DNA from: an uncultured Poribacteria bacterium
GTDB taxonomy: Bacteria > Poribacteria > WGA-4E > PCPOR2b
Direction of reading: 5' to 3'
Assembly (NCBI GenBank): GCA_958296125.1
Contig: OY282444.1
Coordinates: 3,815,623-3,879,622 of the forward strand
Length of the DNA stretch: 64,000 bases
In this document: one piece after another, positions 1-64,000 of the stretch
How the letters are laid out: each line of letters opens with the position of its first letter
Numbering within the stretch: the stretch's first letter is position 1
Translations under genes and position numbers: made by a program
The notes under the pieces: generated by a model
The model's database searches: none
Seen by the model: the letters and a program-made list of their open reading frames with translations, nothing else
Told to the model about the DNA's origin: nothing

Positions 1-3000
1 TCGGACAACGCGGTGCCATTGTGGTCTCCGAAGATGGTGGACAGACATGGGAAGAGATTGATACCGATATCTGGGATAATATCCGCAACATCTTTTTTAT
101 CTCTGACAAAGAGGGGTGGTTGATTGGAGAACGGAACATGATTGCCCATACCACCGATGGCGGACGAACATGGGAGCAGCAATATGCTGGCATGGGACAC
201 ATGCTCAATGGTGTCTACTTTGTAACCTCGAAGAAGGGATGGGTGGTCGGTGAACTCGGCACAGTCCTGCATACCGCTGATGGCGGTGCCTCCTGGGTGC
301 CCCAGACACCAACGGAATTTCACTCGCTCAAAGGTGCCTTCTTCCTGAATGAAAAAGAAGGGTGGGTCGTCGGTTGGCCAGGGGTCGTCTATCACACAAC
401 TAACGGCGGACTGTCATGGACTTCACAGACCTCCGGAACCTTCAACGAACTGTATGCGGTCCACTTTACAGACAGCAACAATGGTTGGGTTGTCGGTCAG
501 TTCGGTGAGATTCTGCACACAAAGGATGGCGGTCAAACATGGAGGTTTCAGCCGAGCGGCATCGAGGAGAATCTCAACAAGGTCTACCTCGCCGACACTT
601 CCCACGGCATCATCGTTGGGGACAAGGGGGTGATTCTGACTACGACCAACGGCGGCGCAAAATGGGAGAAACAGGAGAGTGGGACGGAGAACGATCTCTT
701 GGGATTCTCACTCTCACCGGAAGGGATGGTCGCCGTGGGACGTAACGGGGTGGCGATGCGATATTCGATTGATACAGAAGAACTCCCTGTGACTTTGCCG
801 CCTGTGGTGGCAATCGTTGAAGAGCCCGAAATCCCTGAAGATGTGGTAACAGTTGAGGAGGTGACCTACTATTGGGATATTATCCGTCGCGCCACATGGC
901 AGACTGATTTTTCAGATACCTACTTCCTTGATGAGCGTACCGGCTGGACGGTTGGGAGGGCCGGTGTTATCGCTCATACGACCGATGGCGGAAAGACGTG
1001 GATGCCGCAACATAGCAGTGTCGAGACAGACCTGCATCAGGTTATGTTTGTTGATAAATCGCATGGCTGGATTACGGGCAGTCGTATGCTGCTCCGGACC
1101 GAGGATGGCGGGAGCACATGGCAGGTAGTGAAGGGGATTCTGCAAAACTTCCGTCGCGTCAACACGCTGCAGTTTATCAACCCCAAAGAGGGCTGGCTAG
1201 GGGTCGGTGCCGCGGAGATACTGCACACTAGCGATGGAGGGGTGACGTGGAAGCGGCAGCAGACCGGACTGAACGAGCAACCCATTGTTGACCTCCATTT
1301 CATCAACAGTCTCGAAGGGTGGGCGGTCCTGCGGGAACGTCTTGATGGTGGATCGAGGGAAGGCGGTGTCATTCTGCATACCACCGATGGGGGCGATTAC
1401 TGGAAGGTCCTTGACAACACTAACCAACCCGCCATCGCTGTTCACTTCATGGACTCAAAGTCAGGGTGGGTCGTGCTGACGAACGGCGCATCAATCGTAA
1501 CCCGTGACGGCGGCGTAACTTGGAAGCGCGTTTTATCTGATTCAGATAGTGGATGGCCTCCCCGGCGAATTGGTCGGATAACCTTCCAAACTCATACAGC
1601 GGCGTGGGCTCGCGGAGGGGATGGGACACTCTTCATCACACACAACGGCGGTCAAACGTGGAGAAGCGCAAACGTTCCACAACATGAGGGTTCAAGCGAA
1701 CTTGAGATTGCCGGCGGAGAGGATATCGATTGGCTTTCGCTCTGGGTTGGTGAAGCAGGAGAATCAAGCGATGACACCAACGAGCGATCCAGTGGCACCG
1801 ACAATCCGGGATTGGATGAGGCCTTCGCAGAACAGTTCCAAACGCAGATGAGCGATAGGCATCAACGCGCCGGACGCTTCACGCCAGAAGGCGATCTCGG
1901 CGGGGAAAATGGGGAACTTTCCAACGAAGCGGAAAGACAGCAGCGAGCTGCCCAACGAAACCGTCCGCGGCCACGACGCGGCAGAAGCCCTGGGAACCGT
2001 TTAATTAACAACATCCATTTCGTCAACGACCAGATCGCGTGGGCGGTTGGCGATGCCGGGCATATCTTCCACACCGCAGACGGTGGAAAGACGTGGGAGC
2101 GACAACTCGGTGAACAGCTGGATGATTTCCGAGATGTCCTGTTTCTCAACGACCAGCAGGGGTGGATTGCCGGTGATAACGGCCTGTTGCTGGAGACGCA
2201 GGATGCCGGGGTTACATGGGCTGCCTTGAAAAGTGGAGCGAGGCAACGATTAATTGGTGTCCATTTCCCCAGTCTCGACCCGAAATGGGGCTGGGCGATG
2301 CGGCGCGACGGCACAGTTCTCTACACGACCGACGGTTCAAATTGGTCGGCTGGACAAACGCCAATGCGCCCTGGCTTCCTTGAAGATGACCCGCCGAGAC
2401 CCTTCGCAATCAATGACGTTACATTCAGACAGTTCTCCGAAGGTTGGGCGGCTGGCGCGGACGGACAGATTATCCACAATCAGGATGGCGGTCCCATTTG
2501 GACACCGCAACGGACATCAACCGGGAAAGATCTTATCGGTATTGACATGAAGTACGCGCCGCTTGGATGGGCGGTGGGCCACGATGGTATCGTTCAACGC
2601 ACCATCAACGGCGGTGGTTACTGGAAATTTCATGAAACGGCTACGGGCTATGACCTATATGATGTCTCATTCATCACCAAGCGTAAGGGGTGGGCGGTCG
2701 GACGTTATGGTATGATGCTCCGAACCACCGGCGGTGGATTTAAGTGGGAACCCCTGTCCAGCGGCATCACCACAGATCTCCACGGGGTTGTTGCACTGTC
2801 TAAGGATGAAATCTACGCTGTTGGCAGCAAAGGTACAATTCTCCACTCAACCGATGGTGGGGATACATGGGAGCAAGAACATACCGATATCGGAAATGAC
2901 CTGTACCGGATTGTCCGTGCGAAGGAAGGGAATACGCTCTGGGTTGTTGGGCAGTGGGGTGTCGTCCTGCGCCGGAAAATTGGCGACACAAAGGTGTCAA

Positions 3001-3008
3001 TGCGGTAG
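1..3008 (+). CDS. YCF48/BNR-type beta-propeller repeat protein, 5' truncated
   Basis: The reading frame is open to the first base of the window and already encodes repeat sequence before the first possible GTG start at 21, so the true start lies upstream. About 19 repeats of the form V-G-x-x-G-x-I-x-x-T-x-D-G-G-x-T-W are visible along roughly 1000 residues, the hallmark of the YCF48/HCF136 photosystem-assembly-like and BNR propeller families. In heterotrophs such proteins are usually secreted and of unknown role, perhaps in protein assembly or glycan binding. A hydrophilic, Arg/Gln/Glu-rich insert without repeats (about residues 585-660) splits the protein into two propeller blocks, and another linker rich in Pro, Glu and Val lies near residue 260. 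The stop is TAG at 3006. The family call is firm; the biological role is unknown. Confidence 0.85.
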   Translation, partial: GQRGAIVVSEDGGQTWEEIDTDIWDNIRNIFFISDKEGWLIGERNMIAHTTDGGRTWEQQYAGMGHMLNGVYFVTSKKGWVVGELGTVLHTADGGASWVPQTPTEFHSLKGAFFLNEKEGWVVGWPGVVYHTTNGGLSWTSQTSGTFNELYAVHFTDSNNGWVVGQFGEILHTKDGGQTWRFQPSGIEENLNKVYLADTSHGIIVGDKGVILTTTNGGAKWEKQESGTENDLLGFSLSPEGMVAVGRNGVAMRYSIDTEELPVTLPPVVAIVEEPEIPEDVVTVEEVTYYWDIIRRATWQTDFSDTYFLDERTGWTVGRAGVIAHTTDGGKTWMPQHSSVETDLHQVMFVDKSHGWITGSRMLLRTEDGGSTWQVVKGILQNFRRVNTLQFINPKEGWLGVGAAEILHTSDGGVTWKRQQTGLNEQPIVDLHFINSLEGWAVLRERLDGGSREGGVILHTTDGGDYWKVLDNTNQPAIAVHFMDSKSGWVVLTNGASIVTRDGGVTWKRVLSDSDSGWPPRRIGRITFQTHTAAWARGGDGTLFITHNGGQTWRSANVPQHEGSSELEIAGGEDIDWLSLWVGEAGESSDDTNERSSGTDNPGLDEAFAEQFQTQMSDRHQRAGRFTPEGDLGGENGELSNEAERQQRAAQRNRPRPRRGRSPGNRLINNIHFVNDQIAWAVGDAGHIFHTADGGKTWERQLGEQLDDFRDVLFLNDQQGWIAGDNGLLLETQDAGVTWAALKSGARQRLIGVHFPSLDPKWGWAMRRDGTVLYTTDGSNWSAGQTPMRPGFLEDDPPRPFAINDVTFRQFSEGWAAGADGQIIHNQDGGPIWTPQRTSTGKDLIGIDMKYAPLGWAVGHDGIVQRTINGGGYWKFHETATGYDLYDVSFITKRKGWAVGRYGMMLRTTGGGFKWEPLSSGITTDLHGVVALSKDEIYAVGSKGTILHSTDGGDTWEQEHTDIGNDLYRIVRAKEGNTLWVVGQWGVVLRRKIGDTKVSMR

Positions 3009-3158
3009 TGTTGTGCAATATCAGCACTGCTACAGAAGGGGATAGAGATTGGCTGCGATTTTTTCGGCTTAGTCCATTTTTTTGCGAACTAATGCGGAGT
3101 CTGTCTGCCTAATGAATCAACTCCGGATATGTTCAAACAACTACCTAAAGGACACAAA

Positions 3159-3447
3159 ATGCTTAGATGGAAGATATGGCTGCTTCTTCTCTTATCCAGC
3201 CTTGTCCCGCTTACAGGCTTGACTCGAAATCAAGGTGAGGTCGATTTATCCCAACCGCCAAGGCCGATTTGAGCCAGAGTTGGCGATTTTGTTGGAGCTC
3301 CTCAACGCTCAAACTGAGTTCGGACAAGCCCTGACGAATCAAGTTCGAGTCTTCTACGACTACGGGGTGTCCAGACCGCCCTGTTGCGTGCTATGGGGGT
3401 GCTTCAATAACAAACGACGAATCCTAGGGAAATTCGTTAGGAAATAA
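3159..3447 (+). pseudogene. Possible remnant of a secreted-protein gene
   Basis: This 447-base gap between the YCF48 gene and the DUF4956 gene holds no intact gene. An ATG at 3159, with AAAGGA about 8 bases upstream, opens a 37-codon frame that looks like a signal peptide (Lys/Arg start, a run of five Leu, then Ser-Ser-Leu-Val-Pro-Leu) and stops at 3272. A second frame, open from 3235 to 3447, continues with a helical-looking stretch (Glu-Leu-Ala-Ile-Leu-Leu-Glu-Leu) and stops just before the next gene. A frameshift or internal deletion in a formerly secreted protein would explain both pieces. I cannot name the original family. A functional small secreted peptide is an alternative. Confidence 0.3.
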
Positions 3448-3455
3448 TTGAATAG

Positions 3456-4112
3456 ATGGAGATACTCCGAGAAATTTTTGCACCCTATTCGCTCGCAACG
3501 CTAGGGACAATTGTTCTTAACATACTACTCGCATTTGTGCTAGGTTTGGTCATCGCCGCCGTTTACCGATGGACCGCCAATATAGCGGAAAACTCGATGA
3601 CCGATGCGCTAATCATTCTCTGTATGCTCGTTGCTGTTGTCATGGTAGTGATTGGTGATAGTGTGGCGCGTGCCTTTAGCCTCGTGGGTGCCCTGTCAAT
3701 CATCCGTTTTCGCACCGTGGTTCAGGATGCGCGGGACATCGCCTTTGTTTTTTTCTCCTTAGCCGTTGGCATGGCCATCGGTGCCGGTAATCCGCCTGTG
3801 GCTGTCATTGCGACATTCCTGATAAGTATCGTCATTATTGGACTCCACCGTTGGCATACAGCTGCATCAAATGATGGAGAATTTCTCCTGACTTTCCAAG
3901 TGCCGCTTGAGACTGAGTATCAACAGCGTTACGAATCAACTTTCAGTGAGCAGTTGGCAGCAAGCCAACTCATCGGTCAGCGGACGACAAAATCGGAGAC
4001 CGCCGAACTGAAATTTCATGTGAAATTGAAAGATCCGAAACGCTGGACCGGTTTTGCCCAACAGCTTTCTGCACTAGAAAACATCACCGGTGTAAAGTTG
4101 GAAAAACAATAA
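3456..4112 (+). CDS. DUF4956 family membrane protein
   Basis: A 218-residue protein with a membrane-embedded N-terminal half (about four segments in residues 15-130) and a soluble C-terminal domain. The central stretch around residues 70-105, with Arg-Ala-Phe-Ser-Leu-Val-Gly-Ala-Leu-Ser-Ile-Ile-Arg-Phe-Arg-Thr followed by Asp-Ala-Arg-Asp and a Gly-rich helix, is the signature of the DUF4956 family. Members often sit beside VTC-domain or CotH-like genes and are of unknown function. The gene precedes the SdiA-regulated gene by 35 bases, so the two probably form an operon. ATG at 3456 is taken as the start because the first transmembrane segment begins soon after; the Shine-Dalgarno sequence is weak. 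Confidence 0.8.
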   Translation: MEILREIFAPYSLATLGTIVLNILLAFVLGLVIAAVYRWTANIAENSMTDALIILCMLVAVVMVVIGDSVARAFSLVGALSIIRFRTVVQDARDIAFVFFSLAVGMAIGAGNPPVAVIATFLISIVIIGLHRWHTAASNDGEFLLTFQVPLETEYQQRYESTFSEQLAASQLIGQRTTKSETAELKFHVKLKDPKRWTGFAQQLSALENITGVKLEKQ

Positions 4113-4147
4113 ATCTTTCGGCGGAAGTTGGTACAGGGGCATCAGAA

Positions 4148-5047
4148 ATGGGCAAGAAGATCCTTATACTAGTGCTAATTATCTTCGTCAGTGTGCTGCT
4201 GATATTCCTGCTGCGCCAAGCTCAGTGGTTTGTGCATAAACAGAATCCATTAACCGGATTGGCACCGATTCAACTGCCATACAAGTTGATTGGAAATATT
4301 GCCCCAATCCCGATGCGTGAACTATCGGGGGCTACCTATCACCCGCAACGCCAAACCGTGTTTGTTGTTGGTGATGAGGGGGATATCTATGAGATACGGA
4401 CCGATGGGGGCTTGATACGAAAGGGGTTTCTGAAACAGACCGATATCGAAGGAATTACGGTCCATCCGGAGACCGGGTTACTATACGCCGTAGTCGAAGG
4501 TGAGGAAGCCATCCTTGAGATTGCCCCTCGAACCCTCCGTGTCACCCGGGAATTCAGAGTCAACCGGAAATTTGAGGGCCGTGAACTACTGAAAAGGGGA
4601 GGCATGGGCCTGGAAGCGATTGCCTTTATTCCGAACGCTTTCCATCCCGAAGGCGGTACATTCTGGGTCGGCAATCAATCTTTCAGCCTCAAGCAGGGGA
4701 AAGAGCCGTCAGTCATCTGTGAAGTCGTTGTTCCACTCGTTTCATCGAAGGTCACTTTGGGGGCTGATAAAACCGTGGCAAAGAGAGTGGAAGGACAGAT
4801 TTCGCGTTTTTTTTCGCTTTCAATCATTGACATTTCCGGACTTGCCTACGACCGGGAACGTCAGTGTCTGCTGGTAATGAGCGATACGACCAACCTGTTG
4901 CAGGAGGTGACACTGGACGGAGACGTACGCCGCCAGTACCTGATACCGGGACAGGATCAGGAAGGAATTGTAATCGACAAGATGGGGTTTATGTACATTG
5001 CCCAGGAGAATGGAGAAATCATCAAACTTGAAGACCACCGGAACTGA
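4148..5047 (+). CDS. SdiA-regulated domain protein (YjiK-like propeller)
   Basis: A 299-residue protein with a single N-terminal membrane anchor or uncleaved signal (residues 4-23) and an extracytoplasmic beta-propeller. The stretches Leu-Ser-Gly-Ala-Thr-Tyr-His-Pro, Val-Val-Gly-Asp-Glu-Gly-Asp-Ile-Tyr and Ile-Glu-Gly-Ile-Thr-Val-His-Pro, then Asp-Ile-Ser-Gly-Leu-Ala-Tyr-Asp and a final Gln-Glu-Gly-Ile, are typical of the SdiA-regulated family, which is related in fold to beta-propeller phytase-like and NHL proteins. The substrate is not known. It follows the DUF4956 gene closely, and 35 bases separate it from the anti-sigma gene, so co-transcription of 3456-6710 is possible. Confidence 0.8.
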   Translation: MGKKILILVLIIFVSVLLIFLLRQAQWFVHKQNPLTGLAPIQLPYKLIGNIAPIPMRELSGATYHPQRQTVFVVGDEGDIYEIRTDGGLIRKGFLKQTDIEGITVHPETGLLYAVVEGEEAILEIAPRTLRVTREFRVNRKFEGRELLKRGGMGLEAIAFIPNAFHPEGGTFWVGNQSFSLKQGKEPSVICEVVVPLVSSKVTLGADKTVAKRVEGQISRFFSLSIIDISGLAYDRERQCLLVMSDTTNLLQEVTLDGDVRRQYLIPGQDQEGIVIDKMGFMYIAQENGEIIKLEDHRN

Positions 5048-5082
5048 GAGAGCAAAACAAACCTCCTGACGAGGGGCTTACC

Positions 5083-5622
5083 ATGAAGAATCATGATCGC
5101 ATTCAAAACCAACTCTCTGCATATTTGGACCACGAGTTCGGTCCAGAACAACGCATAATCGTTGAGGCGCATCTGAGCGAGTGCCATGAGTGTAGCGAGA
5201 TGCTTGCTGAATTTCAACGAAATCGTCAGTGGATTGCCGCATTAACGCACGAAGCTCCCCCAGTTGCGGATCTGGTTCTCCCACAGTTGGCAGACCGAGG
5301 CCCCGTTCGACGGAGGTTTTTCCCTAGTTTTAGCGAACTCTGGGATTGGGTATGCCGCCCGGCTATCCGCGGCGTTGGGGCATTGGCAACGGTTAGCTTG
5401 GTTTTGGCACTTATCTACTTCAATCTGATGATGCCGGGCTCCAAAGATACATATACCTCCGATCCGCTCGATTTTTACCTGACGGTTCACACGGAGGACA
5501 CTGCATATAATCCCCTGCACTCTTATGCCGTTGCGGATTCATTCAGCGTAGACATCAACACACCGGATACCACTGTTGCAGATAACACTGACCTTCTTCT
5601 GGAGGTTCACTTAGGAGATTAA
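5083..5622 (+). CDS. Anti-sigma factor with zinc-finger (zf-HC2) domain
   Basis: A 179-residue type I membrane protein. The N-terminus carries the zinc-binding anti-sigma pattern His-x3-Cys-x2-Cys (His28, Cys32 and Cys35 by count) in the usual setting Tyr-Leu-Asp-x-Glu...Ala-His-Leu. One transmembrane segment lies at about residues 100-120, with a short extracytoplasmic tail. Such proteins hold an ECF sigma factor at the membrane until a signal releases it. No sigma-factor gene is next to it in this window, which is unusual because the pair is normally adjacent. The RseB-like gene begins 6 bases downstream, so the two are clearly translated as a unit. Confidence 0.8.
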   Translation: MKNHDRIQNQLSAYLDHEFGPEQRIIVEAHLSECHECSEMLAEFQRNRQWIAALTHEAPPVADLVLPQLADRGPVRRRFFPSFSELWDWVCRPAIRGVGALATVSLVLALIYFNLMMPGSKDTYTSDPLDFYLTVHTEDTAYNPLHSYAVADSFSVDINTPDTTVADNTDLLLEVHLGD

Positions 5623-5627
5623 CAGCT

Positions 5628-6710
5628 ATGATTTTAAAGCCAAGAGACGTGGGTTGGTTATTATCAATCGCCTTTATGCTGCTGATTTTGACAGTGCACG
5701 CGATTTCAGAGCCGTCGTCTGATGCGCTGGAAATCCTCAAGGGGATAGTGAACGCAGAGGAGAAAGTTGCCTACGTTGGCACTCGCATGACGGTCACGAA
5801 TACGCCTTATGGGACAGGTGCTCGTGAGGAAATTGTCATCCATCAACCCCCGGAGATTCATGCTGTCACGGTATTGTCTATCTTAGAAGATGGTCGCTCC
5901 CTAAAATTCGGGGCAGAAGCTCTTCACAAAGACAGCGAGGGAAATCGGCGAGATGGTAGACGGGGCGAAAGACGCGGAAATCGGAGCCGGTTTTCGCCGA
6001 ATCGCAGACGGATGGGGACGCTCTCTCAAAAGGAAATTGAACTGCTCGCGCAGAACTATACATTTAGTTCTACTCCCGCGGATCCGATCGCTGGACAGAA
6101 AACAGATTTGGTAACGGTTTCTCCACGATTTGAAGCGCGACCGACAAAACGTCTCTACCTCGCACGCGACGCAGGAATTATTTTGCGGATCGAAGACCTT
6201 GACTCGGACGGAAACCTCCGTTTTATGTCTGTCTACACACACATTAGCTTTGAGGAGGAGGCAATCCAGCAGAAGTTAGCCGAGTGGCACCGTGACGGGA
6301 ACAGTCCAGTTGAAAAGAAACGCCGTCGCAGTCAGCCAATCACGTTGCCCGAAGCTAAGACGGTCTTGGGCAATCGACTCATCGAGCCCGCCTATCTTCC
6401 ACCCGGTTTTCAGTTCCTAGAAGTCCGATATTTCAGACATCGTTCAGACACGGTTTATCTACGATATACGGACGGTATGCTGACGTTTACAGTGTTTGAG
6501 TCGAAAAGTAAACAGGGGCGCAACCGGACCGGTAAAAGGAAAAGCGTGGAACCTGTACAGATTCAGGGGACAGAAGCTCGGCACGAAAAGCGCGGCCCGA
6601 CGCATATTCTACAGTGGTCTATTTCCGATCTGAATTTTACGGTGATGGGGGAATTGCATCGAGATGAACTTATCAAGGTTGCCGAGTCATTGATTCTCGC
6701 TGCTAAATAA
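5628..6710 (+). CDS. RseB/MucB-like sigma-factor regulatory protein
   Basis: A 360-residue secreted or anchored protein with an N-terminal hydrophobic segment (residues 10-27) and then a domain starting Ala-Leu-Glu-Ile-Leu-Lys-Gly-Ile-Val-Asn-Ala-Glu...Tyr-Val-Gly-Thr-Arg, which matches the LolA-like N-terminal fold of RseB/MucB. A basic, Arg-rich loop lies at about residues 102-130. The C-terminal third (Ala-Tyr-Leu-Pro-Pro-Gly-Phe and beyond) resembles the second RseB domain or DUF4367. RseB proteins bind the periplasmic part of an anti-sigma factor and delay its proteolysis; the anti-sigma gene is directly upstream with a 5-base gap, which supports that role here. The start at 5628 follows AGGAG at 5612-5616. 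Confidence 0.7.
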   Translation: MILKPRDVGWLLSIAFMLLILTVHAISEPSSDALEILKGIVNAEEKVAYVGTRMTVTNTPYGTGAREEIVIHQPPEIHAVTVLSILEDGRSLKFGAEALHKDSEGNRRDGRRGERRGNRSRFSPNRRRMGTLSQKEIELLAQNYTFSSTPADPIAGQKTDLVTVSPRFEARPTKRLYLARDAGIILRIEDLDSDGNLRFMSVYTHISFEEEAIQQKLAEWHRDGNSPVEKKRRRSQPITLPEAKTVLGNRLIEPAYLPPGFQFLEVRYFRHRSDTVYLRYTDGMLTFTVFESKSKQGRNRTGKRKSVEPVQIQGTEARHEKRGPTHILQWSISDLNFTVMGELHRDELIKVAESLILAAK

Positions 6711-6751
6711 TAAGCCCCTCCGCTCTGAGTGTCAGCTAACGCTAGAAATCC

Positions 6752-6780
6752 TTGATTTTGTATGTAAGTTGGTTTAGAAT
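6752..6780 (+). promoter_or_regulatory. Sigma70-type promoter for the SMP-30 gene
   Basis: TTGATT at 6752-6757 and TAGAAT at 6775-6780 are separated by exactly 17 bases. They lie 65 bases before the start codon of the SMP-30 gene, in the only gap between it and the RseB-like gene. The -10 hexamer matches the consensus in five of six positions, the -35 in four. Confidence 0.5.
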
Positions 6781-6844
6781 TGCGTCTTGGAAAGCTATTA
6801 GTGTCTGAAACCGTGGACTACTAACACAGAGGAAGACAAGACTT

Positions 6845-7804
6845 ATGAGAGATTGGAATCAAAATATCGTCAGGTATCCAGACCCCGCCATTGAAGTAAT
6901 CACCCCACGTTTTTCCAAATACAAGATCGGTAATTCAGCGGTGGAACGGTTGTGGACAGGAGCGCGCTGGACGGAGGGACCGGTTTGGTTTGGGGATGGT
7001 CGTTATCTGCTTTTCAGTGACATCCCGAACAACCGGATGATGCGCTGGAGCGAGGAAACAGGTGAAGTCAGCGTTTTTCGTAGCCCCTCTAACAACAGTA
7101 ATGGCAACACCCGCGACAAACAGGGACGACTCGTTACCTGCGAGCATGGCACGCGGCGAGTCACTCGTACCGAGTATGACGGAAGCATCACAGTGCTAAT
7201 CGACAGTTTTGAGGGACGGCGGTTGAACGCTCCGAATGATGTGGTCGTCCATCCGGACGGACATATCTGGTTCACCGACCCTGGGTACGGCATCCTCATG
7301 AACTATGAAGGGCATCGCGCTGCGTTTGAGTTACCGACCAATGTCTATCGGCTCAATCCGGATACCGGCGAGGCGACAGTCGTTACGGACGAGCTGGACA
7401 AACCTAACGGTCTTTGCTTCTCGCCCGACTTCTCCAAACTCTACATCTCTGACACCGGTATCTCACACACGCCCGACCATCCCAGTCACGTCTTTGTCTA
7501 TGATGTGGTGGAAAACGCTCGCTTGGCAAACCGCAGACCGTTTTGCGACATGGGATCGGGGGTCGCGGACGGTATCCGCTGTGATATTGATGGTAACCTT
7601 TGGTCAAGCGCAGGCTGGGTCGGCGAGGGGTTCGACGGGGTACATATTTTCTCCCCTGACGGGGATCTCATCGGGAAGATTCATCTCCCGGAGGTTTGCT
7701 CCAACGTATGCTTCGGCGGTGTCAAGCGGAACCGGCTGTTCATGACCGGCAGCCAATCTCTTTACTCCGTCTATGTAGAAGCGCAAGGCACACAGGTTCC
7801 ATAA
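6845..7804 (+). CDS. SMP-30/gluconolactonase/LRE family protein
   Basis: A 319-residue cytoplasmic beta-propeller without a signal peptide. The conserved metal-site regions of the SGL family are visible: Trp-Thr-Glu-Gly-Pro-Val-Trp near residue 40, Asn-Ala-Pro-Asn-Asp-Val-Val-Val-His near 130, Pro-Asn-Gly-Leu near 187 and Ser-Asp-Thr-Gly near 204. The family hydrolyses sugar lactones such as gluconolactone using one divalent metal ion. It has its own likely promoter and is followed by a PfkB-type kinase 93 bases later, in keeping with a sugar-acid pathway. The exact lactone is not determinable. A second SMP-30 member with a signal peptide lies at 50.7-51.8 kb. Confidence 0.88.
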   Translation: MRDWNQNIVRYPDPAIEVITPRFSKYKIGNSAVERLWTGARWTEGPVWFGDGRYLLFSDIPNNRMMRWSEETGEVSVFRSPSNNSNGNTRDKQGRLVTCEHGTRRVTRTEYDGSITVLIDSFEGRRLNAPNDVVVHPDGHIWFTDPGYGILMNYEGHRAAFELPTNVYRLNPDTGEATVVTDELDKPNGLCFSPDFSKLYISDTGISHTPDHPSHVFVYDVVENARLANRRPFCDMGSGVADGIRCDIDGNLWSSAGWVGEGFDGVHIFSPDGDLIGKIHLPEVCSNVCFGGVKRNRLFMTGSQSLYSVYVEAQGTQVP

Positions 7805-7897
7805 ATCGTTTCGAGGTCTATAGTGCGGGGCTGCAGCCATCATTTGTCAATCCACACATTCGCACCGTGAAGCGCATGGAGAAAAATAGGGGAGCCA

Positions 7898-8731
7898 ATG
7901 CCACCGCTCTTTTTAGCGATCGGTCACTTCTGCTACGATGTCGCACAGGATGGATACGTGCTTGGCGGGGGTGCGGCTTACGCAACGATTACGGCTCGCA
8001 ATCTCGGCTGCCGCGCCTGTGCAGTAACTGCTGTTGGCGCAAATTTTGACCGACAACAGCCAATCCTAGATGGGATTGATGTTTCCTACCACGAATCGCC
8101 TGAAACCACCATTTTTGATAACAGGTATAGCTTGGATGGCGAACGCCAACAACTAATTTTGGGAGTCAGCGGTGAATTGGGGCGACATCACATTCCAACC
8201 CAGTGGAACAACGCAGACATCGCCTATCTCTGTCCGCTCACCGGTGAAGTGGATTCTCCGGTAGTCCAATGCTTTAATCATGCGTTAATCGGTGTAACGC
8301 CGCAAGGGTGGATGCGCGCATGGGATGAGAGCCGACATGTACGCCCCAAACGGTGGCATACCGCCGAAGCTGTCCTACCGCAGGCAGATGTTTTGATTTT
8401 AAGTGAGGCGGATATCGCTGCCTGTCCCGAAGACCTTGAAATGTATATTCAATGGACGCGGATTGTTGTGCTAACGAAAGGAAAGCGCGGTGCAACGCTG
8501 TATGAAAATGGTCGTATTTTGGAATCCGCCGCCTACCCTGCACATGAAGTGGACCCGACGGGTGCAGGGGATGTGTTCGCTGCGGCATTCCTAATCAAAT
8601 ATCACGAGACCCGTTCACCACAAGCAGCGTTGAACTTTGCACACTGCACGGCATCGTTTGCTGTCGAAGGGCACGGAACAATAGGCATCCCGACGCTAGA
8701 TCAGGTCAACGCACGCATCAGGAAAATCTAG
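7898..8731 (+). CDS. PfkB family carbohydrate kinase
   Basis: A 277-residue ribokinase-fold enzyme. The N-terminal Gly-Gly-Gly-Ala-Ala-Tyr-Ala glycine motif (about residues 24-30) and the C-terminal signature Asp-Pro-Thr-Gly-Ala-Gly-Asp-Val-Phe near residue 221, which carries the catalytic Asp and the anion hole, are intact. The protein is slightly shorter than typical 300-residue PfkB kinases. AGGGGAG 4-10 bases before ATG 7898 supports this start. It probably phosphorylates a sugar or nucleoside; the substrate cannot be read from the sequence. It faces the convergent unknown gene at 8781. Confidence 0.85.
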   Translation: MPPLFLAIGHFCYDVAQDGYVLGGGAAYATITARNLGCRACAVTAVGANFDRQQPILDGIDVSYHESPETTIFDNRYSLDGERQQLILGVSGELGRHHIPTQWNNADIAYLCPLTGEVDSPVVQCFNHALIGVTPQGWMRAWDESRHVRPKRWHTAEAVLPQADVLILSEADIAACPEDLEMYIQWTRIVVLTKGKRGATLYENGRILESAAYPAHEVDPTGAGDVFAAAFLIKYHETRSPQAALNFAHCTASFAVEGHGTIGIPTLDQVNARIRKI

Positions 8732-8780
8732 GAAACAGAAGAATCTCTCCCCCATTCCCTCGCGTCAGGTATTGTGACCA

Positions 8781-10715
8781 TTACCACGGGTCGGCATAAG
8801 ATGGCTCGTTCACAAAACGCTCGGTGGTCAGATCTAGCGTAATCTCAGTGCCCGGCGGGAGCGTGACGCGCAAATGTCTGTTGTTTACGACCGCTGTCCG
8901 TGCTTCCGCCCTCAACGGCGGAGGGGCATAACTGCCAGCATATCCACCCAATTCCCCGGGCCAGTCGCTGGTGCGCGCTATGTATGTCGCTGCCCCGAAG
9001 CGGTGCTCACCGAAGCCGCCGGCTTGGATGATCAGCTCCCTTCCTTCATTGGGATTGAGATTCACTAGGCGAACAACTGTGCGTGCCGCTTCCAACTTTT
9101 CGACCAGTGCGCCCACATCTTCGGGCAGGCCGGGACGATGGCGATGAACGTCGAAGTAGCGCAGGCGACAGTGCAGCAGTCCACCATTGTAGATTGGCTG
9201 GGGAGCACCGAGTGTCAATTGGATCAACGCCTCAGACGAAACCGGGTTGCCCCATTGCCAGTGATGGACGTGGTGATGCGTTCCTACCGCGTCATCCTCC
9301 CGAAGCAGAGCAAGGCGGCGACACACGATCTGGTGACTGGCGTGGAGGAGGTGTTCGGGATAGTTCGGATTCTGTCCTGCCAAATATCGGACCCACGGTT
9401 GCTCATGTCCAGAATCCTCCTTGTTGTGGAAGGCAAAGGTCGCGTTCCAGTCGAAAGCCTCCGCTTGGCGCACGCGCTCCATACGCTCCCAGTCTTCGGC
9501 TGCCATCGAAAGATTCCACAGCGTTACTAGATACACGGGGGAGATAGGCTGCCAGTCGAACCAGCCAGCGTCCCCGTATCGGTAAGGCACCAAAAAAGTC
9601 TCGTGCTGCTCACCCATTGAGGCAAACTGGCTATCCCAGCGTTCACTGACGCTCATATCGTATTCGCGGATGTCCTTGACCTCCCCAAGCTCAAGAATAT
9701 GATTCATCTGTTGCCGGGGCAGTTCGAGATATGCGTCGTCGCGGGTTAGTAGATAGGCGTTCGCAGCGGCATCAAGCGTGGCTTTCTGAAGGGTCAGGAA
9801 GCCGTGCGGAAATGTCCAGCCGTATCGTCCTCCATACCACTTGCCGTTACAGTATTCGCCCACCTCCCCGGAGTGGCCGACATTATCTGGCAGGAGTCCG
9901 TTGTTCTGCCGGGCTCGCTCAACCCAAGCGTCGGTGTACTCAACCACCCAGTCGCGGTACTTCTCCTCACCTGTCAGCAGAAAGGCATTCGTAACTAGTG
10001 AGGTAATGGACAAGTTTGTCGGTGTGTCCCCTTTTCTCCAGCGATCAAACAATGCCTGCCCCATGGCGCGGGCTTTATTTGGATCTGCTAGATCCTGCAC
10101 GGTGGAGACGCCGGGCAGATCGAAAAAGGGCAGGCTGTATCGCTCCATGCTGCCACCGAGCGGGGCATAGCTCGCTGTCTCCCGCTCGGACTCCGGCGCG
10201 TAATAGGGGCCCTTGCTACCGTTGAGTCCAGAGAGGACGATTTTGTGTTCAGGGTCGTAGTTGATGGCATCGGGATCTTCGTTGAGGTAAAAGCCTGCAA
10301 AACGCTGAGCTCGCTCACGACGCTTGTGTTCATTCGGCTGCGCTAGACAGAGGTGGAAAAAGAGGATGTCGCTTTCAGACTGGTGCATCTGATCTTCGCG
10401 GATACCGTACTCTTTGTAGACCGTGCCGAGGCGCGTCAACTGTTTGGTAACTGCCTCCCATTGACGATCTGCCAACGTGAGCAGGTGGTCTCCACCGCCC
10501 ATCAGGTAGACGAGGGGCCAATTGAAGAAAGGTTCATAATAGTCGTCGGGGCTGCCGCCACCCCATTCATCTTTCCAGATAAATTCTCCATCTTCCCGCG
10601 TGAAGTGGTCGAGAAAGGGCTGGACCGACTGATTCATCGTGTCGAATAGTCGCCGCTCCCAGACCGCCCAAGAGGGTGGTGTTGTAATTGGTAGGTTAGC
10701 AGATATGTGGATCAT
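8781..10715 (-). CDS. Large unknown protein, probable (alpha/alpha) barrel
   Basis: A protein of about 644 residues, which I do not recognise by family. It is rich in Trp, His and aromatic residues, lacks a signal peptide, and has repeated helical segments around Trp-Val-Glu-Tyr-Thr-Asp-Ala-Trp and Ala-Ala-Asn-Ala-Tyr-Leu-Leu-Thr, as in six-hairpin glycosidase-like (alpha/alpha) barrels; the C-terminal 100 residues look like a beta-sandwich. That architecture suggests a polysaccharide or glycoside-acting enzyme, but this is an inference. The frame is open 15 codons further upstream (to 10760), but AAGGAG falls just before the Met codon at 10715, so that Met is the better start. It is followed upstream by the PhyH gene on the same strand. 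Confidence 0.6.
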   Translation of the reverse strand: MIHISANLPITTPPSWAVWERRLFDTMNQSVQPFLDHFTREDGEFIWKDEWGGGSPDDYYEPFFNWPLVYLMGGGDHLLTLADRQWEAVTKQLTRLGTVYKEYGIREDQMHQSESDILFFHLCLAQPNEHKRRERAQRFAGFYLNEDPDAINYDPEHKIVLSGLNGSKGPYYAPESERETASYAPLGGSMERYSLPFFDLPGVSTVQDLADPNKARAMGQALFDRWRKGDTPTNLSITSLVTNAFLLTGEEKYRDWVVEYTDAWVERARQNNGLLPDNVGHSGEVGEYCNGKWYGGRYGWTFPHGFLTLQKATLDAAANAYLLTRDDAYLELPRQQMNHILELGEVKDIREYDMSVSERWDSQFASMGEQHETFLVPYRYGDAGWFDWQPISPVYLVTLWNLSMAAEDWERMERVRQAEAFDWNATFAFHNKEDSGHEQPWVRYLAGQNPNYPEHLLHASHQIVCRRLALLREDDAVGTHHHVHHWQWGNPVSSEALIQLTLGAPQPIYNGGLLHCRLRYFDVHRHRPGLPEDVGALVEKLEAARTVVRLVNLNPNEGRELIIQAGGFGEHRFGAATYIARTSDWPGELGGYAGSYAPPPLRAEARTAVVNNRHLRVTLPPGTEITLDLTTERFVNEPSYADPW

Positions 10716-10813
10716 CAGAAATGGGTTCTCCTTGTGCGCTATCAACTCATATAGTAGCATACCCCGTATGCCGTAACCTTTATCGTTCGTTGGCTGCTGA
10801 TGTTGTGCTGCCT

Positions 10814-11707
10814 TTACATATCCCCCCGATACGGGGTTGGCCCCTCCGGTCGGTTTTTACGGGGTACTTTTGTCGGATACTTTTCGAGTGCTGTGATCCA
10901 AGCCTGACACCACTCCTCATAATCGGTTTCGGAATCTGGAGAAAGGCGGCTACGCGCATCAAAGCTGGGCCAAAAGGCGCGCCCCGTGGGCGTTCCTCTT
11001 TTCTGGTAACGTATATCCATGCTCCAACGGATTGCATCGGTGTTATTCGCCCCTGACGAATGGGGGGTGAGTTTGTGAATAAAGATAACATCACCCTTTT
11101 TCATCGGCACCGAAACCCAATCCCCATCTGGCAGGCTATCGCCCCAGTATACCGTGCGGTGCTTGTGTATCCGAGGCATCACTCGCAGACAACCGTTCTC
11201 CTCTGTGGTATCGCACAAAGGGATCCAGACGGTCAGGACGAAGGTTGCATCCGCTTCCTCATGGAAGAATATGGCATCTTGGTGCCAGAAGACGACATTG
11301 GAGTTCCGCCCTTGCTCTAGGTCCGAGGGCAGCTTTGCCCGTATATGCGTCATGGGGCTACAGCAGATTTCTGGGCCGATAAGGCTCTCGATCAGATCCA
11401 GCAGCCGCTTGTTTCGCATAAAATGAAAGGTCCCTTTACCTCGGATATGACCCACATCCAGAAATGTATCCGACTCGAAATAGGTCGTCTCGTCTTCGTC
11501 GCATATCCGAGCGAGCCGTGTTTCAAACGGTTTGTCCGCGTATGGTTGGCTGATTCGACCGTCAGCGTACAGATCTTTGGCGAGCTTGTCTATAACGCCC
11601 TCATAGTCCTGAATCACCGGATCAAAGTCGGCATCCTGTAGTGCTGCCTCAAGCACCACGTACCCCTCCTCTTTGAAATGCTCAAGTTGTTCCTTTGTCA
11701 GCGTCAT
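10814..11707 (-). CDS. Phytanoyl-CoA dioxygenase family (PhyH) protein
   Basis: A 297-residue Fe(II)/2-oxoglutarate oxygenase. It begins with the common PhyH start Thr-Lys-Glu-Gln-Leu-Glu-x-Phe-Lys-Glu-Glu-Gly-Tyr-Val-Val. The iron-binding His-x-Asp is in Phe-Trp-His-Gln-Asp-Ala, and the distal His is in Thr-Pro-His-Ser-Ser-Gly, followed by the 2-oxoglutarate-binding Arg in Ile-Arg-Trp-Ser-Met-Asp. The substrate is unknown; bacterial members hydroxylate many small molecules. It lies 98 bases upstream of the large unknown gene on the same strand, and the two may be co-transcribed. It is one of three PhyH genes in this window. Confidence 0.88.
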   Translation of the reverse strand: MTLTKEQLEHFKEEGYVVLEAALQDADFDPVIQDYEGVIDKLAKDLYADGRISQPYADKPFETRLARICDEDETTYFESDTFLDVGHIRGKGTFHFMRNKRLLDLIESLIGPEICCSPMTHIRAKLPSDLEQGRNSNVVFWHQDAIFFHEEADATFVLTVWIPLCDTTEENGCLRVMPRIHKHRTVYWGDSLPDGDWVSVPMKKGDVIFIHKLTPHSSGANNTDAIRWSMDIRYQKRGTPTGRAFWPSFDARSRLSPDSETDYEEWCQAWITALEKYPTKVPRKNRPEGPTPYRGDM

Positions 11708-11855
11708 CTGTCAGTCCTTTCAGTCGTGAAAAACACCATTTAATATCTGAATTTTAACGGCAACAAGCCTTGAAACTTTAGGGGGACATTATACGCCGAG
11801 GCGGGAAGGGTGTAAAGGGGAAATTAGAGGCGGATTTTTACGCTCACAGATCCGC

Positions 11856-11884
11856 TTGCATTTCATATTAGAACGTGATATAAT
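11856..11884 (+). promoter_or_regulatory. Possible promoter for the GNAT gene
   Basis: TTGCAT at 11856-11861 and a perfect TATAAT at 11879-11884 are 17 bases apart. They lie in the 333-base gap (11708-12040) between two divergently transcribed genes. Nothing else stands out in that gap apart from a weak inverted repeat of GCGGAT/ATCCGC at about 11830-11855. Confidence 0.4.
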
Positions 11885-12040
11885 ACCACACATAGCTGCT
11901 AAATCCTTTTTGACATTGAATAATAATCCGCTCCCAGACTTTTGGAAGTTTTTTTTGTTTACCCAAAACCGGAAAGATTGACGGATCGGTGCGGTCCTAT
12001 CGACAATCTCTCCCCGGTGTGAATCCGATCGAATCACAAA

Positions 12041-13018
12041 ATGTACAATAAACTGACAGATGTTAAACTCAAAACCGGCGAGACAATGGAGGTCGGCGTT
12101 ATCATTGCTCCAGACGAAGCGCATGCGGAACAGATCAAACCGTTCTTGGCACACAAGGGAGGTGGCTTCAAGTGGCATCTGAAACGCTCTGTTGTTGAAC
12201 CGCTCGATGCTTTGGAGACGCGCTTCTACGTCGGCAAAGTGGATGGGGAAATCATCGCAAACATCATGATAGTTGAACACGGGCACGTCGGTATCCTTGG
12301 GCATGTCTTCACGACACCGATGCAACGTCGCAAAGGTGCTTGTCAATCGGTAATGCAGTTTCAAATGGAGGATTTCCGTCAGCGGGCCGGTGAGGCACTC
12401 TATCTCGGAACCGGATACAACAGCCACCCCTACTATATCTACAACAGTTTCGGCTTTGAGAGTGTTTTCCCCGGTTCAGGATTCATGAAATACCGGGTAG
12501 CTGATGACTTCGATGACCGTTACTTTGCCGAGACCCTCGTTCATGCGAAAGAGGTGGTATGGCATGATTGGTCCAAGATGACTGCCCTAACAGGTATCGT
12601 AGAGGGCGATTATCTCCGCAGCATCGCATTCGGCATCTATGGACCTGCAAATTTCGAGGGTGGCTTTCTTGAGTTCAAACAGGTGCTAGAAAATGGGGAT
12701 GCCTACCACGACGCAAAGCTGCTGGAATCGGACTCCGGCGCAGTTGTTGGCGTGGCAACAGTTTCTTGGGATACGCGTTGGCGACCCGATACAGCGGTGT
12801 TGGATGTTTTCATTCATCCGAACTTCTATGCGTCAGCGTCGGTGTTGCTTGAAGCGATCGATTTTCCAGATGCCAAAATCCAGTGTTATGTTGAATCAAC
12901 CGCAGCGAGTAAAGCCGAGGCGGTCCAAAATGTGGGATTTCGCCACGAAGCGACGTTGAAAAACCAAATCCAACATCAGGATGGGGGCGTTGATGTGTTG
13001 ATCTTTGCACACAACTAA
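12041..13018 (+). CDS. GNAT family N-acetyltransferase
   Basis: A 325-residue protein whose N-terminal half is a GNAT fold. The acetyl-CoA pyrophosphate-binding motif A is visible as His-Val-Phe-Thr-Thr-Pro-x-Gln-Arg-Arg-Lys-Gly-Ala near residue 95, followed by Tyr-Asn-Ser-His-Pro-Tyr-Tyr-Ile-Tyr-Asn-Ser-Phe-Gly-Phe, the usual beta5-alpha4 region. The C-terminal 150 residues may be a second, degenerate GNAT-like domain. The acceptor substrate is unknown. The alcohol dehydrogenase follows after about 60 bases, so the two may share an operon. The ATG start at 12041 lacks a clear Shine-Dalgarno sequence. Confidence 0.72.
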   Translation: MYNKLTDVKLKTGETMEVGVIIAPDEAHAEQIKPFLAHKGGGFKWHLKRSVVEPLDALETRFYVGKVDGEIIANIMIVEHGHVGILGHVFTTPMQRRKGACQSVMQFQMEDFRQRAGEALYLGTGYNSHPYYIYNSFGFESVFPGSGFMKYRVADDFDDRYFAETLVHAKEVVWHDWSKMTALTGIVEGDYLRSIAFGIYGPANFEGGFLEFKQVLENGDAYHDAKLLESDSGAVVGVATVSWDTRWRPDTAVLDVFIHPNFYASASVLLEAIDFPDAKIQCYVESTAASKAEAVQNVGFRHEATLKNQIQHQDGGVDVLIFAHN

Positions 13019-13077
13019 ACAACCCCGGCACTCGATGTAGAAATACGGTGCCGTCAACCATTACGGGGAGAAATCAG

Positions 13078-14070
13078 ATGCTTGGTGTCCAGCTTTTGGG
13101 AAACGAAACAGTCACCGTCAAAGAATATCCCGAACCGACACGCAATGAGAACGACTTATTGATTCAGGTTAAGGCATCAGGAATCTGTGGGAGTGAGATG
13201 CACGGCTACCGCAGCCCAACTCCTCAAGCGTCCAATGGTGGACACGAAGTCGCGGGGGAGGTTATTGAGGCGGGCGGGTCAACAAAATTCAAGGTTGGGG
13301 ACCACGTTGGGGTCCACGCCGTTTGGGGGTGCGGGGATTGTCGGTGGTGTGGGGTTGGAAAATATACCTATTGTAATAATCGCATAGGCGGCGGTTCGGG
13401 AACCCATGTGGAGCGGCTCGCTGCCCCAGACCATGTTTGTCTCAAGCTGCCTGAAGACATCCCGTTTGATGTCGGGGTCCTTCTGACCGGCGACGGCCTC
13501 GGTGTCCCTTATCATGTCAGTCAACGCCTTAACACCAAAGGCGGGGATTTTGTCTGCATCTTGGGAGCAGGGCCCGTCGGGCTTGGAAACACCATCGTGC
13601 AATCGTTCCTAGGAGCGGAAGTGATAGTTATTGACATCAACGACTATCGACTTTCCCTCGCAAAGGCAGCCGGTGCCGCACACACTATCAATTCAAAGGA
13701 AACCGACCCCCTTGAGGCGGTCACAGAAATTACCCACGGTATGCTTGTGGACAAGTGTATTGAGGCGGCTGGACACCCAGAGACGCTCAAGCTTGCCCTC
13801 ATATTGGTTGGAGTGGCAGGGGCGGTCATGTGCGTTGGCGAACAGGGCGATTTGCCAATCAGTCCAAGCCGGGATCTAATTCGGAAGGACCTCACGCTGA
13901 TGGGGAGTTGGTTTTATCACTACGCAGAATATCCCGCTATGCTCAATCTGTATCGACGCGGTTTACCCATCGGACGGATGATTACCGACCACTTTCCACT
14001 TGTCGAAGCACAGACAGCGTTTAGCAAATTTGCCAACGGGCAGGCGGGCAAGGTGATGCTTGAACCTTGA
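13078..14070 (+). CDS. Zinc-dependent alcohol dehydrogenase (MDR superfamily)
   Basis: About 330 residues. The catalytic-zinc Cys is in Gly-Ile-Cys-Gly-Ser-Glu and the His-Glu pair is in Gly-Gly-His-Glu-Val-Ala-Gly. The structural-zinc lobe shows Cys-Gly-Asp-Cys-Arg-Trp-Cys and a later Cys. The Rossmann motif is Gly-Ala-Gly-Pro-Val-Gly-Leu-Gly near residue 170. It resembles threonine/sorbitol dehydrogenase-like enzymes of unknown substrate. The frame is open 10 codons further upstream, but GGGGAG lies 8 bases before ATG 13078, which is the better start. Confidence 0.85.
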   Translation: MLGVQLLGNETVTVKEYPEPTRNENDLLIQVKASGICGSEMHGYRSPTPQASNGGHEVAGEVIEAGGSTKFKVGDHVGVHAVWGCGDCRWCGVGKYTYCNNRIGGGSGTHVERLAAPDHVCLKLPEDIPFDVGVLLTGDGLGVPYHVSQRLNTKGGDFVCILGAGPVGLGNTIVQSFLGAEVIVIDINDYRLSLAKAAGAAHTINSKETDPLEAVTEITHGMLVDKCIEAAGHPETLKLALILVGVAGAVMCVGEQGDLPISPSRDLIRKDLTLMGSWFYHYAEYPAMLNLYRRGLPIGRMITDHFPLVEAQTAFSKFANGQAGKVMLEP

Positions 14071-14085
14071 GCTGCGAATTTGGTG

Positions 14086-14114
14086 TTGACATGGTTTTAG
14101 CCCAATGATATATT
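14086..14114 (+). promoter_or_regulatory. Sigma70-type promoter for the SDR gene
   Basis: TTGACA at 14086-14091 is a perfect -35 hexamer, and TATATT at 14109-14114 follows after 17 bases. The SDR start codon is 55 bases downstream and is preceded by AAGGAG. The site probably drives the SDR and glycosyltransferase genes. Confidence 0.6.
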
Positions 14115-14168
14115 TATTTGTCTATATTGGATGGAGTATGGCATAAAATATATCAATAAGGAGAAATA

Positions 14169-14960
14169 ATGGATCTCGGACTCAAGGATAAAGTTGCAGT
14201 CGTTGGGGCATCAAGTAAAGGGCTTGGCAAAGCCATCGCGCTCGGTCTGGCGGAAGAAGGCGCGAGGGTGACAATCTGCGCTCGGGATGCGGATACACTG
14301 GAGGAGACAGCCTCTGAAATTCGTGAAAAAACAGGAGCGGAAGTCTTGGCAGTCCCAGCGGATGTCAGTCAACCGGAGCAGGTCAGCGAGCTGATTGCCA
14401 AAGCCATCGATCGATTCGGCGGAATTGATATTCTTGTCAGTAACGCCGGTGGCCCCAGGGCGGGTCGGTTCGCAGATCTATCACCCGAAGATTACCAAAC
14501 CGCACTGCACCTCAACCTACTCAGCACGATTAACCTATGCCGGGGTGTTGCGCCGAGTATGAAAGCACGTGGCGGAGGTCGCATAATCAATCTGACCTCT
14601 GTTTCCGTCAAACAACCGGTAGATGGATTGATGCTATCCAACATGGCGCGGACCGGTGTCATTGGGTTCGCCAAAACGCTTGCGTCCGAGCTTGCCCCTG
14701 ACAATATCCTTGTCAATAATGTCTGTCCGGGGGTTATCTTCACCGATCGGATTAAACAGCTAGCCACTGTGAGGGCGGAGGAGGCGGGTATAACGTATGA
14801 GGCAGCCCTCGCAAATATGACCCAAGATATACCACTCGGTCGAATTGGCGAGCCGAAGGAATTTGCCAATCTCGTTGTATTCCTCGCCTCCGAACCCGCG
14901 AGCTATCTCACCGGCACCACAATCCAAGTGGATGGCGGTATGGTAAAGGGGCTGCTTTAA
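14169..14960 (+). CDS. SDR family oxidoreductase with atypical active site
   Basis: A 263-residue Rossmann protein resembling the FabG-like SDRs: Gly-Ala-Ser-Ser-Lys-Gly-Leu-Gly near residue 13, Asn-Ala-Gly-Gly near 92 and a C-terminal Tyr-Leu-Thr-Gly-Thr-Thr-Ile-Gln-Val-Asp-Gly-Gly. The active-site segment is abnormal. After the Ser of Leu-Thr-Ser-Val-Ser, the expected Tyr-x3-Lys is replaced by Leu-Ser-Asn-Met-Ala-Arg-Thr-Gly. I recall a subgroup of beta-ketoacyl-reductase-like SDRs with exactly this departure, whose activity is not settled. AAGGAG precedes the ATG by 7 bases. The next gene starts directly after the stop codon. Confidence 0.85.
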   Translation: MDLGLKDKVAVVGASSKGLGKAIALGLAEEGARVTICARDADTLEETASEIREKTGAEVLAVPADVSQPEQVSELIAKAIDRFGGIDILVSNAGGPRAGRFADLSPEDYQTALHLNLLSTINLCRGVAPSMKARGGGRIINLTSVSVKQPVDGLMLSNMARTGVIGFAKTLASELAPDNILVNNVCPGVIFTDRIKQLATVRAEEAGITYEAALANMTQDIPLGRIGEPKEFANLVVFLASEPASYLTGTTIQVDGGMVKGLL

Positions 14961-15755
14961 TTGAGAGAATTGGAACACCCGGTGAGTGGGAATCCCGCAC
15001 ACCGTTCCCCAACCCTGTCGGTTATCATCCCGGCCTTCAATGAGGCACGAACGATTGGACTGGTTGTTGAAGCGGTTAAAGAGATACCAATCGACACAGA
15101 AATTATTGTTGTCAACGACGGTTCAACCGATGAGACATCTGCAATCTTGGAACGGATGCGCGCTGACCCGAGGTTAAAAATTCTTCAGTGCAAAGAAAAT
15201 CGTGGAAAAGGGTGCGCGATTCGGCTTGGGCTGGAACAGGTTACCGGCGAGTTTGTGGTTATTCAAGATGCCGACCTGGAGCTCTATCCGAGAGATCTGA
15301 TGCCAATTCTGGAAGCGTTGCAAAAAGGGGTTGCCGAAGTGGTCTACGGTTCAAGATTCCTAAATGGTAAAAAACGGGCAAGCTTGAAAACCTACATCGC
15401 GAATTGTATGCTTGCCAGTTTCACAAATCTGTTGTATCATGTACGCATCACTGACGAGGCGACATGTTACAAGGCATTTAACACGAGTCTGGTAGCCAAC
15501 CTCAATCTGACGGCTCAAGGGTTTGAGTTCTGCCCGGAAGTGACAGCAAAGGTGCTACGCGCAGGCTATCATATCCACGAAGTGCCTATTTCCTACTTTC
15601 CACGCACCAAACAAGGTGGGAAAAAACTTCGATTCTGGAGGGAGGGCATCCGTGCAGCGTGGACCCTGCTTAAATATCGCTTTGCCTCCACGTCGAAAAT
15701 CCTTAAAAACAAGGTTTGTCCAATAAGAAAACAACTCAATTCTTGGCAAAATTGA
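14961..15755 (+). CDS. Family 2 glycosyltransferase (dolichol-phosphate mannosyltransferase-like)
   Basis: A 264-residue GT-A enzyme that starts with TTG directly after the SDR stop, a sign of translational coupling. The N-terminal Val-Ile-Ile-Pro-Ala-Phe-Asn-Glu, the Val-Val-Asn-Asp-Gly-Ser-Thr-Asp nucleotide-binding motif and the metal-binding Gln-Asp-Ala-Asp-Leu-Glu near residue 94 fit the DPM1/DPG-synthase-like group, which transfers a sugar to a polyprenyl phosphate. There is no C-terminal membrane domain, as in soluble members. A Gln-Gly-Phe-Glu-Phe-Cys-Pro-Glu stretch near residue 180 is also typical. TTG as start is inferred because no ATG lies upstream of the first conserved strand. 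Confidence 0.8.
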   Translation: MRELEHPVSGNPAHRSPTLSVIIPAFNEARTIGLVVEAVKEIPIDTEIIVVNDGSTDETSAILERMRADPRLKILQCKENRGKGCAIRLGLEQVTGEFVVIQDADLELYPRDLMPILEALQKGVAEVVYGSRFLNGKKRASLKTYIANCMLASFTNLLYHVRITDEATCYKAFNTSLVANLNLTAQGFEFCPEVTAKVLRAGYHIHEVPISYFPRTKQGGKKLRFWREGIRAAWTLLKYRFASTSKILKNKVCPIRKQLNSWQN

Positions 15756-15848
15756 ATGGTTTTCACCGATCTGAATTCAATCTGGTCAACTTTGCTGTGA
15801 AATGTAACAGATGGAACACTCTTAATCTCAATAAGGAAGGGAACTCAA

Positions 15849-16271
15849 ATGGCAGATCAAATGAAACGCGAAGTGACTTTGAACATTCCGATACATCCTA
15901 ATATGGAACTAGTCGCTGCACAGACCGCTTCTATCATCGCAGAGATTATGGATTTTGAGGAAATTCATATTGATGAGATTCAGTTGGCTATCATTGAAAC
16001 CTGCATCAACGCTTTTGAACATAGCAATAGCGAAGACAGTAAAGTAACAGTCACCTACGTTGTCACAGATGATGAACTGGAGCTAAAAATTGCAGATCAT
16101 GGCGTTGGGTTTGGCACGGACAAAACCTCGCTTTTAACAGGAGAAGCTGGGGCTCAAGCCATGCAAAAACGAGGGTGGGGGTTGGAAATCATTCGGGAGA
16201 TGATGGATAAGGTGGAAATCGACAGCGGTGATGAAGGCACAACCATCACAATGCTCAAAAAAAGAGCGTAA
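15849..16271 (+). CDS. RsbW/SpoIIAB-like anti-sigma serine kinase (HATPase)
   Basis: A 140-residue GHKL ATPase. The N-box Glu-Thr-Cys-Ile-Asn-Ala-Phe-Glu-His, the G1 Ala-Asp-His-Gly-Val-Gly-Phe and the G2 Lys-Arg-Gly-Trp-Gly-Leu-Glu-Ile-Ile-Arg are all present. The length and order fit RsbW-type anti-sigma kinases, which phosphorylate a STAS antagonist. The STAS gene follows after 55 bases and a PP2C phosphatase after that, so the whole partner-switching circuit is present. No sigma-factor gene is adjacent, so the output may be a sigma factor elsewhere or another target. AAGGAAGGGA lies just before ATG 15849. Confidence 0.85.
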   Translation: MADQMKREVTLNIPIHPNMELVAAQTASIIAEIMDFEEIHIDEIQLAIIETCINAFEHSNSEDSKVTVTYVVTDDELELKIADHGVGFGTDKTSLLTGEAGAQAMQKRGWGLEIIREMMDKVEIDSGDEGTTITMLKKRA

Positions 16272-16326
16272 TCAAAAATAGGAAACCTGAGCCACCACCT
16301 AAAAATTTTGATGAAGGAGGACACAC

Positions 16327-16671
16327 ATGGCGACATCTTTTAAGCTCGACACGCGTACCGAAGACGGTTACGCTGTTATTCAAACAGATGGATATCTAAA
16401 CGGACCGACAGCGGAACAACTTGCCGAAACTGCCAAGGACCTGATGAACCAAGGATACAGCACATTGGTGATTAACCTTGAAAAAACACGGCTTGTGAAT
16501 AGCATTGGCATTTCCATCCTGATTGAAATTATCGAATTCCTTGACGAACGCGGGGGAGGACTGCATTTCTGCCACTTAACGCCTGTTATTGAGCGGACTT
16601 TCAAAATGATGGGGCTCGCTCAACATGCCGAGATTCATCGCGATGAGGCATCCGCAACGACTAACTTGTAA
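16327..16671 (+). CDS. STAS-domain anti-sigma factor antagonist
   Basis: A 114-residue protein of RsbV/SpoIIAA type. The phosphorylation loop is Arg-Leu-Val-Asn-Ser-Ile-Gly-Ile-Ser near residue 57, with the expected Ser followed by Ile/Gly. In the family the dephosphorylated form binds the RsbW-like kinase and frees its target. The kinase gene is directly upstream and the phosphatase gene 110 bases downstream. GAAGGAGG precedes ATG 16327 by 7 bases. Confidence 0.85.
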   Translation: MATSFKLDTRTEDGYAVIQTDGYLNGPTAEQLAETAKDLMNQGYSTLVINLEKTRLVNSIGISILIEIIEFLDERGGGLHFCHLTPVIERTFKMMGLAQHAEIHRDEASATTNL

Positions 16672-16781
16672 TTGGACTGTTTGGGCACGACTGATCCAGA
16701 TTAACCCATAACACGGCTCCACATCCGCGCAATCTACGATAAATTATCAATCCTAATCAACCAATCAGAGGTAATTAAGAG

Positions 16782-18611
16782 ATGCAATCCGTTTCTGCTG
16801 AAGATACAGTACAACGGCTGATTTTTAGCTTGTCTGAGATTGAACAGCTGGGTGAGACAATCATCTCCGGTCGCGGTAACTTTAACGTATCAAGTCGGAC
16901 CTATCTGCGAATTATCCACGGCACGTTGCAGGTAACCCGTTGCGCGATTTTGCTCTTCCAGTCCACCGAGAATCACCTCACTGTCGAAGCGGCGATTAAT
17001 GTCAAGGCTGAATCGTTGTGCATTCCAGTGACCGCCGACGACATTGCGGCGATACTTGAATCTTCAACCATCGATCCTTCCAGTCCGCCGCCCCCCTTGG
17101 ATAACTTTTTCAATCAAATCCGCCCCCAATTAGAGCTCCTTGATGCCAATTTATGGGCACCGCTCAAGATACGCGATGATTTTTTGGGGGTTATCAGTTT
17201 GGGCAGCTTCCGGACGCAGGATAATTTGGAGGACTGGAATCGAGAGCTCTTGCCTGTGTTAGCGAACCAGGTCTCCGTCGCAATCGCCTACTCACGCCTG
17301 CTTGACAAGACCCGTGCGGAACAGTTTCGTCTTTTCATGCTTTCGGATACCGCCACCCAGATTTGCAAATCACTGGACACAGAGGCGGTGCAGGAAGAGG
17401 CGGTGACGCATGCGATCACGCTGTTGGACGCAAGCACAGGGGGCTTGTTACTAATTAATCCAGTCACACAGTGCCTTGAAATGAAATCCATTTTCGCCCT
17501 TGACCTTCAAGCCAATATCGATCTGGAAAATCTATCAATCCCCCTACAAACAGATCAAGACGCTCCGTCGGCATTGTCCCCCCTCGCTGAAGTCGCAACT
17601 CCAGCGGGCGAAACGCTAATTTGCAACAGTCAAGGGAATGGCGTGTTGCTTGATCGCCGGAATCTGATGGCAGTCCCCATGCGTGGCCGCGAAGATACGT
17701 TGGGGGTGTTGATTGTCGCGGATAAGGAGGGGAGGGGAGGGACTATGCTGGATTTTACCAACGAAGATAGGGTGCTGCTGGAAGCGTTCGCCAATCAGGC
17801 GGGGGTAGCAATCGAAAATGCACAACTCTACCAAGATGCACTAGAGGGGCGACAACTACAGGCAGAAATGGATGAAGCGGCAAAGATTCAGCAGAATCTG
17901 ATTCCCGATACACTACCGGAAATTCCTGGCTATGAGGCGACCGGGCTTTACTTCCCTCGCGGTGGTGTCGGCGGAGACTACTACGACTGCCTCGCAGATT
18001 CAAACGGCTCCTGGGGGCTTGCCATCGCCGATGTCTCCGGTAAAGGGATGCAAGCCGCCCTGCTCATGGCGACGTTGCGGGCGGGGTTGCACTCAGAGGT
18101 CACGCGAAAGGAAGATTTACCCAGCATGGCGGAGTCACTTAACTCGCTGCTCTACGCAAGCAGTACCTCCGGCAAATTTGCAACGTTCTTCTACGCTCAG
18201 TTACACCCGGAAACGGATCTGATGACTTCAATCAACGCTGGACACAACTACCCGCTTGTTATCCGAGGTGCCGGCGGCTGTGACGAACTGGAAAAAGGCG
18301 GCGTGATGTTGGGCATGTTTCCTAACGATGTGCTGTCTCAAATCTCAGAATATGAGCAGGAGACAACTCAACTCTACAGCGGGGATGTCGTGCTTTTCTA
18401 CACCGATGGGGTGACGGAAACCATAAATCCCGAAGGGGACCTGTATGGAGAAGAGCGTCTGGAAGAAGTTGCAACACGCGTGAAAAGCGAAAGTGTGAAT
18501 CAGATATGCCAAGCCATTTACGACGACGTTATCGAATTTCAGGGGGAAGCTCAGCAGTTTGATGACTTGACATTACTGGTCCTCAAAAAATCTAATCACC
18601 CAAGTTGCTAG
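16782..18611 (+). CDS. GAF-domain SpoIIE/RsbU-type PP2C phosphatase
   Basis: A 609-residue protein with two GAF-like sensor regions (about residues 25-170 and 190-355) and a C-terminal PP2C-type phosphatase. The phosphatase motifs are clear: Val-Gly-Gly-Asp-Tyr-Tyr-Asp near residue 394, Ala-Asp-Val-Ser-Gly-Lys-Gly near 416, Ala-Gly-His-Asn near 485, Tyr-Thr-Asp-Gly-Val-Thr-Glu near 541 and Asp-Asp-Leu-Thr near 595. It probably dephosphorylates the STAS antagonist in response to a ligand or redox signal sensed by GAF. A coiled-coil linker (Met-Asp-Glu-Ala-Ala-Lys-Ile-Gln-Gln) connects sensor and phosphatase. It completes the set begun at 15849. Confidence 0.9.
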   Translation: MQSVSAEDTVQRLIFSLSEIEQLGETIISGRGNFNVSSRTYLRIIHGTLQVTRCAILLFQSTENHLTVEAAINVKAESLCIPVTADDIAAILESSTIDPSSPPPPLDNFFNQIRPQLELLDANLWAPLKIRDDFLGVISLGSFRTQDNLEDWNRELLPVLANQVSVAIAYSRLLDKTRAEQFRLFMLSDTATQICKSLDTEAVQEEAVTHAITLLDASTGGLLLINPVTQCLEMKSIFALDLQANIDLENLSIPLQTDQDAPSALSPLAEVATPAGETLICNSQGNGVLLDRRNLMAVPMRGREDTLGVLIVADKEGRGGTMLDFTNEDRVLLEAFANQAGVAIENAQLYQDALEGRQLQAEMDEAAKIQQNLIPDTLPEIPGYEATGLYFPRGGVGGDYYDCLADSNGSWGLAIADVSGKGMQAALLMATLRAGLHSEVTRKEDLPSMAESLNSLLYASSTSGKFATFFYAQLHPETDLMTSINAGHNYPLVIRGAGGCDELEKGGVMLGMFPNDVLSQISEYEQETTQLYSGDVVLFYTDGVTETINPEGDLYGEERLEEVATRVKSESVNQICQAIYDDVIEFQGEAQQFDDLTLLVLKKSNHPSC

Positions 18612-18626
18612 TAGTAGGCATACTCC

Positions 18627-18644
18627 GTCCCGATGGATCGGGAC
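18627..18644. repeat. Perfect short palindrome
   Basis: GTCCCGATGGATCGGGAC forms an 8-base stem with a 2-base loop just after the phosphatase stop codon. There is no T run, so a simple intrinsic terminator is doubtful. A related inverted repeat, CCCGAT...ATCGGG, occurs at about 54376-54390. Short dispersed palindromes of this kind are common in large environmental genomes. Confidence 0.5.
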
Positions 18645-18804
18645 TCAAAGCGATATGCCGTAACCCCAAGGGTTCATTCGTTCAAAAGCTCATTAGCGGG
18701 GCGACAGGTGGCAGCTTGCGTTATAATTCCCTTGTTGGGGCGGATTCCAACCTCTCCTCTGCATAAGGCGTGGGGTGCCCCTGATACAGGCAAGGACGAA
18801 ATCG

Positions 18805-19707
18805 ATGCAAAATCGAGAAGGGCAGCGTTATTTAGATCCCGCCGCATTGGCAAAGATTGGGAATCTCGAACTCATTGCGAAATTTGTCGTTGAAGGATTT
18901 ATCTCAGGGCTCCACAAAAGCCCCTATCACGGTTTCAGCGTCGAGTTCGCGCAGTATCGACAATATATGCCCGGCGATGATATTAAACATCTCGACTGGA
19001 AAGCCTATGGACGCACCAATCGGTATTACATCAAGCAGTTTGAGGAGGAAACGAACCTCAACTGCTGCCTCCTCCTCGACACCAGCGAGTCAATGACCTA
19101 CGGTTCCGGCGAACTAACGAAGTTGCAATACGCCAGCTACCTTATCGCGTCGATTGCATACTTCATGGCAAAGCAACGGGATGCCGTCGGATTCGCCTAT
19201 TTTGACGAAAGCCTCCACGAATACCTCCCCGCCCGCAGTTCTCTCGCCCATCTGCACGCAATCCTGCTGACGCTTGAACGAATCCAGACGAACAAACTCA
19301 CGCGTATGGGGCAACCCATCCACCAGATCGCCGAACGCCTCACCAAACGTGGATTGGTTATCCTGATTTCTGACCTCTACGAGGACGACCCCGACACGGT
19401 TGTGAAAGCCCTTGAACACCTCCGCTATGATGGACATGAGGTGATTGTTTTTCATATTTTAGACCATCAGGAGTTAGAATTTGCGTTTGATCGGGTGGCG
19501 CGTTTTGTTGATGCCGAAACGGATGAGGAGGTCATCGCAACGCCGCAGGCAATTCGTCAAAGCTACCTCAACCATCTGCACGATTTCATCAATCATTACA
19601 AGTTGGCACTGAGCAGATCCGACATCGACTATAACACGATTGACACCGCAACCCCTGTCAATTACGCGCTATCCTCTTACCTCGCCAAACGGGAGGGGTT
19701 GATTTGA
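18805..19707 (+). CDS. DUF58 domain protein
   Basis: About 300 residues. The DUF58 hallmark Tyr-Met-Pro-Gly-Asp-Asp-Ile-Lys-His-Leu-Asp-Trp-Lys-Ala-Tyr-Gly-Arg-Thr is near residue 57 and is followed by Leu-Leu-Leu-Asp-Thr-Ser-Glu-Ser-Met, a von Willebrand A-like metal site. DUF58 genes usually sit with MoxR ATPases and VWA proteins, often in envelope or stress functions; no MoxR is adjacent here. The frame is open 10 codons further upstream with a GTG, but AAGGACG lies 8 bases before ATG 18805. It follows the partner-switching genes, which may make it part of the same response. Confidence 0.85.
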   Translation: MQNREGQRYLDPAALAKIGNLELIAKFVVEGFISGLHKSPYHGFSVEFAQYRQYMPGDDIKHLDWKAYGRTNRYYIKQFEEETNLNCCLLLDTSESMTYGSGELTKLQYASYLIASIAYFMAKQRDAVGFAYFDESLHEYLPARSSLAHLHAILLTLERIQTNKLTRMGQPIHQIAERLTKRGLVILISDLYEDDPDTVVKALEHLRYDGHEVIVFHILDHQELEFAFDRVARFVDAETDEEVIATPQAIRQSYLNHLHDFINHYKLALSRSDIDYNTIDTATPVNYALSSYLAKREGLI

Positions 19708-19805
19708 TAAGTTTAGTTGCAACCTAAAACCCCTGTAAGGGAAAAAGAAACCGATGTTACTATGCGCGTTTTTTCATGATCCTAAATATTTGAAAGGTGG
19801 CACTA

Positions 19806-20285
19806 ATGAGACTCTCAGATCTCCTAGAGAAGTCGGGGATGACGAGCCTGAAGATTACCCCTCCTTTTCTGCAAATGGAGTGGACTCCAAAAACAGCCGA
19901 TAAAGATGCCGCTTGGGCACTATACGTTGAATTGCTTACAAGAATCACCACACAGCCATTGCCTGCCGAGCACGGTGATGAGAAAACAGCATTGGACAGT
20001 GTTTATTCGCTTTTTGCGGTTACGAGGGAGGTCATCAAAGAACAGGGACCGGATTGCATCAACTTCACAAAAATTGCAGTTGTTGTTCTTAACCAAGTCA
20101 TTCGTCCGTTTACTGCAAAGTGGCATCGAAAGCACTTGGCAGGTGCCTTTGAGTCCGTTCCGGAACGATCCGCTTTCCGCGAAGAACTTGCTTCTCTCCA
20201 AGTCGAGTTACGCAAATATTCTCGAATGCTGGCAGATATCGTCGGAGTCGAAGATTTAACCGACTTAGAGGTGACAGAGTCGTAG
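19806..20285 (+). CDS. Unknown 159-residue protein upstream of the defence-like cassette
   Basis: I do not recognise the family. The protein is soluble and has no signal peptide or membrane segment. It contains the conserved-looking stretches Phe-Leu-Gln-Met-Glu-Trp-x-Pro and Phe-Thr-Ala-Lys-Trp-His-Arg-Lys-His, followed by a C-terminal helix. AAAGGTGG lies just before ATG 19806, which is preferred over a GTG 9 bases upstream. It is separated by 188 bases, including a likely promoter, from the PAPS-reductase gene, so membership in the following cassette is possible but not shown. The sequence looks like a real, expressed protein by its amino-acid composition. Confidence 0.6.
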   Translation: MRLSDLLEKSGMTSLKITPPFLQMEWTPKTADKDAAWALYVELLTRITTQPLPAEHGDEKTALDSVYSLFAVTREVIKEQGPDCINFTKIAVVVLNQVIRPFTAKWHRKHLAGAFESVPERSAFREELASLQVELRKYSRMLADIVGVEDLTDLEVTES

Positions 20286-20365
20286 GGCACAACGTATTCA
20301 GTCGTTCAACTCAAATCAAGCGTGCAACGTAATTTTCAGCGAAATGGATGCCTCCGTCGTCACAG

Positions 20366-20407
20366 ATGCAAATCCAAGTTGCATAAACTGCTCAAATGGT
20401 GCATAAT
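20366..20407 (+). promoter_or_regulatory. Promoter with overlapping inverted repeat upstream of the cassette
   Basis: TTGCAT at 20379-20384 and CATAAT at 20402-20407 are 17 bases apart and lie 66 bases before the PAPS-reductase-like gene. The -35 hexamer is also the right arm of an inverted repeat, ATGCAA (20366-20371) and TTGCAT with a 7-base spacer, which could be an operator. It is the only promoter-like site I see before the eight-gene cassette. Confidence 0.45.
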
Positions 20408-20473
20408 AAATGGATCGACTCCACCAACAGAACAGTAGGGGGACACATCCTAAAAAGAAAATAGGGGAATACC

Positions 20474-21292
20474 ATGGGACAAAAAATACGCCATATCCTT
20501 GGCCTTTCCGGTGGCAAAGATAGTTCAGCACTCGCGATTTACATGCGGGACAAAGTGCCGGGGATGGAATACGCCTTCTGCGATACCGGAAAGGAATTGC
20601 CGGAGACGTATGAATTTCTCGATCGGTTGGAAGCCTTTTTAGGGAAAAAAATTGAACGCTTAAACGCCGAGCGCGAGTTTGACCATTGGCTTTCGGTGTT
20701 CAGAGGCTTGCTACCGTCAGCGCAGGTGCGTTGGTGTACACGCCTGTTGAAAATTAAACCTTTCGAGGAATTTGTCGGTGAGGATAAGGCTTACAACTAC
20801 ATCGCGATCCGCGCCGATGAGGACCGCATCGGTTATAAACCCCTGAAGAATGTTGATGCACGAAATATTGAACCCAAATATCCGTTCAAAGAGGGCGGCA
20901 TCACCGAGAGAGATGTCTATCGGATTTTGGAGGAGAGCGGTCTCGGCTTACCGGAGTATTACAAATGGCGCACGCGCTCCGGGTGCTACTTCTGTTTCTA
21001 CCAACGCAAAGCAGAGTGGATTGGGTTGAAGAGGAATCACCCTGACCTCTTTGCACTCGCCAAGGATTACGAGAAGTTTAATAAAGAGACAGGCGAGAGG
21101 TATACTTGGGGCCAAGGCGAGAGTTTAGAAGAACTGTCCGATCCTGAGCGGGAACGACAGATTGAAGAAAATTATGCGAAGGCGATGGCACGGGAAAAGG
21201 AAACCCAACCGGATCGTCCGTTGGTCGAAATTTTCGGCGATGTCCTTGATGATGAGGATGATGAGGAGCCGTGTTTGATTTGTGATTTGTGA
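20474..21292 (+). CDS. PAPS-reductase-family protein, DndC-like
   Basis: A 272-residue adenine-nucleotide alpha hydrolase. The PP-loop Ser-Gly-Gly-Lys-Asp-Ser-Ser at residues 12-18 is intact. Cys88, Cys171, Cys174 and the C-terminal pair Cys267/Cys270 are candidate iron-sulfur ligands. DndC and SspD-type members adenylate DNA or a sulfur carrier during phosphorothioate insertion; BrxP of BREX type 4 and true PAPS reductases share the fold. The gene lies in a run with DUF4007, two DGQHR proteins and a large ATPase, which favours DNA modification over sulfate assimilation. No cysteine desulfurase is adjacent. Its acidic tail ends Pro-Cys-Leu-Ile-Cys-Asp-Leu. Confidence 0.85.
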   Translation: MGQKIRHILGLSGGKDSSALAIYMRDKVPGMEYAFCDTGKELPETYEFLDRLEAFLGKKIERLNAEREFDHWLSVFRGLLPSAQVRWCTRLLKIKPFEEFVGEDKAYNYIAIRADEDRIGYKPLKNVDARNIEPKYPFKEGGITERDVYRILEESGLGLPEYYKWRTRSGCYFCFYQRKAEWIGLKRNHPDLFALAKDYEKFNKETGERYTWGQGESLEELSDPERERQIEENYAKAMAREKETQPDRPLVEIFGDVLDDEDDEEPCLICDL

Positions 21293-21367
21293 TGATTGTG
21301 TACCTTGTGGCAAATCAAGCCGAAGGTTTGCCAATTAGTCATATACTGAGTGAGTTTTCAGCCAAGT

Positions 21368-22015
21368 ATGATGCGATACACCATGAGAATTGATGAGTTT
21401 CAAGGAAGTAATATAATTGACACCCCGGAACTTCCTGGTATTTATGCGTGGTATTATCGCCCACGTGTGTTCGGAGACCATGAAGCTAAAATACTAGGTA
21501 GATTGATAACGAGACCCTCTAGTGTAAAAACTGAAATCGCTATGCGGTATGGATTAATGTGGGAAGTTGATTCGAGTGTCAATGTGTTACATGGTGGAAA
21601 ACGAAACCGTCAACCGGCCGATAAAGTTGTTTCGGATGCGGTGGTTGATAAAAGCGATTTAATCACACCTTTTCTTCAAAATTTGATGGTTCCTTACTTT
21701 GCAACACCCCTCTATATTGGAATTGACGGGAAGAACTTACGTGTAAGAATTAAGAGACACTATGATTCACTTACTCAACTCTGGGAACCAGAGGAACCAA
21801 TAAGTAAATATCTTGGAAACCATCCTGATGCAGATGTGGAAGAGGTGTTGAATCAGTTTGGATTAACTCATTCTTTTGCCATCAACGCCAGGGTAAAGGG
21901 GATAGCCCCAAGAGATCTAGTGGTCTGTGTCTGTCCCATTGAGATTCCGGGGAATTTGAGAGACTTAGAGCAAATTCTTCAGATTCTAGCAGATCCGATT
22001 TGTGGGAGGGAATAA
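21368..22015 (+). CDS. GIY-YIG-like nuclease domain protein with long insert
   Basis: About 215 residues. Pro-Gly-Ile-Tyr-Ala-Trp-Tyr-Tyr (GIY, near residue 24) and Leu-Tyr-Ile-Gly-Ile-Asp (YIG, near 116) followed by Leu-Arg-Val-Arg-Ile-Lys-Arg-His are the GIY-YIG motifs. About 90 residues separate the two motifs, where typical members have about 10-15, so an inserted region interrupts the nuclease fold. The catalytic Glu is not certain; candidates lie in the final 25 residues. Several in-frame starts exist (GTG 21350, ATG 21368, 21371 and 21383), none with a strong Shine-Dalgarno sequence. The sequence is visibly richer in A and T than flanking metabolic genes. Confidence 0.6.
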   Translation: MMRYTMRIDEFQGSNIIDTPELPGIYAWYYRPRVFGDHEAKILGRLITRPSSVKTEIAMRYGLMWEVDSSVNVLHGGKRNRQPADKVVSDAVVDKSDLITPFLQNLMVPYFATPLYIGIDGKNLRVRIKRHYDSLTQLWEPEEPISKYLGNHPDADVEEVLNQFGLTHSFAINARVKGIAPRDLVVCVCPIEIPGNLRDLEQILQILADPICGRE

Positions 22016-22019
22016 AGTA

Positions 22020-24338
22020 ATGTCAACAATGTTCCGTGTACAAAAAACGCCAATTTATGGGTTATCTGGCGAATTTACTGTTGGAGATGGCGCAAATACT
22101 ATTCGCGCAAAATACATTCTGACTAAAATTAAGCCTGGCGATGATGGGTCGTGGGAATGTGAGTTGGCATCCCAAATGAAGCCTTGGCGCGAGGTCTTTA
22201 ATGTTGAAGAGTTGACTTTCGATGAGTTATTACAGCGTGATCTGGACGATTCACGAGTTGCTCACGAGCTCATCCCCTATTTGCTTGGAAAATCAGGAAG
22301 TAGGGCAAAATTCTTCCCGCCAATTCTAGCGGTAATTGTTCCTCGTAAGCAGGGAAAGACGGGGATTGAAGGGTTTTATCCAATACCGAACGTCCAGAAT
22401 GAATTGACCGAGGAATACGGAGATCTATTTAGTTTCGAGCAGATTACATTGCAAGACAGCCCTACTCCAGTGGCAAGCCTAAGTTATAACAGGCAACGTT
22501 CTGCTTTCATAATTGTTGACGGACAACACCGTGCAATGGCAGTAATAGCTCTGCATCGCCAACTGAACGACAATTGGGGCGACAACGCCTTTGCATCTTA
22601 TTATAACCATATTCCGGTAACTCCCGAACAAGTTAAAAACATTGAATTACCGACGTGCATTATATATTTTCCTGATTTACACGAAGGCAATTCGGCGTTA
22701 CAGGAACAGGATATCAATTTAACTTCTGTCTGTCGGGAGATTTTTCTCGTCGTAAATCAGAGTGCTAAGCTTGTTAGTAAAGCTCGGGAACTCTTACTCG
22801 ACGACTCGGATATCGCTGCGCGCCTTATGCGTAGAACCCTTTCTACTTTAAAGAATCGAGGCGAAGATCAGGTAGGATTAGCCCGAATTTATACAATTTC
22901 TTATGGGGATTCGGACACAGAAGTTGGCCAAAAAGAAGTTATTTCAGGGCAGCTTGAATATAGCAGTGCGATTGCGCTGCACAAAGTCCACAGTGCACTC
23001 TCTTTTGGCGTTGAAGGAGCATTTAAGTTACGTGATGATGATGATATTCCACGTTATTCTGATATTTCAGATGGTCGCAGGACAAGAAATAGCAACCGGC
23101 CGGCCGAGATCTTGCTTGGGACGAATGCTGAAAAACATTCGATTTTGCCTCGTTATTCCGGAAAATCGCTCCCGCCGGACGAATTGGACGAAGTAGTTGA
23201 AAAACTCGGCACCTTGGCAGACAAGACATTGATGGGACTTTTCGACCAATTTCGCCCTTTTAAGGTTCACAATAGCGAACTACTAAAATTGAAAACGAAG
23301 CTTTTAGACCCGGATGCCCGATCTCAGATTGAACAGAAGAAAGCTTACACTCTGATTTTCGAGGGACGCGGGGTTCGGAATGTTTTTGAATCACATTTTG
23401 AGCGGTTGAAAGATGAAAGGGATGAGCATGAGGGACAAACAGTCCCCGGCCATCTACAAAGTCAGATTGAATTCTGTGAATCTGTCACGAGGACGTTGGG
23501 TAATCACGAACGCGAATTCCAACGTCTTCGGGCCTGTAGATTCTTCAGTATAAACCCAAAATTTTTTGATAATGATGATAATCAGGATGATCAAACAGTG
23601 CTGCTTCAAAAAGCCCGGGCACTCTTCCAAACTTTAGCAACCCAGGCTTTTCAACTCGGTTACACCATGGCGATTTTTACGGTTGTCGAAGAGTTGAAGC
23701 GTGAGAGATCAACTACATCTTCTTTCCCGTATCAGGACAGACTGAAACTTGTCGAATTTGTGACAGAGGTTTATCTCACCGCCCTCAACACATACTTTTC
23801 TCCAAATGAAGCTACACTTCATGGAACCCTGACTGGCTACATACGTGAACATAGGACATCGGTTTTTGACGCAAACTTCCCGGGGCTTCGGGGGCTCTTG
23901 GCAATGAGTGTCAATGAATTAAATGAACGACAATGGAGGTTCTTCCGCTATGCCGTTTTAGAGATTGTTCACTCGCAGTTTTGCTGGGAGACTTCCCAAC
24001 AAAAAATGAAACAGATGGACAATGAATGGGCACTAGAGTGGTACAAGGAAGCTATCCCTAGGCTCGTAGATGGAATAATCTCAGAACGTGAAAAGTATGT
24101 TGAGGATGCCGTTGAAGCGGCTGTAAAAGGGCGCGAATTTGAGTTGCTGAGAATGCAAACGGAATCTGAAGCGAGGGGTGCTGAAAAAAGTGAAGAACAA
24201 ATCAGGCAGATTGTTGATGAACTTAAAGTTACTCGTAAGAAAGAGACAATGGAAAACGCGCATCGCCATCTAAAGGCCAGCTTGAAAATTGTTGAAAAAA
24301 AAGAAGATATGGTCAAACGTTTAAGCAGCGGGCTATAG
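22020..24338 (+). CDS. DGQHR-domain protein (DndB-like), large form
   Basis: A 772-residue protein. Ile-Ile-Val-Asp-Gly-Gln-His-Arg-Ala-Met-Ala near residue 165 is the DGQHR motif of DndB, the protein that represses and negatively regulates phosphorothioation in Dnd systems. The remaining 500 residues form a helical region ending in a charged coiled coil (Lys-Glu-Thr-Met-Glu-Asn and on to Lys-Lys-Glu-Asp-Met-Val). It is much longer than typical DndB proteins of about 350 residues. GGAGG about 11 bases before ATG 22020 supports this start, 4 bases after the preceding stop codon. It is the first of two DGQHR genes in the cassette. Confidence 0.8.
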   Translation: MSTMFRVQKTPIYGLSGEFTVGDGANTIRAKYILTKIKPGDDGSWECELASQMKPWREVFNVEELTFDELLQRDLDDSRVAHELIPYLLGKSGSRAKFFPPILAVIVPRKQGKTGIEGFYPIPNVQNELTEEYGDLFSFEQITLQDSPTPVASLSYNRQRSAFIIVDGQHRAMAVIALHRQLNDNWGDNAFASYYNHIPVTPEQVKNIELPTCIIYFPDLHEGNSALQEQDINLTSVCREIFLVVNQSAKLVSKARELLLDDSDIAARLMRRTLSTLKNRGEDQVGLARIYTISYGDSDTEVGQKEVISGQLEYSSAIALHKVHSALSFGVEGAFKLRDDDDIPRYSDISDGRRTRNSNRPAEILLGTNAEKHSILPRYSGKSLPPDELDEVVEKLGTLADKTLMGLFDQFRPFKVHNSELLKLKTKLLDPDARSQIEQKKAYTLIFEGRGVRNVFESHFERLKDERDEHEGQTVPGHLQSQIEFCESVTRTLGNHEREFQRLRACRFFSINPKFFDNDDNQDDQTVLLQKARALFQTLATQAFQLGYTMAIFTVVEELKRERSTTSSFPYQDRLKLVEFVTEVYLTALNTYFSPNEATLHGTLTGYIREHRTSVFDANFPGLRGLLAMSVNELNERQWRFFRYAVLEIVHSQFCWETSQQKMKQMDNEWALEWYKEAIPRLVDGIISEREKYVEDAVEAAVKGREFELLRMQTESEARGAEKSEEQIRQIVDELKVTRKKETMENAHRHLKASLKIVEKKEDMVKRLSSGL

Positions 24339-24350
24339 GAGGTTTGATCT

Positions 24351-26807
24351 ATGAGACTGAGCATGGAGCAGCTTTTTAAAGAACTATACTTTGCCCCGAC
24401 CGAAGATGACATTGATAAAATAATCAACAATCATTCCGATATTTTCAAACAAGAAAATTGGTGTCCCCTCGGGGGTAACGAAAACAATTTCGGTGTGATA
24501 GAAAACCAACAGTCAAGTCCCATTGCCGCACTAATAGAGAAGATCACAAATTCAATTGATGCGGTTTTAATAAAGAAATGCCAGGAAGCAGGCATTAACC
24601 CTAAATCTGGACAAGCCCCCAAATCCATGGAAGAAGCCAAGGTAAAATTTTTCACCAATCACGGAGATTGGGATTTACCCGGCAGAAGAAAAGAACAATC
24701 AGAAAGCATCCAAATAATCGCCGATGGACCAAAGTTGAAAACTTCTCTGATTATTTATGACGATGGTGAGGGGCAACATCCTGACGACTTCAAGAACACT
24801 TTCCTGTCACTGCTGTACGGCAACAAGAATGAAATCCACTTTGTACAAGGCAAATACAATATGGGCGGAAGCGGTGCTATCGTATTTTGCGGTAAAAAGC
24901 GTTACCAGTTAATCGGCTCAAAGAAATATGACAACACAAGTAAGTTCGGCTTCACGTTAATCAGGGAACACCCACTGAGCAAAGAAGAAGAAAAGATCAA
25001 AAAGAGTACGTGGTATGAATACTTAAAGGTGAATGGAGAAATTCCAGCTTTTCACTCCGATCGACAGCATTTGGGATTACATAACAGGGATTTTAAGACA
25101 GGCACGATTATCAAACTATACTCGTATGATTTGCCAGCAGGGATCCGTTCTGTTATTTCTAGAGATTTGAATCGAAGCATCAATGAATATCTGTTTGACC
25201 CTGTTTTACCTGTGATTACGGTTGATAAAAAAGAACGATATCCTCGTGACCGCGCCCTAGAAAGGGCTTTATATGGGTTAAAACGGAGATTAGAACAGGA
25301 TGACAGTAGGTATGTCGAAACATATTTCTCTGACGATTTTTATAACGCATCCTTTGGAGAAATGAAAGCAACTTGCTATGTCTTCAAAACGAAAATGGAT
25401 GATCGATCTGTAAAAGAAACCAAGGAGACAATCCGTAGCGAATTTTTTAAAAATAATATGTCTGTATTGTTTTCAGTCAATGGACAGGTACATGGGCACT
25501 ATACATCTGAATTCATAACCCGTTCTCTGAAATTGAACCTACTCAAAGAACATCTCCTCATTCATGTTGATTGTACGAATATGAACTACAACTTCCGTAA
25601 AGAGTTGTTTATGGCTTCCCGAGACCGATTAAAAGATGGCAAAGAAACAAGGGATTTGAGACAATTTCTGGCTGAGAAACTTGGGGATAAAAATGGCCGC
25701 TTGGTTGAAATTCAGAAACGTCGGAAAGAGTCCATAGCAGTAGGAAATGGAGATGCCAAAGAGTTACTAAAATCCTTGACACAGAATCTACCAATGGATA
25801 GCGACTTGATGAAGTTGTTATCCCAAACCCTAAAATTAGATCAACAAACTAACGGTAGCCCCCCAAAAAAGAAGCGTCCAAAGTCAAAGAAAAAACAAAA
25901 TGACACGCAACCCTTTAACCCTCAAAGATTTCCATCGCGCTTTAAGAGACGTGTGAAGGGTTCTGCTGAAAAAGCGGTGGCAATACCGATTGATGGGGAA
26001 AAAACAGTTTATTTCGATACAGACGTAGAAGACCACTATTTTGACCGTATTGAAGATCCGGGGGAATTGAAAATTGCCCTTCTTGATTTCAAAACGAATG
26101 AAACGCAAGGCGGCAATGCGCCAGGACAGGTCGACCAAATTGAAGATGTACTCGATATACAGAAAAGTAGCCCACAAAAGGGCACAATCAAGATTCATTT
26201 AAGTCCGAAAGAAGCCGCACATCTCGGCGATGCAGCGAGGATTAAAGCAAGCCTGAGTGACCCAAGTGGAGAATTTGAGCCGGAAATCTTCTGGGTGAAG
26301 ATAAGTGATCCTAAAGCTCCTAAGCTACCTGCAAAGAAAACAGAAGAAGCGGAAATCCCGAATTTAGGTTTACCTGAATTGGTATTAACTCATCAAGAAC
26401 AAAAGGACAAAAAGGACAATACCGTAACCTGGGAGAAAGTCGAAGTTGCGACATCTGAAACAATAGACCATTCCACCGTAATGTATCCCATGATTGATGG
26501 CGAAAAGTTAGAGAAAATCTATATCAATATGGACAGCACCGTATTCATGAATTTCAAACCTAAAAATCCAAATGAGGAACAGTTGGAGTTAGCTCAACGA
26601 AAATACATCGCCTCGGTGTATTTCCACACGCTGTTTCTCTACACTATCACGAAAAATCGCAAATACAAGTTCAGACAGGAAGAGGACACCGGCGATTCCG
26701 ATGTCGAACTAGACGATTATCTTAAAGATTTATTTGCAAGCCATTACGCAGAATTTATCCTGAACTTCGGAACAGCAGATGGAGTTATACAGTTACTAGA
26801 AGATTAA
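24351..26807 (+). CDS. GHKL-type ATPase (MutL/Hsp90/MORC-like fold), 818 residues
   Basis: The N-terminal 180 residues carry the Bergerat ATP-binding motifs: Glu63-x3-Asn67-x2-Asp70 (N box), Asp-Asp-Gly-Glu-Gly near 137-141 (G1) and Asn-Met-Gly-Gly-Ser-Gly-Ala near 170-176 (G2). The lack of His-kinase motifs separates it from sensor kinases. A Lys-rich linker at about residues 504-530 joins a C-terminal region without recognisable domain. GHKL ATPases act as ATP-driven clamps, as in MutL, gyrase B, Hsp90 and MORC. Its position between DGQHR and GIY-YIG genes suggests DNA binding or remodelling in a defence context. AGGAGG precedes the start by about 9 bases. Confidence 0.75.
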   Translation: MRLSMEQLFKELYFAPTEDDIDKIINNHSDIFKQENWCPLGGNENNFGVIENQQSSPIAALIEKITNSIDAVLIKKCQEAGINPKSGQAPKSMEEAKVKFFTNHGDWDLPGRRKEQSESIQIIADGPKLKTSLIIYDDGEGQHPDDFKNTFLSLLYGNKNEIHFVQGKYNMGGSGAIVFCGKKRYQLIGSKKYDNTSKFGFTLIREHPLSKEEEKIKKSTWYEYLKVNGEIPAFHSDRQHLGLHNRDFKTGTIIKLYSYDLPAGIRSVISRDLNRSINEYLFDPVLPVITVDKKERYPRDRALERALYGLKRRLEQDDSRYVETYFSDDFYNASFGEMKATCYVFKTKMDDRSVKETKETIRSEFFKNNMSVLFSVNGQVHGHYTSEFITRSLKLNLLKEHLLIHVDCTNMNYNFRKELFMASRDRLKDGKETRDLRQFLAEKLGDKNGRLVEIQKRRKESIAVGNGDAKELLKSLTQNLPMDSDLMKLLSQTLKLDQQTNGSPPKKKRPKSKKKQNDTQPFNPQRFPSRFKRRVKGSAEKAVAIPIDGEKTVYFDTDVEDHYFDRIEDPGELKIALLDFKTNETQGGNAPGQVDQIEDVLDIQKSSPQKGTIKIHLSPKEAAHLGDAARIKASLSDPSGEFEPEIFWVKISDPKAPKLPAKKTEEAEIPNLGLPELVLTHQEQKDKKDNTVTWEKVEVATSETIDHSTVMYPMIDGEKLEKIYINMDSTVFMNFKPKNPNEEQLELAQRKYIASVYFHTLFLYTITKNRKYKFRQEEDTGDSDVELDDYLKDLFASHYAEFILNFGTADGVIQLLED

Positions 26808-26831
26808 CCTTCTCAACGCCAAAGAAATCAA

Positions 26832-27314
26832 ATGTCAGTTGTCGATCTAATTGATGAACAAGATCAGCTAAAAGCGCATCAGTATAAATTTTCCCTCTGG
26901 CCCCGAGCATGGGCGGCGTATAATCTCCCAGATCCGTTCAAGTGGGAAATTTATCCCTTTCAACAAGATCAGATTGATAACATCCCAAGTCAACCGGGGA
27001 TTTATAGTTTTGTGATTCAACCGGGGATTGCATCACATTCTAACTGTTCATATCTGGTGTATATTGGTCGAACAGAGCGCACCCTTCGAGTCCGCTTCAG
27101 GGAATACTTGCGCGAGCAGAACAAGAGGGAAGGTCGTCCAAAAATCGTGAGATTACTGAACAAATACCAAGACTATCTTTATTTCTGTTGTTCAGTAATT
27201 GCGGAAACAGAACGGATTACGGAAATTGAGGAGGCACTTATCAATGCGTTTCTGCCACCCTGTAATGACCAATTCTCCGCGGAAATGAGTCGCGTTATAG
27301 GAGCGTTCCGATGA
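26832..27314 (+). CDS. GIY-YIG nuclease family protein
   Basis: A 160-residue protein with an N-terminal extension of about 50 residues and a compact GIY-YIG domain: Gln-Pro-Gly-Ile-Tyr-Ser-Phe at 54-60, Leu-Val-Tyr-Ile-Gly-Arg at 75-80, Thr-Leu-Arg-Val-Arg-Phe-Arg-Glu at 84-91, and the catalytic-Glu region Glu-Ile-Glu-Glu-Ala-Leu-Ile-Asn at 131-138 followed by Pro-Pro-Cys-Asn. All features of an active family member are visible. The stop codon overlaps the start of the next gene by 4 bases (ATGA), so the two are translationally coupled. Confidence 0.8.
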   Translation: MSVVDLIDEQDQLKAHQYKFSLWPRAWAAYNLPDPFKWEIYPFQQDQIDNIPSQPGIYSFVIQPGIASHSNCSYLVYIGRTERTLRVRFREYLREQNKREGRPKIVRLLNKYQDYLYFCCSVIAETERITEIEEALINAFLPPCNDQFSAEMSRVIGAFR

Positions 27315-28573
27315 AAAAAACAGATGAACTCATCATTCCAGCCCTCAGAGCGCACATGGGCGATTGGATCTATTATGTGACATTCCTACGGATGGATCAA
27401 ATCGCGGATCAGATTCAGATCGCTCAGGAAATTCACTCAAGTAACGTGCTCAAGGATATGATTCAGCGTGAGATTACTAACAGAGCCGGTCAAATAGCTG
27501 ACTATCTGTTAAAACAGCCGCAGCGATTCTTCAATTCCCTTATCGTCGGGGTTTATGGCGGTTCGCCCAACTGGTATGAATTGGCGATTGGCACAAATCC
27601 CCGTTTTGATGCCCCTGTTCTCCCGCAGGAGTTGAAGGGTGTACTCGGAGTTCTCCGGCTTGACGGAACGCAAACCCTCTTTGCGATTGACGGGCAGCAT
27701 CGCGTCCAAGGAATTAAGCAGGCACTCGAGAAAGACGATGAATTGAGACGGGAAGAGGTGAGCGTTATCTTTGTTGCACATCGGAATGATTCGGACGGAA
27801 TGGAACGGACGCGTCGCCTTTTTACAACATTGAATTGGTATGCTAAGCCGGTCAGTAAAAGTGAAATCGTCGCGCTTGACGAAGACGACATCCTCGCAAT
27901 CACGACGCGGGAATTGGTTGAAAAACATTCACTTTTTCAAGAGAAAATTTCACTGGCAAAAACGAAAGCGGTTGCAGTCAAAGATAACAGGAGTTTTACA
28001 ACGATTATAACCCTCTATGATGTTTTGGAAATCCTATTTCGCAAGCAGGGAAGGGGTTGGAAAGAATTTAAGCGATACCGCCCGGCGGATGGTGATATCT
28101 CTAATTTTTACGTTAAAAGCGCGCAATTTTGGGACACGATGGCTGAGCATTTCCCACCGTTAGCGGAGGTTCTAACGAGCCAACCGGGTGAAAATGTTGC
28201 TGGCCGTTATCGTCATAGAGAAGGGGGGCATTTGATTTTCAGACCTGTTGGGCTTCTGATTATTGCTCACGTTGTCAGGCAAGCGAAAGATTCAGGGTTG
28301 ACCGAAAGAGAAGCGATTAAACGGATTTCCGAAATTTCAATGGAGCTGACAGATGAACCGTGGGTGGGCTTACTGTGGGACAAAACCAATCAACGAATGA
28401 TTAGCGCACCGCCTAACCAAAAAGTAGCGAAGCAACTCCTTTTCTACAAGATCGGCGGCAATACGGATGAGATGAAAACAAACGAAGAGAAGCTCCGACA
28501 GGAGTATGCTGGGTTACTCAACAAGGACAAATCCGAAGTGACCTTAACCCGAGTCCACGCCTCTCTTCCCTAA
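27311..28573 (+). CDS. DGQHR-domain protein (DndB-like), standard size
   Basis: A 420-residue protein with Leu-Phe-Ala-Ile-Asp-Gly-Gln-His-Arg-Val-Gln-Gly-Ile at about 123-135, the DndB/DGQHR signature, and a following Phe-Thr-Thr-Leu-Asn segment typical of the family. DndB binds DNA and controls phosphorothioate gene expression in known Dnd systems. It is a paralogue of the larger DGQHR protein at 22020. The start codon overlaps the upstream stop, which ties it to the GIY-YIG gene. The Asp-Gly-Gln-His-Arg residues are intact. Confidence 0.85.
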   Translation: MKKTDELIIPALRAHMGDWIYYVTFLRMDQIADQIQIAQEIHSSNVLKDMIQREITNRAGQIADYLLKQPQRFFNSLIVGVYGGSPNWYELAIGTNPRFDAPVLPQELKGVLGVLRLDGTQTLFAIDGQHRVQGIKQALEKDDELRREEVSVIFVAHRNDSDGMERTRRLFTTLNWYAKPVSKSEIVALDEDDILAITTRELVEKHSLFQEKISLAKTKAVAVKDNRSFTTIITLYDVLEILFRKQGRGWKEFKRYRPADGDISNFYVKSAQFWDTMAEHFPPLAEVLTSQPGENVAGRYRHREGGHLIFRPVGLLIIAHVVRQAKDSGLTEREAIKRISEISMELTDEPWVGLLWDKTNQRMISAPPNQKVAKQLLFYKIGGNTDEMKTNEEKLRQEYAGLLNKDKSEVTLTRVHASLP

Positions 28574-28657
28574 AAAATCGTCCCATGCTTCAAAGCCGGT
28601 GACCAGCAGATGGAATTCTACAATTACTTAGAGAAATCTAATGTCAAAGGAAACTAG

Positions 28658-29605
28658 TTGAGCGCACTGTTCTCAACCCTCCCAGATAAAATCAATGCCT
28701 CCTTCTCAAGGCATGAAACTTTCCCTTTTCGCTATACGTGGTTGAAGAAGGGGGTTGATGCGGTGAGAGACAGGTCAACCATTTTTGCCGATGATAGTGC
28801 GACAATCACCTTAGGCGTTGGGAAGAATATGGTGCGTTCGATTCACCATTGGTGTCAGGCCACTCAACTCATTGAAGGTGACATGATGGGGTCCAATCAT
28901 CGCAGGCGGTTTGTTCCGACTAAACTTGGCGATAAAATCTTCGCCGATGACGGGTTCGATCCGTATCTTGAGGATGCGGCGACACTGTGGTTCATCCATT
29001 GGCGGCTTGCAACAAACGCTAACCGGGCAACTACATGGTTTTGGGCGTTCAGCGTCTTCGGTCAAAATGAGTTTAGCAAGGACAAATTTATCTCTGAACT
29101 GATCGATTGGAGTCAGAAAAACACGCGGAATCGAATCTCAGAAAATTCGATTAGACGGGATGTCGATTGTTTTTTCCGGACGTATGTCCCCTCTCGCCTG
29201 ACAAAAACTACCATTATGGAAGATACCTTCGATTGTCCGCTTGTCGAATTGGACTTGATCTCTGATTCACCCGACGGAAACACCTACCGATTCCGTCGCG
29301 GTCCGAAAGCTCCGCTCCCAGCTGAGATATTCGCCGCCGCCTTTTTTGAGTTTTGGGATACCTGCTTTTCAGAAAACAGTGCACTCACATTTGCAAACAT
29401 CGCTTATTGGGAAAAAAGCCCGGGTCGAATTTTTCAGTTGGATGAGGATGCCCTTGTTGAATATCTTGAGGGGCTCGAAAGTCTCACGGATGGTGCGTTG
29501 CGCTACGATGAAACGGCGGGAATGAAACAGGTTTACCGATACCGAAAAATTGACCCGATGGAGCTGCTCCATAAATATTACCGAAGTAACTTGCTTGTGT
29601 GTTAA
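28658..29605 (+). CDS. DUF4007 family protein
   Basis: A 315-residue protein starting with TTG, preceded by AAAGGA at a spacing of about 8. The N-terminus has Phe-Ser-Arg-His-Glu-Thr-Phe-Pro-Phe-Arg-Tyr-Thr-Trp-Leu-Lys-Lys-Gly, the recognisable opening of DUF4007. This family is usually found next to PAPS-reductase/DndC-like genes; its function is unknown and a DNA-binding role is possible. A Cys-containing segment (Phe-Asp-Cys-Pro, Asp-Thr-Cys-Phe) occurs later. Its presence is one of the best signs that the cassette concerns DNA modification. The ATPase starts 67 bases downstream. Confidence 0.82.
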   Translation: MSALFSTLPDKINASFSRHETFPFRYTWLKKGVDAVRDRSTIFADDSATITLGVGKNMVRSIHHWCQATQLIEGDMMGSNHRRRFVPTKLGDKIFADDGFDPYLEDAATLWFIHWRLATNANRATTWFWAFSVFGQNEFSKDKFISELIDWSQKNTRNRISENSIRRDVDCFFRTYVPSRLTKTTIMEDTFDCPLVELDLISDSPDGNTYRFRRGPKAPLPAEIFAAAFFEFWDTCFSENSALTFANIAYWEKSPGRIFQLDEDALVEYLEGLESLTDGALRYDETAGMKQVYRYRKIDPMELLHKYYRSNLLVC

Positions 29606-29672
29606 TCCGAAAATAATTTCAATGCCGTGAAGATGGAGACCCATCAATATAGACTCAGACCAAAAAGTATCC

Positions 29673-32600
29673 ATGAACACAACCATTCCACTTTCCGAAC
29701 TCTTCCATGTTACCAGCCGCTTTCATCGCTCGGTCCATCTTGAACGCGATTTTTATGGGGAGAACGCACTAGATGGGTATGTCCTAACGATCACGGCGCG
29801 GGAAACATTACGACGCGTGATTGCGGCCCTTGAAAATGAATTGACATCGAAAGCATGGTCTCTCACCGGTCCCTACGGTTCAGGAAAATCGGCGTTTGCA
29901 CTCTTTACTGGGAAGTTGCTAGGTGCCTCCGAATCGCCGACAACGCAGGGGGCTTTGAATCTGCTTAAATGCGGAGATGAATCCTTATGGCATCAATTCA
30001 GCCGCTTGGATCTGCACAAGGGGAGAGGGTTTTGTCCTGTGCTTATCTCTGGAGAACGCTCATCGATTACGCTGGCTCTACTGCGCGGATTGGAGCGTGG
30101 TCTCACCGCTTTTAGCGATTCGTCGGTGGGTAGTCGTGCTATTCATCGTGCGTCTTTCCGTCCATTTCTCTTAGACATCCAAAAACGGTTAGATGCAGCG
30201 GAAAATGGGATCCTGCCCCATGCCTCCGAAATCACGGATCTTTTTGAATCCGCGACATGCCAGATTGGGGTAGAAGGTGGGATCGGACTGTTATTGGTCG
30301 TCGATGAACTCGGAAAATTCCTTGAATACGCCGCACAAAATCCGGCAGACGGCGATCTGTTTGTGCTACAGAGTCTCGCCGAATTTGCTGCTAGAAGCGA
30401 AAAAACGCCTTTATTGATGCTGACAATTCTCCATCAAGCCTTTGAGCAGTACGCGCAACGGTTGGCAACATCCCAACGTGAGGAGTGGGCGAAGGTGCAG
30501 GGGCGTTTTGAGGATGTCGCCTTTGTGGAACCGACCGAGCAGGTGCTCCGCCTGATTGGGAACGCGATTGAGAGTCACTCGGCAGTTGAAAAGCGTCCGT
30601 TCCGAAACAAGGCAAACCTCTCTGTTGCGGTTGAGCTAGCCCTTAAACCACGCCAACTTGATACCAGCGAATTTATGTTGCTACTTGAAAACTGTTTGCC
30701 CCTCCACCCAACGGTCGCCCTAATTGTCAGTTCACTTTTCCGTCGATTCGCTCAAAACGAGCGCTCTCTTTTCGTCTTACTTAACTCCAGTGAACCGCAC
30801 GGACTCCAAGATTTTCTCTCTAACCAGTTCTACGATGGGCGCGTCCTGCCAACATTCAGGCTGTCCAATCTTTACGATTATATCCATACCGCTTTGGGCA
30901 GTAGTCTGTATACATCAAGGGACGGGTCGAAGTGGACGGAAATTGAGTCCGCAGTTGAGCGGTTATCAGACCCGTCTCCGATGACAGTGAAACTGATTAA
31001 AACCATCGGCCTGCTCGGTATTGTCGGAGAAGGAAGTGTAAATCTGAAGGCCTCAAAGGCTTTACTCCGCTACGCACTTGACGGTGGCATGGAGACAGCC
31101 CAGAACGAAGTTGATGAGCGAGTCGAATCGTTTGAGGCTGCCTTGGCGATGTTGGAGCAGCGTTCTATCGCTATTTACCGACGTTACAACGATGCCTACG
31201 CCCTATGGGAGGGAAGCGATATCGACATTGACGAAAAGCTCCGCGAGGCAAGGACGCACCGTGCCCCGAATCTGCGCTTGCCAGCTGCCCTCTCGACGCT
31301 GATGCAACAGCGCCCCCTGATTGCCCGCCGGCACCTCTTTGTAACCGGCACGTTGCGACACTTCGCGGTCCGATACACCGACCTCGAAGGATTTGATGCA
31401 GATCTACAAACGCCATCTGATGGTGCGGATGGACTTGTGCTTTATACCCTGCCTGCAAGCGAACTTGAGGCAGAACAGCTTGTTAAAAAGGCAACCGAGG
31501 CATCAGTCGCGGATCGAGCAGAGGTCCTCATAGCAATTCCCCAACCAATCGACTTTTTGCACGAAGCTGTGGTTGAACTTTGGTGTTTGGATTGGGTGGA
31601 GGAAAACACCCCCGAGCTCGCTGGCGATGCGACGGCACGTCGTGAACTTCGGGCGCGGCGCGCTGCAGCCGAACAAGAGGTATCCGAGCGATTGACTGCC
31701 CTTTTTGGTGTGAACATAGCTTCCCCGCAAGTGGGGGTCGGTCCTACGCCTAGTGGTAAGAGCACCGCCGGGGGCTGCTCATGGTATCATAACGGACAAT
31801 CGAAACAAATTGCCTCAAGAAGAGAGCTTAATGCGTATCTTTCCGAAATCTGCGACGCTGTTTATCACGCAACGCCAATCCTTCGTAATGAACTGATTAA
31901 TCGGAGACAAATCTCCTCGCAGGCGGCCTCCGCGCGGCGGAAACTCATCGGAGCGATGCTTGATTCCCAACAACAGGAGAATTTGGGTATCAGCGGCTAT
32001 CCGCCTGAAATGAGCATTTACCTCTCCCTACTATTCGATCCTGGGATACACCGTTGTGTGTCGGGGGTTTGGAGGTTTCATCCGCCGGAGGCCGATCATA
32101 AAACCCAAATCTACGCGATTTGGCTAGAGATTGAAAAATTTCTTAGCGAATGCGAGGAGAAGCGTCAATCCGTTGCCGAACTCTATAAACGATTGGAGCA
32201 GCCGCCTTTTGGATTGAGAAGCGGTCCGATGCCCATCCTTTTGTGCGCGGTTTTGCTGCATTACGAAGCGGAAACCGCGCTGTATGAAGATGGTTCCTTT
32301 GTCGCGGACCTCTCAATGCCGGTTTTTGAGCGGTTGATTCGGTCTCCTGAGAAATTTGGAATCAAGCGTTTCCGGATGGAAGGTATCCGATCAGAGGTGT
32401 TTGAGCAGTTTACAGGGATGATTTCTAAACCGGTGTCAACGATGGGGGAGGGGCCAAACCTGCTAGTAATTGTCAGACCGCTCATGCGTTTTATCGACAA
32501 ACTGCCCCGTTATACGATGCTCACGCAGGATTTAGGCAGCACAGCAATCGCCTTGCGTAAAGCTATCACCGATGCCCGAGAACCGGATGCCCTTCTTTTT

Positions 32601-33308
32601 GAACAGTTGCCTCAAGCTCTCGGTTTTGATGTTTTCGGTCCATCAGCGGAGACAGATTCAAAAACGGTTGATGCGTTTTTTAACAGCTTGCGAAGTTCAC
32701 TATCCGAGTTAAACCGAGCCTATGATGACCTGCTTGCTTTCATTGAACAGATGCTTGTTTCCGCGTTCTCTTTGCAATCGAATGGTAATCCGCTCCACAC
32801 GCAACTGATAAAGAGAGTATCCCCCCTGTTTGACTTAACCATTGAGCCGAAACTCAAAGGCTTTTTCATCCGAGTCTGTGACGAAGGACTTGATTTCAAG
32901 GGATGGCTTGAGGCAGTTGGGACATATATAGCCAACAAACCCCCGGCATCGTGGAACGACTCAGATAAAGCCCATTTTGAAATGAACCTTTCCGAGCTGG
33001 CGAGAAAGTTCCAGCATTTTGAAGCGGTGTCATTTGAGCGACAAAGGCAATCTGAAAAATCGGTTGACAACGCAGGCGAGGTGATTCGGGTTGGTATTAC
33101 CACGCTCTCTTCACCGGAGCAGGAACGGGTTATTACCGTGCCGCCAACCGCCGAGGCGCAAGCTGACAAAATCGAACGCAAAATCGAGCAAGTGTTTGAG
33201 GGCTTTGGTGTAGATGGGAATATCAACCTTCGCCTCGCTGTCTTGGCACGACTGTCACAGAAATTGATGGAACAACTTGAGGACTCAGCGAATGAGGGAA
33301 AAGGCTGA
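29673..33308 (+). CDS. Large P-loop ATPase of the defence-associated type, 1211 residues
   Basis: Walker A is Gly-Pro-Tyr-Gly-Ser-Gly-Lys-Ser at residues 66-73 and Walker B is Leu-Leu-Leu-Val-Val-Asp-Glu-Leu-Gly-Lys at 206-215, followed by Phe-Glu-Gln-Tyr-Ala and an Arg-finger-like Trp-Ala-Lys-Val-Gln-Gly-Arg-Phe near 270-280. The rest is a long helical region without a recognised domain. Length and layout are like BrxC/PglY of BREX and the ATPases beside PAPS-reductase/DUF4007 genes, but the N-terminus differs from BrxC as I know it. It is probably the motor or switch of the cassette. A 735-base antisense frame over its 3' end is a shadow. Confidence 0.8.
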   Translation: MNTTIPLSELFHVTSRFHRSVHLERDFYGENALDGYVLTITARETLRRVIAALENELTSKAWSLTGPYGSGKSAFALFTGKLLGASESPTTQGALNLLKCGDESLWHQFSRLDLHKGRGFCPVLISGERSSITLALLRGLERGLTAFSDSSVGSRAIHRASFRPFLLDIQKRLDAAENGILPHASEITDLFESATCQIGVEGGIGLLLVVDELGKFLEYAAQNPADGDLFVLQSLAEFAARSEKTPLLMLTILHQAFEQYAQRLATSQREEWAKVQGRFEDVAFVEPTEQVLRLIGNAIESHSAVEKRPFRNKANLSVAVELALKPRQLDTSEFMLLLENCLPLHPTVALIVSSLFRRFAQNERSLFVLLNSSEPHGLQDFLSNQFYDGRVLPTFRLSNLYDYIHTALGSSLYTSRDGSKWTEIESAVERLSDPSPMTVKLIKTIGLLGIVGEGSVNLKASKALLRYALDGGMETAQNEVDERVESFEAALAMLEQRSIAIYRRYNDAYALWEGSDIDIDEKLREARTHRAPNLRLPAALSTLMQQRPLIARRHLFVTGTLRHFAVRYTDLEGFDADLQTPSDGADGLVLYTLPASELEAEQLVKKATEASVADRAEVLIAIPQPIDFLHEAVVELWCLDWVEENTPELAGDATARRELRARRAAAEQEVSERLTALFGVNIASPQVGVGPTPSGKSTAGGCSWYHNGQSKQIASRRELNAYLSEICDAVYHATPILRNELINRRQISSQAASARRKLIGAMLDSQQQENLGISGYPPEMSIYLSLLFDPGIHRCVSGVWRFHPPEADHKTQIYAIWLEIEKFLSECEEKRQSVAELYKRLEQPPFGLRSGPMPILLCAVLLHYEAETALYEDGSFVADLSMPVFERLIRSPEKFGIKRFRMEGIRSEVFEQFTGMISKPVSTMGEGPNLLVIVRPLMRFIDKLPRYTMLTQDLGSTAIALRKAITDAREPDALLFEQLPQALGFDVFGPSAETDSKTVDAFFNSLRSSLSELNRAYDDLLAFIEQMLVSAFSLQSNGNPLHTQLIKRVSPLFDLTIEPKLKGFFIRVCDEGLDFKGWLEAVGTYIANKPPASWNDSDKAHFEMNLSELARKFQHFEAVSFERQRQSEKSVDNAGEVIRVGITTLSSPEQERVITVPPTAEAQADKIERKIEQVFEGFGVDGNINLRLAVLARLSQKLMEQLEDSANEGKG

Positions 33309-33363
33309 GCACTTCGGCTTAAACAGAGAGAAGATACGCTCGACCTGATTTCGTCGATGAAAC

Positions 33364-33543
33364 ATGTCCGAGGACAAATGTAGCATTTTTGCGACGACGG
33401 TGTGGCACAGTTTCGACAACTCCTTTGTGAATACGACCCTCCCTTTGAAATCAAAGTTCACCCCAAAAGTAAATGCGAAGTTGCTCGGAGAGTGCGTTTA
33501 TCGAAAAGATTGGTTTTTTTCACAGTTGTTTCAGGTGATTTAA
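33364..33543 (+). CDS. Small unrecognised open frame after the ATPase gene
   Basis: A 59-codon frame with ATG at 33364 and stop at 33541, lying in the 375-base gap between the ATPase and the LRR gene. The peptide contains Trp-His-Ser-Phe-Asp-Asn and ends Trp-Phe-Phe-Ser-Gln-Leu-Phe-Gln-Val-Ile. I recognise no family and see no strong ribosome-binding site. It may be a remnant of a gene that once followed the cassette, or chance. The rest of the gap shows no other structure. Confidence 0.2.
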   Translation: MSEDKCSIFATTVWHSFDNSFVNTTLPLKSKFTPKVNAKLLGECVYRKDWFFSQLFQVI

Positions 33544-33683
33544 GATAGCGGTGGCATCAAAATTGCTTGTGTTCGATGGACAGAGTGAATTTCGTTTGGC
33601 GACGATTCGCCGCAGATCCTATCTCGTTCTGTTGGAATGTCAACAGAACCTATTGGGCAACTCGCCCAAAATGGGAGGAAATT

Positions 33684-34727
33684 ATGTTACACTTCTTGCA
33701 TCGTTCAACACTGTTCCTCATACTACTCACGCTGGGGGTTACATGGATTGGGTGCACGAAAAGGATCCCTGCTGTGCAACCTGTCAACATACCGGATGCC
33801 AACCTCCGCTCTGTCATTGAGCGTGCCCTCGACAAGCCTGCGGGTGCCATAATCACAAACGCTGAGATGGCGACCTTGACGGACCTTGAAGGGGATGGGG
33901 ATGATATCCGCGAGCTGACCGGTCTTGAATTTGCAATCAATCTGACAGAACTGCACCTTAGGAATCACCAGCTATCGGACCTCTCGCCCCTTGCAGGATT
34001 AACTCATCTGGAATACCTGAGTATTAACGAGAGCGATGTATCAGACTTATCGCCTCTGGCAGAATTAACGAACCTGATAGAGCTGGATCTTTACGATAAC
34101 CAGATATCAGACCTATCGTCCCTCGCAGGATTAACAAATCTGGAACGGTTGGAACTTGCTGTTAATCGTATATCGGACCTGTCGCCTTTGGCAGGATTAG
34201 TGAATCTGAGGAGATTACAGCTTGCCAATAACGGTGTATCAGATCTATCGCCCTTGGTAAGATTAACCAATCTGAGGGAACTTTGGCTTATCAGTAACCG
34301 CGTCTCAGATCTATCGCCCTTGGCACAACTTTCCCAACTTGAAATCCTGTCTCTTGGTGCCAATGAGGTATCGGATCTATCGCCCCTAGCAAAATTAACC
34401 AATTTGGAAACGTTGGGACTTGGCTTCAACCGTGTATCGGACATATCACCACTGGCGGGATTAATAGCCCTAGAACAACTGAACCTTTTTAGAAACCACG
34501 TCTCGGATCTATCGCCCTTGATAGGGTCAGCCAATCTGAAAAAACTGGGGCTTGCCGGCAATGGTGTATCAGACCTCTCGCCTCTGCTAGAATTAGCCAA
34601 TCTGAAAGACCTAGATGTTCAAGGGAATACCCTGAACCCGAAAACAATCACCGTTGACGTACCAGTCCTCGAAGCCAACGGCGTTTTTGTCAGGCATTCG
34701 TATAGTCGTATAGATAAATCCCATTAA
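33684..34727 (+). CDS. Internalin-type leucine-rich-repeat lipoprotein
   Basis: A 347-residue protein with an N-terminal signal ending in a lipobox-like Trp-Ile-Gly-Cys (Cys24), followed by about 11 repeats of 22 residues built on Leu-Ser-Pro-Leu-x-x-Leu-x-x-Leu-x-x-Leu-x-Leu-x-x-Asn-x-Val-Ser-Asp. That is the SDS22/internalin-like LRR class, used for protein binding. The repeat DNA is itself highly repetitive. The frame is open another 39 codons upstream, but GGGAGGAA six bases before ATG 33684 and the signal peptide fix this start. It probably faces the cell surface or periplasm. Confidence 0.88.
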   Translation: MLHFLHRSTLFLILLTLGVTWIGCTKRIPAVQPVNIPDANLRSVIERALDKPAGAIITNAEMATLTDLEGDGDDIRELTGLEFAINLTELHLRNHQLSDLSPLAGLTHLEYLSINESDVSDLSPLAELTNLIELDLYDNQISDLSSLAGLTNLERLELAVNRISDLSPLAGLVNLRRLQLANNGVSDLSPLVRLTNLRELWLISNRVSDLSPLAQLSQLEILSLGANEVSDLSPLAKLTNLETLGLGFNRVSDISPLAGLIALEQLNLFRNHVSDLSPLIGSANLKKLGLAGNGVSDLSPLLELANLKDLDVQGNTLNPKTITVDVPVLEANGVFVRHSYSRIDKSH

Positions 34728-34851
34728 TCGGGGGAAATTATGTCCCACTTCTCGCGTTGTTCGGTATCGATCGTCGCATTTTCTCGAAAATCCGTTTAAT
34801 CCGCCATTCAGACACTCAGAATCTTTTTTGTCGATAATTTGTAAAAAAGAG

Positions 34852-34880
34852 TTGACAAACGCTTTGTAGCAATTTATAAT
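34852..34880 (+). promoter_or_regulatory. Consensus sigma70 promoter upstream of the iron genes
   Basis: TTGACA at 34852-34857 and TATAAT at 34875-34880 are both perfect consensus hexamers with a 17-base spacer, the strongest promoter I see in the window. Transcription would begin near 34887, 10 bases before the Fur-like box. Confidence 0.8.
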
Positions 34881-34896
34881 ACTACGAAACCTACAT

Positions 34897-34915
34897 GATA
34901 ATGAGTCTCATTTTC
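34897..34915. promoter_or_regulatory. Fur-like box
   Basis: The 19 bases GATAATGAGTCTCATTTTC match the classical Fur consensus (GATAATGATAATCATTATC) at 15 of 19 positions and contain the exact 13-base palindrome AATGAGTCTCATT. It sits directly at the start of the transcript of the consensus promoter, where binding would block initiation or early elongation. The downstream genes are imelysin, haem-oxidoreductase and related iron genes. Confidence 0.7.
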
Positions 34916-34934
34916 ATTTCATGAAGGTATCAAT

Positions 34935-34956
34935 CGGGCAAAGTATGCCCGTTTTT
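34935..34956 (+). terminator. Intrinsic terminator between promoter and porin gene
   Basis: CGGGCA at 34935-34940 pairs with TGCCCG at 34946-34951 around a 5-base loop and is followed by TTTTT. It lies between the promoter and the porin start, so a transcript from the 34.85 kb promoter would end after about 70 bases unless read-through or antitermination occurs. Confidence 0.6.
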
Positions 34957-34971
34957 ATTTAACATCATAGT

Positions 34972-34990
34972 GAAATTGAGACTCAATTTC
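34972..34990. promoter_or_regulatory. Second perfect 19-base palindrome before the porin gene
   Basis: GAAATTGAGACTCAATTTC is a perfect 9+1+9 palindrome, 19 bases before the porin start codon. It matches the Fur consensus at 13 of 19 positions and shares the GAG...CTC centre with the upstream box. It may be a second binding site for the same regulator or an mRNA hairpin close to the ribosome-binding site. Confidence 0.55.
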
Positions 34991-35009
34991 AATAATACGA
35001 GGGATAAAA

Positions 35010-36212
35010 TTGCGAATCTTCTGTTGTGTTCTGTTCCTATTTTCGATGGATCAGGTCGCACCGGCTGAATCTAAACGGTTGAGTGTCTCTGGCTATGGTG
35101 TAATCAACTACGCCAACTTCGATTGGCAGACCGATCCGGAGCGACGCGCCCAGATTGACGTTGAACGGCTTGTCATCGCGCCGAAGTTTCAGATGAGTGA
35201 GGTAATTCGGCTTGAAGCGGAGCTTGAGTTTGAGCACGGTGGGACCGGCACCACAATGGAGTTTGACAAATTCGAGGAGTTTGGCGAATTCGAGATGGAG
35301 ATCGAAAAAGGCGGCGAGGTCATCGTTGAGAAGCTTGCCGCGGTCTTTGAGATTCGCCCCACGGTTAGTCTCCGAATTGGTCACATCATCGTGCCGATTG
35401 GCTTGACTGCCAAGCGGCATCGCCCCCAACACTACTTCACAACCACCCGCCCCGAATCTGAATCAAACCTGATTCCAACCATCTGGCACGAAAATGGGAT
35501 TGAGCTATTTGGCAAAGCCGGCGCGCTCAGCTATCAGGCGCAAATCGTCAACGGCTTGGACTCCACCGGCTTCAGTTCGCGCCGCTGGATTGTCGGCGGT
35601 CATCAACTGCGGTTTGAGACCGCCAATGCTGAAGATTTCGCGCTCGTCGGTCGCGTTGATTATAAGGTCATGGCTGGAACAGTCCTCGGTATCTCCGGCT
35701 ACTACGGAGACAGCGCGGACAACCGCCCCAAACCGGATTTGCAAGTTGACACCACCGTTTCAATCCTCAACCTACACGGTTTTTACGAAGTCGGCGCGTT
35801 AAAGGTGCGGGGGTTGTTTCTGTACGGAACACTCGAAAATTCAGACCTTATCTCTAAAGCCAATCGGAATCTTTCAAATAAGCTGAACGTAAAGCGGACC
35901 CCTGTTGGCAGCCGCGCCTTCGGGGGATACCTCGAAATCGGTTACAATCTGCTTGCGTTCTTCAAATCATCCTTGAATACTGAAGCAGCACTCGATCTGT
36001 TCGTCCGTTACGACAACTACGATACGATGGCTGAGGTTGAGGGGGATATCTTTGATAATCCGCGTTGGGAACGGCAGACGTGGACATTTGGTGTCAATTA
36101 TCATCTACATCCCCAGCTTGTCTTTAAGGGACATTACTCTGCACGGAGGTTGGGCACCGAAGTTGATAACGAAGAAAACACCTTCGCGCTCGGCTTCGGA
36201 TTCCAATACTAA
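35010..36212 (+). CDS. Outer-membrane porin, iron-regulated
   Basis: A 400-residue protein with a signal peptide (residues 1-20), many amphipathic beta-strand segments and a C-terminal Phe-Gln-Tyr aromatic end, as in Gram-negative barrels of the phosphate-selective-porin-like class. TTG at 35010 with CGAGGGA 6 bases upstream is the start. It is the first gene after the Fur-like control region, and the imelysin gene is 136 bases downstream, so a role in metal passage across the outer membrane is likely. The substrate is not readable from the sequence. Confidence 0.7.
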   Translation: MRIFCCVLFLFSMDQVAPAESKRLSVSGYGVINYANFDWQTDPERRAQIDVERLVIAPKFQMSEVIRLEAELEFEHGGTGTTMEFDKFEEFGEFEMEIEKGGEVIVEKLAAVFEIRPTVSLRIGHIIVPIGLTAKRHRPQHYFTTTRPESESNLIPTIWHENGIELFGKAGALSYQAQIVNGLDSTGFSSRRWIVGGHQLRFETANAEDFALVGRVDYKVMAGTVLGISGYYGDSADNRPKPDLQVDTTVSILNLHGFYEVGALKVRGLFLYGTLENSDLISKANRNLSNKLNVKRTPVGSRAFGGYLEIGYNLLAFFKSSLNTEAALDLFVRYDNYDTMAEVEGDIFDNPRWERQTWTFGVNYHLHPQLVFKGHYSARRLGTEVDNEENTFALGFGFQY

Positions 36213-36225
36213 TGGGATCTACGCA

Positions 36226-36241
36226 GTGGCTCCGGAGCCAC
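36226..36241. repeat. Perfect 16-base palindrome between porin and imelysin genes
   Basis: GTGGCTCCGGAGCCAC is a perfect palindrome, followed at 36247-36278 by TCAGGG...CCCTGA, which can also pair. The gap thus holds a structured stretch that may affect mRNA stability between the two iron genes. No T run is present. Confidence 0.5.
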
Positions 36242-36348
36242 CTTGTCAGGGGAGTTCGGCGAGTTATTGCCACCCTGATAAGATTGGGCAACTACAGTCG
36301 GGACATAAGTCCTAACTAATTTAATTTTAAATCAAAAAGGAGGATCCA

Positions 36349-37470
36349 ATGAAATTCGACCGATACCTAACAAAATTCTATTGCTTTACCCTATCAACCC
36401 TTCTTGCTCTATCAATTTGCCTCATCGGTTGCGGCCTTGTCGGTTGTGGCAACGATGACGACGATGATGATGATGATGGTGCTGGAGGGTCAGCGTTTGA
36501 TGCAAGTACCACCTTGGACACCTTTGCCAACAAAGTTGTGCTCGCCACCTATACCGACTTGGACAACAAGGCGGGTGACTTACTGAGTGCTGTCAAAGTG
36601 TTGGCGGGAAATACGAACCAAGCCAGCTTGGGACAGGCGCAAGCTGCGTGGAAGGCAACGCGGAAACCGTGGGAACAGAGTGAGGCGTTCCTGTTCGGGC
36701 CCGTTGATACGCAAGGGCTCGACCCGGCACTCGATAGCTGGCCCGTCAATAAGGTTGACCTCAACGCGGTGCTTGCCAGTGGGCAGGCGTTGACTTCAGC
36801 GTCAATTGACGCGCTTGAGGACACGCTGAAAGGCTTTCACACTATAGAGTATCTCCTCTTCCGGGACGGCGATCAGCGAAAAGCTGCGGATATTATCCCG
36901 CGCGAACTTGAATACCTCGCCGCAACGACGGAGCATCTGAAATCAAAAACCGCTCAGTTGCGTAATGCGTGGGCTGCGTCCGGTGAAAATTACGCCGCGG
37001 AGGTCGCTGATGCTGGTATTTCGAGCACGATTTATAAATCACAGAAAGATGCAATGCAAGAAATGGTCAACGGCATGATTGTCATCGCCGATGAAGTTGC
37101 CAACGGCAAGATTTCGGACCCGTTAAATGAGCAGGACACAACGCTTGTCGAGTCACAGTTTAGCTTCAACTCGATTACCGACTTCCAAGACAATATCCGC
37201 GGTATTCAAAACGTCTACATGGGGAAATTCTCCGCAGATGGTCAGGGGCTTAACGAATTTGTGAACGGCAAGGCTGCCGATTTGGACGCGAGATTCCAAA
37301 CCGAAGTGCAGAGCGCTATAGACACCATCGGCGCGATTCCAGATCCCTTCCGTGATGCAATCATCGGCCAGCGTGATGCGGTCCAAGCAGCGATTGATGC
37401 GGTCAGCACGGTTCAGCAGACCCTCGAGAATGATATCTTGAAGTTGGTGTTAGACAGCAATTTCGATTAA
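36349..37470 (+). CDS. Imelysin family lipoprotein
   Basis: A 373-residue protein with a lipoprotein signal (Ser-Ile-Cys-Leu-Ile-Gly-Cys near residue 28) followed by an acidic stretch of eight Asp residues. The imelysin/EfeO-like GxHxxE motif is present as Gly-Phe-His-Thr-Ile-Glu near residue 162, in a helical domain that binds metal. Imelysins take part in iron acquisition in marine and pathogenic bacteria, often under Fur control. The neighbouring di-haem oxidoreductase is the usual partner. AAGGAGG lies 8 bases before ATG 36349. Confidence 0.88.
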   Translation: MKFDRYLTKFYCFTLSTLLALSICLIGCGLVGCGNDDDDDDDDGAGGSAFDASTTLDTFANKVVLATYTDLDNKAGDLLSAVKVLAGNTNQASLGQAQAAWKATRKPWEQSEAFLFGPVDTQGLDPALDSWPVNKVDLNAVLASGQALTSASIDALEDTLKGFHTIEYLLFRDGDQRKAADIIPRELEYLAATTEHLKSKTAQLRNAWAASGENYAAEVADAGISSTIYKSQKDAMQEMVNGMIVIADEVANGKISDPLNEQDTTLVESQFSFNSITDFQDNIRGIQNVYMGKFSADGQGLNEFVNGKAADLDARFQTEVQSAIDTIGAIPDPFRDAIIGQRDAVQAAIDAVSTVQQTLENDILKLVLDSNFD

Positions 37471-37490
37471 TGCAGGCTAGCGTATGACAG

Positions 37491-37526
37491 AGAGACCGAG
37501 TTTTCCCCAAAAACTTGGTCTCTTTG
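37491..37526 (+). terminator. Strong hairpin after the imelysin gene
   Basis: A 14-base stem (37491-37504 with 37510-37523, one G-T wobble) around a 5-base loop is followed by TTT. It lies 20 bases after the imelysin stop. It also falls inside the N-terminal extension that the di-haem gene would have if it started at 37484, which is another reason to start that gene at 37577. Confidence 0.55.
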
Positions 37527-37576
37527 CACTATTTCTTAATATGAACGAAACGAGATACCCGTTGACTGTGAAAATC

Positions 37577-38977
37577 ATGAAATTAAATCATTATCCATGC
37601 GTTCTATTCCTTATAATCTTATCTTGTGCCCTGATCGCCGCTTGTGATTCGGACAATCTGACCGATCCGGAGCAGATGGACGTTTTGGATAAGGGGCTTT
37701 CAGGCGGGGAGACGACAGTTTTTGACGCGACGAGCCATGCGTTTTCGACACCCGCCCCAAACCTTTCGGCAGACGGGCTCGCAAAGCACCTCGCCGGTGA
37801 TGTCGAGTTTGAAGCGGTGTTTGTCACGGTCCCGGCAGAAGTCAATCCGGGGCTTGGGCCCGTTTACAATAATATCTCGTGTATCAACTGCCATGCGCGA
37901 GATGGGCGGGGCCGCGCGCCGACATCGGGTGAAAAGCTTACATCAATGCTTTTCCGGGTGAGTCTTCCGAATCCGGAGGGTAATAACACACAAGGCCCTG
38001 TACCAGTTCCCGGTTTCGGGACACAACTCAATAATCGGGCGATCTTCGGTGTCCCCCCGGAGGGAACAGTAACGATTGATTATACCGAGGGCGAGCTCAC
38101 GACAAGCGACGGGGTGAAGGTGTATCTCCGCACGCCGAGCTACAGAATTGAAGGGGCGTATCAACCATTACCGGACGACGTTGAACTCTCGCCCCGCGTC
38201 GCCCCCGTTGTGTTTGGCTTAGGGCTACTCGAAGCGATACCTGAAGCGACCATCCTCGCCTTGGCAGACGAAGCCGATCAGGATGGCGATGGGATTTCAG
38301 GGAAGGCGAATTTCGTTTGGGATGTCCAAGAGAATAGGCAGAATCTCGGTCGATTCGGGTGGAAGGCAAATCAGCCGACACTGCTTCAACAAGTCGCTAG
38401 TGCCTACCACGACGACATAGGCATTACAACCTCGCTGTTGCCAAGAGAGAACTCGGCTGGGCAACCGCAACACGATGGGCGGAGGGACGACCCGGAACTC
38501 AGCGATGAAATTTTGGATGTGGTGACATTTTACGTCCAAACCCTTGCTGTCCCTGCCCGACGCGACCTCGACGATCCGATGGTTCAACGTGGCGAGCAAC
38601 TTTTTGATAGTGCGCGATGTTCTAGTTGTCATATCCCGACGTTGCGGACAGGGACGTTATCGGATGTGCCGGCGGTTTCTAACCAGACGATTCACCCTTA
38701 CACCGATCTGCTGCTGCACGACATGGGGCCGGGGTTAGCAGACGACCGCCCCGATTTTCTAGCGAGTGGCTCCGAGTGGCGCACACCGCCGCTGTGGGGT
38801 ATCGGGTTGCTCAAAGTGGTCAATGGACACACCAACCTTCTCCACGACGGTCGGGCGAGAGGTTTACTGGAGGCGATTCTGTGGCATGGTGGGGAAGCGG
38901 ATCAATCGCGTGAGGCGGTTCAGCAGATGTCCGCAAGCGACAGAGATGCCCTCATCGCTTTTCTGGAATCGTTGTAG
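37577..38977 (+). CDS. Di-haem oxidoreductase (DUF1111/thiol oxidoreductase-like)
   Basis: About 466 residues with a lipoprotein signal ending Leu-Ile-Ala-Ala-Cys. Two c-type haem motifs are visible: Cys-Ile-Asn-Cys-His near residue 103 and Cys-Ser-Ser-Cys-His near residue 355. The family is found with imelysin genes and is thought to oxidise or reduce iron or thiols at the outer membrane or in the periplasm. A Gly-Arg-Phe-Gly-Trp-Lys-Ala stretch is typical of the family. The frame is open further upstream, but the lipoprotein signal begins at ATG 37577. Confidence 0.88.
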   Translation: MKLNHYPCVLFLIILSCALIAACDSDNLTDPEQMDVLDKGLSGGETTVFDATSHAFSTPAPNLSADGLAKHLAGDVEFEAVFVTVPAEVNPGLGPVYNNISCINCHARDGRGRAPTSGEKLTSMLFRVSLPNPEGNNTQGPVPVPGFGTQLNNRAIFGVPPEGTVTIDYTEGELTTSDGVKVYLRTPSYRIEGAYQPLPDDVELSPRVAPVVFGLGLLEAIPEATILALADEADQDGDGISGKANFVWDVQENRQNLGRFGWKANQPTLLQQVASAYHDDIGITTSLLPRENSAGQPQHDGRRDDPELSDEILDVVTFYVQTLAVPARRDLDDPMVQRGEQLFDSARCSSCHIPTLRTGTLSDVPAVSNQTIHPYTDLLLHDMGPGLADDRPDFLASGSEWRTPPLWGIGLLKVVNGHTNLLHDGRARGLLEAILWHGGEADQSREAVQQMSASDRDALIAFLESL

Positions 38978-38993
38978 GGTATACGGGAGCAAG

Positions 38994-39491
38994 TTACGCT
39001 CCCGCTTCATCTTCATCTTCATCAGCAACAATCTGTTGCGCGAGGTAGTTTTGGATGCCCACTTGGTTAATCTGGTCAAGTTGAGCCTCTATCCAGTCAA
39101 TATGCTCCTCTTCATCTTGGAGGATGCGTTCAAGAAGATCTTCCGAACCGAAATCTTTGTGGGTATGGGCGAGTTGGATAAATTCATTGAGCCGCTCGAC
39201 CGCTTCTGTCTCAAGGGCGAGGTCGTTTACCATCATCTCTTCGACATTCGTGCCAATTTTAATCTCAAAATAGCGTGCCATGTTGGGCATGGCGTTGAGG
39301 TAGAGCACACGAGCGATGAGCTCTTCAGCGTGCTTCATCTCTCCGAGGGCATGTTCGCGTATCGCTTTATAGAGACGTTCATATCCCCAGTTCTCACAGA
39401 TTTCGGAATGGGCAAAATATTGGTTGATAGCAGTAAGTTCAGCAGTTAAAACGTCGTTAAGCACTTCAATAATTTCAGGATGTCCGTCCAC
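38994..39491 (-). CDS. bfr: Bacterioferritin
   Basis: A 165-residue ferritin-like protein. All ferroxidase ligands are at canonical positions: Glu18, Glu51, His54, Glu94, Glu127 and His130, and Met52, the haem ligand, is present. It stores iron as a mineral in a 24-subunit shell. The C-terminus is acidic. It is convergent with the imelysin/oxidoreductase genes and divergent from the Rieske gene, in the iron region, and probably uses a promoter in the 39492-39637 gap. Confidence 0.95.
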   Translation of the reverse strand: MDGHPEIIEVLNDVLTAELTAINQYFAHSEICENWGYERLYKAIREHALGEMKHAEELIARVLYLNAMPNMARYFEIKIGTNVEEMMVNDLALETEAVERLNEFIQLAHTHKDFGSEDLLERILQDEEEHIDWIEAQLDQINQVGIQNYLAQQIVADEDEDEAGA

Positions 39492-39637
39492 TGTTTTCTC
39501 CTTATGTTTGGAATTGGATGGAATTAATCACAACTGTATATAATGACGCTGTAGAAAGAGCGTTGGTTTACCCAACGCAACGCAAATCTCGGTTTCTCTC
39601 ACTCCTGTTTTTGATATGAACCAATTAGAGGAGGCTT

Positions 39638-40069
39638 ATGCTTGTGGCTTTACAAATTCAAGAAGTACAAAGACAAAGCGATCCGGGAGTCTCTCGATTC
39701 GTAAAAGCAGCCAAGACAGATGAAGTGAATCCCGGCACCTGTATTAGCGCGAAGTTGGAAGGTAATTTCATCGGCATCCACAACGTCAATGGGAAGTATT
39801 ACGCGGTGAACAACATCTGCCCCCATGTCGGTGGAGTTTTGCACGCGGGTCAATTAGAAAATGACGTTATTGTCTGCCCAATTCATCAATGGAAATTCGA
39901 TGTTAAAACGGGCAGGTGTATTTGGCCCGGAAAGTGTGGGATTGCGACCTATCCCGTGAAGGTTGACAGCGGATATATTTTTATTGATATCAACTCACCG
40001 AGCCAACCCATCCCCCATAACCCCATTCGCGTTTATCATACGAAGCCAAAACGGAGGGCAACACCGTGA
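39638..40069 (+). CDS. Rieske [2Fe-2S] ferredoxin-like protein
   Basis: A 143-residue protein with the Rieske ligands Cys-Pro-His (near residue 67) and Cys-Pro-Ile-His (near 87) in Asn-Ile-Cys-Pro-His-Val-Gly-Gly...Val-Cys-Pro-Ile-His-Gln-Trp-Lys-Phe. It resembles small ferredoxins that donate electrons to oxygenases, and NirD-like subunits. AGAGGAGG lies 6 bases before ATG. Its stop codon overlaps the GTG start of the following monooxygenase gene, so the two proteins likely work together. Confidence 0.88.
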   Translation: MLVALQIQEVQRQSDPGVSRFVKAAKTDEVNPGTCISAKLEGNFIGIHNVNGKYYAVNNICPHVGGVLHAGQLENDVIVCPIHQWKFDVKTGRCIWPGKCGIATYPVKVDSGYIFIDINSPSQPIPHNPIRVYHTKPKRRATP

Positions 40070-40422
40070 TAACTGTCGCAAATCGAATCTACGTTGCTTC
40101 CGAATATCAAGAAGCCTTTGAGGAACGTTTCCGCAATCGCGCTCGACTCATTGACGGGATGCCCGGCTTCATCTCCAATCAAGTGTTGCGTCCGGTCAAC
40201 GACGATGATCCCTACATCGTGTTTACGCTTTGGGAATCGCGGAAGGATTTTGAGAATTGGGTGGAGTCGGAGGAATTTCGCAAGGGACATGCCCAATCGG
40301 GAACGTTGCCCCAAGAGGCGTTCACGCAGTCGAACAAGCTAGAGCTTCATGAGGTATTCCTCGATTCCGCCCGACCTAACCTTGAGGAGGAGCCAGAAGG
40401 TGGACCGTTCAGGGTGCACTAG
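40066..40422 (+). CDS. IsdG/HmoB-like antibiotic-biosynthesis-type monooxygenase
   Basis: A 118-residue ferredoxin-fold protein. The three residues of IsdG haem-degrading enzymes appear at matching spacing: Asn6, Trp65 and His75, with the conserved Pro-Gly-Phe and Tyr-Ile-Val-Phe-Thr-Leu-Trp-Glu-Ser stretches. It probably cleaves haem or oxidises a small aromatic substrate. GTG at 40066 overlaps the upstream stop by 4 bases. Location beside bacterioferritin and a Rieske electron donor favours haem-iron release. Confidence 0.75.
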   Translation: MITVANRIYVASEYQEAFEERFRNRARLIDGMPGFISNQVLRPVNDDDPYIVFTLWESRKDFENWVESEEFRKGHAQSGTLPQEAFTQSNKLELHEVFLDSARPNLEEEPEGGPFRVH

Positions 40423-40465
40423 GGTGTATAATTCTGTTCGCTCCCCCTGGATTGACAAACCCAAA

Positions 40466-40491
40466 CGGACGGGAGTGGCATCGCCCGTCCG
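40466..40491. repeat. Perfect 8-base-stem hairpin after the monooxygenase gene
   Basis: CGGACGGG (40466-40473) pairs with CCCGTCCG (40484-40491) around a 10-base loop, 44 bases after the stop codon. There is no T run, so it may stabilise the 3' end rather than terminate. Confidence 0.4.
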
Positions 40492-40590
40492 AGTGCGATT
40501 CAGTGCACATCTATGTCACTAAACTCGACGGACTTGATGCGTTTTAATTGGTACATTTCCATAGTAGGTAGTAATTTGCCTTATTTTACC

Positions 40591-40619
40591 TTGATTTTAG
40601 TTTGTTTAAGGGGTAGAAT
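40591..40619 (+). promoter_or_regulatory. Promoter upstream of the structured leader
   Basis: TTGATT (40591-40596) and TAGAAT (40614-40619) with a 17-base spacer are identical hexamers to those of the SMP-30 promoter at 6752. A transcript would start near 40627 and carry a leader of about 170 bases. Confidence 0.5.
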
Positions 40620-40642
40620 AGGTTTAGTGTGTTTTGATTACA

Positions 40643-40776
40643 GTTCGCCCGGGGATTGACTCCGGTGGCGAACATTTTCGCCTCCGCAAATTCATGAAGT
40701 TAGAAGGGGTCGATAATGTAACTCCGAGGATTTGCGGATCAGCTAGAAAAGCAGCGTCGTTTTTCGCCTGCTTTTC
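40643..40776 (+). ncRNA. Structured leader RNA of unknown class
   Basis: Three helices can form in sequence. The first pairs 40643-40649 with 40667-40673 (seven bases, extended by five more inside). The second is a perfect 9-base pairing of 40683-40691 with 40730-40738 enclosing a 38-base loop that holds a further AGTTA/TAACT pairing. The third is a perfect 9-base pairing of 40746-40754 with 40768-40776, ending just before the AGGAGG ribosome site of the porin gene. I could not match it to a riboswitch class that I know. Whether it senses a ligand is unknown. Confidence 0.5.
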
Positions 40777-40795
40777 AAAGATAGGAGGCCATTGT

Positions 40796-42049
40796 ATGAA
40801 AAATCGGGGATCCAAACAAATCCTCAGTTTTGGTATTGTAGCTCTGTTGTTCGTCTCACAATTCGTTGCGCTCGCCGAAGAGAAGAAAAGTCCGATTAAA
40901 ATTGGGGGTGCCCTGCGGGTGGGCTATGCCTACGGTAGTTACGGCGATGCTGACAACCCACACCGCCGAGGCGAAAATATTGGAGATGTTGACCTTGAGA
41001 TCTTCCGCCTGAATGCTGACCTTGACTACCACAATGTCATTAGTAGGATCGAATATCGATGGTATGACAACTATAGCATGATACATACTGCATGGCTAGG
41101 GTATAATCTCGGTGATTTCGGTACGCTCAAGGCAGGTATTGTGCGGGTTCCGTTCGGGCCTGGTCCTTATGGTGTCTCTAGTAGTTGGTTCTTTGACCAG
41201 CATTTTTATGTCGGGCTCGCCGACGATATGGATCTGGGAATCAGATGGAGTGATACCCTTGGCAAACTAACACTTGATGTAGGCTACTATCTTCAAAGCG
41301 AATTCCAGACGGATGGAAGTAGCCTTGCGAGTTCGCGATACAGTTATGACATTGTCAGGTGGGAAGAAACAGCTGATGCCCAGGGAAATGTTGAATGGGG
41401 GAGCGGTGAAAACGGGTTTGATGAGCAACATCAAGTTAACCTTCGCGCAATCTATGCCCTTGAAAACATCGCTGATTTGGGTGTGTCGCTTGAATACGGG
41501 TTGCTGAAGGGGACAGACGTGGATGATGATGGCGCGAATCACTACGCGGTTTCCGCGCACATGAAGAATGTGCTCGCGGACTTCACGCTCTTTTCGCAAT
41601 TTTCTTATTACGCGTATAATATCACCGATGATACACCTTGGGGCACCGGTGACCTGATTCCAATGGGGGCTTACGATTTCGCTTGGCCGATCGCGTCCCA
41701 GGGATTACTACCCGCGCTATCACTGCGCTACGGCGGCATAGATACATCAGGAGTCTCATGGATTGATAGCGTTACCCCTTATGTTGAAGCAAGCACGATC
41801 CTCAAAACGGCGGATGACTTCAACAGCAGTGCCCTAGTGACACTGGGTGCTAGCTGGACGGTCTTTGGATCTCTGTATGTCTATAGCGATCTAGCACTTT
41901 CCAACGGTAACGGCTTTGTCGGTAACGTCGATGCTGACGGCAAGAAAGAGGACTACGCCAACATCTACACGGGGGCTGGTGACTATGGTGCCAACGGAAA
42001 TGACGCGTGGAATTGGCGGGTTAATTTTAACTTCGGTTACTATTTCTAA
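40796..42049 (+). CDS. Outer-membrane porin-like protein
   Basis: A 417-residue protein with a signal peptide (about 27 residues, ending Val-Ala-Leu-Ala) and beta-barrel composition: alternating Tyr/Gly/Asp-rich strands and a C-terminal Phe-Gly-Tyr-Tyr-Phe. AGGAGG about 7 bases before ATG 40796 and the signal peptide fix the start, although the frame is open 54 codons further upstream through the leader. It is followed 61 bases later by a BCCT transporter, so it may supply the same quaternary-ammonium substrate. The structured leader upstream makes its expression likely to be regulated. Confidence 0.7.
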   Translation: MKNRGSKQILSFGIVALLFVSQFVALAEEKKSPIKIGGALRVGYAYGSYGDADNPHRRGENIGDVDLEIFRLNADLDYHNVISRIEYRWYDNYSMIHTAWLGYNLGDFGTLKAGIVRVPFGPGPYGVSSSWFFDQHFYVGLADDMDLGIRWSDTLGKLTLDVGYYLQSEFQTDGSSLASSRYSYDIVRWEETADAQGNVEWGSGENGFDEQHQVNLRAIYALENIADLGVSLEYGLLKGTDVDDDGANHYAVSAHMKNVLADFTLFSQFSYYAYNITDDTPWGTGDLIPMGAYDFAWPIASQGLLPALSLRYGGIDTSGVSWIDSVTPYVEASTILKTADDFNSSALVTLGASWTVFGSLYVYSDLALSNGNGFVGNVDADGKKEDYANIYTGAGDYGANGNDAWNWRVNFNFGYYF

Positions 42050-42109
42050 ACGTCTACACTTGTAGGGACAGACCCTTTGTGTTTGTCCAACTGGAAGGAG
42101 AATTTTGAA

Positions 42110-43657
42110 ATGCGCGAAGCAGAACACCTACCGGACAACAAGGAATACCGGAAGTTATTCGGTTTAGATATCTACCTGACACCAGTGTTCGTGATTTCTA
42201 GTATTGCCATCGCTGTCTTTATCGTTGGGGCACTCGTGTTCAAGGAAGGCGCGACCAAACTGTTTGGAGCTACCCGCGTCTGGCTTACCACGAACCTCGA
42301 CTGGTGGTTCATGGACATTACCAATTTACTTGTGCTATTCTGCCTATTTTTGGTTTTTTCCCGGCTCGGCAAGGTGCGCCTTGGGGGCGCAGATGCGAAA
42401 CCCGAATACTCCAACTTAACATGGTTATCCATGCTCTTTGCGGCAGGCATAGGCATCGGTCTCCTGTTTTTCGGGGTGGCGGAGCCAGTTTACTACCTCC
42501 AGAAGCCGCCGCTCGGCATTACCCCCGGAACGGCGGAAGCTGCTACCGCTGGCATAGCGGCGACGGTGTTTCACTGGGGCCTGCACGGTTGGGCAGTTTA
42601 CGGTGTTGTCGGACTCGCTCTCGGGTTTTTCGCCTACAACCGGGGATTGCCCCTCACCATCCGATCGGCATTCTATCCGCTACTCGGTGACCGCATCTGG
42701 GGCTGGCCCGGGCACATTATCGATACGTTCGCCATATTCGCGGGGTTGTTTGGACTTGCGACCTCACTCGGATTGGGGGCGCAACAGGTCACCTCGGGGC
42801 TCAACTACCTGTTTGATGTTCCCGCGAACAACACCACGATGGTGGTGCTGATTACGATAATTACCGCGATCGCGATGATATCGGTGGTGACCGGTATTAA
42901 TGTAGGCATCAAGCGTCTGAGCCAGTTCAACGTAATTGTCGCCTTATTGTTGCTGTTGGCTGTCATCATACTCGGCCCGACGCTCTATATTCTCAGCAGT
43001 ATATTCAACGGCCTTGGCACCTATTTCGCCAAGATACGACCGCTCAGCAATTGGATAGGACGCACGGACACCAGTTTCGTGCACAACTGGACCACGTTCT
43101 ACTGGGCATGGTGGATAGCTTGGGCACCATTCGTCGGTACTTTTATTGCCCGCATTTCAAAGGGGCGCACGGTGCGCGAGTTTGTGATCTTCGTGCTTAT
43201 CCTACCGACGCTGTTATGTTTGCTGTGGTTTAGTGCCTTTGGAGGCACTGCACTCCACCAGCACATGGTTGATGGCTATACCGGTGTGACTGAGAATGTT
43301 GAGGCTTGGAAGTTGGAACTTGCGTTGTTCAAAATGTTCGATAAACTGCCGTTGACAACGCTACTTTCCTCCGTAGCGATGATGCTGACAATCATTTTTT
43401 TCGTTACCTCGTCGGACTCTGGTTCCCTGATCATTGACATCATTGCAGCCGGCGGCAGGGTTGATGCACCGGTTGCTCAACGCGTGTTCTGGTGTAGTGT
43501 TGAGGGGTTAGTTGCCATCGCGCTGCTACTTGGCGGAGGTCTGAAGTCATTGCAGGCGGCATCGCTCGCAACAGGCTTCCCGTTTGCCATCGTTCTATTG
43601 GGAATGGCGGTTTGCGTCTGGATTGGGCTTCGTAACGAATCGCGTGAATTGGAATGA
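42110..43657 (+). CDS. BCCT family transporter (betaine/choline/carnitine type)
   Basis: A 515-residue protein with about 12 transmembrane segments. Ala-Gly-Ile-Gly-Ile-Gly-Leu-Leu-Phe-Phe-Gly near residue 110 is the family unwound-helix glycine stretch (GMGIGL in BetP, with Met replaced by Ile), and Trp-Trp-Ile-Ala-Trp-Ala-Pro-Phe-Val-Gly near residue 340 is the aromatic box that binds trimethylammonium groups. It takes up compatible solutes or carnitine-like compounds, driven by sodium or protons. GGAAGGAG precedes ATG 42110; the frame extends a little upstream. Confidence 0.9.
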   Translation: MREAEHLPDNKEYRKLFGLDIYLTPVFVISSIAIAVFIVGALVFKEGATKLFGATRVWLTTNLDWWFMDITNLLVLFCLFLVFSRLGKVRLGGADAKPEYSNLTWLSMLFAAGIGIGLLFFGVAEPVYYLQKPPLGITPGTAEAATAGIAATVFHWGLHGWAVYGVVGLALGFFAYNRGLPLTIRSAFYPLLGDRIWGWPGHIIDTFAIFAGLFGLATSLGLGAQQVTSGLNYLFDVPANNTTMVVLITIITAIAMISVVTGINVGIKRLSQFNVIVALLLLLAVIILGPTLYILSSIFNGLGTYFAKIRPLSNWIGRTDTSFVHNWTTFYWAWWIAWAPFVGTFIARISKGRTVREFVIFVLILPTLLCLLWFSAFGGTALHQHMVDGYTGVTENVEAWKLELALFKMFDKLPLTTLLSSVAMMLTIIFFVTSSDSGSLIIDIIAAGGRVDAPVAQRVFWCSVEGLVAIALLLGGGLKSLQAASLATGFPFAIVLLGMAVCVWIGLRNESRELE

Positions 43658-43687
43658 TTCGCTACGAGGGTTGATTGATGTAAACGG

Positions 43688-44752
43688 TTACGCACGCACT
43701 TCATCAGACCAATCCCGCCAGATATCGCCATCTGTGTTGTCGACCACGAGTGCGTCGGGGAGTGATTCAGGCGTTTTCTTAAAACCGTAGATTGTTGCTT
43801 GGCGGATAACGTCATTAGACGCGTTCTGTCCAGCGATGTGCAGAATTTTGGTGTGCCACAACACCACTGTACCGGCGGGACCGTGACAATCAAACGGTTG
43901 GGTATCTGCCTTAATCTCCCCGATGACCGGGTCGGTGTAACCCCCTGCTTTGCGTACCGTCAAATGTTTGTCTGTATGCTTCTCGCCGTCCTTGAAAGCC
44001 TTCCACTGTTCGGGCCAAATCCGCGAGTGACTCCCGGGCCACACGGTAAATCCGCCGGAGTTGGGCGGCACATCGGAAATGTAGGCTGACATCTGCAGCC
44101 GCCATCGACCATAACATGCACCATCGGAATGGGCACCTCGGTACTCCGGGGCGTGAGACGGGCTGTTCGGTAGGGTGCAATATAGCCCGCGAGTCCCCTG
44201 CCCATTGAGCCACACCGGTCCGGTTTCGGGAAGGCGCAGCGCGGGTTCTGTCGTGAAAGTGCCCTCCGAGGGCCACCCCATTAAGTGCCCTACATGAGAA
44301 GTCAACCCTCCCACAGTGTCGTCACACATAAAGCACGGACCGGTTGTATAGCCTGACTCGTCAAGCCCGGCGGGCCAAACCACCGTCCCGTTCCCAAGCA
44401 GTTGTTCGGCAACCTGCCACAAGGCGCGGGGTGCTAGGTTTAGCATCAATTCCGACGCACCATTGCGGACTGTAAACCGGTGCCTATTGCCGCTGAAATA
44501 CGGGTCCCCCCCACCTTCGGGGCGATGCTGTAGTTTGACGTTCTCCTCCTCAGTGATGGGATACCATGTAGAGGGATCGTCCCTTTTCAGACGCGGAAGG
44601 TGCGCTTGAATCACCTCCCACATTTCGGCACGCGCGTGTTGGCACAATTCAGGGTCGAGAATCCCTTCGAGAACTAAGAATCCGTCACGTTTGAACTGGG
44701 AAATCTGGTCTGCTGTCAAGGGCTCAACTGACTTAAAACTTGGGGTAGACAT
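43688..44752 (-). CDS. Phytanoyl-CoA dioxygenase family (PhyH) protein
   Basis: A 354-residue PhyH protein. The start Leu-Thr-Ala-Asp-Gln-Ile-Ser-Gln-Phe-Lys-Arg-Asp-Gly-Phe is typical, the iron ligands are His-x-Asp in Gly-Ala-His-Ser-Asp-Gly and the later His in Leu-Trp-His-Thr-Lys-Ile-Leu-His, and an Arg follows at Val-Ile-Arg-Gln-Ala. Substrate unknown. AAGGAAG lies before ATG 44752; a TTG 33 bases upstream is less likely. It is adjacent on the same strand to a DUF58 remnant. Confidence 0.85.
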   Translation of the reverse strand: MSTPSFKSVEPLTADQISQFKRDGFLVLEGILDPELCQHARAEMWEVIQAHLPRLKRDDPSTWYPITEEENVKLQHRPEGGGDPYFSGNRHRFTVRNGASELMLNLAPRALWQVAEQLLGNGTVVWPAGLDESGYTTGPCFMCDDTVGGLTSHVGHLMGWPSEGTFTTEPALRLPETGPVWLNGQGTRGLYCTLPNSPSHAPEYRGAHSDGACYGRWRLQMSAYISDVPPNSGGFTVWPGSHSRIWPEQWKAFKDGEKHTDKHLTVRKAGGYTDPVIGEIKADTQPFDCHGPAGTVVLWHTKILHIAGQNASNDVIRQATIYGFKKTPESLPDALVVDNTDGDIWRDWSDEVRA

Positions 44753-44839
44753 AGTTATCTTCCTTTTACTTAATTTTGCGCGCAATGCCCCATCCCTTTA
44801 GGGTGGGGAAAGGTTGCAAGACATATTTTAGTACATCTG

Positions 44840-45001
44840 TCAATGATAGACTATTTTGGAATCGGTCGGTTTCTGTGTAGCGAGCGCGACGATGTTGGAG
44901 TCCGTCAAGGTCACGCAAATGATGAGGTGGTGTCTGGCAAGCTGCCCTACATAACGGGTGAGACCTTTGGATCCGTATCCTTTCTCTTTCCGTGCTGTCA
45001 T
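44840..45001 (-). pseudogene. Truncated DUF58 C-terminal fragment, translationally coupled
   Basis: A 53-codon frame whose ATG (at 45001) overlaps the TGA of the upstream membrane-protein gene (ATGA). The peptide has the look of a DUF58 C-terminal segment: Leu-Ala-Arg-His-His-Leu-Ile-Ile-Cys-Val-Thr-Leu-Thr-Asp-Ser, then Val-Ala-Leu-Ala and Ile-Val-Tyr. In complete loci a DUF58 gene often follows such a membrane gene. Here only a piece remains, so a deletion removed most of the gene. The remainder of the gap to the PhyH gene is noncoding. Confidence 0.5.
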
Positions 45002-45882
45002 ACCGCAGCCTCGGTCACGCGCATCTCAATATCGAATCCCTCTTTCCGAATACGTTGGTCGAAGTAGAGAAGCGTCGAACCGATTATCCCAATAGGTAGT
45101 ATCAGGCTAGTCACGACGTAGTTGATGAACCCCTGAATCATGTAGTTGGCCAACCCATCCCAAGTTGTCAGTTCCGGCGCGAACATCCGTTGAAACATTT
45201 TCAACAACCCCTCTTCGCCGCTTATCACCTCCGTTAAACCGAACCCAAATAATAAAGAAAATTGAAATATGGTCTGAATCATGAAAGCGAGCAGAAAAAT
45301 CGCGAACAGGATACCAAAGACACGCCACCACGTGCCTGTGACCAATTCACGGCTGCGTCTTAGCGCGTTTGTCACTGAGGTCTCCTCAATCAAGACCGCT
45401 TGTGCGTAGAACGCCCACCGCGTTCCAAAATAGATGGCAAACGGGATGCCAATGACGGTTATCGCTAATAGTCCAAGAATTAACATATAGAGCAGATTAC
45501 TTCCAAGGTAGGGCCAGAACCGGCGTGTAACCTGTCTGAATGCTGCACCGGCAGTGATTGGCTTGCCTAAATAGGCTTGGGAACTGGCGAACAGTAGCGC
45601 ACCTACGGGAAATAGTGCGATCAAAATGTTAATCCAAAAGGTGATGAAAGCTATCATAATCACCACACCCAATAGGCCAACATTGGAAAAGAAAAACGTT
45701 GAAATACCTTTGAGCAGATTCACCCCTAACATTAAAACGAAATAAACAACACAGATGCCTACAATCAGTCGGAAATGGTCCCGATAGAGACTGAATATTG
45801 CGTCCAAGATATCCGTGAACCCCATCGGTTGAAGCGATGTTGTTGTGGCGGCCTCATTGGTGCTTATGTTGGAATTTAACAT
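44998..45882 (-). CDS. Multi-pass membrane protein of unknown function
   Basis: A 294-residue protein with about six transmembrane segments, with Thr-Asp-Ile-Leu-Asp-Ala-Ile-Phe-Ser-Leu-Tyr-Arg at the N-terminus and Trp-Trp-Arg-Val-Phe-Gly-Ile-Leu and Arg-Arg-Ser-Arg-Glu-Leu-Val in the middle. Those resemble YciC/DUF975-like or GDPD-membrane-domain proteins, but I cannot name the family. GGGGGAT lies 8 bases before ATG 45882; the frame is open 14 codons further upstream. The 3' end overlaps the DUF58 fragment, which suggests an envelope-related gene pair that has been damaged. Confidence 0.65.
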   Translation of the reverse strand: MLNSNISTNEAATTTSLQPMGFTDILDAIFSLYRDHFRLIVGICVVYFVLMLGVNLLKGISTFFFSNVGLLGVVIMIAFITFWINILIALFPVGALLFASSQAYLGKPITAGAAFRQVTRRFWPYLGSNLLYMLILGLLAITVIGIPFAIYFGTRWAFYAQAVLIEETSVTNALRRSRELVTGTWWRVFGILFAIFLLAFMIQTIFQFSLLFGFGLTEVISGEEGLLKMFQRMFAPELTTWDGLANYMIQGFINYVVTSLILPIGIIGSTLLYFDQRIRKEGFDIEMRVTEAAV

Positions 45883-45986
45883 TTTTTCTATCCCCCTTTC
45901 GATACTCAAGGGAGAGTATAACACATCGTCTAACGACTATCAAGCATTGCCTGACATCGTTCTCACGCATTGGATGGATCTCCTAG

Positions 45987-47075
45987 CTACGAATTGAGGA
46001 CCGCACCGAGCCGAGCTGCCACAATTTCGTCTTCGCCTTCTTCCATCATATAAGGCATAATGGAAATGCCGTTCGCATTGCCATCGAGTTCAATACGCGG
46101 CTCCCCTTTCGACAACTGACTTGCGGCATCTGTGCCACTCATCCCCACGGTCTTAACATCCCAGTTAATCTCAAGCACCGGTGCGACATTCGATCTGCCC
46201 GGTTGACGGATGGCAGTCGTCACGGAGTCAACATCTTTCACGGCCTCCGTTATAACCCCCAATCGTCTCTCCCACTCCTTCCACTCCGCCTTATGGTCTC
46301 TTTTTACCCACTGCTCCGCCGCTGCTAAGAGCCCCATAATTTCCTCTTTACCGGCTTTCATTGGACGCGCCAATGCGTGATGGGGTGCGCCGTTGAGGAA
46401 AGCGTTTTGGAGTAAATCCTTACGCCCCAGCACCAAGCCAGAGGCCTGGGGCCCTCGGAGACATTTACCGCCACTATAGGCAACGGCATCAGCACCCTGC
46501 TCAAGATACCAGTTGGGCACATCGGGCCTTTCTGCTGCCGCGTCAACAAAGGTTGGAATCCCATGTTCGTGGCCCAGTTCTGCCATCTCCTTCACTGTTA
46601 TTTGGCCTCGTTCTTCGGCATCTCCGAAAACGAAGAGCATTGCAGTCCGCTCGTTGAGGGCGGCTTTGAATTCAGCTTTCGTTTCAACCTCAATCATCTT
46701 GACTCCGACCATACGGATTGCATGGTCGTAGACGTTCCGATGGCAGGTTTGGACAATAACCTCGTTTTTCATACCGGTGGTGTCGGGGAGCCGAATCATC
46801 TTCTCAGGGTCGTTGCCGGCCACACAAGCTGCTGTCACTTGACACAATGCTGCAGCACAGCCATCAGTGACCAATCCCCACTCACACTCCATCAACTCAG
46901 CAATTCGCGCCCCGACCCCTTCCATCAGTTCGTCAAGATTGACATAGCGTTGTGAAGCGAGGGTCATTGCTTCGCGGACTTCGGGAAGAATAATTGAGCC
47001 GCTTATAATTGTATAAGTGCCACGACAATTGATCAGTGGTCGTACACCGATCGATTCATAAGTAGGACAGTTCAT
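45987..47075 (-). CDS. SelA-like PLP-dependent aminotransferase-fold protein
   Basis: A 362-residue fold-type I PLP enzyme. The Lys that would form the Schiff base is in Tyr-Ser-Gly-Gly-Lys-Cys-Leu-Arg-Gly-Pro-Gln, and Phe-Val-Asp-Ala-Ala-Ala-Glu is the cofactor-binding Asp region. It resembles the selenocysteine-synthase/DgaE/ammonia-lyase branch rather than a classical transaminase. True SelA is much longer (about 460 residues), so a small-molecule lyase is more likely. The MTase-HNH gene begins 11 bases upstream on the same strand. Confidence 0.72.
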   Translation of the reverse strand: MNCPTYESIGVRPLINCRGTYTIISGSIILPEVREAMTLASQRYVNLDELMEGVGARIAELMECEWGLVTDGCAAALCQVTAACVAGNDPEKMIRLPDTTGMKNEVIVQTCHRNVYDHAIRMVGVKMIEVETKAEFKAALNERTAMLFVFGDAEERGQITVKEMAELGHEHGIPTFVDAAAERPDVPNWYLEQGADAVAYSGGKCLRGPQASGLVLGRKDLLQNAFLNGAPHHALARPMKAGKEEIMGLLAAAEQWVKRDHKAEWKEWERRLGVITEAVKDVDSVTTAIRQPGRSNVAPVLEINWDVKTVGMSGTDAASQLSKGEPRIELDGNANGISIMPYMMEEGEDEIVAARLGAVLNS

Positions 47076-47085
47076 AATTTTTCTC

Positions 47086-48540
47086 CTATCTGCGTAGTGA
47101 TCGTTCTTTCAAAATTGTGATGAAAGCCTCTTGCGTTTGGTTGCTCTTAATTCGATTGCAACTACTACATAACAGTTGCAGGTTTTCGGGATGGTCAGTG
47201 CCTCCTTTCGATAGTGGGATAATATGGTCAACTTCAAAATCCCGGAATGCAAAATCCCGGCGACACCCGTTGCAAAATCCTTCTTGTTGTCCAAATAAGG
47301 TGTGTTTGTGGGTTCGATAGTTGGGTAACTTTCCGGTATCGGTGCGCTTAGGGATGTCGGTGCGATGGATGACTTTGCCGAGTAAAACGCCATCTTCTCC
47401 GATTTGCACCTCTCGCTTGAGGCGGTCTTTGACTAAATCAACCGCCTTTGCTGAGAGGTCAATCCCTATCCATTGTCGCCCAAGATTCTCCGCGGCAACA
47501 CAGGTCGTTGCACACCCACAGAATGGGTCTAACACCCAATCCCCTATATTTGACGATGCCTTGATGATGCGCTCTAACAACGCACGCGGTTTCTGAGTAG
47601 GGTAGCCTAGACGCTCTTTGCCCTTTACAGGTGGTGTGTCGAGAATCAAGTCACCTGACACAACCCCCGGCATCACAGATAGGTATTTTTTCCAGCGAGG
47701 TCTTCCCGTTCCACTTTCGGGCCAGTGCAGCAGGCTAGCAGCATCAAGAGCTTGACATTTTGCCAGTTGATCGAGTGCTTCGTAATTGTTTGGTAGTAGT
47801 GCCTGTGCAGTAGCAGGGAATCTGTTACGGGCAGGTGGTGCCCATGCTCGACCGGGAGGAGGTTTGATACCTTTCAATGGCCTATACGCTTGCTCGCTGC
47901 CTGCCTTGCCGCCGGACAAATCAACCGTTCCCCATCTACCATGTTCGTCTTCACGCCGATAAGTCTTCTGTATGTATTTATCGTCATAGGGTGTGTATTG
48001 CTGATTCCAAGTTGCGCCCTCGGATTTGACGTAGTAGAGAATCCGGTCAGTGTTCACAGCGTAACGTTTTCCTAATGATTTCGTTGACGTGCGTTTCCAC
48101 ACCACTTCATTCCTGAAATTCTCCTTTTCAAACACAATATCCATTAGTATCTTGAGATAGTGAGAGGCTGTTGGGTCGCAGTGTAGATAGATGGATCCGG
48201 TATCTTTCAAGACGCGGTATATCTCTAACAAACGGACAGCCATCATAATGAGATAGGACTTCATCCCTTTGCCGTGAGCGAGTTCTGCCGCTTCAAGGGA
48301 TTGATAGAGGGCAGGGTTTCGTTCCGCGATTTCGCCGTGCCAAGCGTTATCCACATCGCTAAGTGTCCAAGTATCCTTGAACGCCGCCCCTGCTGCCTCA
48401 CTGCCGATAGGGGCAGAATAGTTGCGGTTAGAGTTGAACGGTGGGTCTAGGTAGATTAAATCTATCGAATTGCTATTGAATCCGCGCAGGATTTCTAAAT
48501 TATCGCGCTCCCAGATGGTTCGGTTGGCTGCGTTAAGCAT
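47086..48540 (-). CDS. DNA methyltransferase fused to HNH nuclease domain
   Basis: A 484-residue protein with a beta-class amino-methyltransferase (motif IV Asp-Pro-Pro-Phe at residues 32-35, motif I Asp-Pro-Phe-Cys-Gly-Cys-Ala-Thr-Thr near 338) and a C-terminal HNH domain (Cys423-x2-Cys426, Asp-His-Ile-Ile-Pro-Leu near 438, then Asn-Leu-Gln-Leu-Leu-Cys-Ser-Ser-Cys-Asn near 454). The methyltransferase probably modifies adenine N6 or cytosine N4. Having both activities in one chain suggests a self-contained restriction-modification enzyme or a methylation-linked nuclease. The glycine of motif I is altered (Cys-Ala-Thr-Thr). No separate specificity or restriction gene is adjacent. Confidence 0.85.
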   Translation of the reverse strand: MLNAANRTIWERDNLEILRGFNSNSIDLIYLDPPFNSNRNYSAPIGSEAAGAAFKDTWTLSDVDNAWHGEIAERNPALYQSLEAAELAHGKGMKSYLIMMAVRLLEIYRVLKDTGSIYLHCDPTASHYLKILMDIVFEKENFRNEVVWKRTSTKSLGKRYAVNTDRILYYVKSEGATWNQQYTPYDDKYIQKTYRREDEHGRWGTVDLSGGKAGSEQAYRPLKGIKPPPGRAWAPPARNRFPATAQALLPNNYEALDQLAKCQALDAASLLHWPESGTGRPRWKKYLSVMPGVVSGDLILDTPPVKGKERLGYPTQKPRALLERIIKASSNIGDWVLDPFCGCATTCVAAENLGRQWIGIDLSAKAVDLVKDRLKREVQIGEDGVLLGKVIHRTDIPKRTDTGKLPNYRTHKHTLFGQQEGFCNGCRRDFAFRDFEVDHIIPLSKGGTDHPENLQLLCSSCNRIKSNQTQEAFITILKERSLRR

Positions 48541-48675
48541 TATTGGAGCCTTTCCATAATGTGTGCTATGCGCGTGTTTAACTTATTCCCAAAAATACTA
48601 TCTGAGAACGGTTTTCCACGCGGGCATGCTCAAACGATATCGCTATTTTAGCACAGGTTGTGTTCAAAATCGACA

Positions 48676-48769
48676 CCAAAACTTGTCTCTGTTAGGGCTG
48701 ACCGCGCTGGAGCAACTTCTAGCAGCGTGGTGGCTTCCTCGCCAAAACTTGTCTCTATTAGGGCTGACC
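48676..48769. repeat. Two 28-base direct repeats with 66-base period
   Basis: 48676-48703 and 48742-48769 are identical apart from one base (G/A). Both begin CCAAAACTTGTCTCT and end TTAGGGCTGACC. They lie in the 454-base non-coding gap between the methyltransferase gene and the Nramp-like gene. An apparent 104-codon open frame through the gap is a by-product of the repeats. Confidence 0.6.
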
Positions 48770-48778
48770 CCCCTTAAT

Positions 48779-48796
48779 CCCCCCGCAAGCGGGGGG
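48779..48796. repeat. C/G hairpin next to the direct repeats
   Basis: CCCCCCGC (48779-48786) and GCGGGGGG (48789-48796) pair around AA. The sequence CCTTAATCC precedes it. The rest of the gap, to 48994, contains short GGATGGC repeats at about 48830-48862 but no gene. Confidence 0.5.
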
Positions 48797-48994
48797 AGGG
48801 GGCCAGGATGCCCCGCCACTGGTCTTGGCACGGATGGCAGGCTTGGCGCGGATGGCGGTTTCGGGATTCTTTTTTAATAGACAAGGTCTCGGATGTATGC
48901 TAACATAGCTGAAAGTGTTTTTTCAAAATCCAAACTTCCTCTACATAATAGAAGAAGAGTGTGGGAAAGTTGCTTTTGAAATGAAAGGAGGGCC

Positions 48995-50494
48995 ATGGAT
49001 AATAGAGAAACAGTTCAGGAGTCCGAAGAGGATATCGGCAAAGTTGAAGTGCCACCTGTCAGCGGCGTGTTCGCTCAACCGTGGTCAATGAACAAAGTGT
49101 TCGGGTTGCTCGCCGTTTTCGGACCGGCTGCGATCGTGGCATCGGTTAGCATCGGTGCTGGTGAAACGATTGTCGTCGTCAGAGCGGGCGCGTGGGCACG
49201 CTATGGACTGCTATGGCTTGTGCTTTTAAGCTGCGTCGTTAAGGGAGTCTTTGTCACCTATTTGCTCGGACGTTACACGGCGGTCAGTGGGGAATATATT
49301 GGTCATCGGCTTGTCCGGCTGCCGGGCCCGCGCGGCTGGCTGTTGATTGCAATCATGCTGATGGAGATGATCGGTGCACCGCTGGCTTGGGTGCCGATTG
49401 CGAAGCCGTGCGGGGATCTGTTCCACTTTTTTCTCAGCGGCATGTTGCCAGCGTCTATCACGGAAGTGGCTTATGAGAACATTATCACGTGCTGCTTCAT
49501 CGCCCTTGCCCTCGGATTTGGCTTACGGCTTTCGTTTGAAAAGTTAGAGAAGCAGCAGCTCATCATTTGCACCATCCTCGTTGTGGGGACCATTATCGGA
49601 ACCCTGATGGTGCGTCCAGATTTGGGGAAAGCGTTTATTGGCAGCCTCAGTTTCGGACGATTGCCGGAGTTTCCGGAATGGACCCCCCAAGATACGGTCC
49701 AAAACCCGCTTCTAACGATGGCGACGGCATTTGCTTACGTGGGTGGTTCGGTGATGGGATACATTGTCTATGCCAACTGGGTTGGGATCCACCGTTGGGG
49801 AATGACGGGACACCAAAAGATTGAAGCGATCCGCCAGCACGCTTTCACACACGATAAAATTGACTACCTGCCTGATGATCCGGAGCAGGTGACTCGATTG
49901 CGGAAAATTGTAGCACCGTTGCGGTGGGATGTCGGCATGGGAGCAGTTGTTTTGTTCATTGTAACGGGGGCATTCATGTTATCCGGTGCCGCTGTTTTGT
50001 ACCCGCTCCAAAGTGAATTTAAGGGATGGAGCCTGCTCACCGAACAACGCCATGTCTGGAGTAATATCCACGGTTCACTCATCTGGGTCTATTACATCTG
50101 TATTATTGCGGCACTTTGGGGGACTTTGCAAGCCCTGCCCGAAATTTACGCCCGCGTGTCGCAGGAATTTCTCCAAGCAATTTGGCCCAACCGGGAGTGG
50201 GATTACGATAAACTTCGACGCTATCTCTGTGTCTACATCTTCATAACTACGTTTGTTATTGTTTGGCTCAATATTCCGTTCGATATCCTCACGCAGATTG
50301 CCGGATTTATCTTGGCGAACCTATCAATCGCCCTGATGATACTTGGCGCGCTATATCTGAACTTCAAATTACCCGCCGCTTATCGGACCCGGCTTCCGAT
50401 GCTGCTCGGTGCGATTGTGTCGGCAGCTATTCTGATCATTTTCGCAGGAATTAGCGGATGGGGATTGATTGGGAAGTTGTTTGGGGTTGGATAG
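48995..50494 (+). CDS. Nramp-like metal transporter with altered metal site
   Basis: A 499-residue protein with 11 or so transmembrane segments. The N-terminal helix reads Phe-Gly-Pro-Ala-Ala-Ile-Val-Ala-Ser-Val-Ser-Ile-Gly-Ala-Gly-Glu, where true Nramp proteins have Asp-Pro-Gly-Asn, and helix 6 reads Val-Met-Gly-Tyr-Ile-Val-Tyr-Ala-Asn-Trp in place of the Met-Pro-His motif. Distantly related Nramp members with changed sites transport Mg2+ or other substrates. AAAGGAGGG precedes the start. The ion carried is not predictable. Confidence 0.75.
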   Translation: MDNRETVQESEEDIGKVEVPPVSGVFAQPWSMNKVFGLLAVFGPAAIVASVSIGAGETIVVVRAGAWARYGLLWLVLLSCVVKGVFVTYLLGRYTAVSGEYIGHRLVRLPGPRGWLLIAIMLMEMIGAPLAWVPIAKPCGDLFHFFLSGMLPASITEVAYENIITCCFIALALGFGLRLSFEKLEKQQLIICTILVVGTIIGTLMVRPDLGKAFIGSLSFGRLPEFPEWTPQDTVQNPLLTMATAFAYVGGSVMGYIVYANWVGIHRWGMTGHQKIEAIRQHAFTHDKIDYLPDDPEQVTRLRKIVAPLRWDVGMGAVVLFIVTGAFMLSGAAVLYPLQSEFKGWSLLTEQRHVWSNIHGSLIWVYYICIIAALWGTLQALPEIYARVSQEFLQAIWPNREWDYDKLRRYLCVYIFITTFVIVWLNIPFDILTQIAGFILANLSIALMILGALYLNFKLPAAYRTRLPMLLGAIVSAAILIIFAGISGWGLIGKLFGVG

Positions 50495-50602
50495 TCCCGC
50501 GTAGCCCTACCGGCGGGATTACTTTTCACCAAAAACCTGACCCACGCTAAAAGGGAGAAAACGAGAAAACCGACCACAGAAACGCACAATTTTTGAGGTG
50601 GC

Positions 50603-50643
50603 GTGTGAGTGGGAAAAACCCTCACTCCTTCGATCACTCACAC
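50603..50643. terminator. Hairpin between two convergent genes
   Basis: GTGTGAGTG (50603-50611) pairs with CACTCACAC (50635-50643), with GGG and CCC inside that can also pair. It lies between the convergent Nramp-like and SMP-30 genes and may act as a shared terminator, though no T run is present. Confidence 0.35.
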
Positions 50644-50703
50644 ACCCGCCCCCTCTTTTCTCTATGTTCGCTGTGTCTTTGCGGTGAAAATACGCAGCAC
50701 GTT

Positions 50704-51768
50704 TCATTCTGACGGTAGATGATAGCCGTCTTTCATCACCTTGATTCGGTAGAGACTGTTTCCAGATGTAACATATAGTGTCTTGCTGTCAGCACCTCGA
50801 CCAAACCCAACATTGGTCGGGAGCTCCGGTGTCGTTGGGATATACGCTAGTTCTTTCCCTTCGGGCGAGTAGACGCAGATGCCCGGTCGAGTGGTATCGC
50901 GCACGGCGACATAAAGATTTCCGTCCACATCGACGACCAGTCCATCCGGTCCATCTTGTGGGGCGTAGTCAACCAACACTTTCCGAAACGTCGCGGTCCC
51001 GTCCGCTGCTAAATTGTATGCCAGCAACGCCATGCGTCCTTTATGAAGCGGTGTCTCTTCGGGAATCCGACCGATACCGGTCATTCCGTTATCATTGCTG
51101 ACCACGTATAGTGACTTTTGGTCGGGCGACACCGCCACACCGTTCGGCTTTCCGGCATCGGTAATAATGCGGTGAACTGAGCCATCCGGATCAATTCGGT
51201 ATACTGCCATGATGGGTTGGTCCATCGGCTCATGCCCCAGATACCGGGGGTCGCTGAAATAGATTCGCCCTTTTTCATCAATGGTGATGTCGTTAGGCGC
51301 ATTAAACGGTTGCCCCTCATACAGACCGGCGATGATTTCACTTTTGCCTGTTGTCATGTCTGTCCGGGTGACACGACGTCCACCGAAATCCGCGCCTTCG
51401 GCGACAACCATCCGTCCTTGGGCATCAAACTTGATGCCGTTGGACATCCCGCTCGGCGAGCGAAAAACGGAAGTGGTCCCGGTCTTGGGGTCATACCTCC
51501 AGATGTGTCCCGCCTGCATTCCTGATGCATGCGTAAAGGTGATGTCGCTGAAGTAGACGGTGCCATCCGGTGCCACAGCGGCTCCCTCTGTGAAGAACGC
51601 GTCGCTGAACAATTTCTCCAGCTTGGCATCCGGGGAAACGATGCTTGCCTCCCCGCTCGGCATTGACAAGTGTTTGTCAGCTGTCCCTGCTACAGCGGCA
51701 GCGAAACCGACGATTAGAACCAACACAAAACAGAAACGTTTGAGTTGAAGCGATGGGGTACTCAACAT
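50704..51768 (-). CDS. Secreted SMP-30/gluconolactonase family protein
   Basis: A 354-residue protein with an N-terminal signal peptide (about residues 10-27) and the SGL propeller: Phe-Phe-Thr-Glu-Gly-Ala-Ala-Val near residue 58, Asn-Ala-Pro-Asn-Asp-Ile-Thr-Ile-Asp near 157, Lys-Pro-Asn-Gly-Val and Ser-Asn-Asp-Asn-Gly. It acts in the periplasm or outside. The substrate is likely a sugar lactone. It is divergent from the mannonate-dehydratase-type genes 149 bases away. Confidence 0.85.
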   Translation of the reverse strand: MLSTPSLQLKRFCFVLVLIVGFAAAVAGTADKHLSMPSGEASIVSPDAKLEKLFSDAFFTEGAAVAPDGTVYFSDITFTHASGMQAGHIWRYDPKTGTTSVFRSPSGMSNGIKFDAQGRMVVAEGADFGGRRVTRTDMTTGKSEIIAGLYEGQPFNAPNDITIDEKGRIYFSDPRYLGHEPMDQPIMAVYRIDPDGSVHRIITDAGKPNGVAVSPDQKSLYVVSNDNGMTGIGRIPEETPLHKGRMALLAYNLAADGTATFRKVLVDYAPQDGPDGLVVDVDGNLYVAVRDTTRPGICVYSPEGKELAYIPTTPELPTNVGFGRGADSKTLYVTSGNSLYRIKVMKDGYHLPSE

Positions 51769-51916
51769 ATTTCATTCCTTTCTTTGGTGCAGTGTTATTA
51801 TTGGGTAGTGAGAAGATTTTAGCAAATCAGTCCAACTAGAGCAACAGAAAAAATCATGTCTCCACGAAAGAGGTTCGCTAGGTAAAATTTACCCCAAGTG
51901 GAGAGAAGGGATCTAA

Positions 51917-53119
51917 ATGGCTACAGTAACAATCAAAGATGTTCAGACAATCACAACGCAACCGGCGGGTTCGCGGTTGGTTATCGTCAAAATTATCACC
52001 TCGGAGCCGGGGTTGTACGGCTTGGGGTGCGCGACCTTTACACAGCGATTCCACGCCGTTGTCACCGCGATGGAAAAACACCTGAAACCCTTCCTGATCG
52101 GGCGCGATGTCTCTCGCATCGAGGAGATCTGGCAGATGGGGATGGTACATAGTTATTGGCGTAATGGGCCTGTTCTAAGCAATGCGATTTCTGGTGCAGA
52201 TCAAGCACTATGGGACATCAAAGGGAAACAGGCGGGAATGCCAGTTTATGAGCTTTTGGGCGGAAAATGTCGTGAAGCGGCTGCGGTCTACGGGCACGCA
52301 GGAGGCAGTTCACCCGAAGCCGTCGCTGATAGCGTCCGGCAATTCATGGGAAATGGCTACCGCTACATTCGGATTCAGATGGGTGGCTACGGTGGGGAGG
52401 CGAGTCGAATAGTTAAACCGGAAGGCGCGCTTGACGGGGCATACTTCGACCCACGGGAGTACATGTTAAATATGTTGCGGATGATTGAGCATGTCCGCGC
52501 TGAAGTGGGGGATGAGGCTGAGCTGTTGCACGATATTCATGAGCGACTGCACCCCATTGACGCGGTTAAATTTGCTAAGAATGTAGAGCCGTTCAATCTC
52601 TTCTTTTTGGAGGATCCACTTGCCCCGGAGGATCTGGAATGGTTCGCCAGTATTCGTCAACAGTGTTGCACCCCGATCGCGATGGGCGAATTGTTTAACA
52701 ATCCTCGCGAGTGGCAACCCTTAATCGCCGGTCGCTTAATCGACTTTGTCCGGATGCATGTCAGCCAGATGGGTGGACTGACTCCCGCGCGTCATGTCGC
52801 TGCATTTGCCAACATGTACGGTGTCCGTACCGCGTGGCACGGGCCCGGTGATACATCGCCGGTGGGACACGCTGCAAACTTGCACCTAGACCTATGGGCA
52901 CCAAACTTTGGGATTCAGGAGTGGTGTGGCTTCCCTGAACATGTGTATGAAATCTTCCCCGGTATGCCGGAAGTTCGCAATGGGTACATGTATCCCGGTG
53001 ATAAACCGGGGTTGGGAATCGACATCAATGAGGACTTGGCGGCGAAATATCCGTGTCAGGATGAGGTTGAGTGGTGGACGCAGACCCGCTTACCGGACGG
53101 CAGCCCAACGCGCCCCTAA
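51917..53119 (+). CDS. Enolase-superfamily ManD/RspA-like dehydratase
   Basis: A 400-residue enzyme of the mandelate racemase/muconate lactonising family. Gly-Leu-Tyr-Gly-Leu-Gly-x-Ala-Thr-Phe, Tyr-Trp-Arg-Asn-Gly-Pro-Val and Ala-Leu-Trp-Asp-Ile-Lys-Gly-Lys are typical of the ManD subgroup. Metal and catalytic residues are seen in His-Asp-Ile-His-Glu (Asp/His), Phe-Leu-Glu-Asp-Pro, Met-Gly-Glu-Leu-Phe and Trp-His-Gly-Pro-Gly-Asp. ManD enzymes dehydrate D-mannonate or a related sugar acid; some members have weak or different activity. GAGAAGGG precedes the ATG. Confidence 0.85.
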   Translation: MATVTIKDVQTITTQPAGSRLVIVKIITSEPGLYGLGCATFTQRFHAVVTAMEKHLKPFLIGRDVSRIEEIWQMGMVHSYWRNGPVLSNAISGADQALWDIKGKQAGMPVYELLGGKCREAAAVYGHAGGSSPEAVADSVRQFMGNGYRYIRIQMGGYGGEASRIVKPEGALDGAYFDPREYMLNMLRMIEHVRAEVGDEAELLHDIHERLHPIDAVKFAKNVEPFNLFFLEDPLAPEDLEWFASIRQQCCTPIAMGELFNNPREWQPLIAGRLIDFVRMHVSQMGGLTPARHVAAFANMYGVRTAWHGPGDTSPVGHAANLHLDLWAPNFGIQEWCGFPEHVYEIFPGMPEVRNGYMYPGDKPGLGIDINEDLAAKYPCQDEVEWWTQTRLPDGSPTRP

Positions 53120-53198
53120 ATCATCCGACACGAATTCTTCTCGCTTTCCGCGATTGCCCTGAGTCATATTGAGATATCTATAATCAAAGGAGTTCAAA

Positions 53199-54188
53199 AT
53201 GCACGTTGGTACACAGCACCTTACAGGAGATGCCTGGGATGCTTACAAGGTGCTTCCCCAGTTGGGTGTAAATCATGTTTCAGCCAATCCACCCGGTGAA
53301 TGGCGGGATTGGGATGCAGACGTTCTATCGCAGTTTAAGGAGCAATTAGCAGCCCTGGACATTTCGCTCGATATGATGATTCTGCCACTCGCGTCAGGCC
53401 CCGCGAGAACACAAGGTGCTCCTCATGTTTTCCTCGGGCCCGGTCCGGAGCGGGCCCGGGAGCTTGATCAAATCTGCGACCTGCTTCGCAATATGGGACA
53501 GGCGGGCATTCCTGCAGGACGATACAACATCACGATTCTTGGTCATCTACGGACGGAAAGGCGGTTTGGACGGGGCGGCGCAAGTTTATCGTCGTTTGAG
53601 TACCATAAACTTGACCAAACGCTAGACGAGTTTGAAGATGGGCCCGCCGACGCGGACGCGATGTGGGAGCGAATCGACTATTTCCTGTCGCGGGTTGTCC
53701 CCGTGGCTGAGGAGTACAAGATACGGTTGGCTTGCCATCCACAAGATCCGAGCATCGGTGATCAGCTATATCGGGGCGTTGCCAGAGTGATGGGCACGGT
53801 TGAGGGGCTCAAGAAATTTGTCCAGATGCACGAGAGTCCTTACCATGGGCTGAACTTCTGCATTGGAACGGTATCGGAATCACTGGAGGATCCGGGTCAG
53901 GATATCTACGATATTATCCGCTACTTCGGCGAGCGGAAGAAACTGTTTAACATCCACTTCCGCAACATCAAGGGCGGTCTCCTCGATTTTGTCGAGGTCT
54001 TTCCGGATGAGGGCGATGTGAATATGCTCAAGGCGTTGCGTGTCCTCAAGGAGGTTGATTATCCGTATATGGTAATGCCAGACCATGTGCCGGGGATTTC
54101 CGGCGAAAACCCCGGCGGCGTTGGTTTTGGGTATTGCTTCGGTTATATCCACGCCCTGATGCAGGCGATTAACGAACCTCCACTGTGA
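53199..54188 (+). CDS. UxuA-like mannonate dehydratase family protein
   Basis: A 329-residue TIM-barrel protein with motifs of the UxuA family: Gly-Leu-Asn-Phe-Cys-Ile-Gly-Thr near residue 212, Asn-Ile-His-Phe-Arg-Asn-Ile near 250, Phe-Pro-Asp-Glu-Gly-Asp and Met-Pro-Asp-His-Val-Pro. These include the metal-binding His, Cys and Asp. The protein is shorter than E. coli UxuA (about 394). It follows the ManD-like gene by 79 bases and has AAAGGAG before its ATG. Two unrelated folds with a similar predicted activity side by side may act on different sugar acids. Confidence 0.85.
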   Translation: MHVGTQHLTGDAWDAYKVLPQLGVNHVSANPPGEWRDWDADVLSQFKEQLAALDISLDMMILPLASGPARTQGAPHVFLGPGPERARELDQICDLLRNMGQAGIPAGRYNITILGHLRTERRFGRGGASLSSFEYHKLDQTLDEFEDGPADADAMWERIDYFLSRVVPVAEEYKIRLACHPQDPSIGDQLYRGVARVMGTVEGLKKFVQMHESPYHGLNFCIGTVSESLEDPGQDIYDIIRYFGERKKLFNIHFRNIKGGLLDFVEVFPDEGDVNMLKALRVLKEVDYPYMVMPDHVPGISGENPGGVGFGYCFGYIHALMQAINEPPL

Positions 54189-54314
54189 ACATGGAGAGGT
54201 AGGACGCATTGCAGGCAAAGGCTAGGATTGTCTGTTATGGAAAATAGGCATTCGAGAAAAACCTTTGACGGGCAACTGACGGTGAGGAGTTGGTAAGCAG
54301 GACCTCATGCCGCT

Positions 54315-55337
54315 TCAGTCTCCCTGAAACCGCGTTGCACTTCCTCTATGCCGTAATAAGGTTGCTTTGAATCCCGATCTTATCGGGGCGGATTTAATCT
54401 CCCCCCAGTGTTTTGGAAGCAGCCCTTGTTGAGGCGGGACAGACAGGCGTGGATCCCATTCGTGGACGTGGGTATCTTCCCAAATGTGATCCGTTAATTG
54501 TATCAGTTCGTGCGTATCGAGCCGGAACCGAAAGATGTTCCAGTGAAGGTCCTTCATACCGGAAAAGAAAATGGACTTCCCATCCACCCCAAAACTAACG
54601 GTCCGAACCGGCATTTTGGGCAAGGGAACTTCCTCCCACTTTTTCACCTTCGACCGCCCGATGGGGTCCAGCGTGGCAATGATTGCAAATGAGTTCCGCA
54701 CATTAGCGTCAATAGTTCCCTTATACAAAACTTGCTTCCCATCCGGCGACCAGTCGCCCAAAAACATGGATGCACGGGGGACAGGTTCAGAGACCCGCCA
54801 CCTCCCTGTGCCATCGGGACGAATCGCATAAATCTGCCGGCCCTGGTCAATGCTCCCCTCAAAGAGAATCCATTTCCCATCTGGTGACCACCTGGGTTTC
54901 GATGCCAACTCCCAGTGTTCAATCCGCATGTGTGTGAGCTGTTTCACGTTACTCCCATCAGCCGCCATCGTGTAAAGGTTAATCGCGCCATCCCGGAAGC
55001 TATTAAACGCAATCTGTGAACCATCGGGAGACCAGTCGGGGAAGGAATCATTTTCAGGATGACGGGTCAGGTTGCGGGGATTGCTTCCATCGGCATCCAT
55101 CACATAAATCTCCCAATTTCCGTCGCGTGTGCTCTCGAACATAATCTGTCGCCCGTTGGGGGACCAAGCAGGGAAGGAATCACTCGTCTCGTTGAACGTC
55201 AACCGTGTTTTGTTGCTCCCGTTGGAGTCCATCGTGTAGATTTCGGCATTTCCGTCCCGCTTGGAATAAAACACAATTTTACCTTGAAGGGAGCTCGCGG
55301 CAAGCCACAGGCAAGCCACGAGCAGTGTCAGTCTCAT
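54315..55337 (-). CDS. TolB-like WD40/PD40 beta-propeller protein
   Basis: A 340-residue protein with an N-terminal signal peptide (about 18 residues) and five or more repeats of the form Asp-Gly-Ser-Asn...Leu-Thr...Pro-x-Trp-Ser-Pro-Asp-Gly, as in the TolB C-terminal and PD40 propellers. It lies in the periplasm or outside and may bind a protein or glycan. The upstream neighbour on the same strand is a C-terminal gene remnant whose stop is 10 bases before this start, so the gene once had a partner. Confidence 0.8.
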   Translation of the reverse strand: MRLTLLVACLWLAASSLQGKIVFYSKRDGNAEIYTMDSNGSNKTRLTFNETSDSFPAWSPNGRQIMFESTRDGNWEIYVMDADGSNPRNLTRHPENDSFPDWSPDGSQIAFNSFRDGAINLYTMAADGSNVKQLTHMRIEHWELASKPRWSPDGKWILFEGSIDQGRQIYAIRPDGTGRWRVSEPVPRASMFLGDWSPDGKQVLYKGTIDANVRNSFAIIATLDPIGRSKVKKWEEVPLPKMPVRTVSFGVDGKSIFFSGMKDLHWNIFRFRLDTHELIQLTDHIWEDTHVHEWDPRLSVPPQQGLLPKHWGEIKSAPIRSGFKATLLRHRGSATRFQGD

Positions 55338-55347
55338 AGTAACTCCT

Positions 55348-55494
55348 TTAGTCCATTGGAAGATTCAACCGCTTTGTGACCTTACGGGATACGATTTTCT
55401 TCTTCTTATGATCTTCTATCTCGAGCCGTGTATAGGCTTCAAGATAGTAGTCGCCCGGATCTAAGTTGCTGTAAAAAGTGTTAGGTCTATCCTT
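55348..55494 (-). pseudogene. C-terminal remnant of a gene without a start
   Basis: A 48-codon frame ending in TAA at 55348, 10 bases before the TolB-like start, with no start codon of its own: an in-frame TAA precedes it at 55495-55497. The end of the peptide (Leu-Asp-Pro-Gly-Asp-Tyr-Tyr-Leu-Glu-Ala-Tyr-Thr, then a Lys-rich tail) has the look of a beta-sandwich end. The gene was probably truncated by loss of its 5' part. Family not identified. Confidence 0.4.
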
Positions 55495-55897
55495 TTAAAA
55501 TTGGTGACACCGTGTTCCTGGATTTTGTGTGAAAACTCCCACTCAACCCCCTATTTCGGGCAAGCCCCATGCCAACATTGTGAATTATGCCAACTTTTCA
55601 GACGTAGCGCAGCTTTTAGGGAATGTCCGAGATTTGCCATCGTGCGCCGAAAGGTCCGGTAAAACGGGCATCTACTGGAGCACAAATTGGATTTAACCCT
55701 GATGAATACTGGACACCCGGTGTATGCCCGATACTTCGGACACTTTTCTGATCTTGACCGAAGTGTGTCACTCCTATTACTGTAGGACTTACGCAGTTGA
55801 ACGCTCGAAGCCGCCCCCTCTGATAAGAGAAAGCCCCCTGATTTTGAGTGGACTCTAACCACATTCCCCATCATTTTCCACTTGCCTGCCCTGTAGC

Positions 55898-56069
55898 TTC
55901 GCAGCTTTCTGCGTTCAGATTTGGCTCAAAATTGGCTTAAAGGCGAAAAATAATCGCTGGAAGCCTTGTAGACACTGTGTTTCGGCAGGTTCGCAGCTTT
56001 CTGCGATGCAAATCCCCCAATTTCGCAGCTTTCTGCGATGCAGATTCCCGTTATCGCAGGCTTTTGCGA
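55898..56069. repeat. Tandem 32-base repeats with internal inverted repeats
   Basis: Three units begin at 55990, 56022 and about 56054 with a period of 31-32 bases, and a further core copy starts at 55898. Each core contains CGCAG-CTTT-CTGCG, a 5-base stem with a 4-base loop; the last copy is degenerate (CGCAGGCTTTTGCG). The whole non-coding region 55495-56392 contains no gene that I can support. Two ACTTACGCA-containing sequences lie at about 55789 and 56217. Confidence 0.65.
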
Positions 56070-56343
56070 AATTTTCCATATCAACTCCTCTCAATTAAGG
56101 CTATTTAGTTTTCGGTTTTCGCTCTGTCTGAGTAGGAAGTCGCGATCGGGAGTGTCAGGATTGGGAAATCCTTCCTATAGGGGAAATAAATGCCCCTACC
56201 TCTCAATGTTTACGACTTACGCAATTTGTGAAATTGTGGGATAATATAACTTATGATAACCGTAACTGCCACACCAATTTCGTTATTTCCCAAATTCCCA
56301 AGAGCAAAATCTCAACATGTCCTAGCAGCTTGCGTTATTTTTC

Positions 56344-56373
56344 TTGCAGAAAGGGAGTGATAACAAGTATACT
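56344..56373 (+). promoter_or_regulatory. Possible promoter for the GH32/43-like gene
   Basis: TTGCAG (56344-56349) and TATACT (56368-56373) are 18 bases apart and lie 20 bases before the start codon. The short distance gives a leader of about 12 bases, so it is weaker than the other promoters in the window. Confidence 0.3.
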
Positions 56374-56392
56374 GATATTAAAGGAATCTTGT

Positions 56393-57808
56393 ATGAACAA
56401 TACGATGAAATTCAATGTCCAATGCGACCAGCGGCAACTATTTCTCGACGATGTTGGGATTGAACGCATTGAGAACCTCACCCGGACGCTGCATCAACCT
56501 TCCAAGAGGGGTGCCGTGGTTCGGAGTGCAAATCCGACCCAGACGATTCAAACACGCACCGCACCGACGTGGGATCCGGAGGAAGCGGTTTACAAGTTCT
56601 GGGTTATCGGGACGGACGACGGTTATCGTATCAGCGCGGACGGGTTGCACTGGACATCGGGTTCTAGACCGAACATTTCGGGGACGATGGCGATTCGTGA
56701 CGCAAGCGATCCGGATCCGGGCAGGCGATACAAAGGTGTGCTCCTCAACGCGGGTTTCGCGGTCTCACCGGACGGAGTGAATTGGACAAAATTGGATGTG
56801 CCCGCCGTGCCAAGCTCAGATGAAGGGAACTTCTCCTACAACGAAAAGGAGAGCACCTTCATTCACACGGTGAAACGTTCCGGCCCCTACGGCAGGTCAG
56901 TCGCCATGGCAACCAGCACGGACTTTGAGAACTGGGATGATTATGGGCTGGTTTTTCACGCCGACGCAGTGGATCAGGAAATGGGCAGGGAAGTTATCGA
57001 AGCGCGGCTCGCCAACCCCAACCTCCGGCAAACGGAATACAACACGCCTGAACATTACAGCGTGCAAATCTACAATATGGGTGTATTTCGGTATGAAGGG
57101 ATATATATTGGGTTGCCGTCCATGTACCATCACACCGGCAAAGTTCCTACGGATTGGCCCGGTTTTGACCGGCTGCGTCTGTCGCCGTATATCCAAGAGT
57201 GCGTCAACGCGCATGGAGATTATACTGGCTTTTACAATATTCAGATGGTCTGTAGCCGCGATTTGAAAAACTGGACGCGCCTCGGCGAGCGCAAACCGTT
57301 CATTGAGACCTCACCGTTGGGTGCTGGTGCCTACGACTTGCAGGGGTTGCTCGGTCCCTCCAACGCAGTTGTGCGAGATGATGAGCTATGGTTCTACTAT
57401 ACGGGCACCAAGCAGTATGCATTCATCACCTCCGGTGAGGTGCCGGGGTATGACGACTACTATCCTGACACCGGGGCAGTCTGTTTGGCTGTGCTGCGGC
57501 GCGATGGGTTCATCTCTCTCGATGCCGGGGAGGCGGTTGGGGTCATTTGTACGCGGCCTTTTACGGTGACCGGCGATTCGCTCTTTGTCAATGTCGATGC
57601 CCCCCATGGCGAATTGGGCGTTGAAATGCTTTCCACCGATGGGGATACACTCGCCGTCTCCGCCCGACTTCACGGCGACTACCCCGCTGCGCGGATTGTG
57701 TGGACTCAGAGCAATATCGCTCAATTTCTGGGGCAAACTATCCGTCTCCGCTTCAACCTACGAAACGGACGCTTTTACGCCTACTGGCTCGGTTCAACCT
57801 CAACTTAA
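56393..57808 (+). CDS. GH32/43-like five-bladed propeller protein
   Basis: A 471-residue protein with no signal peptide. It has Gln-Leu-Phe-Leu-Asp-Asp near the N-terminus, then repeats of Ala-Met-Ala-Thr-Ser-Thr-Asp-Phe-Glu-Asn-Trp, Ser-Arg-Asp-Leu-Lys-Asn-Trp and Val-Ser-Pro-Asp-Gly-Val-Asn-Trp, as in glycosyl hydrolases with a five-bladed propeller (families 32, 43 and 62 type) and similar proteins of unknown function. No single catalytic signature stands out. AAGGA lies 8 bases before ATG 56393; an upstream ATG at 56228 would add an unlikely non-homologous extension. Confidence 0.6.
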   Translation: MNNTMKFNVQCDQRQLFLDDVGIERIENLTRTLHQPSKRGAVVRSANPTQTIQTRTAPTWDPEEAVYKFWVIGTDDGYRISADGLHWTSGSRPNISGTMAIRDASDPDPGRRYKGVLLNAGFAVSPDGVNWTKLDVPAVPSSDEGNFSYNEKESTFIHTVKRSGPYGRSVAMATSTDFENWDDYGLVFHADAVDQEMGREVIEARLANPNLRQTEYNTPEHYSVQIYNMGVFRYEGIYIGLPSMYHHTGKVPTDWPGFDRLRLSPYIQECVNAHGDYTGFYNIQMVCSRDLKNWTRLGERKPFIETSPLGAGAYDLQGLLGPSNAVVRDDELWFYYTGTKQYAFITSGEVPGYDDYYPDTGAVCLAVLRRDGFISLDAGEAVGVICTRPFTVTGDSLFVNVDAPHGELGVEMLSTDGDTLAVSARLHGDYPAARIVWTQSNIAQFLGQTIRLRFNLRNGRFYAYWLGSTST

Positions 57809-57896
57809 TCTTGAAAGGAATTATTTGGCAGCGTTTCCTATAAGTAGCAACTTGAGTTAGGGACTATAAACTAAAGGGTTAATTGGAGTGTTCATG

Positions 57897-58898
57897 ATGA
57901 AAGGTATCGTCTTTTTAGGTAACCGCCAATGTGCTGTCAAAGAGGTCCCCACCCCGGAGCCTGGAAATGGGGAAGTTCGGATTCAGATGAAGGTATCGGG
58001 GATTTGTGGCAGCGATCTCCACGTGTATCGAGCGATGGAGGAAAGAGATTGGGTTCAAGGGCATGAATCGTCCGGGGTTGTTGAAAAATTAGGACCGAAT
58101 GTGACCAAACTCAAAGTGGGTGCCCGGGTGACCGTCCATCACCATCAAGGGTGTGGGCAGTGCTACTACTGTTCGTTGGGAGATTTCGTCTGGTGCCCGG
58201 ACGATAAGGTGGTCAGTGGGGCATTTGGCGAATATGTTGTTGCAAACGAACGGAATTGTGTAGTAATCCCGGATCAGATTGACTTCATCGACGGTCCGTT
58301 TTTCGCCTGTGTTGGAACAACAGCGTATGCCGCCTTGAGGCGGTTAGGGGTGGAACAGTATTTCCCACAAACGATTGCCGTATACGGTCTGGGACCTGTG
58401 GGATTGAGCACCGTGTGCATCGCAAAATCGATGGGGGCACAGGTTATCGGGGTTGATGTCATGGAGGAGCGCATCGAGGTTGCCGAGAAATGCGGCGTAG
58501 ATGCTGCTGTCAATGCCGCAACGGAAGATCCGGTTGAAGCGGTGGTCGCGTTCAGTGGAACGGAAGGCGTGGATTATGTTGTCGAAACCTCTGGCAGCAC
58601 CGGCGGTCGAAGCAGCATCATCCCGTCGCTTCGCCGTGAAGGGAAAGCCGCCCTGGTCGGTGTCGGGAGCGATGACAAGGTCATCAATCCGGGCGACATG
58701 GTTTATCGCCGAATCACCCTGATGGGATCTGTCGTATTTCCGATTGGATGGCTGAAGGATTTCGTGAGGTACTGCGCGCAAACAGGATTGACCTTTGAAC
58801 CTGCGGTGACGCATCATTTCCGCGTTGATGATGGTGTCGAGGCCCTCCGCGTCGCCGATGAATCGAGATGCGGTAAAGTGGTATTTGATTGGGATTAA
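57897..58898 (+). CDS. Zinc-dependent alcohol dehydrogenase (MDR superfamily)
   Basis: About 333 residues. The catalytic-zinc Cys is in Ser-Gly-Ile-Cys-Gly-Ser-Asp, His-Glu is in Gln-Gly-His-Glu-Ser-Ser-Gly, and the structural-zinc lobe has Gly-Cys-Gly-Gln-Cys-Tyr-Tyr-Cys. The Rossmann motif is Gly-Leu-Gly-Pro-Val-Gly. It resembles sugar-alcohol or threonine dehydrogenase-like members. Start choice is ATG 57897 or 57894 (GGAG at 57885-57888). It is a distant paralogue of the enzyme at 13078. It may form an operon with the following genes up to 60966. Confidence 0.85.
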   Translation: MKGIVFLGNRQCAVKEVPTPEPGNGEVRIQMKVSGICGSDLHVYRAMEERDWVQGHESSGVVEKLGPNVTKLKVGARVTVHHHQGCGQCYYCSLGDFVWCPDDKVVSGAFGEYVVANERNCVVIPDQIDFIDGPFFACVGTTAYAALRRLGVEQYFPQTIAVYGLGPVGLSTVCIAKSMGAQVIGVDVMEERIEVAEKCGVDAAVNAATEDPVEAVVAFSGTEGVDYVVETSGSTGGRSSIIPSLRREGKAALVGVGSDDKVINPGDMVYRRITLMGSVVFPIGWLKDFVRYCAQTGLTFEPAVTHHFRVDDGVEALRVADESRCGKVVFDWD

Positions 58899-59013
58899 GC
58901 AACATGAGAAGCTTGCTCCCAAGTGAAGCGGGCGAACTTTCAAGAATCAACTTTACGTGAGCCAACTTTAATACTGACAGTTACCCACAGTTTGAAATAT
59001 AGAGGCCTATGCA

Positions 59014-59382
59014 ATGGAAACGATAGTCAAACAGTGGCTGGACAAAAGTCGCAAAAAACTTCAAGTAGGGAACTTCACGGAAGCCGATCTTCAACGGCTA
59101 GAGGTGCTTCTGATCGAGCCAAGGCAGATGGTGCTGTATCTTTATTCAAAATCAACAAGTATGCGTTCAGCGATTGCCGGTTGGGTGTCGTATGACCCGA
59201 CGGTGTCCTATGAACCCACCCTGCCGTCACAAGACGCGCCATACGCCTCGGTTATCGAAGCGGTCAACGATGGATGGCGGATTGTTCAATTTCCGAGAGC
59301 GGAACTCTACCCGTTTTCCGATGTTGACAACGCTTATCTGGGTTATGAATTCATCTTGGAAAAATCGACTTCAGACTTGTAA
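59014..59382 (+). CDS. Unknown 122-residue protein
   Basis: I do not recognise the family. The protein is soluble and acidic, with no motif that I can name; Gly-Trp-Val-Ser-Tyr-Asp-Pro-Thr and Asp-Gly-Trp-Arg-Ile-Val-Gln-Phe-Pro occur in the middle. The PhyH gene begins 14 bases downstream with AGGAGG between them, so co-expression is likely. Nothing else in the flanking gap supports another gene. Confidence 0.6.
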   Translation: METIVKQWLDKSRKKLQVGNFTEADLQRLEVLLIEPRQMVLYLYSKSTSMRSAIAGWVSYDPTVSYEPTLPSQDAPYASVIEAVNDGWRIVQFPRAELYPFSDVDNAYLGYEFILEKSTSDL

Positions 59383-59395
59383 CAGGAGGGAAACG

Positions 59396-60190
59396 ATGAT
59401 CGATATTCAACCCACCATGGATGACAGCCAAGTGATGGATTTTGTTTCGAGGGGTTCCGTGGTGCTGGAGGGAGTCGTCTCTGACGAGTTCAGTCATCAA
59501 TGTGAAACGTTGCCGGGCGGCAGAATCAATGAATTCGCTTGCACGCCCGGATTTCGGAACGAAGTGCTTTTACGCCCGGAAGTTGCTGGGGTCGCTCGCT
59601 CCCTGCTCGGACGGAATTTCTTCATTCCCATAACCGCGCACCATCACCTATATGAAGAAGCACATCCCGGACAGACATGGCACTCCGATGGCCTCTCCGA
59701 ATACGGTTACGGTGTCAATCATCTTCAATGCTACTACTATCCGCAAGACGTTACACTTGAGGATGGTCCCACAATGGTCCTTCCCGGTTCCCATCATCGA
59801 TTGGTTGATCGAGAGGCAATCGCTCATTACGGCGATATTTTGGGTCAGGTTTCCTTGACTGTCCCCGCTGGGACGGTTGTTTTGACCCACTACGGTATCT
59901 GGCACAAAGCGGGCCCAAAGTTGAATGCGAAGCGTCGTGGGATGATTAAATTTTCGTACTTCCGAAATTCACCGCCGAAGCGGGACTGGTTGATGGAATC
60001 GGAGGAGATACCACCTTACACCAACCGAGAGCGCCATCCCTACGTCACCGAAGTGGAGTCCTATCGCGATCTCGCGCGGTGCCAACGCACATGGAACTGG
60101 CTATGTGGGGTGGATGCAACCCCAGATGTCAGCCACGGTGCTAAACTCTTCATCGATGCTCGCCCGCTCAGTGAGATTGAGCACAAATAG
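59396..60190 (+). CDS. Phytanoyl-CoA dioxygenase family (PhyH) protein
   Basis: A 264-residue PhyH enzyme. The iron ligands are Trp-His-Ser-Asp-Gly (His-x-Asp) near residue 102 and His-Lys-Ala-Gly-Pro-Lys near 168, and the 2-oxoglutarate Arg is in Lys-Arg-Arg-Gly-Met-Ile. It differs from the other two by a shorter N-terminus. AGGAGG precedes ATG 59396, which is preferred over an upstream start in another part of the same frame. An NAD-dependent epimerase follows after 14 bases. It may hydroxylate a sugar- or amine-derived compound handled by this operon. Confidence 0.87.
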   Translation: MIDIQPTMDDSQVMDFVSRGSVVLEGVVSDEFSHQCETLPGGRINEFACTPGFRNEVLLRPEVAGVARSLLGRNFFIPITAHHHLYEEAHPGQTWHSDGLSEYGYGVNHLQCYYYPQDVTLEDGPTMVLPGSHHRLVDREAIAHYGDILGQVSLTVPAGTVVLTHYGIWHKAGPKLNAKRRGMIKFSYFRNSPPKRDWLMESEEIPPYTNRERHPYVTEVESYRDLARCQRTWNWLCGVDATPDVSHGAKLFIDARPLSEIEHK

Positions 60191-60204
60191 ACGGAGGCCT
60201 CTCC

Positions 60205-60966
60205 ATGAAAGTGTTGATTGTTGGGGGCGCGGGGCATGTTGGGACCATGACGCTGCCCTACATGAAATCCCATCACCAGTTTCGCATCCTCGACCTCTCC
60301 CCACCTAAAGATTCAACTGTCGAATATATCCAGGGTTCGGTGACCGACCCGGAGGTTGTCCAGCGCGCGGTCAAGGGAATGGACGCGTTCATCTACATGG
60401 TTATGCGGCGTCCCACTGATCACGCTTCATCGGTGGCGGACTTTGATGATGTCATCGCCAACTATGAAGTCAACGCGATGGGACTCCATATTCTGCTACA
60501 CGCGGCGAAAGAAGAGGGCATCACACACGGTGTGCACACGAGCACGTTCACCGTCCATGAACGGACGCGCAATCGGTTTCCGTCTGAGGAAGCAATCCCA
60601 CTTGATAACCCTGGTGTGTATGGCTTGACAAAAGGATTTGGGGAGCGGATCTGTCAATACTTCTGCCGTGAACACGGCATGTCGATCATCGCCCTGCGGA
60701 TTACGGGTCCCTCAACCCGTCAGCGGTGGATTGAGCAACGCGGGCAACCCAAGTCCGATCATGTGCATATCTGGGCGACAGATGAGGAAGACCTTGCGCG
60801 GGCTTATCTTGCGGGGCTTTCCGTCCAACATACTGGCTTTGATGCGGTATTCATCGCCGGTGACGAGGAACAGAGTGAAATTAATTTGTCAAAAGCCAAG
60901 CAACTGCTCGGTTGGGAACCGTTGACGCATACTTATGTGAAAACTGATAAACCTACGTCACAATGA
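60205..60966 (+). CDS. NAD-dependent epimerase/dehydratase family protein
   Basis: A 253-residue extended SDR. The NAD motif is Gly-Gly-Ala-Gly-His-Val-Gly near residue 7 and the catalytic Tyr-x3-Lys is Tyr-Gly-Leu-Thr-Lys near residue 140. It is a bit shorter than standard GalE-like enzymes (about 310). A sugar-nucleotide or steroid-like substrate is possible. It closes the run of genes begun at 57897. Confidence 0.85.
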   Translation: MKVLIVGGAGHVGTMTLPYMKSHHQFRILDLSPPKDSTVEYIQGSVTDPEVVQRAVKGMDAFIYMVMRRPTDHASSVADFDDVIANYEVNAMGLHILLHAAKEEGITHGVHTSTFTVHERTRNRFPSEEAIPLDNPGVYGLTKGFGERICQYFCREHGMSIIALRITGPSTRQRWIEQRGQPKSDHVHIWATDEEDLARAYLAGLSVQHTGFDAVFIAGDEEQSEINLSKAKQLLGWEPLTHTYVKTDKPTSQ

Positions 60967-61167
60967 TTCTTGGGATGCCGCGCTAAACTGTATCATAACA
61001 GGAGTTGCTACTATCTCAGACAAACATAGAAAGTGATTGATAGTAGGTCAATTTTCTAAAATCGACATGCTAATCCCAAGATATGAATCTCAACCTATGG
61101 GCTACTTACCGCTTGGGCGCGTGGATTGGGCTTCCTATATTCGACTTTACCAATGAACAGATGGTTT

Positions 61168-61192
61168 TCACGTTTCACACATCACGTTTCAC
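61168..61192. repeat. Short direct repeat in an intergenic gap
   Basis: TCACGTTTCAC occurs at 61168-61178 and again at 61182-61192. It lies in a 254-base gap (60967-61220) that otherwise holds no feature that I can support. Confidence 0.35.
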
Positions 61193-61220
61193 GCTCTTCG
61201 CGTTTTGACTTTCTTTTTTT

Positions 61221-62882
61221 ATGAACCTTTTTTTTATATGTTTCCTACTGCTTTTCATCAGTAGCCCTTCTGCCGCAGACCTGCTCCAGTTTACATCAGT
61301 CACAAAGGAAGCAGGCATCCACTTCAAACACCACGTTGACGCACGCGGACAGCGATACTTCATCGAACCCCTCGGTGGGGGCGCAGCGTTTCTGGACTAC
61401 AACAACGATGGATTCCAAGACATCTACCTTGTCAACGGGGCGGACCTCCCTCCGCTTCCAAAGGGGCGATTAGACGCGGACGAACCGCCGCGAAACGCGC
61501 TCTATTGCAACAACGGAGAGGGCATGTTCACTGATGTCGCGGGAGCAGCAGGAGTCGCTGATACAGGCTACGGCATGGGATGCGCGGTTGGAGATTACGA
61601 CAATGACGGGTTTCCTGACCTATACGTGACAAACTTCGGGGCAAACGTCTTTTTCCGTAACAATGGGGATGGCACGTTTACCGATGTTACGACGCGGACA
61701 GGGACCGGGGACACGCGCTGGGGGACAAGCTGCGCCTTCGTAGATTACGACAACGACGGTTTTTTAGACCTCTATGTAGCAAATTATGTGAAGTATACGA
61801 TCGAATCCGATCAGGTTTGCATGAATAAAGGGGTGCGTGTTTACTGTGATCCACGTCTCTATGAAGGAGAATCGGATATCCTCTATCGCAACAACGGCGA
61901 CGGGACCTTTACCGATATGACGGAATCCGCAGGTTTTTCTGGATCAACGGGGCGTGGACTCGCTCTTGCTTGGGGGGATTACGATGACGACGGTGACATG
62001 GATGTTTATATTGCCAACGATGCCGACCAAAATTTCCTCTACCGCAATAACGGCGATGGCACCTTTACTGATGTCAGTCTGACCGCAGGCGTTGGGTTCA
62101 GCGAAGATGGGGAGGCGGAGAACGGCATGGGCGTTGACTTCGGAGATTACGATAACGATGGCCGCTTAGACCTCATTGTTACCAACTTTCAGGGGCAGAC
62201 AAACACCCTCTATCACAACGAGGGGAACGGGCTATTTTCGGATGTGAGTTACGCGTCAAAGATTGGGACAATGAGTTTGCCTTACTTGGCGTGGGGGGTG
62301 AGTTTCTGCGATTACGACAACGACGGTTATCAGGATCTGTTCGTCGCTAACGGACATCTGGACGAGAATGTTCAGGCATTTAATCCGACTGGGTTTTATG
62401 AACAACCCAATCTGCTTTTCCGCAACAATCAGGCTGGCACCTTTGACGAGGTAGGGGTCGATTCAGGTTCCGGTATGCGCTTGGAGCAGGTCAGTCGCGG
62501 CTTCGCCTACTCTGACTACGATAACGATGGCGATCTTGACCTGCTCGTAACGAACTTGAAGGGGATACCAGATCTGCTGGAGAACGGGGGTAATCAGAAT
62601 GGGTGGTTAATCCTCAAACTCATTGGCACGCGCAGTAATCGAGATGCGATAGGTGCACGGGTCAAGGTAACAACCGGAAATCTAACACAGATTCGGGAGG
62701 TTCAGAGTGGGTCCAGCTACCTATCGCAGAACGACATGCGGTTGCACTTTGGTCTGGAGAAACATCGCCGAGTCGACCGGGTGGGGATCCGATGGCCCAG
62801 TGGTCTACAGGAACGGCTTGAAGGGGTTGAAGCGAATCAAATCCTCACGTTGGTTGAGGCAGCTATAGGATCGAGCTGGTAG
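61221..62882 (+). CDS. CRTAC1-type FG-GAP/VCBS protein with ASPIC/UnbV domain
   Basis: A 553-residue secreted protein with an N-terminal signal peptide (about 18 residues). It has seven or more repeats of the form Gly-Asp-Tyr-Asp-Asn-Asp-Gly-x-x-Asp-Leu-x-Val-x-Asn, the FG-GAP/VCBS calcium-binding propeller, and an ASPIC/UnbV domain at the C-terminus (Gly-Ala-Arg-Val-Lys-Val and Trp-Pro-Ser-Gly-Leu). Such proteins are common in marine environmental bacteria; their role is unknown. The first ATG is followed directly by the hydrophobic signal, so the start is clear, though the Shine-Dalgarno sequence is poor. Confidence 0.9.
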   Translation: MNLFFICFLLLFISSPSAADLLQFTSVTKEAGIHFKHHVDARGQRYFIEPLGGGAAFLDYNNDGFQDIYLVNGADLPPLPKGRLDADEPPRNALYCNNGEGMFTDVAGAAGVADTGYGMGCAVGDYDNDGFPDLYVTNFGANVFFRNNGDGTFTDVTTRTGTGDTRWGTSCAFVDYDNDGFLDLYVANYVKYTIESDQVCMNKGVRVYCDPRLYEGESDILYRNNGDGTFTDMTESAGFSGSTGRGLALAWGDYDDDGDMDVYIANDADQNFLYRNNGDGTFTDVSLTAGVGFSEDGEAENGMGVDFGDYDNDGRLDLIVTNFQGQTNTLYHNEGNGLFSDVSYASKIGTMSLPYLAWGVSFCDYDNDGYQDLFVANGHLDENVQAFNPTGFYEQPNLLFRNNQAGTFDEVGVDSGSGMRLEQVSRGFAYSDYDNDGDLDLLVTNLKGIPDLLENGGNQNGWLILKLIGTRSNRDAIGARVKVTTGNLTQIREVQSGSSYLSQNDMRLHFGLEKHRRVDRVGIRWPSGLQERLEGVEANQILTLVEAAIGSSW

Positions 62883-63059
62883 GAGCGGTTTGAGATTTTC
62901 AAATCAAGTTCATCTATCAACTGGTCCCATACTTCCGCCGTTGCCTGTGGCTTTACCTTGGGGTGGTGTGTGTTAAGGAACAACGATGGTTGCTCTCTAC
63001 GGAATCGCGGGCTCTCGGGAAGGGTTGATTGTAGGTGCCCAATTCATCACTCTTTGACG

Positions 63060-64000
63060 CTACTTCTCAGCAGGCTCGCTGCCCTTCAATTTCGCGTTGT
63101 TTTCTCGGATCAGTTCAGCGACTGCCGGTTCAAGTGCTTGTCCCCGCACATTTGCCTTGCGAACCACACCCTCGTCATCAATGAGGTACATGCGCGGAAT
63201 GCTATTGATGCCGTACATCTCCGCCACCTGATTCTGCCAACCATTTCCATCAAAAAACTGGGGCCAAGTAATTCCCTCTTTCTCTAGATAACCCACCAAT
63301 GTATCCCGACTCTGATCGAGGCTGATTCCAATGATTTGGAAGTTCGCCTCTTTATATTTCTCGTAAACCTGTTTCACGTTAGGCATTTCGGCGATGCACG
63401 GTCCGCACCAAACCGCCCAGAAGTCAAGCAGGATTACATTGCCGCGATATTTCTCCAGCGACAGGTCGTCGCCGTTGAGGTCTTTCACGTTGAAATCAAT
63501 TGCTTTTTTACCAACCAATGCATCTGGTCGCCCTCTGTGTGAGGCTCTTGTCGGGACTTCGCCGATGCGGTTCTCTTTTTCTAATTGCAGTAACAGCTTC
63601 GCGGTCTTCGCAGACGCGCGCGAACCGTATTTTGGGTGTCCAGCCAATCGATGATACGCTCGATCCGCTTTGTCGTGCTGGTCGATCCGATCGTAGGCTA
63701 ATCCCATCTCCAGCAGAGCGGTCGCGAAATAGGTGGCTTTCGGATAATTTTCCACAAGCTGTTGATAAGCCTTAATTGCTTCCTCGGTATGCCCCGCCTG
63801 GGTCAGTGCATTGCCGAAGATGTAGTAGACCTGATCAATCCGTTTGTATTTCGGATTCTCCGCGATAAACGCACGTGATTTCTCAATCAGCATATTGAGT
63901 CCTGCCGATTCACTGTTCTGGAGGGCCATTTTATGGAGTCGCTTGATCTCTTGATACTTGTAACTGGTTTTGATTGAAGCCGCATTAACAAAAGAGACGC
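63060..64000 (-). CDS. TlpA-like thioredoxin with N-terminal TPR, 5' truncated
   Basis: The frame continues without a stop beyond the internal ATG at 63929 to the window edge at 64000, so the 5' part is outside. TPR-like helices (Ala-Ile-Lys-Ala-Tyr-Gln-Gln-Leu and similar) precede a thioredoxin fold with Asp-Phe-Trp-Ala-Val-Trp-Cys-Gly-Pro-Cys, the TlpA-family active site, and the cis-Pro Gly-Ile-Asn-Ser-Ile-Pro. It is probably a membrane-anchored or periplasmic disulfide reductase, possibly for haem or outer-membrane protein maturation. Fusion of TPR and thioredoxin is common in environmental Gram-negative bacteria. Confidence 0.85.
   Translation of the reverse strand, partial: VSFVNAASIKTSYKYQEIKRLHKMALQNSESAGLNMLIEKSRAFIAENPKYKRIDQVYYIFGNALTQAGHTEEAIKAYQQLVENYPKATYFATALLEMGLAYDRIDQHDKADRAYHRLAGHPKYGSRASAKTAKLLLQLEKENRIGEVPTRASHRGRPDALVGKKAIDFNVKDLNGDDLSLEKYRGNVILLDFWAVWCGPCIAEMPNVKQVYEKYKEANFQIIGISLDQSRDTLVGYLEKEGITWPQFFDGNGWQNQVAEMYGINSIPRMYLIDDEGVVRKANVRGQALEPAVAELIRENNAKLKGSEPAEK

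What the first reader, a model, noticed from the sequence alone, without database searches (positions are those of the whole stretch)
20366..33308. Eight-gene cassette: PAPS-reductase/DndC-like, GIY-YIG x2, DGQHR x2, GHKL ATPase, DUF4007 and large ATPase
All eight genes are on one strand with small gaps or overlaps, behind one promoter-like site. DndC-like, DGQHR and DUF4007 proteins are linked to DNA phosphorothioation; the large ATPase resembles defence motors; GIY-YIG proteins are nucleases. The combination matches no system that I know: it lacks DndA, DndD, DndE, SspB, PglZ and BrxL. My hypothesis is an undescribed DNA-modification or defence system in which the DndC-like enzyme marks DNA, DGQHR proteins regulate, and the ATPases and nucleases restrict. 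The genes look more A+T-rich than their neighbours, as expected for acquired DNA.
Basis: partly seen in the sequence, partly recalled or inferred. Interest (0 to 1): 0.9.

Follow-up and report, generated by a model that had tools for sequence, protein, structure and literature searches.

The report
Phosphorothioate system with swappable nuclease cassettes
A sponge-symbiont-type bacterium carries the known genes that put sulfur into its DNA backbone, and between them two previously unnamed sensor-plus-nuclease gene pairs that seem to be new interchangeable 'cutter' modules of this anti-virus system, a kind of missing partner that most such systems were known to lack.

Summary
The locus is therefore an Ssp system. 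It has no SspE, and no FtsK-like (SspH) gene.

The new part is what lies between SspD and SspB: two GIY-YIG nuclease/DGQHR-protein pairs (g2-g3, g5-g6) and a GHKL ATPase (g4). The g2-g3 pair recurs across about a dozen phyla: 48 of 58 g3 loci have g2 just upstream, 46 of 58 contain SspB/C/D. The two genes co-evolve tightly (r 0.95) but only loosely with the writer (r about 0.5). In a sister species with the same flanks, canonical SspE sits exactly where g2-g3 sits here. The modelled g2 fold is GIY-YIG; g3's N-terminal domain resembles ParB and, weakly, SspE. The g5-g6 pair occurs beside both Ssp and Dnd writers.

Best reading: g2-g3, and probably g5-g6, are two-gene PT-sensing restriction modules that work like SspE but are not SspE: a new variant of a known kind. 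About 84% of sspBCD loci had no known partner. Biochemistry is untested.

The parts
20474..21292 (+). g1 = sspD, PAPS-reductase-like sulfur transferase of the PT writer
   Evidence: PADLOC SspD 380 bits; PF01507 over cut-off; PP-loop S12-G13-G14-x-D16-S17 and C88, C171, C174, C267, C270 invariant in 11 SspD
21350..22015 (+). g2 = GIY-YIG nuclease, partner of g3 (true start probably ATG 21383)
   Evidence: AF2 model pLDDT 88.9; all ten VIA rows at Z 6.7-7.8, plus Hpy188I at 2.5, are GIY-YIG nucleases, best unrelated row 2.2; Y122, G124, R133, H137, E207 in 50 of 50 and G30, Y32 in 49 of 50 homologues
22002..24338 (+). g3 = long DGQHR protein (ParB/Srx-like N-terminal domain plus large helical C-terminal half); true start probably ATG 22020
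   Evidence: TIGR03187 3e-7, PF14072 2e-5, both below cut-off; Q78-R79, D173-G-Q-H-R177, F248, N252 invariant in 55 homologues; model pLDDT 86, ParB Z 6.0 and SspE Z 4.3-4.4
24351..26807 (+). g4 = GHKL (Bergerat-fold) ATPase, recurrent Ssp partner
   Evidence: HATPase_c_3 4.7e-5, 23.9 bits against cut-off 25; E63, N67, D70, D137, G139, G141 and GxYNMGGxG invariant in 13 homologues; beside sspBCD in Poribacteria and in Hymenobacter, Ensifer, Devosia plasmids
26832..27314 (+). g5 = second GIY-YIG nuclease, partner of g6
   Evidence: weak NCBIfam GIY-YIG-type matches; homologue L193:9061-9561 passes Pfam GIY-YIG cut-off; motif GIY...YIG...R...E...N in sequence
27311..28573 (+). g6 = DGQHR/DndB-family protein, overlaps g5 by 4 bases
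   Evidence: PF14072 114.5 bits over cut-off 29.1; TIGR03187 109.8 over cut-off 58.85; TIGR03233 DndB only 64.8 against 328; QR, DGQHR, FxxxN invariant in 10 homologues
28658..29605 (+). g7 = sspB (DUF4007), DNA-binding/nicking part of the PT writer
   Evidence: PF13182 306.5 bits; PADLOC SspB 332 bits
29673..33308 (+). g8 = sspC, ring-type AAA+ ATPase of the PT writer
   Evidence: PADLOC SspC 1099 bits, BrxC 675 bits; Walker A GPYGSGKS present
21293..24335 (+). segment exchanged for sspE in a same-genus genome (G018/L192) with the rest of the locus conserved
   Evidence: blastn: window 20431-21292 and 24336-28588 align to L192, the part between does not; sspE ORF (PADLOC 856 bits) lies there
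18775..19707 (+). conserved left flank (DUF58-type gene) of the variable site
   Evidence: present in all 6 genus genomes; empty site in G019, G020
35010..36212 (+). conserved right flank (porin-like gene) of the variable site
   Evidence: present in all 6 genus genomes

Best explanation
The locus is an Ssp-type phosphorothioate restriction-modification system. SspB, SspC and SspD, with a cysteine desulfurase encoded elsewhere in the genome, replace a non-bridging oxygen by sulfur at short motifs in host DNA (known for the family; inferred here). In place of SspE it carries two-gene effector modules. The DGQHR protein (g3, and g6 in the second pair) is a ParB/sulfiredoxin-type nucleotide-binding sensor; its GIY-YIG partner (g2; g5) is the DNA-cutting subunit. 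As in SspE and DndI, where a DGQQR NTPase domain reads PT and controls an HNH nickase, the DGQHR subunit is expected to read the PT state of DNA through NTP binding/hydrolysis and to license or release the GIY-YIG nuclease so that invading DNA without PT is nicked and self DNA is spared. The GHKL ATPase g4 is a further, separable accessory or effector module. Shown here: identities, fold of g2, motif conservation, linkage, co-evolution, same-site exchange with sspE. Inferred: PT chemistry, PT reading, nuclease activity, physical complex, phage protection, direction of PT control.
For: (1) Writer identity: SspD 380, SspB 332, SspC 1099 bits. (2) Linkage across phyla: of 58 g3 loci (5 plasmid, 53 from one genome scan), 46 contain SspB/C/D and 1 dndBCDE; 48 have g2 directly upstream; DUF4007 occurs in 0 of 14 control genomes. 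(3) Modularity: distance matrices g2-g3 r=0.95, SspB-SspC 0.95, SspC-SspD 0.93, but g3-SspB/C/D only 0.51-0.53. (4) Natural exchange: in G018 the same flanks, SspD, g4-g5-g6, SspB and SspC are kept and a full SspE (PADLOC 856 bits) replaces g2-g3; G022 has a divergent g2-g3 (27%) there; G019 and G020 are empty. (5) The slot after SspD in other Poribacteria holds SspE or Pbe-like genes, both experimentally known PT-linked restriction modules. (6) g2 model is GIY-YIG with invariant catalytic residues. (7) g3 N-terminal domain resembles ParB and SspE; QR, DGQHR and FxxxN motifs, shared with SspE-type DUF262 domains (PMC4619093), are invariant. (8) g5-g6-type pairs sit beside ssp writers (L154, L155, L161, L162, L049) and beside dndC/D/E (L051, L194, L195), as expected of a PT reader. 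(9) The genome has no SspE: its two other GmrSD_N proteins score 40-44 bits with an SspE profile that gives its own members about 1560 or more.
Against: No experiment. g3 and SspE profiles do not align by sequence (hhalign probability 0.5%), and the structural match to SspE is weak (Z 4.3-4.4; ParB 6.0), so shared PT reading is by analogy. Eleven of 58 g3 loci show neither writer nearby; several are short contigs, but L055/L198 (G027) has g2-g3 in a near-complete genome without DUF4007. The last GIY-YIG motif residue (Asn) is Glu in the window's g2 and variable in the family. Some loci carry g3-type plus SspE together (L059, L139), so it need not be an alternative to SspE. Loci were found by two conserved peptide patterns, and many are metagenome bins.
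Confidence: 0.62

Rival explanations
1. The GIY-YIG/DGQHR pairs are back-up suicide effectors: the nuclease is held in check by the DGQHR protein and kills the infected cell when the main restriction fails, rather than discriminating self from non-self DNA by PT.
For: The 2024 reappraisal of Dnd systems proposed this role for standalone URI (GIY-YIG) nucleases at the edges of Dnd loci and suggests DndB could degrade nucleotides (PMC10853773). Stacking of several effectors in one locus (window, L030, L041) fits a back-up.
Against: The pair lies inside the operon immediately after sspD, not at its edge, and is the only visible partner in many loci (L154, L155, L161, L162 and many of L061-L099); g2-g3 stands where SspE stands.
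Confidence: 0.18
2. The DGQHR proteins are DndB-like regulators of the writer and the GIY-YIG proteins are nickases that help PT insertion; there is no restriction part in g2-g3/g5-g6, and g4 or nothing restricts.
For: DndB, the best-known DGQHR protein, is a repressor of dnd genes (PMC8569181, PMC10853773); g6 is in the DndB Pfam family.
Against: SspABCD modifies DNA without them (PMC8092258); g6 is far below the DndB equivalog cut-off (64.8 against 328 bits); g2-g3 co-evolve with each other far more than with the writer; sspE replaces them.
Confidence: 0.12
3. The five inner genes are unrelated defence genes that merely accumulated in a defence hot spot next to sspBCD.
For: The site is a variable hot spot in the genus; a ThsB-type TIR gene sits in the same site in sister genomes.
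Against: Same pair, same order, directly behind sspD in unrelated phyla; 47 of 58 loci have a PT writer within about 10 kb.
Confidence: 0.06

Closest known systems
SspABCD-SspE (PT-sensing single-strand PT system)
   Same: Same writer genes SspB, SspC, SspD; effector is a DGQ-R NTPase-type sensor coupled to a nuclease; same position in the locus in a sister species
   Different: Sensor and nuclease are two genes; sensor is DGQHR/DndB-type, not DUF262; nuclease is GIY-YIG, not HNH (DUF1524); no sequence alignment between g3 and SspE
SspABCD-SspFGH
   Same: Same writer; alternative restriction partner
   Different: No FtsK-like SspH, no PADLOC match of that kind for the inner genes
IscS-DndBCDE-DndI
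   Same: PT writer with a DGQQR-type sensor plus nuclease partner
   Different: Dnd writer; DndI is a single DUF262-HNH protein
DndB / DGQHR family (PF14072, TIGR03187)
   Same: g6 and, weakly, g3 belong to this family with all three family motifs
   Different: Paired with a nuclease; below the DndB equivalog cut-off; g3 has a 450-residue helical extension
BREX type 4
   Same: BrxP (PAPS reductase + DUF4007) and BrxC are homologues of SspD, SspB, SspC
   Different: No PglZ or BrxL in the locus
URI (GIY-YIG) nucleases of Dnd neighbourhoods (PMC10853773)
   Same: GIY-YIG nucleases near a PT writer
   Different: There described as standalone genes at locus edges with Dnd; here regular pairs with DGQHR proteins inside Ssp operons

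Membership tests
SspBCD phosphorothioate writer | SspB (DUF4007), SspC (BrxC-like AAA+), SspD (PAPS-reductase-like) together | tested here: met
   PADLOC 332, 1099, 380 bits; order varies (D first, B-C last)
SspBCD phosphorothioate writer | cysteine desulfurase SspA, or an IscS substitute in the genome | tested here: met
   none in the cassette; two close cysteine desulfurases elsewhere, 440 and 422 bits with an SspA profile; substitution by IscS is known (PMC8092258)
SspBCD phosphorothioate writer | sulfur in the DNA backbone | not testable with these tools
   needs LC-MS/MS
SspE | DUF262 (DGQQR) plus DUF1524 HNH in one protein in the locus | tested here: not met
   no such protein in the window's locus; g3 and SspE profiles do not align
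SspFGH | three-gene module with an FtsK-like SspH | tested here: not met
   no PADLOC or Pfam match of that kind for g2-g6
Dnd system | DndC, DndD, DndE | tested here: not met
   g1 matches DndC only weakly (22.9 bits against 380 for SspD); no DndD/E among the eight genes
BREX type 4 | PglZ and BrxL beside BrxC and BrxP | tested here: not met
   none among the eight genes; the genome's two PglZ-domain genes lie at 0.25 and 3.51 Mb, the locus at 3.84 Mb
DGQHR/DndB family | Pfam/NCBIfam domain over cut-off, QR, DGQHR, FxxxN motifs | tested here: met
   g6: 114.5 and 109.8 bits over cut-offs; g3: motifs invariant but 24.3 bits against 29.1
DndB equivalog | TIGR03233 over cut-off | tested here: not met
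   g6: 64.8 against 328 bits
GIY-YIG nucleases | GIY-YIG fold with Tyr/Tyr/Arg/Glu active site | tested here: met
   g2: VIA rows 1-10 all GIY-YIG, Z 6.7-7.8, residues invariant; no Foldseek match at E<=0.001. g5: by homologue over Pfam cut-off
GHKL ATPases | Bergerat motifs; Pfam HATPase_c_3 | tested here: inconclusive
   g4: motifs invariant but 23.9 bits against cut-off 25; no structure predicted

The most novel reading that the evidence does not exclude
GIY-YIG/DGQHR pairs are a previously undescribed, widespread class of two-gene PT-sensing restriction modules that plug into both Ssp and Dnd writers and can be swapped for SspE, supplying part of the missing partners of 'orphan' sspBCD.
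Probability: 0.5. Interest if true: 0.72.

Novelty: new variant of a known kind. Interest (0 to 1): 0.6.

Why it matters
In the survey that defined SspFGH, 84% of 2,678 sspBCD loci had neither SspE nor SspFGH, and the authors asked whether unknown restriction partners exist (PMC8092258). This locus points to concrete candidates, found in many cultivable isolates, and makes that question testable. It also suggests a general design: a PT-reading ParB/Srx-type NTPase coupled, in one protein or two, to an exchangeable nuclease (HNH or GIY-YIG).

Tried and rejected
(b) BREX type 4, Dnd, Dpd: rejected by missing parts. (c) g2-g3 fusion as proof of contact: the long ORF in L069 is only an upstream extension, no fusion found. 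(d) Sequence alignment of g3 or g6 with SspE: no signal. (e) Foldseek on g2 and g3 gave no significant match; the GIY-YIG and ParB/SspE matches come from the VIA second look. For g3, absence of other folds proves nothing; the helical C-terminal half has no clear match. (f) PDB sequence searches with g2-g6 profiles: nothing significant. (g) Profile comparison of g2 with g5: only the GIY segment aligns. (h) g3 in phage records: no match. One g2-g3-type pair as DNA in E. coli genomes: no match. (i) Rfam: nothing. (j) Literature: no held paper joins GIY-YIG with SspB or DGQHR in this sense; subscription journals and preprints are not covered. (k) A first count of g2 neighbours (44 of 58) missed pairs whose ORF starts were over-extended; 48 follows from the g2 list.
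Full report
What is there. The window lies in a single-contig 5.16 Mb genome of the phylum Poribacteria: contigs of its held relatives carry that name in the public records (L053 and L087, with the lengths of G034:C221 and G074:C40). Eight co-oriented ORFs run from 20474 to 33308. Their key residues are kept: the PP-loop and cysteines of SspD, and Walker A of SspC. No SspA lies in the cassette, but two cysteine desulfurases score 440 and 422 bits with an SspA profile elsewhere in the genome; IscS substitution is known (PMC8092258). The remaining five genes have no PADLOC match, apart from g6, which matches DndB at 63 bits.

The five inner genes. g2 (21350-22015) and g5 (26832-27314) carry GIY-YIG motifs; g3 (22002-24338) and g6 (27311-28573) are DGQHR/DndB-family proteins; g4 is a GHKL ATPase. 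The g2/g3 ORFs overlap as called (14 bases; the likely ATG of g3 at 22020 would leave a 4-base gap), and g5/g6 overlap by 4 bases, so both pairs look translationally coupled. The two families of DGQHR proteins are related (hhalign 97.7%). All three motifs of the family (QR, DGQHR, FxxxN) are invariant in 55 g3 and 10 g6 homologues; these motifs are shared with the DUF262 domain of GmrSD/SspE (PMC4619093), and in SspE Q31 and the DGQQR motif are needed for PT response and GTP hydrolysis (PMC9646914).

Structures. A model of g2 from 45 homologues (pLDDT 88.9) gave no significant Foldseek match. In the VIA second look the first ten rows were all GIY-YIG endonucleases (R.Eco29kI Z 7.8, UvrC, T4 EndoII), with Hpy188I at 2.5 and the first unrelated chain at 2.2. 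The GIY-YIG Tyr, Tyr, Arg and Glu positions are invariant in 49-50 of 50 homologues; the terminal Asn is not. A model of g3 from 48 homologues (pLDDT 86.2) has an alpha/beta N-terminal domain and a long helical half. VIA ranks ParB first (Z 6.0, residues 39-255) and lists three SspE structures (Z 4.3-4.4, about 145 residues) and the GmrSD protein BrxU (3.2) among helical-bundle noise. These Z values are weak, and sequence profiles of g3 and SspE do not align, so 'like SspE' is an analogy within the ParB/Srx superfamily.

Distribution. Plasmid homologues of g3 lie in sspABCD loci of Geminocystis, Trichormus, Cyanobacterium and Asticcacaulis, and beside dndBCDE in Nonomuraea. A scan of 84,980 genomes returned 53 loci from about a dozen phyla. 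Counting plasmids, 46 of 58 loci contain SspB/C/D and one a Dnd writer; 48 have g2 directly upstream, usually in the order B-C-D-g2-g3. DUF4007 was found in none of 14 control genomes, so this is far above chance. In two Myxococcota loci a different nuclease-like ORF with an HNH signature precedes g3 (L097, L103). Distances between g2 and g3 correlate at 0.95, within the writer at 0.93-0.95, but between g3 and the writer at only 0.51-0.53: two tight units, loosely coupled.

The natural swap. Left (18775-19707) and right (35010-36212) flanks occur in all six genus genomes. Between them G019 and G020 have no ssp genes; G018 has SspD-SspE-g4-g5-g6-SspB-SspC; G022 has SspD, a divergent g2-g3, a DndB-type gene, SspB-SspC; G021 has a decayed version; the window has SspD-g2-g3-g4-g5-g6-SspB-SspC. 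The G018 SspE is canonical (PADLOC 856 bits) and lies exactly where g2-g3 lies here. The window's genome has no SspE of its own.

The slot in other Poribacteria. SspB occurs in 47 of 85 genomes. By hand count, of about 38 loci whose region after SspD is visible (window included), 19 hold a GIY-YIG/DGQHR pair of one of three kinds (in one, L148, the contig ends after g2) and 7 hold SspE; others hold Pbe-like genes (L144 confirmed), DUF262-HNH, GHKL or HNH genes. g5-g6 is the only visible partner in L154, L155, L161, L162. g5-g6-type pairs also sit beside dndC/D/E (L051; L194, L195; dndC only in L199), while L193 and L197 have the pair without a writer in view. g4 occurs in 12 of 85 Poribacteria, beside sspBCD wherever the contig is long enough, and with sspBCD on three plasmids; homologues under 30% identity stand alone.

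Interpretation. The parsimonious reading is a modular PT restriction-modification system: constant writer, exchangeable effectors. g2-g3 is the clearest: it replaces SspE, joins a ParB/Srx-type protein to a nuclease, and follows PT writers across phyla. g5-g6 probably does the same with both Ssp and Dnd marks. g4 is a separable GHKL module; which step it serves cannot be told from these data. PT chemistry, PT reading, cleavage and protection are inferred. Exceptions exist: g2-g3 in G027, without DUF4007, and loci with both SspE and g3 (L059, L139).

Known or new. The writer is known; SspE, SspFGH, DndI and Pbe are known partners. GIY-YIG (URI) genes were noted at the edges of Dnd loci as putative suicide effectors (PMC10853773). 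No held paper describes DGQHR/GIY-YIG pairs as Ssp partners, though the library excludes preprints and most subscription journals. I therefore call it a new variant of a known kind.

Noticed in passing
19797-20285: A 162-aa ORF of unknown family precedes the locus; in sister genomes its homologue sits directly beside another ORF that in L190 is a ThsB-type TIR gene and is missing here, so it may be the orphan half of a second defence pair.
   Followed up: partly
L045:14379-18933 (also L044, L068, L073, L076, L086): Downstream of g3 in cyanobacterial ssp loci lies a trio: SF2 helicase, GHKL ATPase, PLD-type protein, also seen behind g5-g6 in Roseobacter (L049); possibly a further PT-linked restriction module.
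   Followed up: partly
L144:11277-16302; also L146, L147, L157, L160: A PbeA-type helicase/PLD protein (PADLOC 656 bits in L144) with a DndD-like ATPase and a small ORF stands directly behind sspBCD, although Pbe was described with Dnd writers.
   Followed up: partly
L193:6688-7638, L195:6934-7887, L197, L199, L198:10626-11510, L168:11479-12372: HNH_2 proteins whose N-terminal part looks, from memory, like a sulfur-binding domain stand next to g5-g6, g2-g3 or SspD; Pfam names only the HNH.
   Followed up: partly
L097:about 3541-4541, L103:about 6437-7437: In two Myxococcota loci the ORF before g3 carries an HNH-like signature instead of GIY-YIG, as if the nuclease subunit had been exchanged.
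   Followed up: no
33567-34727: The leucine-rich-repeat gene next to the locus varies in copy number at this site among genus members.
   Followed up: no
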